A stretch of 36,151 nucleotides of DNA from positions 1 to 36,151 of the forward strand of contig CANJNJ010000044.1 of the NCBI GenBank assembly GCA_947474995.1. Direction: 5' to 3'. This stretch comes from Opitutaceae bacterium (GTDB taxonomy: Bacteria > Verrucomicrobiota > Verrucomicrobiia > Opitutales > Opitutaceae). Position 1 is the first letter of the stretch. Every line of letters begins with the position of its first letter. The position numbers and the translations under genes were made by a program. The notes under the pieces are model-generated. The model saw only the letters and a list, made by a program, of their open reading frames with translations. It made no database searches and had not been told where the DNA came from. Below, one piece after another: positions 1-36,151 of this stretch.

Positions 1-303
1 GCCGAGCGCCGGGAGTTCGGAATTCAAGACCCGCTCCCGCCACGGCGCGAATTCGGCCTCGGGCTTGTCCGGCACGAGTATCCGGGCCACGGCCTCGATC
101 AGATAATCGCCACCACAAGCCCTGATTTCCGCCGCGCGCTCGAGTGGCGCCACGATGCCCAACTGCGAGAAAAATCGGGCGGGCGTCGCCGGACTGGCCC
201 CACCCAGCCGATGAGACCAACACAGCGCCCCGCCGGCGGCCGCTCCCGTGAGGAATCGGCGCCGCGTTAATTCAGCCGGACTCTTCGCCACAGAGTCGGA
301 CAT
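1..303 (-). CDS. Tat-exported sugar phosphate isomerase/epimerase-like protein (3' end beyond the window)
   Basis: The reading frame is open from an ATG at 303 to the left edge, so only the first ~100 residues are visible. Residues 13-25 carry a twin-arginine signal (TRRRFLTGAAAGG) followed by a hydrophobic stretch, which predicts export of a folded protein. The next part (FFSQLGIVAPLERAAEIRACGGDYLIEAVARIL) resembles the first strand and helix of xylose-isomerase-like TIM barrels (PF01261), where a 'G-A-D-Y-I-E' motif opens the barrel. An in-frame ATG at 315 is an alternative start; neither start has a good ribosome binding site. It is divergent from the Ig-domain gene at 423. The Tat signal is clear; the family call rests on a short fragment and is an inference. 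Confidence 0.65.
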   Translation of the reverse strand, partial: MSDSVAKSPAELTRRRFLTGAAAGGALCWSHRLGGASPATPARFFSQLGIVAPLERAAEIRACGGDYLIEAVARILVPDKPEAEFAPWRERVLNSELPALG

Positions 304-422
304 CGCCTTAACCATCAGGCGCCGGGCGGACCTTGACGAACTCAAAACCTAGCAAAGGAAACCCGGGAGAGAAAAAAATCGCTTCGTCGGCCGATGACCC
401 ATCTGTTCCTGCTTTGTCCCGC

Positions 423-2252
423 ATGAAGTGGCTCCGCCGGTTCCCTCATCCCTGCTTGTGGCTGCTTGTCCTGCTGCAACGGACGCCCGTGCTGCGCCTG
501 GCGTTTGTGGCCGACGGCCCGACCCCAGTGCCGCGGGCGTTTTCGCTTTTAACCTCGACCGTGACCTGGGGCGCCACCCTCGGCACGATGCATACGCTGG
601 CCGGGGCCACGCAGTTGGTGGTCACGAGCGAACTGGTGGTCGGCACGGTTGGCACCCCGATCTCCCCGGTGGCTTTTACGCTGACCGGCGCTCAGTCCCC
701 CGTGCGGTCATTCAACATCATCGAAGGCTCGCTGCCACCCGGGGTGTTCGTGGAGGGGGCGAACGACGGTGTGCTCAACGCCTCGGCGGGACGCATCGTC
801 GGCACGCCCACCGTCCCGGGCGAGTATTGGATTTCACTCGCCGGCTATGCCCAGTTGTTTGCGACCTCCAGCACCTCCGATCCCGAAACGATCCATTTCA
901 CGATCACCGCTCCCGGGTCCGTCGCCCCGAGCATCACGACGCAACCGTTGAGCCGGGCGGCGGCAGCGGAATCGAGTGTCGCCCTGACCGTGGCCGCGAC
1001 CGGCACGCCAGCATTCACCTATCAGTGGTCGAAAAACGGCGACGCACTCCCCAACGCCACCGGCGCCACTCTCACGCTGACGAACGTGCAGTCCGCCGAT
1101 GCCGGCAATTACCGCGTCGTCGTTTCGAATTCGGCCGGCACCGCCACCAGTTCCACCGCTACGCTCACCGTCAACGCGGCGTTCACGCTGCAGCCCGCCT
1201 CCCAGTTCGTGGCGCCCGGCAGCACCGTCGTGTTGACCGCCGCCGCCACCGGCTCGGGGCTCACCTACCAATGGAAAAAGGACGGCGTGGCTCTCGCTGG
1301 CGCGACCAACCCCACGCTCACGCTCAACGCGATGGTCCCGGAGCGGGCGGGCTTCTATGCGGTGACCGCGACCGGCCCAACCAGCGCCACCAACTCCACC
1401 GTCGCCATTGTCACGGTAAACACGGGCGGCGGGAGCCGGCTCACGAACGTCGGCATCCGCGGCTATATCGCACCGGGCGCCGCGCTAACTCCAGGATTCG
1501 TCCTCCAGGGTAGCGGCCAAAAGTCACTCGTCATCCGCGCCGTCGGGCCGACGCTGCGCACGCTCGGGCTCAGCGGATGGGTGGCGGATCCGATCCTGGA
1601 TATCACCCGGCTCGGGTCGGGCGATGTGATCGCCCACAACGACAACTGGGAGGGCGCGGCCCAGATCTCCGCTGCCTTCCGAACCGTTGGCGCCTTTCCG
1701 TATGCGGCGCTCGACTCCCGGGATGCCGCCATCGTCCGCAGCCTGGAGGCGGACGGCGCAGTGGCCTATGCGGTGCGCATCACGACCGCCACGACCATCG
1801 ACTCCGGTATCGTCCTCGCGGAGATCTACGACGCTGATCCCGTCGATTCCCCGGTTCGCCTCGTGAATGTGTCGACGATGGGTTTTGTCGGCACGGGCGA
1901 TCGGGCATTGGTGCCGGGTTTTTATATCAGCGGCACGGCGCCCAAATTGCTCCTGATTCGGGCGGTCGGGCCCGGCCTTGGCCAGTTTGGCGTCACGGGG
2001 TTGTTGACCGATCCGCAATTGTCAGTCGTGCCAGCCGGCGCCAACTACGCCGTCGCGGCGAACGACAACTGGGGCAATTCGGCCGAGATCAATGCGGCTT
2101 TCCTCAAGGTGGCCGCATTTGCGTTGCCCGTCGGCAGCGGCGATGCCGCGCTGATTGTGCGGCTGCCTCCCGGCGGGTACAGCGTGGTGGTCTCCGGCGT
2201 GGCGAACGCCACCGGAACAGCGCTGGTGGAGGTGTACGATTTGGAACAGTAA
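423..2252 (+). CDS. Secreted immunoglobulin-like domain protein with duplicated C-terminal module
   Basis: 609 residues from the ATG at 423. A TTG at 333 would add 30 polar residues in front of the hydrophobic N-terminus (MKWLRRF...LWLLVLL), so 423 is preferred as a signal-peptide start. Residues ~60-165 look like a putative-Ig/cadherin-like fold (SLPPGV...GTPTVPGEY). Residues ~169-250 and ~253-332 are two Ig-like domains, each with a Y-Q-W-K-x-G strand and a late A-G-x-Y motif; they lack the disulphide cysteines, as many bacterial Ig domains do. Residues ~339-470 and ~479-609 are two copies of a module with IRAVGP followed by D-P-x-L and N-D-N-W. That module is frequent at the C-terminus of Opitutaceae surface proteins. 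Probable role: surface adhesion or carbohydrate contact. No catalytic domain is visible. Confidence 0.8.
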   Translation: MKWLRRFPHPCLWLLVLLQRTPVLRLAFVADGPTPVPRAFSLLTSTVTWGATLGTMHTLAGATQLVVTSELVVGTVGTPISPVAFTLTGAQSPVRSFNIIEGSLPPGVFVEGANDGVLNASAGRIVGTPTVPGEYWISLAGYAQLFATSSTSDPETIHFTITAPGSVAPSITTQPLSRAAAAESSVALTVAATGTPAFTYQWSKNGDALPNATGATLTLTNVQSADAGNYRVVVSNSAGTATSSTATLTVNAAFTLQPASQFVAPGSTVVLTAAATGSGLTYQWKKDGVALAGATNPTLTLNAMVPERAGFYAVTATGPTSATNSTVAIVTVNTGGGSRLTNVGIRGYIAPGAALTPGFVLQGSGQKSLVIRAVGPTLRTLGLSGWVADPILDITRLGSGDVIAHNDNWEGAAQISAAFRTVGAFPYAALDSRDAAIVRSLEADGAVAYAVRITTATTIDSGIVLAEIYDADPVDSPVRLVNVSTMGFVGTGDRALVPGFYISGTAPKLLLIRAVGPGLGQFGVTGLLTDPQLSVVPAGANYAVAANDNWGNSAEINAAFLKVAAFALPVGSGDAALIVRLPPGGYSVVVSGVANATGTALVEVYDLEQ

Positions 2253-2304
2253 TTCGGGTCGCCAGAGAGGGAGAGCCGGACGGGTTCCAAACGTCGGCGC
2301 GGAT

Positions 2305-3525
2305 TTAATTCTCCAACCCACCGGCAATCACGGTTCCCTCGACACTGGACCCGGGAGGGACATCCACCAGGCGAAGGAGTGTCGGCACGATATCAACGGT
2401 ACGGGCGGAACCAATGGTCGCCTGGCGCCGAAAACCCGGCCCGCGAAAAAAAAGAATCGGATTCTGCTCGGCGAAACGCCCGTGCAGGCCGCCGGGCCCA
2501 CCGGCGTTGCTAATCGTGAAGCCGGGCTTGGGGCTCACGATCAAGTCGCCGGAACGGTTGTCGTGGCAACCGAGGGCCTCGAGTTCCTTTCGTCCGAGCA
2601 CCTCGACGCCGTCGATTTGTCGCAGCACATTCGCGGCCCTTTGGCGCTCCGCTTCGGCCGGCACCTGACGGAAATAAACCAACCTGACGCCGGCATTCAG
2701 CACGACGATTTGCGTCCCAGCGTTCAGTTCCGCGGCGGAAGTGGCAACCCGGAAGCCCGCCTTCGCCAGCGCCTGGGCGGGTTCGATTCCGGCCTGTTGT
2801 TTTTCGAACGCGGACATTCCGTGGTCCGAATTGAAGGTGATAAGCGTCTGCTCGAAGATTCCCCTCCCCTTAAGATAGGCCACCAAACGGCCGATCGCGC
2901 GATCGATCCCGAGCACGGCGGCTCGCACCTCGGCGCTATCCGGCCCGTGCCGGTGGCCCTCCTGGTCGGTTGCGCCATAAATCGCGCCGACAAAGTGCGC
3001 GTGCTTGTTCTGCAAAAAATCAATGATGGCGTCGGTCGTCTTCTCCGCGTCGCTATAGCCGGGCGCGGCGTAGTGATCGACCGACGTCTGCAACATGAAG
3101 TGCCCGACCGCGGCCGTCGTCCAACCCGCCTCGTGCAACATCCCGGCAATCGTGGCCACGCTGGTCCGCGGGGCGTTCACCAGCCGATCCTCCTCGCGCA
3201 CATACTGGGTATTCGCCCCGACGCCCGTGGTGCGCGGCCAGGCTCCCGTCACCAACGACGCCATGTTGGGCGTGGTGAGGGTCGGAAAAACATTGGTCAC
3301 GTTCGTGACTCTCACGCCCTCCGCGATCAAAGCGCTCAGGTGCGGCGGCTGGATCCGCTCGATGTAGTCAGAGCGAAATCCGTCCGCCGTCAAAAAGAGG
3401 ATATAGCTTGGCGCAGTGGTGACCCGCGCCGGGACGGCCTCTGCCGCCAAAGCGAAACGAAACCCGCCCACGGCCAGCAAAAGGATTGCCCCCGCGCGCA
3501 TCGGCCGAAGGCCAATCCGGCGCAT
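2305..3525 (-). CDS. Secreted type I phosphodiesterase/nucleotide pyrophosphatase (alkaline phosphatase superfamily)
   Basis: 406 residues from the ATG at 3525, chosen because it gives a signal peptide (MRRIGLRPMRAGAILLLAVGG...ALAAEA). A frame extension to 3591 exists but would bury that signal. Metal-site motifs of the NPP family (PF01663) are present in order: T-A-D-G-F-R-S-D-Y with Asp48; F-P-T-L-T-T-P-N with a likely nucleophile Thr84; D-Q-E-G-H-R-H-G with Asp187 and His191; N-S-D-H-G-M with Asp234 and His235; and a late G-L-H-G. This predicts a periplasmic or outer-surface zinc enzyme hydrolysing phosphodiester or pyrophosphate bonds; the substrate cannot be read from sequence. It is convergent with the Ig-domain gene, 52 bp apart, and stands alone otherwise. 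Confidence 0.85.
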   Translation of the reverse strand: MRRIGLRPMRAGAILLLAVGGFRFALAAEAVPARVTTAPSYILFLTADGFRSDYIERIQPPHLSALIAEGVRVTNVTNVFPTLTTPNMASLVTGAWPRTTGVGANTQYVREEDRLVNAPRTSVATIAGMLHEAGWTTAAVGHFMLQTSVDHYAAPGYSDAEKTTDAIIDFLQNKHAHFVGAIYGATDQEGHRHGPDSAEVRAAVLGIDRAIGRLVAYLKGRGIFEQTLITFNSDHGMSAFEKQQAGIEPAQALAKAGFRVATSAAELNAGTQIVVLNAGVRLVYFRQVPAEAERQRAANVLRQIDGVEVLGRKELEALGCHDNRSGDLIVSPKPGFTISNAGGPGGLHGRFAEQNPILFFRGPGFRRQATIGSARTVDIVPTLLRLVDVPPGSSVEGTVIAGGLEN

Positions 3526-4002
3526 CACATGCCATAGGAAGTTACGACCGATTGAAACCCGGGGCATCCCGAGACTTTGGGCCAAGGACACAGTGAAAGC
3601 CGATGCTTAAAAATGTCCGCGGACCACACAGGGCCAATCCTTCGACTGGAGGGACCAGATGGACAGGATGCGCGAGTGTGCCGGCTGAGCCGTGACCGAA
3701 TCTGCCGCATCCTGTGAATCATGTTCATCCTGTCGTCCGCTATTCGACGGCGAGGCCTAACTTGGCGCTATTTCAAGCAGACCCTGTCCGGGCCGCCCCA
3801 ACCCTGACCGACCGGGTTAATGCTTCGGGTCGAACACAGACTCATCTCCCTTCTGCGCCGTGGCGTCGTGAGCGAAGCGGGCGCGAACATGGGTTTGGTC
3901 CACCGCAAATTAACTCGCGCGACGGCGCAGCGGAACGGAGAAAACACCTACGGCTCACGGTAAAAAAGCGGCGTCGGGTCGCCGCAGTCCATACTGCCGG
4001 CG
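3526..4002. other. Intergenic region without a supported gene
   Basis: About 480 bases between two minus-strand genes. It contains one copy of the ACAGGAT dispersed repeat (3661-3734). Short open frames here have arginine- and proline-rich, low-complexity translations with no recognisable domain, and I do not accept them. The region should hold the promoter of the phosphodiesterase gene, but I see no convincing -35/-10 pair. Confidence 0.5.
3661..3734. repeat. Dispersed ACAGGAT/ATCCTGT repeat, copy 1
   Basis: Starts with GGACAGGATGCG, then about 35 variable bases, then ATCCTGTGAATC followed by CATCCTGTC. The same order of elements, on the opposite strand, occurs at 5955-6031. The outer ends are inverted (GACAGGATG against CATCCTGTC), so the unit could fold into a stem-loop. 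Confidence 0.6.
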
Positions 4003-4935
4003 CTACGCCGTCTCGAGCAGGAAGGTCGGCAGATTGATTCCGGCGAAGGGTTGGAATTCTCCGCGTACCTGGCAGAAGTGAAGTTCGCAGTTGCGGGCGC
4101 CCCATTCGTACATCTGCCGGACAATCCTGGTCCGCTCCACCGGCACCAGCACCACCGGCGAGCGGCCGCGATTCACGTCGAGCTCGCGCGCGATGAGCGC
4201 GATCGCCTGATCCTCGGTCCGGCAGACCCCGGGGCCCAGCATGTTCACCGCGGCGTGGCGCGACGAGGCGAGGAAACCGTCAATTCCCCCGGCCGCGTTT
4301 TCGTACACCGACGTGTGCCAGAAACCCAATGCGTTATCGATGCAGTAGCGGTAGTCCTGCTCGCGCGTCACACCACTCACGTCCTTTTCGAGCGCCGCCA
4401 TGGCCGGCACGTCAGCGAGCGTGGCGTCGCGCACGCGTTCGCGACCGGCGACGGCCGGCTGGAATCCGGTGGCGGGCACGGCGAGCACCATGTCCTGGTA
4501 GGCGCAGCGAGGAACGAAGCCCGCCTTGTTGTAGAGCGAAAACGAATCGAGGTTGAGCGCGCTCTGCGTCAGCCGCAAGGCGGGGAGCCCATTGCGCTCG
4601 GTGAAGTCGATGATGTAGCGCAGGAGCTCGCGCCCCACGCTCTGGCCGAAATAATCAGGGTGGACCGTCATGATGCCAAGCGCGACGTGGTGCGGCCGCG
4701 GGTGATAGAAGCAGGAACCCATCAGCCGGCCGGTGACCGGATGGGGCGCGACGACGGCGCAGCCGGGCTCCAAGGCCTGGTAGACTTCGTAAAAGACATC
4801 GGTCACCTGCGGCCCACCGTGAAAAATCTGCGGCAGGCCCCGCCGCTGGTACCACGTATTGATGGACGTGTAGATCAGATCCGCCACCTCGGTCCGGTCG
4901 GCGGGCGTCATCGGGCGCACGGTGAGGCTGGTCAT
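4003..4935 (-). CDS. GNAT-family N-acetyltransferase with extra C-terminal domain
   Basis: 310 residues, starting at the ATG at 4935 with the typical N-terminal strand 'LTVRPMTPADRTEVADLIY'. Residues ~85-140 hold the acetyl-CoA binding core: I-M-T-V-H-P-D-Y-F-G-Q-S-V-G-R-E (Q-x-x-G-x pattern at 98-102), followed by L-N-L-D-S-F-S-L-Y-N-K-A-G-F, the usual final helix and strand of GNAT proteins. After residue ~165 a second domain begins with another GNAT-like opening (VRDATLADVPAMAALEKDV), so this is probably a tandem-GNAT protein whose second copy lacks an obvious CoA loop. Cytoplasmic; substrate unknown. No Shine-Dalgarno is visible. Its neighbour upstream (4978-5832) is on the same strand, but an inverted repeat separates them, so cotranscription is uncertain. 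Confidence 0.85.
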   Translation of the reverse strand: MTSLTVRPMTPADRTEVADLIYTSINTWYQRRGLPQIFHGGPQVTDVFYEVYQALEPGCAVVAPHPVTGRLMGSCFYHPRPHHVALGIMTVHPDYFGQSVGRELLRYIIDFTERNGLPALRLTQSALNLDSFSLYNKAGFVPRCAYQDMVLAVPATGFQPAVAGRERVRDATLADVPAMAALEKDVSGVTREQDYRYCIDNALGFWHTSVYENAAGGIDGFLASSRHAAVNMLGPGVCRTEDQAIALIARELDVNRGRSPVVLVPVERTRIVRQMYEWGARNCELHFCQVRGEFQPFAGINLPTFLLETA

Positions 4936-4954
4936 GATTCGCAGGTTCGAGGTA

Positions 4955-5007
4955 GGAGCGGCTTTACGCCGCGGTTCTTATTTCCCGTCGCGGCGTGAAG
5001 CCGCTCC
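4955..5007. repeat. Inverted repeat (GGAGCGGCTT... palindrome)
   Basis: Arms 4955-4973 and 4989-5007 are complementary at 18 of 19 positions, with a loop of about 15 bases. It could form a strong hairpin on either strand and may act as a terminator for the gene ending at 4978. The stop codon and last nine codons of that gene lie inside the repeat. Confidence 0.75.
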
Positions 5008-5832
5008 TCCGTCGTCGGCGGGTTTTTCTGGCACGACATACGGCGTGCCCATCTGCACCTCGGCCTTGCGCCGATCGGCTTCACCGATGAACACCGGCGC
5101 GGCCAACTCGCGACCAAGGAAAGGCGCGGCGCTGGTCAACATGACGCCGAGGGAGTCCGGCAGCGAGTGACGGATCGACGGGATACTAATCCGCGTCCGC
5201 CAAAGCATTTTCTTCTCCTTCTTTTTGGCCATCGCTTCCATGTCGAACGCGACAATGAAAATATAGACGCGGTTGTCCGCGGCGGCAGAGTTGATCTCCG
5301 CGAGGGTGCCGGGATCGACCGCCCCGTTGCTGGCCTTGTCGGCCCCGACCAGCTGCGAGATTTGCCGTCCGTTAAACGAGACCAGCTGGGTGGCGGGGGC
5401 GACGTTTGGATCGAGGGGATTGTTGGGATCGGGTGCATTGCCCCCGATCCGCCCGGGCAACGGCAGCACCGCCATGTCGCTCGCGTCGAGCACGGCGCTG
5501 CCCCAGGTAATGAGCAGCGCGATGGCGGGTAGCGGTTCCCCGACCTTGGTTTTGATGAATCCTTGGGTCGCGAGGACCTTGGTCACTTCGACTTCAACGG
5601 CCGCGGCGTTGGCGCGCGGCTCGCCCGCGACTGGGCTGCCGATATCGCTCTCGTAGTTGCCGGCAATCGCATAGCGAATCGGCTTGCCGGGTTGCGGACG
5701 GAGCGCTTCCGGGACCTCGCCAAAGACATCCGCCACCACCAGCACTGCGGTCGGGGCCGGCTTGGCGGGGGCAGCGGCGCTAACCTCGGCGGCGAGGGCG
5801 ACAGCGAGCACAGTGGGGAGGAATCGAAGCAT
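4978..5832 (-). CDS. Secreted protein of unknown function
   Basis: 284 residues with a clean signal peptide (MLRFLPTVLAVALAAEVSAAAPA, likely cleaved after ASA/AAA), so it is exported. I do not recognise the family. The mature part has alternating hydrophobic strands (AVLVVADVFGEV; IALLITWGSAVL; VYIFIVAFDMEAMAKKKEKK), a G-N-Y-E-S-D-I segment, and a proline/asparagine loop (APDPNNPLDPN). A lysine-rich stretch precedes a W-R-T-R strand. No catalytic motif is evident. The C-terminus (GGAASRRDGK) is encoded by the inverted repeat at 4955-5007, so the natural end of this gene may have been replaced by the repeat. It is divergent from the isomerase gene at 6316. Confidence 0.65.
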   Translation of the reverse strand: MLRFLPTVLAVALAAEVSAAAPAKPAPTAVLVVADVFGEVPEALRPQPGKPIRYAIAGNYESDIGSPVAGEPRANAAAVEVEVTKVLATQGFIKTKVGEPLPAIALLITWGSAVLDASDMAVLPLPGRIGGNAPDPNNPLDPNVAPATQLVSFNGRQISQLVGADKASNGAVDPGTLAEINSAAADNRVYIFIVAFDMEAMAKKKEKKMLWRTRISIPSIRHSLPDSLGVMLTSAAPFLGRELAAPVFIGEADRRKAEVQMGTPYVVPEKPADDGGAASRRDGK

Positions 5833-5954
5833 GCAGTTGACGGAAAGACGCGGCTTGCCGGCAGAGGTTTCCCGTGCGTCCGCGGGAGTCGAGGCGGATC
5901 GGACAAGACGATCCAGAGAGGGTCTGTGTATTGGCGTCTAATCCAGCAAGCTGA

Positions 5955-6031
5955 GACAGGATGTACAGGATTCACAGGATTCCTTGTCAGTCAAAATGCG
6001 CGAACTCGTGTTCACTGGCCGCATCCTGTCC
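5955..6031. repeat. Dispersed ACAGGAT/ATCCTGT repeat, copy 2
   Basis: Reverse-complement relative of 3661-3734. Read on the minus strand it starts GGGACAGGATGCGG, has a variable middle, then ATCCTGTGAATCCTGT followed by CATCCTGTC. Conservation is confined to the two ends, as expected for a structured non-coding repeat. Confidence 0.6.
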
Positions 6032-6110
6032 CACCATTCGTCTGGAGTTCGGCGTTGCCGGGGTTAGGCAAGAGCGGCACACTTCGGCTGGCCGTAGCGG
6101 CCACTCGTGC

Positions 6111-6278
6111 AGTTGAAAGTTGAGCGGTGAAAGTTGAAAGCGATGAAGGCCGGGGCGAAATCGCTCTTTTGGGGTTGGGTTCGAGGTAAACTGATCAGTG
6201 ACTCCCCTTTCGCGGTCTACACCGCAGTTAACTTTTTGCCTGCTCTGGCTTTCAACTTTCAACCTTCAACTCTCAACT
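6111..6278. repeat. Inverted repeat built of CAACTTTCAAC units
   Basis: Arms 6111-6141 and 6248-6278 are complementary at about 27 of 31 positions and enclose about 106 bases. Each arm is itself a small array of TTGAAAG or CTTTCAA units. The right arm ends 37 bp before the start codon at 6316, so it lies in the leader or promoter of the isomerase gene. Confidence 0.7.
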
Positions 6279-6315
6279 GAATTCTTCCGGCTTAGATCGG
6301 CCCACCTTCCCCCCG

Positions 6316-7278
6316 ATGAACCTCACTCGACGCGATTTCACCAAGCTCGCCCTCACCGCTCCGGTCGCCGCCTGGCTGGCGCAGCCCCTCACAGCCGCGG
6401 CCCAGACCCGCCGGCCAAACTCCGTGATCAACGGCGTCAACCTCGGCGCGATTACCTACAGCTACCGCGCCATGCCGGACCAGAGCGCCGAAGCCTACCT
6501 AGGCTACCTCGTTGATTCCGGCATCAGCCAAATCGAGTTCATGGGCGGTCCCGTCGAGGCGTTTGCGGGCGCACCGGCGATGCCGCGAATCGGTCCCGGC
6601 GGACGCGGCGTCGCGCTGACGGCCGAACAGGCAGCGCAGCAGCGCGAGGCGCAGGCCAAGTTGCGGGCGTGGCGCACCTCCGTGTCGATGGATCGCTTCA
6701 AGGCGCTACGGAAAATATACAATGATGCCGGCGTCACCATCTATGCCTGGAAGGCGTTGAGCGCGTCCATGACCGACGAGGAGATCGAGTATGTCTTCAA
6801 CGTCGCCGAGGCGCTGGGCAACACGCACGTCACGTTGGAGCTGATCGAGGATCCCGCGCAGCTGAAGCGGCTCGGGGCGATGGGCGAGAAGCGGAAGATC
6901 TCCGTCGCCTATCACACGCATTTGCAGGGCAGCATGACGGCGTTCGATCAGGCGTTCGCTGCCTCGAAAGGGAACGTGGCCAACGTCGACCTCGGTCACT
7001 TTGTCGCCGCTGGCGGCGACCCGATCGCATTCCTCAACAAGTTCCATGACCGCATCGCGAGCTTTCACCTGAAAGATCGGGCCACGCCCGCCCACGGCGC
7101 GAAGAACCTGGCGTGGGGTACCGGCGACACACCGATAACGCAGATTCTCCAGACGGTGAAGAAGAACGGCTGGAAGATGCCGATCGCCATCGAGATGGAG
7201 TACGATGTGCCGGCGGGATCCGACGCGGTGAAGGAAGTCGTGAAGTGCCTGGACTACTGCAAGCGGGCGCTGGCTTAG
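6316..7278 (+). CDS. Tat-exported sugar phosphate isomerase/epimerase (xylose isomerase-like TIM barrel)
   Basis: 320 residues. The N-terminus is a twin-arginine signal (T-R-R-D-F-T-K at 4-10, hydrophobic 11-30), so the folded enzyme is predicted to be exported. The rest is a PF01261-type TIM barrel. Candidate metal and substrate residues sit at strand ends where the family has them: Glu175 (TLELIED), His200/His202 (YHTHLQG), Asp225 and His228 (NVDLGHF), His251 (SFHLKDR) and Glu293/295 (AIEMEYD). A glycine/proline-rich loop (residues ~82-105) precedes the third strand. The reaction is probably isomerisation or epimerisation of a sugar; the substrate is unknown. It is a lone plus-strand gene, convergent with the lactonase and separated from it by a strong palindrome. 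Confidence 0.85.
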   Translation: MNLTRRDFTKLALTAPVAAWLAQPLTAAAQTRRPNSVINGVNLGAITYSYRAMPDQSAEAYLGYLVDSGISQIEFMGGPVEAFAGAPAMPRIGPGGRGVALTAEQAAQQREAQAKLRAWRTSVSMDRFKALRKIYNDAGVTIYAWKALSASMTDEEIEYVFNVAEALGNTHVTLELIEDPAQLKRLGAMGEKRKISVAYHTHLQGSMTAFDQAFAASKGNVANVDLGHFVAAGGDPIAFLNKFHDRIASFHLKDRATPAHGAKNLAWGTGDTPITQILQTVKKNGWKMPIAIEMEYDVPAGSDAVKEVVKCLDYCKRALA

Positions 7279-7290
7279 GGCGAACCTGCG

Positions 7291-7420
7291 GTCCTACAAG
7301 ATTTGCTTCGTACCGGGTGGGCCGGGCGCTCCGCGCGCGGCCAATACTTTACGATGCGCTATTACGGTCTTTGGCCGCGCACGGAGTGCCCGGCCCACCT
7401 TTCCCGTGCTTCAGTAGGAC
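7291..7420. repeat. Long palindromic repeat between convergent genes
   Basis: Core arms 7316-7344 and 7371-7399 are complementary at 27 of 29 positions. An outer GTCCTAC (7291-7297) pairs with GTAGGAC (7414-7420). It lies between the stop codons at 7278 (plus) and 7460 (minus), so it could act as a bidirectional terminator, though there is no T-run. Resembles a REP-type dispersed element. Confidence 0.75.
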
Positions 7421-7459
7421 AAGTACGATCGGGCGGCCGCGACGGCGGAACGCTTCTGC

Positions 7460-8536
7460 TCAAAACCCAAGGATCGTCACCCAACCGGGGGCTTTCCCCG
7501 CCGGGTACTTGCCCGCGACCGTAAGAGCGCCCGTCGCCGGGTCGATCGCGTGAACGCAAATTACATCCGACTTCTCGCCGGCCGCGATGAGGAAGCGGCT
7601 CGAAGGATCGATGGCGAAGGAACGCGGCTGCTTCTCGGTCGGATAAGTGCCGATGTGCGTGAGCTTGCCCGTCGCGCCGTCGACGCGCAGCGCGCTAATC
7701 GTGCTGCCCGTCCGCTCGGAAATGTAGAGAAACCGACCGTCAGGCGTGAGGTGCAGATCGGCGGCCCAGATGTCGTTATCGAGGTTGCGCGCCGGTCCGG
7801 CCCCCGGCGTGCCGATGGGCAGGCGGGGCAGGCCCGGCTGGAGCGTCGTCCCCGGCAGCGCCCGCACCGTGCCGACTTCGGTCAGGCAGCCCGTCTGCGC
7901 ATCGAGGGAAAATGAGGTGACCACGCCCTCGAATTCGCCGACGACGTAGAGGAACTTGTTGTCGCGGGAGAGCTCGAAATGCCGCGGGCCGGTCCCGGGA
8001 GTGGTCCGCGCAACGGCGGGCGTGTTGGAGGTCAGCCGGCCGGTGCCGGCGTCAAAGTGAAACTGGAAGATTTGGTCGCTGCCCAAGGCCGGGGCGAACA
8101 CGAAGCGATTGGTGGCATCGACCCGGATCGAGTGCGCGTTCCGGCCAATGGGTATGACCTGGCGCGGCGGCGCGGCGACCCGCCCATCGACGCCGACGGC
8201 GTTCACACTGATCAGGTGCGAGGCGTAGCTCGCGGCGAAAAGATAACGGCCCGTCTGATCGAGGGCGATGAACGGAAAACTTTCCACGAGGGGCGCACTG
8301 CCGAGGAGTTGGAGCGCACCGGTCCGAGAATCGATCGCGTAGGCATTGACCGCGTACGGCTGGGAACGGATCGCCGCGTAGAGGAAACGCTGATCGGGGC
8401 TCACGATCATCGGCATCACCATCGGGGCGGCTTGGGCGCGCGGGCCCGGCAGAAGTTCACCATTGGCGGTGAGCGTGAACGTGCTGATGTCGGCGTCGTC
8501 AGCGTTGGAAATGTAGACAAAAGTCGAGGCAGGCAT
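7460..8536 (-). CDS. Lactonase family protein (6-phosphogluconolactonase-like seven-bladed propeller)
   Basis: 358 residues from the ATG at 8536. A GTG at 8641 would add 35 arginine-rich residues unlike the family, and an ATG at 8545 is also possible. The protein begins directly with the first blade (STFVYISNADDADISTFTL), typical of PF10282 lactonases. Blade repeats follow: ISPDQRFLYAAIRS, LDQTGRYLFAASYASHLISV, RVDATNRFVFAPALG, LSRDNKFLYVVGEFEGVVTSF, LTPDGRFLYISERTGSTISAL and IDPSSRFLIAAGEKSDVICVH. The H-F-E-L-S and D-L-H-L-T-P-D-G strands match the family. Cytoplasmic lactone hydrolysis is the likely role. It is the last gene of the minus-strand locus, 139 bp after the MFS transporter, so it may open the lactone of a sugar acid made or imported by the upstream genes (inference). 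Confidence 0.85.
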   Translation of the reverse strand: MPASTFVYISNADDADISTFTLTANGELLPGPRAQAAPMVMPMIVSPDQRFLYAAIRSQPYAVNAYAIDSRTGALQLLGSAPLVESFPFIALDQTGRYLFAASYASHLISVNAVGVDGRVAAPPRQVIPIGRNAHSIRVDATNRFVFAPALGSDQIFQFHFDAGTGRLTSNTPAVARTTPGTGPRHFELSRDNKFLYVVGEFEGVVTSFSLDAQTGCLTEVGTVRALPGTTLQPGLPRLPIGTPGAGPARNLDNDIWAADLHLTPDGRFLYISERTGSTISALRVDGATGKLTHIGTYPTEKQPRSFAIDPSSRFLIAAGEKSDVICVHAIDPATGALTVAGKYPAGKAPGWVTILGF

Positions 8537-8675
8537 GCGGGGCATCACACTGCAAAGCGCCCGGAGGGCAAGCCGCCGGAGGCTTAGATCCAAGTGGATT
8601 CTTCGCAAACGCCCAGAATGACAGGCCTTGGGGGGACGCACGCGGATTCACGACGCGACGTGACACCCCGGCGGC

Positions 8676-10001
8676 TTACCCCGGAACCGCGCCGGTCGGC
8701 GTTCGGGGCGTCCAAACGACCCGGGCGGCATCCAAGCCCAACGCGGCCACCGCCGAGAGTAAAAGCGCGCCGGCGCAGGCGAGAAAAACGTAGCGCTGGC
8801 CGTCCTCACTCGAGGTGCCAATCGCCAGCAGCCACGGCACCATCATCGCGGTCAGCGAGGCGCCAAAGTTGCCCCACATGTTGGTCCAACCCACCGCCGC
8901 CGCCGTCACGCGGCCGCCCACGTCCTGCAGAAAGGCCCAGTTCGCCGGGCTGGCCATATCGACCGCAAACGAAACCAGCGCACAACACGCGATGATGGCC
9001 GACGTCGCCTGCACGAACAAACAGCCGACATACGCCGCGCCCGCGATGAGGCCGGACAACACCAGGGGTATTCGTCGCCCCCAGCTGACACCAAACCGCC
9101 GGGTGCACCAGTCCACGAATACTCCCCCGGCCAGCTGGCCGACCATGCCGCACGCCAACACGAGGGTCACCATCCGCCCGCCCGCCACATCCGCCACGTG
9201 CCGCTGTTCCTTCAGGTAAGTGGGCAGCCAGGTGATGAGGAAAGCCCACCCCACATTGATCAGGAACTGCATCAACGCGCACAGCCAGAGACTGCGGCTG
9301 CGGGAAAACGCGGCCACGACTCCGCCGAGTTCGCGGGTCGAAAGGCGGGTTTCCGCCGCCGCGTGGCCCACGAGCGCCCGTTCGGCTTCGTTGCAGGCGG
9401 GATGCTCCGCGGGGCTGTTGCGCACGACGCGCCAGTAAATTCCGGCTACGACCAAACCAACGACTCCGTCGATCCACAGCACGGGCCGCCAGTGTCCGAG
9501 GCTGACCACCATCCAGGCCGTGATGAAAGGCGCCAACGTGCCGCCGCACCTGCCGCCAAACGTAACGAGCGAACTCGCCCGGCCGCGGCCGGCAAGCGGC
9601 ATCCACCGCCGCAGCAGTGCCCCGGTGGTCGGATACGCGCCCGCTTCCGCCGCGCCGCAGAGCAGGCGCATGGCGACCAGGGCGGGAAACGAACTCACCA
9701 ATCCCGTGAGCGCGGTGAACAGCGACCACAGGACAATGTACGCGGTGAGCATCGAGCGCCCGCCGAAGCGATCGCTCGCCCAGCCCGCCGGCACCTGAAA
9801 CAGCGCGTAGGAGAAAAAGAAGATGCCAAGGATTCGCCCAATCTGCGGCTTGGTCAGACCCACCTCGGCGTTAAACGAGGCGGCCTTGACGATCTCTGCG
9901 AGGCAGATGCGGTCGAGGTAGAGGATGAACGCCATCGCCATGCTGACGGCGATGATTCGGGCCCGCACATTGGTCGGCCGCTGGGAGGCGGCCGTCGTCA
10001 T
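8676..10001 (-). CDS. MFS transporter, anion:cation symporter (ACS) type
   Basis: 441 residues with about 12 hydrophobic segments. The first membrane helix ends in Y-L-D-R-I-C-L, the hallmark of the ACS family (galactonate, glucarate, hexuronate and phthalate transporters usually have Y-x-D-R-x-N/x-x). The MFS signature W-A-S-D-R-F-G-G-R follows helix 2, and helix 4 has R-L-L-C-G-A-A-E-A-G-A-Y-P, the usual ACS 'G-x-x-E-A/G-x-x-x-P' helix. A second D-W-C-T-R-R-F-G loop is in the C-terminal half. Its ATG overlaps the stop codon of the M19 dipeptidase gene by four bases (ATGA at 9998-10001), so the two are translationally coupled. Probable cargo: a sugar acid or similar anion; a dipeptide-like product cannot be excluded. 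Confidence 0.88.
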   Translation of the reverse strand: MTTAASQRPTNVRARIIAVSMAMAFILYLDRICLAEIVKAASFNAEVGLTKPQIGRILGIFFFSYALFQVPAGWASDRFGGRSMLTAYIVLWSLFTALTGLVSSFPALVAMRLLCGAAEAGAYPTTGALLRRWMPLAGRGRASSLVTFGGRCGGTLAPFITAWMVVSLGHWRPVLWIDGVVGLVVAGIYWRVVRNSPAEHPACNEAERALVGHAAAETRLSTRELGGVVAAFSRSRSLWLCALMQFLINVGWAFLITWLPTYLKEQRHVADVAGGRMVTLVLACGMVGQLAGGVFVDWCTRRFGVSWGRRIPLVLSGLIAGAAYVGCLFVQATSAIIACCALVSFAVDMASPANWAFLQDVGGRVTAAAVGWTNMWGNFGASLTAMMVPWLLAIGTSSEDGQRYVFLACAGALLLSAVAALGLDAARVVWTPRTPTGAVPG

Positions 10002-11083
10002 GCCCAGGCCGTTCTCAGGAAGCGCACAAAATTACCGGAGAAAATTCCGTCGATGTCCTCCGCCTGGCAGCCGCGGGCCGCGAGCAGGTCGCCCAATTTG
10101 GCCAGATCCGCGATGCTGTCGACGTCGAGGGGCGTCTGCTCGGTACCATAACCGCCGTCGAGGTCCGTGCCGATCCCGACGTGGCGGGAGTTGCCCGCGA
10201 GCTGGCAGATGTGATCGATGTGCTCGCAGATCTTTTCCAACTTCAGGTTAAAGTCCTGCGGCTTGGAACGTAGGTGCGCCCAGCCGTGCACCATCATGAT
10301 CGCATCCATCGACATGCCGATGACCGCGTCGCGCCGGATCAGCTCCTTGATCTGATTGTCATCAAATTGCCGATTCCAATTGGCCAGGGCGCGGCAGTTG
10401 GAATGACTGGCCCAGACTCGGCCCTGGACACGGCCCATCGCATCCCAGAAGCTCTCGTCGCAAAGATGGGTCGCATCGAGGATGATGCCGAGGCGCTCCA
10501 TCTCTTTTAGCAATTCGTGGCCGCGGGACGTCAGCGGCCCCTCGTCATCGGTACCGTGGCCGTAAACGCCCGGGCCGTAGTGCACGGGGCCGATGGCGCG
10601 CAGACCGTCGGCGTACGATTTTTCGAGATGCTTGAAGCTGACGATGGAATCCGCGCCTTCGAGACTGAGGATATAGCCGATCGGCGGTTTCGCCCTATTC
10701 TCCGTCGAGTCGGTGAGCCAGAGTTTCAAGTGCGCATCGAGCTGCGCCCGATTCCGAATCTGCACCATTTCGCCGCAGGCTTCCATTTCGCGATACCAGG
10801 CCAGCTGGCCCTGTGTCTCCGCCCAGGCCTGCTCCGGACTCGCAAAACCGGGCAGGCGTCCAAAATACGGCACGTAGCGCGCGAGTTGGGTCGCCACACA
10901 CAAGCCGACGCGGCCGCGGCGCATTTCCGGAAAGCAGACGGTGTTGCGCGAACGGCCCGGAAAGTCCGTCATGCCCAGTTCGCGGCGGCGAATGCGCTCC
11001 TGGGTCCAGCGCTGGTCGCGGTTGAACTCGATGGCGTTCCAAGAAAGATCCAAATGAACGTCGAAGATAAGTTTGGGGCTCAT
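9998..11083 (-). CDS. Membrane dipeptidase family protein (peptidase M19)
   Basis: 361 residues from the ATG at 11083; the longer frame to 11242 runs into repeat-like sequence and is not needed by the family. Binuclear zinc ligands of M19 enzymes are in place: F-D-V-H-L-D (His10, Asp12), L-E-G-A-D (bridging Glu142), D-A-T-H-L-C-D (His206), S-H-S-N-C-R (His227) and G-I-G-T-D-L-D-G-G (Asp307). No signal peptide, so probably cytoplasmic, unlike the eukaryotic renal enzyme. Such enzymes hydrolyse dipeptides or related amides, often with a D-residue at the C-terminal side. Coupled by a 4-bp overlap to the MFS transporter, which suggests the transporter brings in its substrate or a shared degradation product (inference). 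A 520-bp gap with repeats separates it from the next upstream gene. Confidence 0.88.
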   Translation of the reverse strand: MSPKLIFDVHLDLSWNAIEFNRDQRWTQERIRRRELGMTDFPGRSRNTVCFPEMRRGRVGLCVATQLARYVPYFGRLPGFASPEQAWAETQGQLAWYREMEACGEMVQIRNRAQLDAHLKLWLTDSTENRAKPPIGYILSLEGADSIVSFKHLEKSYADGLRAIGPVHYGPGVYGHGTDDEGPLTSRGHELLKEMERLGIILDATHLCDESFWDAMGRVQGRVWASHSNCRALANWNRQFDDNQIKELIRRDAVIGMSMDAIMMVHGWAHLRSKPQDFNLKLEKICEHIDHICQLAGNSRHVGIGTDLDGGYGTEQTPLDVDSIADLAKLGDLLAARGCQAEDIDGIFSGNFVRFLRTAWA

Positions 11084-11329
11084 GAAAGTCGGAGGGCGGG
11101 CGACGAAGCCAGGCAAGGGCAGGCTGGCCCGGCAATCAGCAAAGCGAAACGAAAACAGGCCCGCATCTTTCCGCAATCGCTCGTTCGGCCCCTCCGTGCG
11201 CCGACGCCACACCTCTGGTCCAGGCCACCAAATACCCGGCAAGGGGCGAATCGCCTAACCCGGTCGCCCCGGCTCTGGTAGGCAAACTCGCGGCCGCCTT
11301 CAGGAGAAACCTCCCACAGCCGGAACGTT

Positions 11330-11462
11330 GCAGCCCCCACCGCAAAACGCGCTTTGCCCCGGACGGGAAGAAATAGATCCGTTTGTAGTCCCGCCTTTAG
11401 GCGGAATCTGACCAATTTAAGTTTTCCGCCTAAAGGCGGGACTACAAACCAGGCGCTCTTTC
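11330..11462. repeat. GTTTGTAG palindromic element, copy 1
   Basis: Arms 11381-11406 and 11424-11449 are perfectly complementary over 26 bases, with a 17-base loop. On the left the element continues with GCAGCCCCCACC at 11330 and ACGGGAAGAAA before the arm; on the right with AGGCGC and CTTTC. The same arrangement with identical spacing (51 bases from GCAGCCCCC to the arm) occurs at 15763-15895. Arms of the same sequence recur at 32060-32140. Confidence 0.85.
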
Positions 11463-11525
11463 TTGAGAGTGGAAGGTGGAGCCCAAACAATCCCCAAAGG
11501 GCTGACGTAAGAGCGTACGGTCCAA

Positions 11526-11547
11526 AACCCGATGAGGACATCGGGTT
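11526..11547. repeat. Small perfect hairpin (AACCCGATG/CATCGGGTT)
   Basis: Nine-base perfect stem with an AGGA tetraloop, between the GTTTGTAG element and the stop codon at 11605. On the minus strand it lies 58 bases after the end of the unknown 267-residue gene. It could be its terminator or part of a larger composite repeat; no T-run follows. Confidence 0.5.
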
Positions 11548-11604
11548 CCACCGCTCATTGGCGTCGTTTTCAGAGCGGGAACACCTTTCCACTGCATCGT
11601 TCCG

Positions 11605-12408
11605 CTAAGCGCCCCCGCCCACGACCCAGAGCGAGTTCTGCGCGTTCACGCGGCGGACTTTGCTGAAATGATGGACGGAAACACCGTGTCCCTCGAGGCG
11701 GGTCGGTTGGCTGACCAGAAACTCCGCCCAGTCGCCACCGAGATGCGCCACGTAGGCGAGATGGAAATGCTCGACCAGATTCGGGCCCGTCGGCTCGCCA
11801 AAAAACAACACCGGGCCGGTGTCCACCTGGTAATAGCGATGACGTTCGCTGTAATTCACCGTCTTGATCGGGTACTCCACGGTCACCGCGCCACCGTCGA
11901 TGGCAAAGGTGGTGCGGGAAACCACTTCACGATCACCCTGCAGCACTTCGAGGATCGTCTCCATCGACTCCAGCCGTCGCGCCAGGCGCCGGCGAATCAC
12001 CAACCCATGGGTCTCGAAAGCGGCCGCCGGATCGACGCATTGGCGCTCGGGCTGCGGGCCAAGGGAAGCCGGATGGAGCATCACCCCTTTGTCCGCTCGG
12101 TCCCAGCGCTTGATGATCAGAAACTGGTTCGCGCCACTCACGGCGCACATGTCGGCATTCGGCGCCATCCAGACGTCACGCTCGACAAAAACATTCTCCG
12201 TCTTGCAGGAGGCGCCCAGGCCAAATTCAAAGCGCTCCCCGCCGCGCGCGACGGTGGCCAGGCACTCCAGCGGCATTCGCACATTGTTCAGGGTCGTCGC
12301 TGCCGGCCGCGACATGGTGAGCGGCTTCATCTTCGTGGTGTCGCTCCGCCAGCGAATCGCCGAGCGGGCGAAGTCACAGACGGCTGAATTGGACTCAGAA
12401 TCGGGCAT
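11605..12408 (-). CDS. Conserved-looking cytoplasmic protein of unknown function, coupled to propeller paralogue A
   Basis: 267 residues, no signal peptide, no membrane segment. I do not recognise a family. It contains strand-rich segments (NQFLIIKRWDRA; GAVTVEYPIKTVNYSERHRYYQVDTGPVLFF; HFHLAYVAHLGGDWAEFLV) suggestive of a beta-sandwich, with clustered histidines and aromatic residues (E-H-F-H-L, S-V-H-H-F). The start at 12408 is supported by one of the few good ribosome binding sites in the window (GGGAGG, six bases upstream). That site falls in the nine-base gap after the stop codon of paralogue A, so the two are surely cotranscribed. It could process or bind a product of the propeller proteins; this is only inferred from position. 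Confidence 0.75.
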   Translation of the reverse strand: MPDSESNSAVCDFARSAIRWRSDTTKMKPLTMSRPAATTLNNVRMPLECLATVARGGERFEFGLGASCKTENVFVERDVWMAPNADMCAVSGANQFLIIKRWDRADKGVMLHPASLGPQPERQCVDPAAAFETHGLVIRRRLARRLESMETILEVLQGDREVVSRTTFAIDGGAVTVEYPIKTVNYSERHRYYQVDTGPVLFFGEPTGPNLVEHFHLAYVAHLGGDWAEFLVSQPTRLEGHGVSVHHFSKVRRVNAQNSLWVVGGGA

Positions 12409-12417
12409 GATCCTCCC

Positions 12418-14046
12418 TCAATCCCTGAACTGAAACGCGTAGAGATCGGCGTCCTTCAATTCAAAGCGCAAGCGGACGGGCTGCTCGGCGATGGCACGAA
12501 CATCGCTCCCTTTCGTCCACGTCACCGGACGTCCGATGGCGTCGCCGAAAATCGCCGGGCAATCATCGAGGGCAAAACCCGGTAGCGGGCGGCCGTCCAG
12601 GTCCTGGATTTCGACGCGCACGCTGCCCGCGGCGGAAGTGGCGAAATTAATTTCCAAGTGCCGGCCGCGAAAGCTCAGCGGCTTGGTCATCACTTCGCCC
12701 CCACTGAGGGGCGCCTGGACCGAGACAAAGCCATCGAGCCGCAGGGTGTAGCGGCGCAGCAGGCTGCTGTGGCCGGTCCAATAACTCTCCGTCGCGTACA
12801 GCGAAAGTTCGTTCGGCGCGCCCTCGAGGGACGACTTCGTTTCCACGAGGTGCCAGGCCGCGTAGAGGTGCCCGTAATTCCAGGTGCCTTCGCGCTCCGG
12901 TCCCGGACGCATAAACGCCTCGTTCCAACGCTTGAACTTCACGCCGTCCCGACTGGCCATGACGAGCGTTTCGCTCAACGCGGTGCCATAGCGCTCGCTG
13001 GCCTTGGCGCGCATTTCCCGGTGCTCCAGTTCCGGCAGGGCGCGCATGGAGGGAGACCAGCGTTTGGCCTGCTCCGCACTCACCGAGGTCCGGGCGTCGT
13101 CGGCCGCCGCGTGACCGAGTTCCGGCTCGATGTAGCGCACGGGAAAACCGATCAGCAAATGCGGGGCCCGATGGTACGGTTTGACCTGGTTGGTGTAGAG
13201 ATGCTCCGGGGGCGAATCCACATAGGTCAGATCCGCCTGATTTTCCCAATGAATGAAATCCTTCGAAGTCGCGGTCCGGATGGCCCGCACCCCGACGTAG
13301 GGCGAGTCCGCGGTGCCTTTGGAAAAATACCGCCAGTAGGCCCGATACTCGCCGCGCGCCCCGTCCCAAAACGCGAGGTTCTGCGAATCGAACGCGCCAT
13401 CGGTGATGACCGGGGCGTTGCCCATGGGCGACCAATGGATGCCGTCCGGTGACTTGAAGGCCATCAGACCACGCGGATTCTTGGTCGTGTTGAAGGCCTT
13501 GTAACGGGCATCGGCGGGCGCGTTCGGGTTCTCGTCCTTGAACACCGCCGGACTGCTCGTATCAAACGTCACCCCATTGGCCGTGCCGCCGACCATGACA
13601 ATGTTGTTGGCCTTCGAGCCATTAAACTCATGCAGCCCCAGTTCCGGCCGGCGCCAGTGCACCCCATCGTCGCTCTCCGCGTAGCACACGAACGTCGGGT
13701 GACTGTCCGTGTTCACCTTCTCGGGGGTGACGGAAATCTGCCACGCCCGATAGTACATCCGGTAGCGGCCACCGTCCTGAAAGATGTTGTGGTACGCCGT
13801 GGCGCTGCCTTCCCAGGCCGCATCATGAACCATGACCACCTCCCGGGGGACAGGCTGCTGCAAACGCAGCTGGGCTTTGCCCTTGAGTTCCTGCACGAGG
13901 AACCCGTCGACAAAGAGTTCGCGCCGGGAACCGATGTCGAGCACGCCGGCGGCGGGCGGAGTCGCGCCCTGAACGGCCGCGGAAAAAAGCGAGAGCACGC
14001 CGGCTGCAAGCGGCCGGAGGAAAGAGGCAGGTTTGGAAGATCGCAT
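12418..14046 (-). CDS. Secreted glycoside-hydrolase-like beta-propeller protein, paralogue A
   Basis: 542 residues with an N-terminal signal peptide (MRSSKPASFLRPLAAGVLSLFSAAVQGA). The mature protein opens with the array's signature D-I-G-S-R-R-E-L-F-V-D (37-47). Four 'S-x-D-x-x-x-W/F' blade motifs follow at 125-131 (SDDGVHW), 199-205 (SPDGIHW), 261-267 (SKDFIHW) and 365-371 (SRDGVKF). This pattern is typical of five-bladed propellers of glycoside hydrolase clans GH-F/GH-J and of BNR repeats. F-D-S-Q-N-L-A-F-W-D (219-228) and Y-R-M-Y-Y-R (95-100) are conserved in the array. Residues ~438-542 form a separate beta-sandwich (GGEVMTKPLSFRG...VRVEIQD...LKDADLYAFQF). Predicted role: binding or cleaving a polysaccharide in the periplasm or at the cell surface. 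Catalytic residues cannot be assigned by eye. Last of five tandem copies. Confidence 0.85.
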   Translation of the reverse strand: MRSSKPASFLRPLAAGVLSLFSAAVQGATPPAAGVLDIGSRRELFVDGFLVQELKGKAQLRLQQPVPREVVMVHDAAWEGSATAYHNIFQDGGRYRMYYRAWQISVTPEKVNTDSHPTFVCYAESDDGVHWRRPELGLHEFNGSKANNIVMVGGTANGVTFDTSSPAVFKDENPNAPADARYKAFNTTKNPRGLMAFKSPDGIHWSPMGNAPVITDGAFDSQNLAFWDGARGEYRAYWRYFSKGTADSPYVGVRAIRTATSKDFIHWENQADLTYVDSPPEHLYTNQVKPYHRAPHLLIGFPVRYIEPELGHAAADDARTSVSAEQAKRWSPSMRALPELEHREMRAKASERYGTALSETLVMASRDGVKFKRWNEAFMRPGPEREGTWNYGHLYAAWHLVETKSSLEGAPNELSLYATESYWTGHSSLLRRYTLRLDGFVSVQAPLSGGEVMTKPLSFRGRHLEINFATSAAGSVRVEIQDLDGRPLPGFALDDCPAIFGDAIGRPVTWTKGSDVRAIAEQPVRLRFELKDADLYAFQFRD

Positions 14047-14117
14047 CTGGAAGTTTTGGTGAGGGTTTAATCGGTCGCTCCCGGCGAAATGCCTGGCCCG
14101 ATTACTTGGCGCAAAAA

Positions 14118-15773
14118 CTAATCCTTAAATTGGAACGCGTAGAGGTCGGCGTCCTTGAGCACGAAGCGCAGCCGAACGACCTTGCCGGCGAGCGCACGCA
14201 CGTCGGTCCCTTTTTTCCAGGTTACCGGACGTTCGACGGTGTCGCCGAAAGTCTGCTCGCAATCATCAAGGGTGAAACCGGGCAGCGGCTGTCCGTCTTC
14301 CGACTGGATCTCCACCTGCACGGCGCCCACCGCCGAGGTCGCAAAATTCAGGGTCAGCCGGTTGCCGCGGAAGCGGAATGGCTTCGTGAGCAGTTCGCCA
14401 CCCGTGCGCGGCGCCTGCGCGGAGACAAAGCCATCCAACCGCAGCGTGTAGCGACGCAGTTCATTGCTGTTCCCCGTCCACATGCTCTCGATGCCATAGA
14501 ACGACAGCTCGTTCGGCGCGCCGGCGTCGGCGGATTTCGTCTCCACCATGTACCAGGCCATGAAGTTCTGCCCATAGTTCCACGTGCCATCACGCTCGAT
14601 CCCCGGCGGGATAAAGGCGTCGTTCCAGCGCTTGAAGTTCACGCCATCGCGGCTCGCCATCAGCGCACCCTCGGTGATCGCGGCACCATAGCGTTCGCTC
14701 GCGCCCGATCGCAGTTCACGCTCCTTCAGCTCGGGCAGCGCGCGCAGGGACGCGGACCAGAGGCGCGTCTTCTCCGGCCCCGCCGGCGCCCGGGCATCGT
14801 CGAGGACCCCGTCTTTGAGCTCCCGTTCCACGTAGCGCGTCGGGATGCCGATGAGGATGTGGGGGGCCCGGGGATAGGGTTTGACCTGATTGGTGTAGAG
14901 ATGCTCGCGGGGCGAATCCTCGAATTTGAGATCCGCCTGGTTTTCCCAATGGATGAAATCCTTCGAAGTCGCCGTGCGGATGGACCGGACCCCGGTGTAG
15001 GGCGACTCGACCGTGCCTTTGGAAAAGAACCGCCAATAGGCGCGATACTCGCCGCGCACTCCATCCCAAAACCCGAGATTCTGCGAATCGAACGCCCCAT
15101 CGGAGATGACCGCATCGTGGCTCAGCAGCGACCAATGAAGGCCATCCGCCGACTTCAGCACCACCAGGCCCTTCTTCGGATTGCGGGAGTGGGTCACCGC
15201 CTTGTAGCGCGCGTCCGCCGGCGCCGCCGGATTCTCATCCTTAAACACCGCCGCCGCACCCGTATCAACGTCCACGCCCTCCATCGGCCCACCGAGCAGG
15301 ACGATGTTGTTGTCCTTCGACCCGTTGAATTCGTTCAAGCCGAGCGAAGGGCGGCGCCAGTGAATGCCGTCGTCACTTTCCGCATAGCACAACGGCACCG
15401 CCTTCAGGTAGCCGGAGTGCTTATTCGGGTCGGTCTCCTTCACCGGATCCACCTGCACCCCTTTGTAGTACATGCGGTAGATATTCCCATCCTTGAAAAT
15501 GTTATGGTAGCCACTACCGCTGCCTTCCCAGGGCGCGTCACAGACAAACACCACTTCGCGCGGCGTGGGATGGTGCAGCCGCAGTTCCGCCTTGCCGGTC
15601 AGCCGCTCGATCATGAAATCGTCGACGAAGAGCTCGCGGCGGGAGCCGATGTCGGGGACGGCAGCGGACGTTCGCGCCGGTGGTTGCGCTGACGCGGGAG
15701 CGAGGCCCGCGAGCGCCGCCGCCAGCAAAAAAAGCCCGTGGAGGCGTCTAAGCCGCAGCGATGCAGCCCCCAC
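14118..15773 (-). CDS. Secreted glycoside-hydrolase-like beta-propeller protein, paralogue B
   Basis: Same architecture as its neighbours: P-D-I-G-S-R-R-E-L-F-V-D, blade motifs SDDGIHW, SADGLHW, SKDFIHW and SRDGVNF, F-D-S-Q-N-L-G-F-W-D, and the C-terminal beta-sandwich ending LKDADLYAFQFKD. I place the start at a GTG at 15773, which gives 551 residues with a classic signal peptide (n-region LRLRRLHG, core LFLLAAALAGLA, cleavage near SAQ). The only in-frame ATG is at 15911; starting there would put 46 residues encoded mostly by the GTTTGTAG repeat (FVVPPLGG..., LQTDLFLPVR) before the signal peptide and would probably block export. No ribosome binding site marks either start. The repeat has thus replaced, or sits directly on, the native 5' end of this gene; expression may be altered. 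Confidence 0.8.
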   Translation of the reverse strand: MGAASLRLRRLHGLFLLAAALAGLAPASAQPPARTSAAVPDIGSRRELFVDDFMIERLTGKAELRLHHPTPREVVFVCDAPWEGSGSGYHNIFKDGNIYRMYYKGVQVDPVKETDPNKHSGYLKAVPLCYAESDDGIHWRRPSLGLNEFNGSKDNNIVLLGGPMEGVDVDTGAAAVFKDENPAAPADARYKAVTHSRNPKKGLVVLKSADGLHWSLLSHDAVISDGAFDSQNLGFWDGVRGEYRAYWRFFSKGTVESPYTGVRSIRTATSKDFIHWENQADLKFEDSPREHLYTNQVKPYPRAPHILIGIPTRYVERELKDGVLDDARAPAGPEKTRLWSASLRALPELKERELRSGASERYGAAITEGALMASRDGVNFKRWNDAFIPPGIERDGTWNYGQNFMAWYMVETKSADAGAPNELSFYGIESMWTGNSNELRRYTLRLDGFVSAQAPRTGGELLTKPFRFRGNRLTLNFATSAVGAVQVEIQSEDGQPLPGFTLDDCEQTFGDTVERPVTWKKGTDVRALAGKVVRLRFVLKDADLYAFQFKD

Positions 15774-15895
15774 CCAAAAACGCGTCTGGCGCCGAACGGG
15801 AAGAAACAGATCCGTTTGTAGTTCCGCCTGTAGGCGAAAGGCTTGAACGGATCGGATACCGCCTAAAGGCGGAACTACAAACGAGGCGCACTTTC
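15763..15895. repeat. GTTTGTAG palindromic element, copy 2
   Basis: Arms 15814-15839 and 15857-15882 are complementary at 23 of 26 positions. The flanks match copy 1 (GCAGCCCCCACC at 15763, ACGGGAAGAAA before the arm, AGGCGC and CTTTC after it). The element overlaps the 5' end of paralogue B and fills the space to paralogue C. Confidence 0.85.
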
Positions 15896-15966
15896 CGATG
15901 AGGGATTTCATTTTTTTTGGGAGGACAAGGGATCAGCAACGGGTCGCGTTCCGAACGCGGTGAAGG

Positions 15967-17544
15967 CTAAGGCTGGAATTGAAACGCGTAGACGTCGGCG
16001 TCCTTGAGGACAAAACGCAGTCGAATCGCTTGGCCGGCGACCGCGCTCACATCGGTCCCTTGCTTCCAGGTCACGGGGCGCTCAATCGTGTCGCCGAAAA
16101 TCGGCGGACAGTCGTCCAGGGTGAAACCGGGAAACGGCTGGCCGTTCGCATCCTGGATTTCGACGCGCACGCTGCCGGCGGCGGAGGTGGCAAAATTGAG
16201 GGCCAGTTGCCGGCCGCTAAATCGGAGTGGCTTGCTGATCAGTTCGCCTCCGCTCATCGGCGCCTGGGCCGAGACAAAGCCGTCGAGCCGCAACGTGTAC
16301 CGTCGAAGCGCGCTGCTGTGACCGCCATTCGCGTGCCCGCTCCAGTAACCTTCGCTGGCGTAGAGCGAGAGTTCGTTCGGCTCGCCGGCGATGACCGCCT
16401 TGGTCTCGACCACCTGCCAGCCGCTGTAAAGGTGACCGTAATTCCAGGTGCCGGGCCGCTCGGGTCCTGGGCGCACGAAAGCCTCATTCCAGCGTTTGAA
16501 CATCACGCCATCGCGGCTCGCCATGAACAGCGTCTCGGTCAAAGCGGTACCGTAACGCTCGCTCGACCTGGCGCGGTTCTCCCGATTCTCGAGTTCGGGC
16601 AGCGCCCGCATCGAGTCCGACCAGCCGCGTTCGACATAACGAACGGGAAATCCGATGAGCACCTGCGGCGCCCGAAAATACGGCGCGATGTAATTTTCGT
16701 ACAACTCCTCCGGTGGCGAATCCACATACTTGAGGTCGGCCCGATTTTCCCAATGGAGAAAATCCTTCGACGTCGCGGTGCGAATCGCGCGTCCTCCGTC
16801 CGATTTTTCGAAATAGCGCCAATAGGCGCGATACTCACCGCGCACCGCGTCCCAGAACGCACAGACCTGCGAGTCGAACGCGTTCCGGTGCGGGTCGGTG
16901 ATCGCCGGGTTCGGGCTCATCGGCGACCAGACGAGGCCATCCGGTGACTTGAGCGGCAACATGCCGTTACCGTATTTGATGTAGTGGACGAAGGTCTTGT
17001 AACGCGCGTCCGCCGCCGTGGCCGGATTGTCGTCCCGGAATACGGCCGGCGCTCCGTTCTCGTTTTTCACACCGCCGATCTCACCCCGAACGAAGAGGAT
17101 GTTGTTTTGCTTTGAGCCTTTGAACTCATGCAGACCCAAATTGGGTCGCCGCCAGTGAATGCCATCGTCGCTCTCGGCGTAACACGCGATCTGTGGATTG
17201 TCCCCTGGCTCCACGCCCGAGGGCGTGACGGAGAGGTTCCAGGCCCGATAATACATGCGATACCGATTGCCGTCTTTAAAGACCGCGTTGTAGGCCGTCG
17301 CGTTTCCCTCCCACGGGGCGTCAAAGACCATCACGATCTCCTGCGGCTCCGGATGATGCAGCCTCAGCTCCGCGCGACCCGCGAGCTGCGCGACGAGAAA
17401 ATTGTCCACGAACAATTCACGGCGCGATCCGACGTCGATCACCGCACTCGCCGGCCCGGGAGGTTGCTCCGCTGAGAGCTGAACGAAACCGAAGAGACCA
17501 ACCGCGACGGACCAGACGGGAGCGAGCCTTTTGGATGAGCACAT
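15967..17544 (-). CDS. Secreted glycoside-hydrolase-like beta-propeller protein, paralogue C
   Basis: 525 residues with a signal peptide (MCSSKRLAPVWSVAVGLFGFVQLSAE; the Cys at position 2 is not in a lipobox). D-V-G-S-R-R-E-L-F-V-D opens the mature part. Blade motifs are SDDGIHW, SPDGLVW, SKDFLHW and SRDGVMF, followed by the shared C-terminal sandwich (GGELISKPLRFSG...LKDADVYAFQFQP). Compared with A, B and D it lacks about 20 residues between R-Y-V-E-R and S-M-R-A-L-P-E, a loop that in the others contains D-D-A/S-R. It also has an insertion (GHANGGHSSALRR) near the C-terminal sandwich and a different T-D-P-H-R-N-A-F-D-S-Q segment. Such loop changes near the propeller face suggest a different substrate preference. 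It follows paralogue D on the same strand with a 50-bp gap. Confidence 0.85.
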   Translation of the reverse strand: MCSSKRLAPVWSVAVGLFGFVQLSAEQPPGPASAVIDVGSRRELFVDNFLVAQLAGRAELRLHHPEPQEIVMVFDAPWEGNATAYNAVFKDGNRYRMYYRAWNLSVTPSGVEPGDNPQIACYAESDDGIHWRRPNLGLHEFKGSKQNNILFVRGEIGGVKNENGAPAVFRDDNPATAADARYKTFVHYIKYGNGMLPLKSPDGLVWSPMSPNPAITDPHRNAFDSQVCAFWDAVRGEYRAYWRYFEKSDGGRAIRTATSKDFLHWENRADLKYVDSPPEELYENYIAPYFRAPQVLIGFPVRYVERGWSDSMRALPELENRENRARSSERYGTALTETLFMASRDGVMFKRWNEAFVRPGPERPGTWNYGHLYSGWQVVETKAVIAGEPNELSLYASEGYWSGHANGGHSSALRRYTLRLDGFVSAQAPMSGGELISKPLRFSGRQLALNFATSAAGSVRVEIQDANGQPFPGFTLDDCPPIFGDTIERPVTWKQGTDVSAVAGQAIRLRFVLKDADVYAFQFQP

Positions 17545-17594
17545 TTTGACGAGTGGGCCGCGAATTTAAAAATTCGGGGTCCGACCGGACCGTC

Positions 17595-19208
17595 TCATTT
17601 GAATTGGAACGCAAACAGGTCGGCGTCGTTGAGCACGAAACGCAGCCGCACGGCTAGGCCGGCCAGGGCGCTCACGTCCCGGCCCTTCGCCCAGGTCACT
17701 CCGCGTTCGATCGCGTCACCAAAAATCGCCGGACAATCCTCCAGCGCGAACCCCGGCAGCGGCCGGCCATTCGCATCCTGAATTTCAACGCGCACGCTGC
17801 CCGCGGCGGACGTGGAAAAATTGAGGGCCAGGCTCTGGCCGCGAAAACGGAGCGGTTTGGTAATCAGTTCCCCACCGCTCATCGGCGCCTGCGCCGACAC
17901 AAACCCGTCCAAGCGGAGCGTGTAGCGGCGCAGCGTGCTGCTGTGGTCGGTCCAGTAGCTTTCCACCGCATAGAGCGAAAGCTCGTTGGGTGCGCCCTCG
18001 AGGTCCGACTTCGTTTCCACCAGATGCCAGCCAACATACTGGTTCCCGTAGTTCCAAGTGCCCACGCGTTCGATGCCGGGCGGAAGAAAAGCCTCCTGCC
18101 AGCGCTGGAAGCTCACTCCGTCTCGACTGGCCATCAGCAGGGTCTCGGTCAGTGCCGTTCCGTACCGTTCGCTCGCGGAGGCCCGCATCTCGCGATGCTC
18201 CAGCTCGGGCAGGGCCCGCATCGACGCTGACCACTCCTTCATTTTTTCCGCGCTGGCCGGACCGCGGGAGTCGTCCATCGCCCCATTCAGTTCCCGTTCC
18301 ACGTAACGCACGGGAAAGCCGATCAGCAGGTGAGGCGCTCGATGATAGGGTTTGACCTGGTTGGTGTAGAGGTGGGTTCGCGGCGCGTCGGGATATTGGA
18401 GGTCGGCATAATTATCCCAGTGCAGGAAATCCTTGGACGTGGCCGTGCGGATCCCGCGTACCCCGATGTAAGGATCGGCCGACGTCCCCCGGTCGAAGTA
18501 ACGCCAGTAGGCGCGGTAAAAACCGCGTTCCGCATCCCAAAACGCCAGGTTTTCTGAATCGAACGCCCCGTCGGTGATCACCGGCGCATCACTCATCGGC
18601 GACCAGTGGAGGCCATCGGGGGATTTGAACGGGAGCAGGCCGCGTGGGCTCCGGGAGCGGAACATGGCTTTATACCGGGCCTCGGGAGCCGCGCCGGGAT
18701 TGTCATCCTTAAAGACCGCGGGGTGCCCCGCATCGACATCAACTTTTCCGATGACCCCGCTCACCATCACAATATTATTAGCCTTCGAGCCATTGAACTC
18801 GTAGAGCCCAAGCTCGGGCTTGCGCCAGTGAATGCCGTCATCGCTTTCCGCGTAGGCGCAAAAGAGCGGGTGAACCTCCTGATTTTTCTTGGATTCGGCC
18901 TCATGCAGCGGGCTGATTTCATACGCCTTATAGTACATCCGGTATTTGTCCCCGTCCTGGAAGACACTGTGATACCCGGTACCGCTGCCCTCCCAAAGGG
19001 CATCGTGCACCAGGCTGATCTCCCGCGGTACCGGACGATGCAGACGCAGCTCGGCCTTCCCCTTGAGTTGGTCCACGAGTGCGTTGTCCACGAACAGTTC
19101 GCGGCGGGACCCGATATCGACGGCCGTGACCGGCGAATTCGCCGCCTCGGCCAGCGCCAGCAGAAAGGGGGCGGCGGCAGTGTAAGAGATAATGCTTCGG
19201 AGGTTCAT
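17595..19208 (-). CDS. Secreted glycoside-hydrolase-like beta-propeller protein, paralogue D
   Basis: 537 residues from the ATG at 19208 (MNLRSIISYTAAAPFLLALAEAA, a signal peptide). The frame stays open upstream to 20060, but that extension lies over paralogue E in another frame and is an artefact. V-D-I-G-S-R-R-E-L-F-V-D follows the signal. Blade motifs are SDDGIHW, SPDGLHW, SKDFLHW and SRDGVSF; conserved features include F-D-S-E-N-L-A-F-W-D (Glu instead of Gln), Y-R-M-Y-Y-K and a C-terminal sandwich ending LNDADLFAFQFK. It keeps the D-D-S-R loop that paralogue C lacks. It starts 23 bp after the stop of paralogue E, so both are on one transcript. Confidence 0.87.
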   Translation of the reverse strand: MNLRSIISYTAAAPFLLALAEAANSPVTAVDIGSRRELFVDNALVDQLKGKAELRLHRPVPREISLVHDALWEGSGTGYHSVFQDGDKYRMYYKAYEISPLHEAESKKNQEVHPLFCAYAESDDGIHWRKPELGLYEFNGSKANNIVMVSGVIGKVDVDAGHPAVFKDDNPGAAPEARYKAMFRSRSPRGLLPFKSPDGLHWSPMSDAPVITDGAFDSENLAFWDAERGFYRAYWRYFDRGTSADPYIGVRGIRTATSKDFLHWDNYADLQYPDAPRTHLYTNQVKPYHRAPHLLIGFPVRYVERELNGAMDDSRGPASAEKMKEWSASMRALPELEHREMRASASERYGTALTETLLMASRDGVSFQRWQEAFLPPGIERVGTWNYGNQYVGWHLVETKSDLEGAPNELSLYAVESYWTDHSSTLRRYTLRLDGFVSAQAPMSGGELITKPLRFRGQSLALNFSTSAAGSVRVEIQDANGRPLPGFALEDCPAIFGDAIERGVTWAKGRDVSALAGLAVRLRFVLNDADLFAFQFK

Positions 19209-19231
19209 ATTTTCGCGTCGATTGAGCTGCC

Positions 19232-20773
19232 CTACGGCTGAAACTGATATGAATACAGATCTGCGTCCTTCATCACGAAGCGAAGGCGGACGGGGGTGCC
19301 GTCCCAACGCTTCAAGTCCGGGTTGGAATCCCAGGTGATTGTCTGGCGAACCGAATCGCCAAACAGCTCCAGTGAATCCTTGAGTGCGAAACCAGGCAGC
19401 GGCTTGCCGTTCACGTCCTGCAGTTCCACGCGCAGGTAGCCGGCGGCAGACGTGGCGTAGTTCACGACCAGCGTGCGGCCGGAAAACGTGATCGGCTTGG
19501 TCACGAGTTCGCCCCCCTCGTACGGCGCGTTGGCCGAGACGATGCCGTCGAGTCGCAGCACGCCGCGACGCACGTGGATCGAAGGCAGGCGAAAGTGCTG
19601 CAGATAGTAGACCGACATCTCGTCTTTGCCGGTGGGAACAAGGCCGAGGGCGACGGTGTTGTTGCGATCGGTCCAGTTGAGGGGATCCGGACCGGGAGGA
19701 ACAAACGCGCCCAGGAAGCGCCGGCTCCAGTTGGTTCCATCGCGGCTGCTGATGAAAACCGAGTCGGTCATGCCCTTGCCCCGCAGCGGATCGTAGACCT
19801 CGGGCAACTTGGCGTTGCGCGAAAGGAGAAAACGCATCGGAAATCCGAGATAGATGTGCGGCGCGCGGAAGTAGGGTGTGATGGCGTTCGTGTAGAATTG
19901 GTTGATCGGCTGGTTGCCATAGTTGATCCATTCGGGATCGCTCCACTTCAAGAAGTCCGGGGAAACCGAACGCCGGATCGCACGAGTCGGCTCGCCATTG
20001 CCCGGCCGCGGATAGGAATCGCGCAGGTAGGCGACGTACTGCTTCTGTAGCGTGTCCCAAAAAACGACGTTCTGGCTGTCGAATAAATTATTCGGCTTCG
20101 GCCGCGTCTCCTGCGGAATGACTGGCGCCTCCCCTTTTTGCGTCCAATGAATCCCGTCCGCCGAAACCAGCGCGTAGAGTCCCGCGCCAATGCCGCCGGT
20201 CGCCTTGTAGCGCTCCGCCGGCAACGCGGCGGGGTTGGCGTCAATGAAGGGGGTGAAATTCGCGGCGGGCAGCGTCCACGGCGACCGCTTCTGCCGCTGC
20301 ACGTCGTCCGGTCCCGGCTTGTCGCCGGTCCCGAGGATGAGGTTGTTGGCCTTGCTGCCCTTGTATTCGACGATCCCGAGATTCGGTTTCGTGAAGTGGA
20401 TGCCGTCGCGACTTTCGGCGTAGCCGACATAGAGCGCCCACCCTTCCCCCGAAGCCGGCACCTTGCCGGGCACGGAGCGATAATACATCCGATAAAGATC
20501 CCCGTCTTTCAGGACCGTGATGTAATGGTTGCCATTGCCCTCCCACGGCGCATCGAACGTAATCGCGGTCTCCGCCGGAGTCGGGCGATGGAGCTGCAAC
20601 GTCACACCCGACATGCTCTCCACGAGCGTGGTGTCCTCAAATAGTTCCAGGCGCGAGCCGATGGGCGTGGCGGAAGGGCCCTGGGCCCAAGCCGGGCCAT
20701 CTGCCGCGCAGAAGAGGATCAGGATGACGCAGGCGGCGGAAGCGCGCCGCAGGAACGGATGCATTCTATTCAT
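19232..20773 (-). CDS. Secreted glycoside-hydrolase-like beta-propeller protein, paralogue E (divergent)
   Basis: 513 residues from the ATG at 20773 (MNRMHPFLRRASAACVILILFCAADGPAWAQ, a signal peptide; an ATG at 20764 is equally possible). It is the first propeller gene in transcription order and the most divergent. The opening motif is I-G-S-R-L-E-L-F-E-D instead of D-I-G-S-R-R-E-L-F-V-D. The blade motifs are SRDGIHF, SADGIHW, SPDFLKW and SRDGTNW. The F-D-S-Q-N-V-V-F-W-D motif and the C-terminal sandwich (GGELVTKPITFSG...MKDADLYSYQFQP) are kept. It lacks the A-L-P-E-L-E-H-R-E-M-R segment of A, B and D and has its own P-E-V-Y-D-P-L-R-G-K loop. This is probably the older or functionally distinct member from which, or beside which, the others were duplicated. 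Confidence 0.85.
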   Translation of the reverse strand: MNRMHPFLRRASAACVILILFCAADGPAWAQGPSATPIGSRLELFEDTTLVESMSGVTLQLHRPTPAETAITFDAPWEGNGNHYITVLKDGDLYRMYYRSVPGKVPASGEGWALYVGYAESRDGIHFTKPNLGIVEYKGSKANNLILGTGDKPGPDDVQRQKRSPWTLPAANFTPFIDANPAALPAERYKATGGIGAGLYALVSADGIHWTQKGEAPVIPQETRPKPNNLFDSQNVVFWDTLQKQYVAYLRDSYPRPGNGEPTRAIRRSVSPDFLKWSDPEWINYGNQPINQFYTNAITPYFRAPHIYLGFPMRFLLSRNAKLPEVYDPLRGKGMTDSVFISSRDGTNWSRRFLGAFVPPGPDPLNWTDRNNTVALGLVPTGKDEMSVYYLQHFRLPSIHVRRGVLRLDGIVSANAPYEGGELVTKPITFSGRTLVVNYATSAAGYLRVELQDVNGKPLPGFALKDSLELFGDSVRQTITWDSNPDLKRWDGTPVRLRFVMKDADLYSYQFQP

Positions 20774-20965
20774 GGTGGAGGGAAACAAGGCCGTGGCCGA
20801 TTGAGCGGGAAACTCTCGAGAATTTTTTCCAATGCGGTGGGACGCCTCCCGACGAATGCCGCTCCTTCCAAGGCCACGTCCGGCGTGGAAAAGCTCCGGC
20901 CGGCAAGCCAGACGGCGACGAGGCGGCGCCACCTTCTGCCCATGGCCCGAAAATATCTGGGCGCG

Positions 20966-21697
20966 CTAGAGTCCATGCTCGGAGTGGATCCGTGCCGATT
21001 CCTCCACCCTCATCTTTCTTACGCTGTGATCGATGATATACTGGATGTGAAATTCCATGGCGGCCTTGGCCGCCGCCACATCCTTCGCTGCGATCGCGTC
21101 GAAAATATCGGTGTGTTCTTTTAGCGTCCGGACATCCCGCTTTTCCAGCCCGCTTCGGTCGTTCATCCCAACGACCTGAATGGTAGCGGCTCCGCCGGCG
21201 ACCACGCGATCGATCAGGTGGAGACGCAAAATCTCGCTCTTCAAGAGTGTATTCTTGGCCGCCACCATGATGGCCACATGAAAACGGATGTCCTCCCTTG
21301 CCATGGACGTCTGGTATTCCTCGCGATCTGCCTGCCGCTTGAGGGTGGCCAGCAGATTATTCATGGCCTCGAGCGAATGCCGGATATCAGCGAGTTCGGC
21401 CTCAGACCTATGCGCAGCGGCGAGTCCCGCCGCATACGTCTCCAACGCCTGCCGCACGCCGCAGTGCTCCTTGAAGTCGAGCAGCGACATGAACTTCACC
21501 GTCGCTCCCAGGCGGGGGCGGATTACGACCAAGCCTTCGGTTTCGAGCTGCCGCAAGGCGTCCCGCACCGGAGTCCGGCTCACTCCGCTTTTCTCGGCCA
21601 GCGGCTTGGTTCCCAGCTGTACGCCCGGCGCATATTCGCCCGAGAGTATTTTCTGCCGGATAAATCGATAGGCTCGGCCGGTGTTTTCGCTGCTCAT
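20966..21697 (-). CDS. GntR-family transcriptional regulator with FCD ligand-binding domain (FadR subfamily)
   Basis: 243 residues. Residues 5-70 form the winged helix-turn-helix (G-V-S-R-T-P-V-R-D-A-L-R-Q-L-E-T-E-G-L-V, the recognition region typical of GntR proteins). Residues ~75-225 are an FCD-type helical domain. Its metal-site residues can be placed: Asp136 and His140 (REDIRFH), His195 (LKEHTDIF) and His217 (EFHIQY). FCD regulators usually bind small carboxylates or sugar acids, which fits the aldolase and ACS transporter nearby. The gene begins 25 bp after the DapA-family gene and is followed by paralogue E, so it probably controls this locus. A palindrome upstream of the TonB gene is a candidate operator. 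Confidence 0.92.
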   Translation of the reverse strand: MSSENTGRAYRFIRQKILSGEYAPGVQLGTKPLAEKSGVSRTPVRDALRQLETEGLVVIRPRLGATVKFMSLLDFKEHCGVRQALETYAAGLAAAHRSEAELADIRHSLEAMNNLLATLKRQADREEYQTSMAREDIRFHVAIMVAAKNTLLKSEILRLHLIDRVVAGGAATIQVVGMNDRSGLEKRDVRTLKEHTDIFDAIAAKDVAAAKAAMEFHIQYIIDHSVRKMRVEESARIHSEHGL

Positions 21698-21722
21698 GGT
21701 TCAAACGACGGGCTGGACGAAT

Positions 21723-22688
21723 TCAATGGCCACGGCCCGCCCCAGGGTTGGCGGACAACAAATCGGCGTCCGTGGGCCGGCCCCGGTTGAATTTATCGAC
21801 ATAGCGCCGCTGGCAAATCTGGAACTGCTCCTCAGTGAAACCTTGATAAGGCGAAAGCAGGCGCAGCGGCATGTCCTCCAAGCCGCCAAGCTTCACAATC
21901 ATCTTGTCGTAGGCTCCGTCGATCCGATCCATCGCCAGCAGGTCGCCGAACACTCCCTGCAGCAAATCATGGAAAAAATGTTGCAGGCGAAACAGCCGCT
22001 CCACCTGGCGCAAGCGACCGGCCTCGAACAGTGCCTTGGTCGCTTCCGGCGCGATCGGCGCAAACGACGAGAGGATCGAGCACTCGCCATACATGCAGCC
22101 GTGGGGAAAATTCTGTTCGCCGAAGAAATGCTGCAACTCGGGCGCCTGGGTCATCAGGTCCGCGGCGCGCGGGAGGCCGCCACCGGTGTTCTTGGTCGCG
22201 ACCAGATTGGGCACGGCCTCCACGATCCGGCGGTAGTCGGCGCCCGTCAGCACCCGCTTCGCCCGCGGCAGGTTGTAATGCAGAAACGAGGCATCCGGAA
22301 AGGTGCCACACACATCCTTGAAGAAGGTCAGCAGTTCCCCGTCGTTGAGCGCACCCCAACTCGGCAGCGCGATTTGAAAGGTGCGGAATCCGCGGAGATA
22401 CGCGATGGCCACGCGCTCGACAATCGTGGCCGTCGAAAGGGCGATGGCCCCCACCATGGTCTGCACCCCGGCGGGCCGGGTTTCGTCCCAGAAAACGTCC
22501 GTCACCTGCTTAAATTGATCGAGGTTGACCGCGTACCCCTCCCCGGCCGTGCCAAAGATGTAGAGATGATCAAACCCCGCCTGCCGCGCGCGCTGCACCT
22601 CGCGACGAAAGACTGTTTCCTGGAAACGCTCTTTCGCGTCCCAGGGCACCTCACAAGAAACAAGTACCGCTTGAGGAAAACGTGGCAT
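21723..22688 (-). CDS. DapA-family class I aldolase/lyase (dihydrodipicolinate synthase superfamily)
   Basis: 321 residues from the ATG at 22688; a longer frame to 22820 adds arginine-rich residues not seen in the family. Family signatures are present: G-T-A-G-E-G (46-51, matching the usual GTTGEG), the catalytic tyrosine in H-Y-N-L-P (Tyr138), and the Schiff-base lysine in V-A-T-K-N-T-G-G (Lys166). Members make or cleave 2-keto-3-deoxy sugar acids, N-acetylneuraminate or dihydrodipicolinate. The biosynthetic enzyme is less likely, because the gene sits in a catabolic-looking locus next to a GntR regulator. Proposed role (inference): retro-aldol cleavage of a keto-deoxy sugar acid made from the locus substrate, in the cytoplasm. 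Confidence 0.85.
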   Translation of the reverse strand: MPRFPQAVLVSCEVPWDAKERFQETVFRREVQRARQAGFDHLYIFGTAGEGYAVNLDQFKQVTDVFWDETRPAGVQTMVGAIALSTATIVERVAIAYLRGFRTFQIALPSWGALNDGELLTFFKDVCGTFPDASFLHYNLPRAKRVLTGADYRRIVEAVPNLVATKNTGGGLPRAADLMTQAPELQHFFGEQNFPHGCMYGECSILSSFAPIAPEATKALFEAGRLRQVERLFRLQHFFHDLLQGVFGDLLAMDRIDGAYDKMIVKLGGLEDMPLRLLSPYQGFTEEQFQICQRRYVDKFNRGRPTDADLLSANPGAGRGH

Positions 22689-22927
22689 GGAAAATTGCGC
22701 GCCCGCCGGGATTGAATGAAGCGGCGGCAACCGGTGGGACCAGAAACCGGCGCAGCGGATGAGGGCAGTTAAATGGGGAGACGCGGATCGACTGACGAAT
22801 CGGACGGGGCTCCGCCCCACCAGAAGCCAAGGCGGAATCGGACTGGCCGGTTAAGCCGTCGGCCCGCGTTGGGATTAAAAGATAAGGCCATCCGGCCCCG
22901 CCGAAATCGGCTCAGAATTACCCAAAG

Positions 22928-22966
22928 GCGGCCGGGCCTCCGCCTCAGCCGGAGACCCGGGGCCGC
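22928..22966 (-). terminator. Hairpin after the TonB receptor gene
   Basis: Stem arms 22932-22942 and 22950-22960 pair at 10 of 11 positions around a seven-base loop, extended by an outer GCGGCC/GGCCGC. It lies ten bases beyond the stop codon at 22976 on the transcribed (minus) strand. There is no T-run, so it may attenuate or protect the 3' end rather than fully terminate, letting some transcripts continue into the aldolase gene. Confidence 0.55.
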
Positions 22967-22975
22967 GGTCATCAC

Positions 22976-25151
22976 TCAAAACCGGTACTCGGCGCTCAAT
23001 TTCCAAGTGAAACCAGGGTTGGTATAAAGCCACGTCGCGTTCTCGCCGCCCTCGATGTAGTCCTTGTCGAAGACGTTGTCCAAATTCAGCGCGATGCGGT
23101 ACGCCTTGGCCTCATAGGAGAGCATGGCCGTCGAGGTCGTGTACGCCGGTGCGATGAATTGCTTCAGCTGGCCCGCAACGCTGGCAAACGGCACGGCCCC
23201 TTTGTGAAACATCCCGAAGCCCACCTTGAACCGCTTGAGCGGGCCCGCGTTGATGGTCTGGGAGGCATAGGCGCTCCAGGTGTCGTTGGTGACCCCGTTG
23301 GGCAGAGCACCCGAGAAGTCCTTCTGGTCGCCCTTGTACAAGGTGAAGATCGCCTGAAGCGAGCCGAGCGGAGTTTCGAAGGAGGTGCCGATGTCGGCCT
23401 CATAGCCCTTGTTGGTCTCGGTGCCGAACTGGCCGATGCCGCCCGTGCCGTCAGGGAGCGGGAAAAGTACGCGCACCTTGGTGAGCGCGAGGTCGTAAGC
23501 CGCGACGCTGCCGAAGAGATGGCCGTCCGGCGTTTCAATTTTCACGCCAACTTCCTTGTTCTGGCCCACCGACGGCTCGAGGGGCTGGCCGTCGCGTGCC
23601 CCGCCGACGAATGTGCCAGTGTTGAACACGAACGACTCGGAGTAATTGTAGTAGATGCTGGCGGCCCGGATGGGCTTGTACACCACGCCCCAGCGCTTGA
23701 CCATTTGCTTGGCGTCCAGCGTCGAGACGACGCGGCTCACCCGGTTCGTGGCCGTGTTGTGAAAATTATTGTACCGCAGGCCGCCGACCACGATGAGCTG
23801 GTCCTTGAAGGCCGAGAACTGCTCCTGCAGGTAGCCCGAATGCTGATCGGCGACCGTTTCCACGCCTGAGGGCGCGGGATTGCCCGGGATGGGCACCAGC
23901 CGCGAGAACTTCGGGAACGGCAGGTCGTAGACCGGATTGTTGATGTTGATGGGGCTGTAGAAAACGCTGTCGGCGATCTGGAAGTTGTGCTGCGTGGTAA
24001 CAATGCCGCCAAAGCTGACCTTGTGAGCGACGCTGCCCGTCGAGAAGGATTTCACGAGGTCGAGCAGGACATTGCCCAATTTGTCGCCCTGGTAGACGTT
24101 TTGGTAGGTCCGGTTCATCACGCCGGTGGTGGCATTCGTCAGGCCGTTCGCGTTCAGCCGGTTCCAGTCCGTATCCATCGTGTTGAAGTTCAGCACGAGG
24201 CTCGAATAAAACCCCGAAGCGATTTCGGTTTTCAGGCTGCCCGAGATGTACTGGCCGTAGTTCGGGCCGTCGCTCCAGGTTTCAAAAAAGGAAAAGTCCT
24301 TCGGCACTTTGATCAGCTGGCCGGTCGTATCGACCTCGATTCTGGGAGAGGAGGTTGTCCTTGTGGTAAAACTTGTAATCCAGCGAAAAGAGGGTCTTCG
24401 GCGTGATCTGCTTGTCGAGCGCCACGCTGAAGAAGCGGTCCTTGAAGTATTCGAACTTTCGCGCGCCGTCCGAATCCGTCGCGGCGACCGTGGCGCGGTA
24501 ATTCACCCCGTCGACGCCGGTCGGGCCGGTGGAATTGGCCTCCACCCGGCGAAAGTCGAAACTGCCCACGGTCGCGCGCACCATGTTCGTTCTTTTTTCC
24601 GAGGGCCGCTTGGTGACGAAGTTCATCAGTCCGCCGGTGGCCGAGGCCTGGCCGAACAGGAGCGCGGCCGGTCCCTTGACCATTTCCATCCGATCGATGT
24701 CGTACATCGGGACGTTGTAGTTGGAGCCGAAGCCGACGTTATCCATCAGGAAGCCGCGCACGCGGAAGCCGCGGGAAAACATGTCGCCGAGCAGGCTGGT
24801 GCGCTTGACCACGCCGCTGGAGCCGTACTTCAGCGTCTCGATGGGATTGTCCTTCGCGAGGTCCTGAATCAGCTCTTCGTTGATGATTTGGATGTTCTGC
24901 GGGATGTTGATCAGGCGCTCCGAGCTGCGCGTGCCCGCCATGGTGTTCTTCCTAAAATAGCCGGAGTCGTCCTGGCCGGAAACCTGGAACGGCGACAGGG
25001 TCACCATCTCTTCCTGCTTGGATTTTTCATCGGTTTTCTGACCGGGCGTTGGGGCCGACTGGGCCAAAGCGGAAACAGCGGCGAACACGAGGAACGCGGA
25101 CGCGGGAAGCAAATACCGTCTCAAGACACGGGGATCGATTTTAGTATTCAT
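22976..25151 (-). pseudogene. TonB-dependent outer-membrane receptor interrupted by a single-base frameshift
   Basis: Starts at the ATG at 25151 with a signal peptide (LLPASAFLVFAAVSALAQ) and the Opitutaceae-type leader E-E-M-V-T-L-S-P-F-Q-V-S-G. The plug domain (residues ~60-190) has SSERLINIPQNIQIINEEL, M-E-M-V-K-G-P-A-A-L-L-F-G and G-G-L-M-N-F-V-T-K-R-P, as in siderophore-type receptors. The frame ends at 24282. The barrel continues in another frame (D-T-T-G-Q-L-I-K-V-P-K-D-F-S-F-F) to the C-terminal strand ending in A-E-Y-R-F at 22976. Removing one base from the GGG run at 24344-24346 (CCC on the coding strand) restores one ~724-residue protein. Either the gene is newly inactivated or the base is a sequencing error; everything else looks intact. 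Function when whole: TonB/ExbBD-driven uptake of a large ligand. No SusD-type partner is nearby. Confidence 0.85.
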
Positions 25152-25404
25152 GGGTGAAGCGACGACTGCAGTTTGCCAGGGGGCCGAACATGTATACACA
25201 GCTATACCGCTGCGTGTCATGTCAACCTCGTTCCGCCCAAGAGACTGGGGCCGTCGGATTTTATAATGAGACGCTTCGGGCGCCACCCCACCACCCCGCC
25301 GTGGGCCCGCAGCGCATAAGACCCGGGCCCTCTCCGGGCTTCAGGGCTTCTGCCTCACGATCGGCCGCGCGGCCCGGCCGTTTTTCCGCGCGGGGCGGAA
25401 ACGC
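25152..25404. other. Upstream region of the TonB receptor gene
   Basis: About 250 bases between the TonB start and the dnaJ stop. It holds the candidate operator (25191-25208) and a TTGACA hexamer on the minus strand at 25225-25220, followed by TATAGC after only 13 bases. That spacing is too short for a standard promoter, so I do not claim the start site. No gene is visible. Confidence 0.45.
25191..25208. promoter_or_regulatory. Candidate GntR operator (GTATA-N6-TATAC)
   Basis: Perfect inverted repeat GTATA/TATAC with a six-base spacer at 25192-25207, containing TGTATACA. It lies about 40 bp upstream of the TonB start codon and just downstream of a TTGACA hexamer on that strand. FCD-type GntR regulators bind short AT-rich palindromes of this sort with a central T/A core, and one is encoded in the same locus. 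I did not notice a second copy elsewhere in the window. Confidence 0.4.
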
Positions 25405-26556
25405 TCAGAAAAACTTCTTCGCTTTTTCGAAGAAGCTCTTCGAGGTGGGTTCGTTGGCGTCGCCGCTGACACGCGCGAACTCTTCGAGAATTTTCTTTTG
25501 CTCGATCGAAAGCGACTGCGGGACTTCGACGTGCATGCGCACGAGTTGATCCCCTTGATGTCCGTCGCGCAGGCTGGGCATGCCTTTGCCGCGCAGGCGA
25601 AAGGTCGTGCCGCTTGGCGTGGCCGTGGGAATCTTCAAGGAGGCTTTGCCGAAAAGCGTGGGGACCTCGATGTTGCCGCCCAGCGTCGCGAGCGTGAACT
25701 TGATCGGAATCTCGCAAAACAGGTCTTCGCCCTGGCGCTCGAACAATTCGTGGTCCTTGACGCTGAGAACAATATAGAGATCACCCGCGGCACCACCGGC
25801 GAGTCCGGCTTCGCCGTTGCCGGATGACCGCAGGCGCGAACCCGTGTCGACGCCCGGCGGGATGCGCACGTTGAGTTTCGTGTTCTTGGCGACGCGGCCT
25901 TCGCCCCGGCACGCCGTGCACGGCTTTTCAACCTTGGTGCCTGCGCCCGCGCAGGTCGGACAGGTTTGGGTAAACGTGATGATGCCGCCCGAGCGGCGAA
26001 TCTGACCGGCGCCGCGACAGGTGAGGCAGGTCACACGCCGCGAGCCTGGCTCGGCCCCGGAACCGTCGCAGCGCTCGCACGACATATTCTTCCGAAACGA
26101 AATTTCCTTCTCAATGCCGCGGGCCGCCTCCTCGAGCGTGATCTCCAAATCATAGCGCAGGTCGGAGCCGTCACGGCCGCCCTCGCGCCCGCCGCCCCCA
26201 CCAAACATCTCCTCGAAGATTCCGCCCCCACCGCTCCCGCCCTGCTGGCCGAAGACATCACGGAAAATATCGAAGGGATCATGAAATCCCCCCCCGCGCG
26301 GACCGCCGGGAGCACGCGCCCCCGCGCCGCCCTCAAACGCGGCCGCACCGTAACGATCGTAGGCCGCGCGCTTCTCGACATCGCTCAGCACTTCGTAGGC
26401 ATGCGCGACTTTCTTGAACATCTCCTCGGCTTCTTTGTTGCCGGGGTTCTTGTCCGGGTGAAACTGCACGGCCTTTTTGCGGTAGGCTTTTTTGAGCTCT
26501 TCCGCCGTCACGGTCTTTTCGACGCCGAGCAGTTCGTAGTAGTCTTCCTTCGCCAT
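25405..26556 (-). CDS. dnaJ: Chaperone protein DnaJ (type I Hsp40)
   Basis: 383 residues from the ATG at 26556, which begins with the conserved [12 protein letters not shown]; an upstream extension of 13 residues is not conserved. The J domain has the H-P-D motif at 33-35. A glycine-rich linker follows (~77-130, with [11 protein letters not shown]). All four zinc-finger repeats C-x-x-C-x-G-x-G are intact (Cys160/163, 177/180, 199/202, 213/216), so it is type I. The C-terminal substrate-binding domain includes [13 protein letters not shown] and L-R-G-K-G-M-P. It stimulates DnaK ATPase and delivers unfolded clients. Encoded 91 bp after grpE on the same strand; dnaK is not in the window. Confidence 0.97.
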
Positions 26557-26647
26557 GTTTAACTCAGTGGTAGCGGCGGTCAGGGCGACCGCCATGTAAA
26601 ATTTGCACGTACTTTCGCCGTGAGGTCAGCGCAGGCGGGTACCGGCG

Positions 26648-27250
26648 CTACTTCTTTTCGCCGTTGGCCGGACCGCTGGAAACGACGACCGAGGCCGGTC
26701 GCAGCAATCTCCCGTTAAGTGAGTAGCCGATGCGCACGACCGTGTGGACGTGCTCCTCTTTGACTTCGGGACTCGGCAAGTGGGAAATTGCCTCGTGCTG
26801 GTGGGGGTCAAAAGCCTGCCCGACCGGATTGATTTCCTTCAAACCGTGACCGGAAAGCGCCGACTTCAGCTGGGACATGACCATCTCGATGCCACCGACG
26901 AGTGACTTCACGTCGGCGCCAGGCTGCTTCGCGGCGGTGAGCGCAAGCGAGAGATTGTCGAGCACCGGGAGAACATCTTCGAGCACCCGGCCCGTCGCAT
27001 GGGTGCGGAGTTCGTCCTTTTCACGCACCGTTCGCCGCCGAAAATTCTCCAAGTCGGCGGCTACCCGTAGGTAACGATCCAGATTGGCAGCCACCTCGGC
27101 CTTGGCTGCGGCCAGTTCGACCCCGGGAGCCGGGATTCCGGGCGACGGATCCTTACCGGCTTGGGAGTTCGCGTCGGAGGCGTTTTCGGCCCCGGCGTCT
27201 TTGGTCGCGGTCGAAATGGGCAGCGTATCGTTGGTTTCAGGCTCAGGCAT
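26648..27250 (-). CDS. grpE: Nucleotide exchange factor GrpE
   Basis: 200 residues, start at the ATG at 27250. A low-complexity acidic N-terminus (~1-50) precedes the long coiled-coil helix (A-N-L-D-R-Y-L-R-V-A-A-D-L-E-N-F-R-R-R), followed by L-P-V-L-D-N-L-S-L-A-L. The beta-domain holds the GrpE signature (G-Q-A-F-D-P-H-Q-H-E-A-I near residues 147-158, and V-V-R-I-G-Y-S-L-N-G-R-L-L-R-P-A-S-V-V-V). It releases ADP from DnaK. First gene of a grpE-dnaJ pair. I looked for a CIRCE (HrcA) operator upstream and found only one unconvincing half (see rejected items), so heat control is not shown by the sequence. Confidence 0.97.
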   Translation of the reverse strand: MPEPETNDTLPISTATKDAGAENASDANSQAGKDPSPGIPAPGVELAAAKAEVAANLDRYLRVAADLENFRRRTVREKDELRTHATGRVLEDVLPVLDNLSLALTAAKQPGADVKSLVGGIEMVMSQLKSALSGHGLKEINPVGQAFDPHQHEAISHLPSPEVKEEHVHTVVRIGYSLNGRLLRPASVVVSSGPANGEKK

Positions 27251-27335
27251 AAAGGGAAAGAGCGATGAACTAACTACGGGTTCGAGGATTCTTCAAGTTC
27301 TCCCGAGTATTCCGTAAAATACCAAACCCGGAGGT

Positions 27336-27454
27336 TTAACCGCTAATCTTCGCTAATCTTTCGCCTCCGCAATAGCTGCGGCGATGAGCACTCACCACGC
27401 GCTGACCATCGCGGGGCAATTGGCCCGCGACCATTAGCGAAGATAAGCGGTTAA
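27336..27454. repeat. Inverted repeat (CCGCTAATCTTCGCTAAT) between manA and grpE
   Basis: Arms 27336-27357 and 27433-27454 are complementary with one mismatch over 22 bases and enclose about 75 bases. The left arm is followed by a direct repeat of CGCTAATCTT. Inside the loop are two smaller hairpins (CCGCA/TGCGG and CGCGGG/CCCGCG). It fills most of the gap between the manA stop and the grpE start, so it could separate the two transcripts. Confidence 0.65.
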
Positions 27455-27480
27455 AACGGCCTTGGGCTTGGAGCCCAGCG

Positions 27481-28455
27481 CTACACAAAATCTTCGGTCA
27501 CGAGCAGGATGCTCATCGCCTCGGCGGAAAAAGTGAAGGCACCGGCGTAAGACGCCAGCACGGTGTCGCCCGGGTTGAGTTTCTGGCCAAACGGCGAGCG
27601 GGTGCCGTTTCCCTCCGGAGTAGCCCGGACCATGCCGCTGAGGACACTAATCAACCGCGGCTGCTCACCCGCGCGAATGTGCGTGCGCTCCCCGGCTCCG
27701 AGTACGACGCGGCGAATGCGGAACTCCGGACCATCGGCAATAACGCCCGACGTCGGAGCGGCCCGCAGTGGCGCCGGCTCGAAATCCGTCCAATCAATCG
27801 ATCGCAGCGACTGTTGGACGTGGAGTTGCCGCGGCAACCCGTCGAGTCCGACCCGACCCCAATCGTAAACGCGATAGGTCGTGTCGGAATTCTGCTGGAT
27901 TTCGAGGATCAGATTCCCGGCGTCGATCGCGTGCACCTGACCGCTGTGCACGAGGATGGAATCACCCGCCGCGACGCGAAAGCGATGAACGCATTGCTCC
28001 ACGGTGTTGGCCGCGATGGCGCGCTCGAACTGCTCCCGCGTGACGCCGCGTTTCAATCCCACGATGAGTTCCGCGCCGGGGGTGGTCTGGGCGATGTACC
28101 AATTCTCCGTCTTTGGCTCGCCGCCAAGTTCCCCCGCCACGGCCGCCGGCGGGTGCACCTGGAGGCTGAGCCGTTCGCGGCAATCGAGCCACTTTACCAG
28201 TACGGGAAACGGCTTCCCCACCTGCCACTTCGGGCCCATGAGATCGGCCCCGTGGCGGGACAGAAGGCTGCGCAAAGATTGTCCATTGTGGGCTCCGCCC
28301 TCGACAATCGACTGCGCTTCCGTCCGATCGACGACATCCCAGCTCTCGCCGATGGCCTCGCCCGCCGGGAGTTTGCGGCCCAGCGCGGTCTCCAAAGCTC
28401 GACCACCCCATACCCGTTCCTGATAAAGCGGTTGAAATCGAAGGAGATCGCGCAT
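27481..28455 (-). CDS. manA: Mannose-6-phosphate isomerase, class I (phosphomannose isomerase)
   Basis: 324 residues from the ATG at 28455 (M-R-D-L-L-R-F-Q-P-L-Y-Q-E-R-V-W-G-G, the usual start of the short bacterial form); the frame extension to 28512 is not conserved. Zinc ligands are Gln99 and His101 (L-Q-V-H-P), Glu118 (P-K-T-E-N-W-Y) and His175 (S-G-Q-V-H-A-I). E-I-Q-Q-N-S-D-T-T-Y-R-V-Y-D-W is the family's conserved cupin strand. It converts mannose-6-phosphate to fructose-6-phosphate in the cytoplasm, feeding mannose into glycolysis or GDP-mannose synthesis. Divergent from ftsK with about 100 bp between starts, and apparently a single-gene unit. Confidence 0.95.
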   Translation of the reverse strand: MRDLLRFQPLYQERVWGGRALETALGRKLPAGEAIGESWDVVDRTEAQSIVEGGAHNGQSLRSLLSRHGADLMGPKWQVGKPFPVLVKWLDCRERLSLQVHPPAAVAGELGGEPKTENWYIAQTTPGAELIVGLKRGVTREQFERAIAANTVEQCVHRFRVAAGDSILVHSGQVHAIDAGNLILEIQQNSDTTYRVYDWGRVGLDGLPRQLHVQQSLRSIDWTDFEPAPLRAAPTSGVIADGPEFRIRRVVLGAGERTHIRAGEQPRLISVLSGMVRATPEGNGTRSPFGQKLNPGDTVLASYAGAFTFSAEAMSILLVTEDFV

Positions 28456-28559
28456 GAGCGGCTGAATTTTTTTATGAAAAGGGGCCGGGGTATGTTTACA
28501 TTTGACCGCCAACCTTGATAACGTGGAATCCGCTCCAGTTTCGCAGCTGGATCACACAA

Positions 28560-31058
28560 ATGCCCAAGGCCGAGACTTCAAACTCAAACGACGGTCCATC
28601 TTTTCAGGCTCCGCGTTACCGTCCAAACTGGCTGGTGGCAATCGCGTGCTTTCTCGTGGCCACGTGGTTTTCGGTCGCATTGTTCGACTTCAGCCCGAAG
28701 CAAAGCACCTTTCACACGACGAATCCCACGGTGCCGAACATCGCGGGTGGCTGGGGGGCCAATGTTTCCTGGGTCTCGTTTTTCAGCCTTGGCATCGCGA
28801 CGTGGTGGGTCCCGATCTTCTTGTTCTGGCTGGTTTATCTCGCGATTCGCAACTCGAAGCACCTGACGACCTCGCGGACGATCGCCATGGTCATCAGCGT
28901 GGTCACCTTTGCCGGGCTCGCCTCGATGGCGGAAGGTTTCAAGGAAAGTGACTATTTTCCCAAGGCGCTGGGCGGACTGGTGGGCCGGTTCGTTTATCAG
29001 AGCGGATTGAAGGATCCGCTGGGCGCGTTCGGGGCCGGTTTGTTGATGGGAACGCTGTACCTTTCGAGCCTGCTCTTTGTCTTCACCAAAGACATCGGCT
29101 CGGAAATCGAGAAGATGTTCACGAATTTTGGGCAATGGCGCGCCGATCGGGCCAAACTGAAGGCCGAACTCGAGGAGCAGCTGAGAAAGGAAAAAGAGGC
29201 GAAGGCCAAGTTGAAGACCGCGGCGACCACGGTCGCGGCAGCGGCGGCGACCTCCGCCGCCGCACCCATTGGACCGACGGGGAAGAAAACGTTCGTCCCC
29301 AAGACCAGCGAAGACCCATTGGCCAAGCCCGCGGCCGCCCGTTCGGGTGAGATCGCGGCCGAAGCGGCCAAGCCGGTGCTGCCACCGGACAAACCGGAAC
29401 CGAAACCCACTCCCCTCCTGAAGCTCGGCAGCGAGCCGAAACCGGCCGCGCCCAAGCCCGAACCCACGCCGCCCTCGGCGAAGGTTGAACTCAACATCGT
29501 CAAGCCCCAGGAACCGAAGAAGGCCAAGGTCATTCTCCCGCAAACGGACGATGACTCGTACGTATTTCCGCCGCTTTCGCTGCTCAAAGAACAGGTGCGC
29601 CCAGCCGCGGACAGCGATGACGAGTACAAGCGCAACATGGATGACCTCGTGCGCATCCTCGGCGAGTTCGACGTCGCGGTCACGCCGAGCGGCATCCAGG
29701 TTGGCCCGGTCATCACCCGCTACGAAGTGAGACCCGCACCCGGCGTGCGCGTCGAAAAAATCTCCGGCCTCGACAAGAATCTGGCGCTCGGGATGAAGGC
29801 CCAATCCGTGCGCATCCTCGCGCCCATTCCGGGCAAGGACGCCGTCGGCATCGAGGTGCCGAATCTCCACGCGACCCCGGTCGGCCTGCGTGAAATTTTG
29901 GAAAGCGAAGACTGGTCCGACGCGAAGGCGGAGCTGCCAATCGCGCTGGGCCGCGATGTCTCCGGCAAACCGCTCGTCTCCGATCTCACCAAGATGCCGC
30001 ACTTGCTCATCGCCGGTGCGACCGGCTCGGGCAAATCGGTCTGCATCAACGCCATCATCGCCTCGATTGTTTATTCGAAGGCGCCGAAGGACGTCCGGCT
30101 GATCATGGTCGACCCGAAGGTGGTCGAGTTGAAGATTTTCAATTCGCTGCCGCACATGCTCATTCCGGTCGTGACCGAGGCGAAGAAGGTGCCGGCCGCG
30201 CTGAAGATCCTGCTGAACAAGATGGAGGAGCGCTACCAGATGTTCGCGCGCGTGAATGTGCGCAACATCACGGGCTTCAACTCCCGCAAAAAATTGCCGC
30301 CCGCCGAGGTACTGTCGGCCGGCCAGCAGACGGCGCTCACCGGCGTCGATCCCCTGGCCGCGGATGACCTCGAGATTCCCGACCGCCTGCCCTACATCAT
30401 CGCCATCATCGACGAGCTCGCCGACTTGATGATGATCGCGCCGGCCGAAATCGAAACGAACATCGCGCGCCTGGCCCAGCTGGCCCGCGCCGCCGGCATC
30501 CATCTCATCATCGCGACCCAGCGTCCGTCTGTGAATGTCGTGACCGGCGTAATCAAGGCCAACCTCCCCGCGCGCCTCGCGTTTCAAGTCGCGTCGCAAG
30601 TCGACTCACGCACCATCATCGATGGCAAGGGGGCCGACACGCTGATCGGCCGCGGCGACATGCTCTTCACTCCGCCCGGCACCTCGAAGCTGGTGCGTGC
30701 TCAGGGCGCCTTTGTGTCGGATGAAGAAATTCAGAGCATCGTCGATGCGTTGAAGAAGAATGGTCCGCCGCAATACGACGACTCGGTGCAGAAACAAATC
30801 GATCGCGCGGCCAAGGAGGAGGAAGAGGAGGAAGAGGGCGATGACGACGATTTGGGCGACGACGAAGATCTGTACCAACAAGCACTGGACGTCTTGAAAT
30901 CGACCAAGCGCGCCAGCACGTCGATGCTGCAGCGCCGCCTCCGGATCGGTTACAATCGCGCCGCACGCGTCATGGATCTGATGGAGGAAAAGGGCATCGT
31001 CGGCCCCGAGAACGGCTCCAGCCCGCGCGAAATCCTGGTGGACCTCGAGACGCTATGA
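28560..31058 (+). CDS. ftsK: DNA translocase FtsK/SpoIIIE family
   Basis: 832 residues from the ATG at 28560; a TTG at 28515 is possible but less likely. Four N-terminal membrane segments are visible (NWLVAIACFLVATWF; WVSFFSLGIATWWVPIFLFW; TIAMVISVVTFAGLA; AFGAGLLMGTLYLSSLLFV). A Lys/Ala/Pro-rich linker (~190-340) follows. The motor domain has Walker A (GATGSGKS, ~residues 487-494) and Walker B (IAIIDELADLMMI, ~613), then I-A-T-Q-R-P-S-V-N-V-V-T-G. After an acidic stretch (EEEEEEEGDDDD), residues ~770-832 form the winged-helix gamma domain (STSMLQRRLRIGYNRAARVMDLMEEKGIV) that reads orienting KOPS-like sites. It pumps chromosomal DNA at the septum and assists dimer resolution. The linker is short compared with E. 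coli FtsK. Confidence 0.96.
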   Translation: MPKAETSNSNDGPSFQAPRYRPNWLVAIACFLVATWFSVALFDFSPKQSTFHTTNPTVPNIAGGWGANVSWVSFFSLGIATWWVPIFLFWLVYLAIRNSKHLTTSRTIAMVISVVTFAGLASMAEGFKESDYFPKALGGLVGRFVYQSGLKDPLGAFGAGLLMGTLYLSSLLFVFTKDIGSEIEKMFTNFGQWRADRAKLKAELEEQLRKEKEAKAKLKTAATTVAAAAATSAAAPIGPTGKKTFVPKTSEDPLAKPAAARSGEIAAEAAKPVLPPDKPEPKPTPLLKLGSEPKPAAPKPEPTPPSAKVELNIVKPQEPKKAKVILPQTDDDSYVFPPLSLLKEQVRPAADSDDEYKRNMDDLVRILGEFDVAVTPSGIQVGPVITRYEVRPAPGVRVEKISGLDKNLALGMKAQSVRILAPIPGKDAVGIEVPNLHATPVGLREILESEDWSDAKAELPIALGRDVSGKPLVSDLTKMPHLLIAGATGSGKSVCINAIIASIVYSKAPKDVRLIMVDPKVVELKIFNSLPHMLIPVVTEAKKVPAALKILLNKMEERYQMFARVNVRNITGFNSRKKLPPAEVLSAGQQTALTGVDPLAADDLEIPDRLPYIIAIIDELADLMMIAPAEIETNIARLAQLARAAGIHLIIATQRPSVNVVTGVIKANLPARLAFQVASQVDSRTIIDGKGADTLIGRGDMLFTPPGTSKLVRAQGAFVSDEEIQSIVDALKKNGPPQYDDSVQKQIDRAAKEEEEEEEGDDDDLGDDEDLYQQALDVLKSTKRASTSMLQRRLRIGYNRAARVMDLMEEKGIVGPENGSSPREILVDLETL

Positions 31059-31181
31059 CCGGATCCTGCGCCGGCCAGAATCTGACATCGACGCTGCGGC
31101 GCGTTTCACCTTGAGTCGGCCGAGCCGCAGCCCGGCCAAATCCTGCCTCCCCTTCTTCAGCAAAAAACCCTAACTCACATC

Positions 31182-32018
31182 ATGCAGACCATCGGCGAAC
31201 GGCTCGAGGAAGCGCGCAAGAAAAAGGGGATTTCGATCCGCGAAGCGGCCGAAGCCACGAAAATGCGCGGCGACTACCTGCAGAAATTTGAGAGCAACCA
31301 GTTTGATATCGGGCTGACGGAACTCTACGCGCGCGGTTTCCTGCGCAACTACGCCACGTTTCTGAAGCTGCCGGTGGATCGAATTCTGGGCGATTATGCG
31401 GCCTTGGGGCGCGGGGAAGTGCGGCCACGCCAACCGAGTCGCGAGATTTATGGCCGGCTCGATATCTCGGTCGCCAGCGCCGACGAGGCCACCGATCGGG
31501 CCGCCCCGCCGCCGGACGCAGAGGCCGAGCCGGCGGGCGTCGCCCGGGCACCGAGCCAGCCGCGCTATCCGCGGGGCAGCACCAGCCTGCCCACGGGGCC
31601 CGACCCGGCATTGGTTTTCAAGTACATCAAATGGGGCGCCGTCGTCGCCGTCGTGTTTCTTGCCATCTGGCTGCTCAAGTCCCTCTTCTCCTCAGGCGGA
31701 TCGCCGAGCGCGAGCAGCCGGCCGATGACCCAGTCGGCGCCGGCCCCCGCCGCCGTTTCGGATCAGTCCGTGACGCTCGTCGCGCTCGATGCCGTGTTTG
31801 TCACCGTCGTGCGGCGCAATGCCGACGACACGGACGGCGAGGAAATCTTCAAAGGCACGCTCAGTCGCAATCAACGGCAGGTGGTGCCGAAGACGGGACC
31901 GATCTATATCACGGCCAGTGCGGCGGAAAATCTCCTGCTCGAAATCAAGGGGAAGAGTTATCCGCTCGAGTACAACGGCGCCCGTTACCAAGGTTTCAAG
32001 AAAGTGGCGTTGCAGTAG
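31182..32018 (+). CDS. rodZ: RodZ-like cytoskeletal membrane protein (HTH plus DUF4115)
   Basis: 278 residues. The N-terminal ~70 residues are an XRE-like helix-turn-helix (I-G-E-R-L-E-E-A-R-K-K-K-G-I-S-I-R-E-A-A-E-A-T-K) followed by the RodZ pattern L-Y-A-R-G-F-L-R-N-Y-A. A proline/alanine-rich cytoplasmic linker precedes one membrane helix (~151-169, WGAVVAVVFLAIWLLKSLF). The periplasmic C-terminus (~195-278) is the DUF4115 beta domain (VTLVALDAVFVTV...IYITASAAENLLLEIKG). RodZ ties MreB filaments to the membrane and the elongation machinery, setting rod shape. It lies 123 bp downstream of ftsK on the same strand, so both cell-division and shape genes may share a transcript. Confidence 0.92.
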   Translation: MQTIGERLEEARKKKGISIREAAEATKMRGDYLQKFESNQFDIGLTELYARGFLRNYATFLKLPVDRILGDYAALGRGEVRPRQPSREIYGRLDISVASADEATDRAAPPPDAEAEPAGVARAPSQPRYPRGSTSLPTGPDPALVFKYIKWGAVVAVVFLAIWLLKSLFSSGGSPSASSRPMTQSAPAPAAVSDQSVTLVALDAVFVTVVRRNADDTDGEEIFKGTLSRNQRQVVPKTGPIYITASAAENLLLEIKGKSYPLEYNGARYQGFKKVALQ

Positions 32019-32059
32019 GGGGCGCGGTCCGGCGCTTTGTACGATAGTGCCGGGACCTC

Positions 32060-32140
32060 GTTTGTCGTTCCGCCTTCAAGCGGAAGGTTTGGCTGCAATC
32101 GTATATGACGCGGATTCCGCCTGAAGGCGGCACGACGAAC
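32060..32140. repeat. GTTTGTAG-type palindromic element, copy 3 (core only)
   Basis: Arms 32060-32085 and 32115-32140 are complementary at 23 of 26 positions and match the arms of copies 1 and 2 (GTTTGT-[A/C]-GT...CCGCCTT...GGCGGAA). The longer flanks of copies 1 and 2 are absent. It lies between the convergent ends of rodZ (32018) and the 200-residue gene (32174), a place where it may stop transcription from both sides. Confidence 0.8.
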
Positions 32141-32173
32141 CCGGAGCAACCGCCGACCCAAAACGGGCGAGCG

Positions 32174-32776
32174 CTACCTCAATCCCACCGGCGTTCCGAG
32201 GATTTCGCGCAGGACGATCGCGCGGCGCAGACTTTGCCGGTCCACCAAGTCCTCGTGCAACCGGGTGCGAGCCGCTCCGCGCATCCCGATTTCAGAATTT
32301 GCGATCTCCGCCAAATCAGCCACGCGACCGACTTCCCGCCGCTCCGTGACGGCGCGGGATTCGGCCAAGGCTCGCATCTGGCCGGCCAGATATTGTTGCC
32401 GCACCAGTTCAGCATTTCTCACTTCGGCAACCGGCTCCGCGACCACCGGTGGCGGGGCCTCGCGCTCCAGTCGCTCAAAAATGCGCCGCACGGGACCGCC
32501 AAACGGATCGGTCGGTTGCATCTCGGGCACCCGCGGAAGGCGTGATCGGGGCTGTTCCAGCACGGGCGGAGCCGATGGGTAGGGCTTGCCGGTTCGCTCG
32601 GCGACGGCCCGACGAATTCGGTCCTGGATCTCGCGGACCCGCTTTTGCTCCTCGGTCTCGTCCTGCCCCGCTTCGTGCTTTTCCCGGGCCGCCTTCGCCT
32701 GGTTAAACGCGCGCACAATCGAGATCACAATGAACACGATCACGAACAGCGGAATCTTCTGGAGGAGTTGATCCAT
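32174..32776 (-). CDS. Small single-pass membrane protein of unknown function, downstream of floA
   Basis: 200 residues. The N-terminus is one membrane helix (MDQLLQKIPLFVIVFIVISIVRAF, ~6-24). A charged, probably helical region follows (Q-A-K-A-A-R-E-K-H-E-A-G-Q-D-E-T-E-E-Q-K-R-V-R-E-I-Q-D-R-I-R-R-A), then a proline-rich middle (~67-115) and a charged C-terminal helix with many arginines and glutamates. No enzyme motif is visible. It follows floA by 39 bp as the last gene of the nfeD-nfeD-floA cluster, so it may be a partner or scaffold client of the flotillin; in Bacillus the equivalent slot is held by yqfB, to which I see no clear similarity. Confidence 0.75.
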   Translation of the reverse strand: MDQLLQKIPLFVIVFIVISIVRAFNQAKAAREKHEAGQDETEEQKRVREIQDRIRRAVAERTGKPYPSAPPVLEQPRSRLPRVPEMQPTDPFGGPVRRIFERLEREAPPPVVAEPVAEVRNAELVRQQYLAGQMRALAESRAVTERREVGRVADLAEIANSEIGMRGAARTRLHEDLVDRQSLRRAIVLREILGTPVGLR

Positions 32777-32815
32777 AACCGGGGAAGGCCGAAGCGAAGC
32801 TAAGTCACCCGCGGA

Positions 32816-33817
32816 CTACTTCTTGCCTTCGGGATGGGCGATCGAAGAGCGCATCGCGGTGTCCGCCTGCACATTGTCCATGCGATAGTAATCCATCACG
32901 CCGAGCTTGCCGGCGCGAAACGCCTCGGCCATCGCGAGCGGCACCTGGGCCTGCGCCTCGACGACCTTCGCCTGCATCTCCTGCACGCGCGCTTTCATTT
33001 CCTGCTCGAGGGCCACGGCGGCGGCACGGCGGATTTCCGCCTGCGCCTGCGCGATCGACTTGTTGGCCTGGGCCTGCGCCTCCTGCAGCTTGGCCCCGAC
33101 GTTTTCGCCCACGTCGACGTCGGCGATGTCGATGGAAAGAATCTCAAACGCGGAGCCCACATCGAGGCCGCGGGCGAGCACGCGCTTGGAGATGCTGTCG
33201 GGAGACTCGAGGACAATCTTGTAGCTTTCGGACGAGCCAATCGTCGAGACGATGCCCTCACCCACGCGGGCGACGATCGTCTCCTCCTTCGCGCCACCGA
33301 CAAAGCGATCGAGATTCGTGCGCACGGTCACGCGCGCCTTCACCTTCACCTGGATGCCATCCTTGGCCACGCCGTCGATGGTGGTGCGGCCGCTCTCGGG
33401 GTTCGGGCAGTCGATGACCTTCGGATCGACCGAGGTGCGCACGGCCTCGACCACCGATTTGCCGGAGCCCTTCGTCGCCAAATCGATCGCGCACGCGCGG
33501 TCCCACGGCAGGGTAATGCCCGCTTTTTGGGCCGCAATCAGTGCCTGGACGGTCGGCACCACATTGCCGCCCGCCTGAAAATGTGACGCGATTTGATCGG
33601 CGGTGACATCAATGCCGGCCCGCACGGCGGTGATGCGCGCATCGACGATCAAGCTATAGGGAATGCTGGCCAGCTTGAGGGCGACGAGCTTCGACATGGG
33701 GACGGCGGCGCCGTTGAACAGCGCTTTGACCCACGCGCCGATGAGACTGAAAACGACGGCAAATACGACCAGCACGACAACGCCAGCCAGCGCGAGGAGG
33801 ATTACGGTGAAACTCAT
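32816..33817 (-). CDS. floA: Flotillin-like protein FloA (SPFH domain)
   Basis: 333 residues. An N-terminal hydrophobic hairpin ([25 protein letters not shown]) anchors it in the membrane. The SPFH-type body contains [41 protein letters not shown] long coiled-coil rich in Ala, Glu and Gln ([22 protein letters not shown]) lies at ~245-300, and [19 protein letters not shown] is the conserved FloA tail. It organises membrane microdomains. The ATG overlaps the stop of the short NfeD gene (4 bp), and an AAGGA ribosome binding site precedes it. The NfeD-FloA pairing is the usual arrangement in bacteria. Confidence 0.93.
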
Positions 33818-34293
33818 GAGGATTCCTTGATTTGGGTTACGATGAGACGAAAATTATCCACGGCAACGACGCGCAGGCGCGCACCGGTGTCAGCATGGCC
33901 GGACTGGCAGAAGGCTTCATAACGACGCCCCTCGAGTTCGACGTAGCCGCTGGGCGCCAACGTCGTGACCGCCACCGCCTCACGCCCCACCACGATCGCG
34001 CGATCGGCGATCTCCGGCTGGCTGCGCCCGGAACTCGTTGCCGCCATGGAAAAGGTTCGCGCCAGCTTCGACTTGGGCAGCACGACAAATTCGACATAAA
34101 GCGTCAGCGCCCCGAGCAGCAGCGCGACGCCGGTGGCAATCGAACCACCCACTGGTCCCAGTTGCACAAAACCCGCGGCCACGCCGCCGAGCAGGCAAAG
34201 GCCGGCCAGCGCGCCGAGCAATCCCCCGGGAACGAGGATTTCCACCGCCAGCAGGAAAAACCCGGCAACGAAAAGGATGACGACCGCGGTCAT
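33814..34293 (-). CDS. Short NfeD-like membrane protein (OB-fold)
   Basis: 159 residues. Three hydrophobic segments occupy the N-terminal ~80 residues ([63 protein letters not shown]), with the [10 protein letters not shown] loop typical of NfeD proteins. The C-terminal ~70 residues form the OB-fold domain ([30 protein letters not shown]). There is no protease domain. ATGA overlaps on both sides couple it to the long NfeD upstream and to floA downstream. Such proteins are thought to work with flotillins in membrane organisation. Confidence 0.9.
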
Positions 34294-35720
34294 GATTTGA
34301 TGATCTCAACGATCAGGCTGAAATCCGTGCGCCGAATCACCCGCACGCGCGCGCCCGCTTCGGCAAAATCCACCTCCAAACGGGCCTCGTAGCGACGGCC
34401 CTCGATGTCCACCTGACCGCTGGGAAAGAGACTCGTCGCCGCCACGCCTTCCCGTCCCACGAGCGAGTTCATCTCGTCCGCCACCGTGGCCGGCACGCCC
34501 GCGCCCTCGACGGCACCACCGACAGCCAATCGCTGCCAAATCCAGCCCGTCGGCAAGAACCGCGCGATGAGAAGCAACCCGCCACCCGCCACGACCAGCG
34601 CCATCAGCAGCTTTTGCAGCGGAACCAGCAGCAGGTCTTCGGAGAAAACCACCGGCTGCCCTGGCCAGACGTCGGCCATCGACCACACCAGGGAACCGAG
34701 CATCAGGACAAATCCCGTCAAGGCCACCACGACCGTGCCGGGAAAGAAGAACAGTTCCACGCCAATGAGGAGAACGCCGAACGCAAAGACGAGAATCGGC
34801 TCATGCCCGGACAGCCCGGCCACAAAATTCGCCAGGAACACGATGACCAACAGCGTAATGCCCGCGATGCCGAATATCCCGAAGCCGGGAGTTTTAAACT
34901 CGATGAACAACGCCAGCAGCCCGAGACCCATCAGGATTGGCGTGATCGATGACAGCCACACGGCCAGCTGCTCGGACCAGGTCAACTCGAGCGTCGTAAC
35001 CGTCGCGGGTGCGCCCGCAAATCGCTTGGCAATGAGGTCGGAAATCGTCCGCGCCACGCCCGCGCCGAGGAGAGCCTGCGGCGGTTCGCCGTAGCTTTTC
35101 ATCGCCTCGACCGCGGTGAGCGAAAGCAGCTCCCCCTTCCCTTTCAAAACCTTGTCGTCGATTTTCAACTCCGTGTCGGCGTCGATCATCGCGGAGATCA
35201 CCTGGCCGCGGTATCCCTTGCCTTCGCTCATCGCTCGTACGCGCGCCTTCAAATAGCTGACGATCTTCAGCTTCATCGTGGCCTCGACATCCTGACCTCC
35301 ACCCGAGACCGGCGCGGCCGCCCCGATAATACCGGTGGGCGCGAACCAGATCTCGTCCGTCGTCGCCGCAATGAAGGCGCCGGCCGACATCGCCTCCGTA
35401 TTTACATAGGTCAGGGTCCGACCGGGAAACTTGCCAATCGCCTCCATGATTTCGAACGTCGCATCCAGCGCGCCCCCGGGCGTCTTCATGTCAAAGATGA
35501 CCGCATCCGCGTGCGCTTCAATGGCCTCCTTCAACCCCCGGCGCACAATATAGAGCAGCGCGGTGCCAACCTCGTCGTGGACGGGAATAACAAAAACCTG
35601 CACCGACTTGGTTTCGCCAGTGGGCGGCGAATCCACGGCAGCCGTCGCCGCGGGTTCCGCGGCGAGCAAAGCGGAGCCGAGGAGACAAAAGCTGAGAAGC
35701 TGAATCAGCCACTTTCCCAT
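34290..35720 (-). CDS. Long NfeD protein: ClpP-type membrane serine protease with OB-fold
   Basis: 476 residues from the ATG at 35720, which gives a signal peptide (MGKWLIQLLSFCLLGSALLAAEP); an ATG at 35795 would add 25 residues before it. Residues ~40-250 are the ClpP/SppA-like protease domain: F-D-M-K-T-P-G-G (76-83), the likely nucleophile Ser112 in E-A-M-S-A-G-A, and a candidate general-base lysine at 150 or 152 (by spacing from archaeal NfeD). Four or five membrane segments follow (~285-420), then the OB-fold (G-R-E-G-V-A-A-T-S-L-F-P-S-G-Q-V-D-I-E-G-R-R-Y-E-A). It is the first gene of the NfeD-NfeD-FloA operon. Known relatives cleave stomatin/flotillin tails or membrane proteins. Confidence 0.9.
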   Translation of the reverse strand: MGKWLIQLLSFCLLGSALLAAEPAATAAVDSPPTGETKSVQVFVIPVHDEVGTALLYIVRRGLKEAIEAHADAVIFDMKTPGGALDATFEIMEAIGKFPGRTLTYVNTEAMSAGAFIAATTDEIWFAPTGIIGAAAPVSGGGQDVEATMKLKIVSYLKARVRAMSEGKGYRGQVISAMIDADTELKIDDKVLKGKGELLSLTAVEAMKSYGEPPQALLGAGVARTISDLIAKRFAGAPATVTTLELTWSEQLAVWLSSITPILMGLGLLALFIEFKTPGFGIFGIAGITLLVIVFLANFVAGLSGHEPILVFAFGVLLIGVELFFFPGTVVVALTGFVLMLGSLVWSMADVWPGQPVVFSEDLLLVPLQKLLMALVVAGGGLLLIARFLPTGWIWQRLAVGGAVEGAGVPATVADEMNSLVGREGVAATSLFPSGQVDIEGRRYEARLEVDFAEAGARVRVIRRTDFSLIVEIIKS

Positions 35721-35840
35721 TGGATCCAAATCGATAGCCGGTTGTCCGGGCAAGGGCAAGCGCCGCGCCGTTCGAAAGGTGGCGGTTGTTTCCACAATTC
35801 ACTTGGCGGCCCGCCCGCCACATAGAAGCCTAGGACCGAC
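35721..35840. promoter_or_regulatory. Divergent promoter region between nfeD and the epimerase-like gene
   Basis: 120 bases separate the two divergent start codons, so promoters for both directions must lie here. I cannot identify reliable -35/-10 hexamers by eye. Confidence 0.35.
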
Positions 35841-36151
35841 ATGGAAAAAGTTCCCTACCAAGGTCAGAACCTCACGCGCTGGCGCGTGGGCAATTCCACT
35901 TTCCTCGCCATGCCCGAAAAAGGCGCGCGGTTGATGAACTGGAACATCACGCTCGGCGACGGCTCGGTGCGCGACGTTCTGTATTGGCCGGAAAATGCGG
36001 ACTTCGGGGACATCGCGAAAGTCCGCGGGGGCAACCCGATCTTGTTTCCGTTCAACGGACGGTGCTTCGATCGCGGCGAGATCTTTTTTTGGCGCGCCGC
36101 CGACGGCATCCGCCGCCCGATTCCGATTCACGGCATTGCCCGGCAGGGAGA
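35841..36151 (+). CDS. Aldose 1-epimerase family protein (5' part, cut by the window end)
   Basis: The first ~103 residues are visible from the ATG at 35841, preceded by TAGGA six bases upstream, a usable ribosome binding site. The sequence [14 protein letters not shown], then K-G-A-R-L-M-N-W, then [13 protein letters not shown], then I-P-I-H-G matches the beginning of galactose-mutarotase-like proteins (PF01263), which have G-x-x-P-I-L-F-P and H-G at these places. The catalytic His/Glu pair would lie beyond the window edge. Probable role: interconversion of sugar anomers, or a hexose-6-phosphate mutarotase. Confidence 0.82.

Follow-up and report, generated by a model that had tools for sequence, protein, structure and literature searches.

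We suggest that five adjacent genes of an Opitutaceae bacterium encode exported, probably periplasmic glycoside hydrolases of an unclassified family, with paralogues that differ in specificity. This is the reading we favour, with moderate confidence. The window analysed here is the whole stretch of 36,151 nucleotides in which these genes lie.

Organization of the array

The array spans positions 12418-20773, where, as the original prediction held, five consecutive minus-strand ORFs represent full-length paralogues, P1 to P5:

P1, 12418..14046, minus strand: 542 aa; propeller at model residues ~62-443 and C-terminal jelly-roll at ~436-542, from the ORF and the AlphaFold model
P2, 14118..15911, minus strand: ORF of 597 aa; first 48 codons REP-like repeat, probable start at ~GTG 15773
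P3, 15967..17544, minus strand: 525 aa paralogue; FDSQV replaces FDSQN; N86 and Q296 where P1, P2 and P4 have His
P4, 17595..19208, minus strand: 537 aa paralogue; ATG at 19208
P5, 19232..20773, minus strand: 513 aa, the most divergent paralogue; I86, D391, Q420

The genes are separated, from P1 to P5, by 71, 55, 50 and 23 bp. At the sequence level, the identities to P1 (P2 64%, P3 66%, P4 71%, P5 42%) are far beyond chance. In P2 the opening 48 codons of the ORF (positions 15768-15911) consist of a copy of a palindromic repeat present across the genome, and hence the true start probably lies downstream of it, for example at GTG 15773, which gives 551 aa.

The layout proposed earlier for all five proteins is largely present. 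The GSR[R/L]ELF opening, four S-x-D-x-x-x-[W/F] motifs (residues 125-131, 199-205, 261-267 and 365-371 of P1) and the terminal DAD[L/V][Y/F]x[F/Y]QF are found in 5/5 paralogues. The FDS[Q/E]N motif occurs in 4/5 only, the sequences at the D220 site of P1 to P5 being FDSQN, FDSQN, FDSQV, FDSEN and FDSQN. The proposed signal peptides correspond, by hydropathy, to a hydrophobic N-terminal stretch before the conserved part in all five proteins. The acidic residues expected at the funnel of a propeller do not appear to be lost, since D75, E79, D220, E413 and D438 are kept in each of the five sequences.

Among 81 family members W78, E79, D220, R254, R257, Y284, Y291 and E413 are invariant, as are the arginines R239, R366, R373, R431, R432 and R436; E420 is kept in 80/81. 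This set draws on 76 of 80 loci, with L065, L067, L081 and L083 omitted for short, broken or oddly long ORFs; a subset of 73 of the 81 rows was also used. Automated picking found a family ORF in 77/80 loci, seed matches above 97% identity were excluded, and one comparison scored no more than five candidates from each genome. Across 24 distant members, with one gene present twice (L010 and L164), position 79 holds E in 18 and D in 4, R254 is conserved in 23, and the D220 column, counted manually, holds Asp in 15, with Asp one column on in 6 more.

Predicted fold

The AlphaFold model of P1 (pLDDT 91.3, pTM 0.89) is predicted with high confidence to be a five-bladed, glycoside-hydrolase-like propeller, and the model, structural comparison and Foldseek all support this part of the original prediction. 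The best structural match is 9gph_B (VIA Z 23.6, rmsd 2.8, 272 aligned), a 1,2-beta-oligomannan phosphorylase, which we take to be a GH130 enzyme. After GH130 the model matches entries of GH43, GH62, GH117 and GH159, and its predicted fold falls into the GH32/43/62/117/130/159 superfamily with Z of 20 to 23.6. Foldseek gives prob 1.00 to GH43, GH32 and GH130 entries, the GH43 entry 3c7g being ranked first.

The C-terminal domain of P1 is modelled as a small jelly-roll, weakly like CBM36/CBM6. Modelled alone, this part aligns with CBM36 1w0n at Z 7.5 (rmsd 2.9, 90 aligned), within the range of common arrangements. It yields no Foldseek match at E 0.001, and no CBM is found among its PDB sequence matches.

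Relation to known families

P1 to P5 fall outside every Pfam, NCBIfam and PDB sequence family tried, in agreement with the earlier statement that no characterised member is recognizable. PF04041 (GH130) matches 0/81 members at E 0.01, none of P1 to P5 at E 1 and nothing in the genome of the window at E 0.001; PF04616 (GH43) also matches 0/81 at E 0.01. PF00251 (GH32N) reaches 12.6 bits on P1 against a cut-off of 22.1, matches none of P2 to P5 at E 1 and gives a single match at E 0.01 among the 81 members (E=0.0029). The NCBIfam beta-1,2-mannobiose phosphorylase model finds 8/81 members at E 0.001 or better, with P1 at 23 bits against a cut-off of 450. A weak sequence link to 7fip (E=9e-5 and 1.1e-4) is restricted to ~60 residues of blade I. 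P1, P5 and the ORF at 11605-12408 have no PHROGs match at E 0.01, and a plasmid search returned one distant match of 26.8% identity, annotated as hypothetical.

GH130 shares with P1 the five-bladed propeller, the blade-I W-E pattern and an Asp early in blade III. GH130 enzymes carry an xDPR motif with an invariant catalytic Asp; it is seen in the GH130 ORFs compared, whereas P1 to P5 lack it and have no DPR at D220. The family is, moreover, probably exported and bears an extra C-terminal module. Profile-profile comparison with GH130 gave no usable match (local prob 7.7), so the equivalence of D220 to the GH130 acid rests on visual alignment.

In GH43 the funnel residues are an Asp base, an Asp modulator and a Glu acid. 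By visual register the base Asp and the acid Glu apparently correspond to Y85 and R293 of the family; profile mapping of catalytic residues onto a GH43 set of one sequence (one of seven loci kept by the filter) was unsuccessful. GH43 proteins with a C-terminal CBM, such as Pc1,3Gal43A with CBM35 in the excerpt of PMC7939473, have a propeller followed by a jelly-roll, as P1 does. With GH32 (clan J) and the wider furanosidase superfamily P1 has the fold in common, including Foldseek matches to fructofuranosidases and levanases, but the GH32N model stays below its cut-off.

The five-bladed beta-galactosidase Lac161_ORF10 (AGW45555), from a soil cosmid assigned to Verrucomicrobia, resembles the family, as far as the excerpt of PMC5342196 describes it, in its verrucomicrobial origin, its predicted propeller and a possible operon with an enolase-superfamily gene. 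It differs in being grouped with PF04041; this comparison is by description only. AGW45552 (Lac161_ORF7), named as a homologue of eighteen planctomycete propeller proteins in the excerpt of PMC5352709, was rejected as a family member, being a membrane-bound-dehydrogenase/HEAT/cytochrome c protein according to that of PMC5342196. A relationship to BT_1020 was likewise rejected. Its N-terminal propeller model PF24067 has no match in P1 to P5 at E 1, and the sole support is one distant family member at E=5.7e-4, under the cut-off; the two genes of the source genome above the PF24067 cut-off lie on contigs C179 and C30, and a PDB search with the BT_1020 protein returned no glycosidase. The excerpt of a study of how Verrucomicrobiota use fucose and rhamnose (PMC8857213) contains nothing on this family. 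Our literature search, mainly of open-access papers, returned no description of it; an earlier one is possible, for example among Naumoff's FURAN families.

Genomic context

The array is flanked by the following genes:

8676..10001, minus strand: MFS transporter, galactonate-type (PF07690; TIGR00893 under cut-off)
9998..11242, minus strand: M19 membrane dipeptidase family protein (PF01244)
11605..12408, minus strand: conserved gene, family unknown, lying 9 bp downstream of P1; no Pfam/NCBIfam match at E 0.001
20966..21697, minus strand: GntR/FCD transcriptional regulator (PF00392, PF07729)
21723..22820, minus strand: DapA/NanA/KDG-aldolase-type lyase (PF00701, E=6e-14; dapA, nanA and KDG-aldolase models all under cut-off)
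22976..25286, minus strand: TonB-dependent receptor in two frames (22976-24307, 24282-25286) with a Plug domain; siderophore-receptor model under cut-off

The array had been placed beside a TonB receptor and a regulator. The GntR/FCD regulator and then the DapA-type aldolase indeed adjoin it, but the receptor lies beyond these. The receptor frame is broken near 24340, while its homologue in locus L013 is continuous (718 aa). The product of the gene next to P1 shows 88% identity to its homologue in L009 (dN 0.066, dS 0.38), which adjoins the same paralogues there, and 72% to that in L168. A homologue of the M19 dipeptidase is absent from 28 case loci.

Family loci are enriched for sugar-acid dehydratase/aldolase genes: an enolase-superfamily, HpaI or DapA gene occurs in 6/19 of them and in 0/38 controls, the class having been combined after the single counts were seen. 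MFS genes occur in 5/19 against 0/38. Seventeen gene families were tried in this comparison, uncorrected. The case set comprised 20 loci chosen by family match alone, less L198, which is the same DNA as the seed locus L070; of 39 controls L244 was dropped for a family gene, and 24 of the remaining 38 come from genomes that also supplied case loci. All loci were positioned by hand. Differences between the 19 and the 38 loci were not significant for sulfatase (5 vs 6), NANM kelch (1 vs 2), TonB (1 vs 1), GntR (1 vs 0), DapA alone (1 vs 0), the enolase superfamily alone (2 vs 0), Gfo/Idh (2 vs 0) and SDR (3 vs 4).

A set of 28 loci had given apparent enrichment over the 38 controls for TonB (6 vs 1), Gfo/Idh (7 vs 0) and HpaI (7 vs 0); for TonB and Gfo/Idh it is gone in the less biased set. 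Among the matches listed, several genomes have kelch NANM genes close to family genes (manual comparison), and such genes were counted in 7/28 loci against 2/38 controls, with L167, L168 and L170 picked for having NANM. A sialic-acid link was rejected, as NANM falls to 1/20 and then 1/19 against 2/38 when loci are chosen by family match alone. A sulfatase link was also discarded, sulfatases (named manually) being present in 14/80 loci, not above controls.

Proposed mechanism and alternatives

For P1 to P5 we infer an enzyme activity, catalytic residues, export, a substrate and a division of labour, which would fit together as follows. The TonB receptor would import oligosaccharides. Each of the five paralogues would take a different linkage or residue of one glycan, a partition that we consider plausible. 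Each would consist of a propeller catalytic domain and a small carbohydrate-binding-module-like jelly-roll, and the glycosidic bond would be hydrolysed in the central funnel through a single-displacement mechanism. The acid may be the blade-III D220 of FDSQN, by analogy to the GH130 aspartate, and water would be activated by a group other than the canonical blade-I aspartate of GH43. The MFS carrier would then take up the product, and the DapA-type lyase may act on a keto-deoxy sugar acid derived from it.

The apparent loss of the canonical GH43 sites, and of the blade-III Asp in 3/24 distant members, would also fit non-catalytic propellers (pseudo-enzymes) that bind or sense glycans and supply the TonB receptor. 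We regard this as unlikely but worth keeping in mind: E79, D220 and E413 are invariant in the 81 members and in all five paralogues, and a five-bladed GH43 protein lacking the base Asp is still an active enzyme in the excerpt of PMC7939473.

A bolder form of the hydrolase reading appears doubtful to us. It would have a new glycoside hydrolase family, without canonical base and acid, act on 3-deoxy-ulosonic or uronic sugars held by invariant Arg, with paralogues that differ in their funnel residues dismantling one glycan stepwise and the released acid split by the DapA- or HpaI-type aldolases encoded close to family genes.

The P1 model is about as close to 6n1a (Z 23.1, rmsd 3.5, 302 aligned) as to GH130. 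This entry is the F. plautii GalNAc deacetylase, which presumably uses His/Asp metal ligands, and P1 to P5 might accordingly be metal-dependent deacetylases or esterases built on this scaffold. We find this improbable, as no His pair is kept across the five proteins and H296 is the sole His conserved at 95% or more among the 81 members. Even less probable are glycoside phosphorylases, as many GH130 members are. The top structural matches of the P1 model are phosphorylases and several Arg are invariant (the eight listed above), but the proteins look exported, where phosphorolysis would be of little use, and the Pfam GH130 model finds none of the 81 members at E 0.01.

Ancestry and spread of the family

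The view of the array as a confined system finds no support. At least 562 relatives are found in genome contigs of Verrucomicrobiota, Planctomycetota, Bacteroidota and other phyla, with as many as 35 matches, fragments counted, in a single genome, and the source genome has further members on other contigs.

Nor is a five-copy expansion as a local event supported. By sequence comparison P1 to P5 are five separate old lineages, individually maintained, and not fresh copies: in a 113-row tree the five labelled rows require the largest possible number of label changes, five, and for P1, P2 and P4 the closest relative is in each case a gene from a different species, joined with support of 98-100. 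Orthologue pairs have dN/dS of 0.07-0.15 in 4/4 tested. Same-strand neighbours, short gaps and adjacent same-strand pairs in 11/80 related loci might suggest that one enzyme was recently amplified in tandem, with an increase in its dose. This tree contradicts such an amplification, and with dS of 1.1 to 1.9 in the six paralogue pairs tested out of ten it is the least probable reading of all.

Significance

The family, though unclassified, belongs to a fold superfamily that is already known and does not represent a new type of system. It is large and spans several phyla, and it was missed by the curated libraries tried, though the predicted fold suggests a role in glycan breakdown. An assigned activity would close a gap in the understanding of polysaccharide degradation by Verrucomicrobiota and Planctomycetota, and natural paralogue arrays such as this one are ready-made series for studying how specificity is determined by the funnel.

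Array and family

The window spans contig C44 in full; the contig comes from a genome bin of 5.24 Mb and 96% completeness. The five adjacent genes, P1 to P5, are borne out as originally predicted; identity to P1 is 64% for P2, 66% for P3, 71% for P4 and 42% for P5. The array and the copies of a REP-like repeat lie as follows.

12418–20773, minus strand: P1–P5 array, five genes, proteins of 542, 597, 525, 537 and 513 aa
15768–15911: REP-like repeat copy
11335–11466: REP-like repeat copy
32056–32157: REP-like repeat copy

The sequence motifs named in the original prediction are present in the array, except that P3 reads FDSQV. The start of P2 as drawn is probably wrong: a copy of the palindromic repeat makes up the first 48 codons and creates a false N-terminus. 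This repeat has 111 translated matches across the genome, on both strands. A RAYT-like, transposase-looking ORF, named from its first residues only, is found at 4230–5150 of locus L173 (genome G000, contig C21).

No Pfam family passes for P1–P5. With 81 family members compared with Pfam at E 0.01, GH32N is the sole glycosidase model to appear, and only a single member matches it (E=0.0029). In NCBIfam, local and far sub-threshold matches to beta-1,2-mannobiose phosphorylase appear in 8/81 members and a far sub-threshold match to alpha-arabinofuranosidase in one of 81; the PDB sequence search shows the same local match, to 7fip. Neither PF04041 nor PF04616 matches the P1–P5 genome at E 0.001. 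The family fails the GH130, GH43 and GH32 sequence tests and is therefore filed under none of them.

The array belongs to a common uncharacterised family. Scanning of genome contigs gave at least 562 relatives among at least 587 candidate stretches, of which 80 loci were retained; their record titles include Verrucomicrobia, Planctomycetota, Bacteroidetes, Lentisphaerae, Kiritimatiellae, Hydrogenedentota and Aminicenantes. Matches occur in 42 of 288 genomes of the phylum (E 1e-30) and in 25 of 57 near relatives, the P1–P5 genome included (E 1e-10). At E 1e-5 that genome yields 26 matches, several of which are fragments of a single gene. Among distant members, L010:8797-10593 gives a weak score with the model of the BT_1020 propeller, and L069:3036-5159 carries a Laminin_G_3 domain (residues 512–622 of 708).

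Fold of P1

P1 was modelled with 76 related sequences and the four other paralogues (mean pLDDT 91.3, pTM 0.89). The top VIA-align match, over model residues 62–442, is the 1,2-beta-oligomannan phosphorylase 9gph_B (Z 23.6, rmsd 2.8, 272 aligned), followed by 7fip (23.3), the GalNAc deacetylase 6n1a (23.1) and BT_0996, 5mt2 (23.0). GH43 xylosidase 8hcj (22.1), GH159 (20.9), GH117 (20.6) and GH62 (20.5) score lower. We take 9gph and 7fip to be GH130 and BT_0996 to be GH137. Rows within one Z unit count as ties, so these scores do not single out a nearest family. The five-bladed, glycoside-hydrolase-like propeller proposed originally is thus supported by the model and its structural matches, and the fold is settled to the extent that a confident prediction allows.

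The C-terminal 107 residues, modelled alone, reach pLDDT 94.8; Foldseek finds nothing similar to them at E 0.001. Their best Z is 7.5, to CBM36 (rmsd 2.9, 90 aligned), and entries of CBM6 and CBM35 follow shortly after. The predicted domain is likely a CBM-like jelly-roll, though a Z under 8 can reflect a common arrangement.

Candidate active site

Residues invariant in the 81 members include W78, E79, D91, R96, D171, K183, D220, R239, R254, R257, Y284, Y291, R366, R373, W389, E413, R431, R432, R436 and D438. D91 and D171 lie at strand ends in the model and look structural. All five paralogues keep D75, E79, Y85, D220, R254, R257, Y284, R293 and E413. They vary, in the order P1 to P5, at 86 (H,H,N,H,I), 222 (Q,Q,Q,E,Q), 223 (N,N,V,N,N), 296 (H,H,Q,H,H), 391 (Y,Y,Y,Y,D) and 420 (E,E,E,E,Q), and these differences would fit differing specificities.

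Local alignments place Y85 on the GH130 Asn. In a by-eye register based on family motifs, Y85 would take the place of the GH43 base and R293 that of the GH43 acid Glu.

In the GH130 hydrolase BT3780 the sole candidate acid is Asp142 and the base candidates are two glutamates (PMC4599007); the GH43 enzyme Pc1,3Gal43A has Gln263 in place of the base Asp, and a C-terminal CBM35 (PMC7939473). Both are precedents, though no proof, for a five-bladed enzyme that is non-canonical.

Ancestry of the five genes

The originally proposed five-copy expansion is contradicted by a 113-row tree (quick method), in which P1–P5 take the maximum of five label changes. The partner of P1 is found in locus L009 (support 98), that of P2 is another L009 gene neighbouring P1's partner (100), and that of P4 is in L011 (99); P3 adjoins the P1 group (95). 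For P5 the partner gene lies on contig C127 of the same genome (95); both branches are long, which makes this placement less sure. The order in L009 is P2, P1 and the 11605–12408 gene, as in the window. Four orthologue pairs have dN of 0.065–0.141 vs dS of 0.88–1.0. The array is thus a collection of long-separate lineages under selection.

The 11605–12408 gene has no Pfam, NCBIfam or PHROGs match. It is conserved, with dN low relative to dS, and adjoins the array orthologues in L009; in genome G002 a distant member of the family is located ~1 kb away from it.

Gene neighbourhood

The array is adjoined by genes for a GntR/FCD regulator, a DapA-type lyase and a TonB receptor, with MFS and M19 genes further away. 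GntR homologues (46–50%) adjoin TonB and family genes in genomes G004 and G319 and on contig C85 of the P1–P5 genome. The receptor gene (22976–25286) is split between two frames, broken near 24340; a homologue in L013 continues through this point, so the break is either an assembly error or the mark of a pseudogene. Elsewhere in the window, positions 333–2252 encode what looks like a secreted Ig-like protein, identified by eye only, and 2305–3591, on the opposite strand, a type I phosphodiesterase (PF01663).

Recurring neighbours in the 80 family loci are sulfatases (14), DUF1501-like (12), BNR (11), enolase-superfamily (10), MFS (10), SDR (7), Gfo/Idh (7), NANM-like (6), TonB (5) and HpaI aldolase (5); ten representatives were scanned, and sulfatase, DUF1501, MFS, SDR and HpaI were named by eye from sequence starts. 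L017:5597-8107 is an N-acetylneuraminate-epimerase-like kelch domain fused to a sodium:solute symporter; its cluster of similar proteins extends over 6/80 loci, the L017 protein being the only one scanned.

Loci picked by family match were compared with 38 arbitrary loci for seventeen gene families, all loci being hand-placed. With 20 case loci, the counts were 5 vs 0 for MFS (p=0.003), 4 vs 0 for BNR (0.011), 3 vs 0 for HpaI (0.037) and 6 vs 0 for any of enolase-superfamily/HpaI/DapA (0.001). One case locus turned out to be a seed locus and was dropped; the remaining 19 give MFS 5/19 vs 0/38 (p=0.003), BNR and HpaI 3/19 each (p=0.033, 38 controls), and 6/19 vs 0/38 (p=0.0007) for the combined class, defined after the single counts were known. 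With 19 case and 38 control loci, no significant difference is seen for sulfatase, SDR, NANM, TonB, AKR, DUF1501, Gfo/Idh, GntR or DapA by itself. A route of the products via keto-deoxy sugar acids is only suggested, because seventeen families were tried, loci were positioned by hand and the combined class was formed post hoc.

For P1–P5 we infer activity, export and substrate; they most probably act as exported glycoside hydrolases, with specificities divided among the paralogues.
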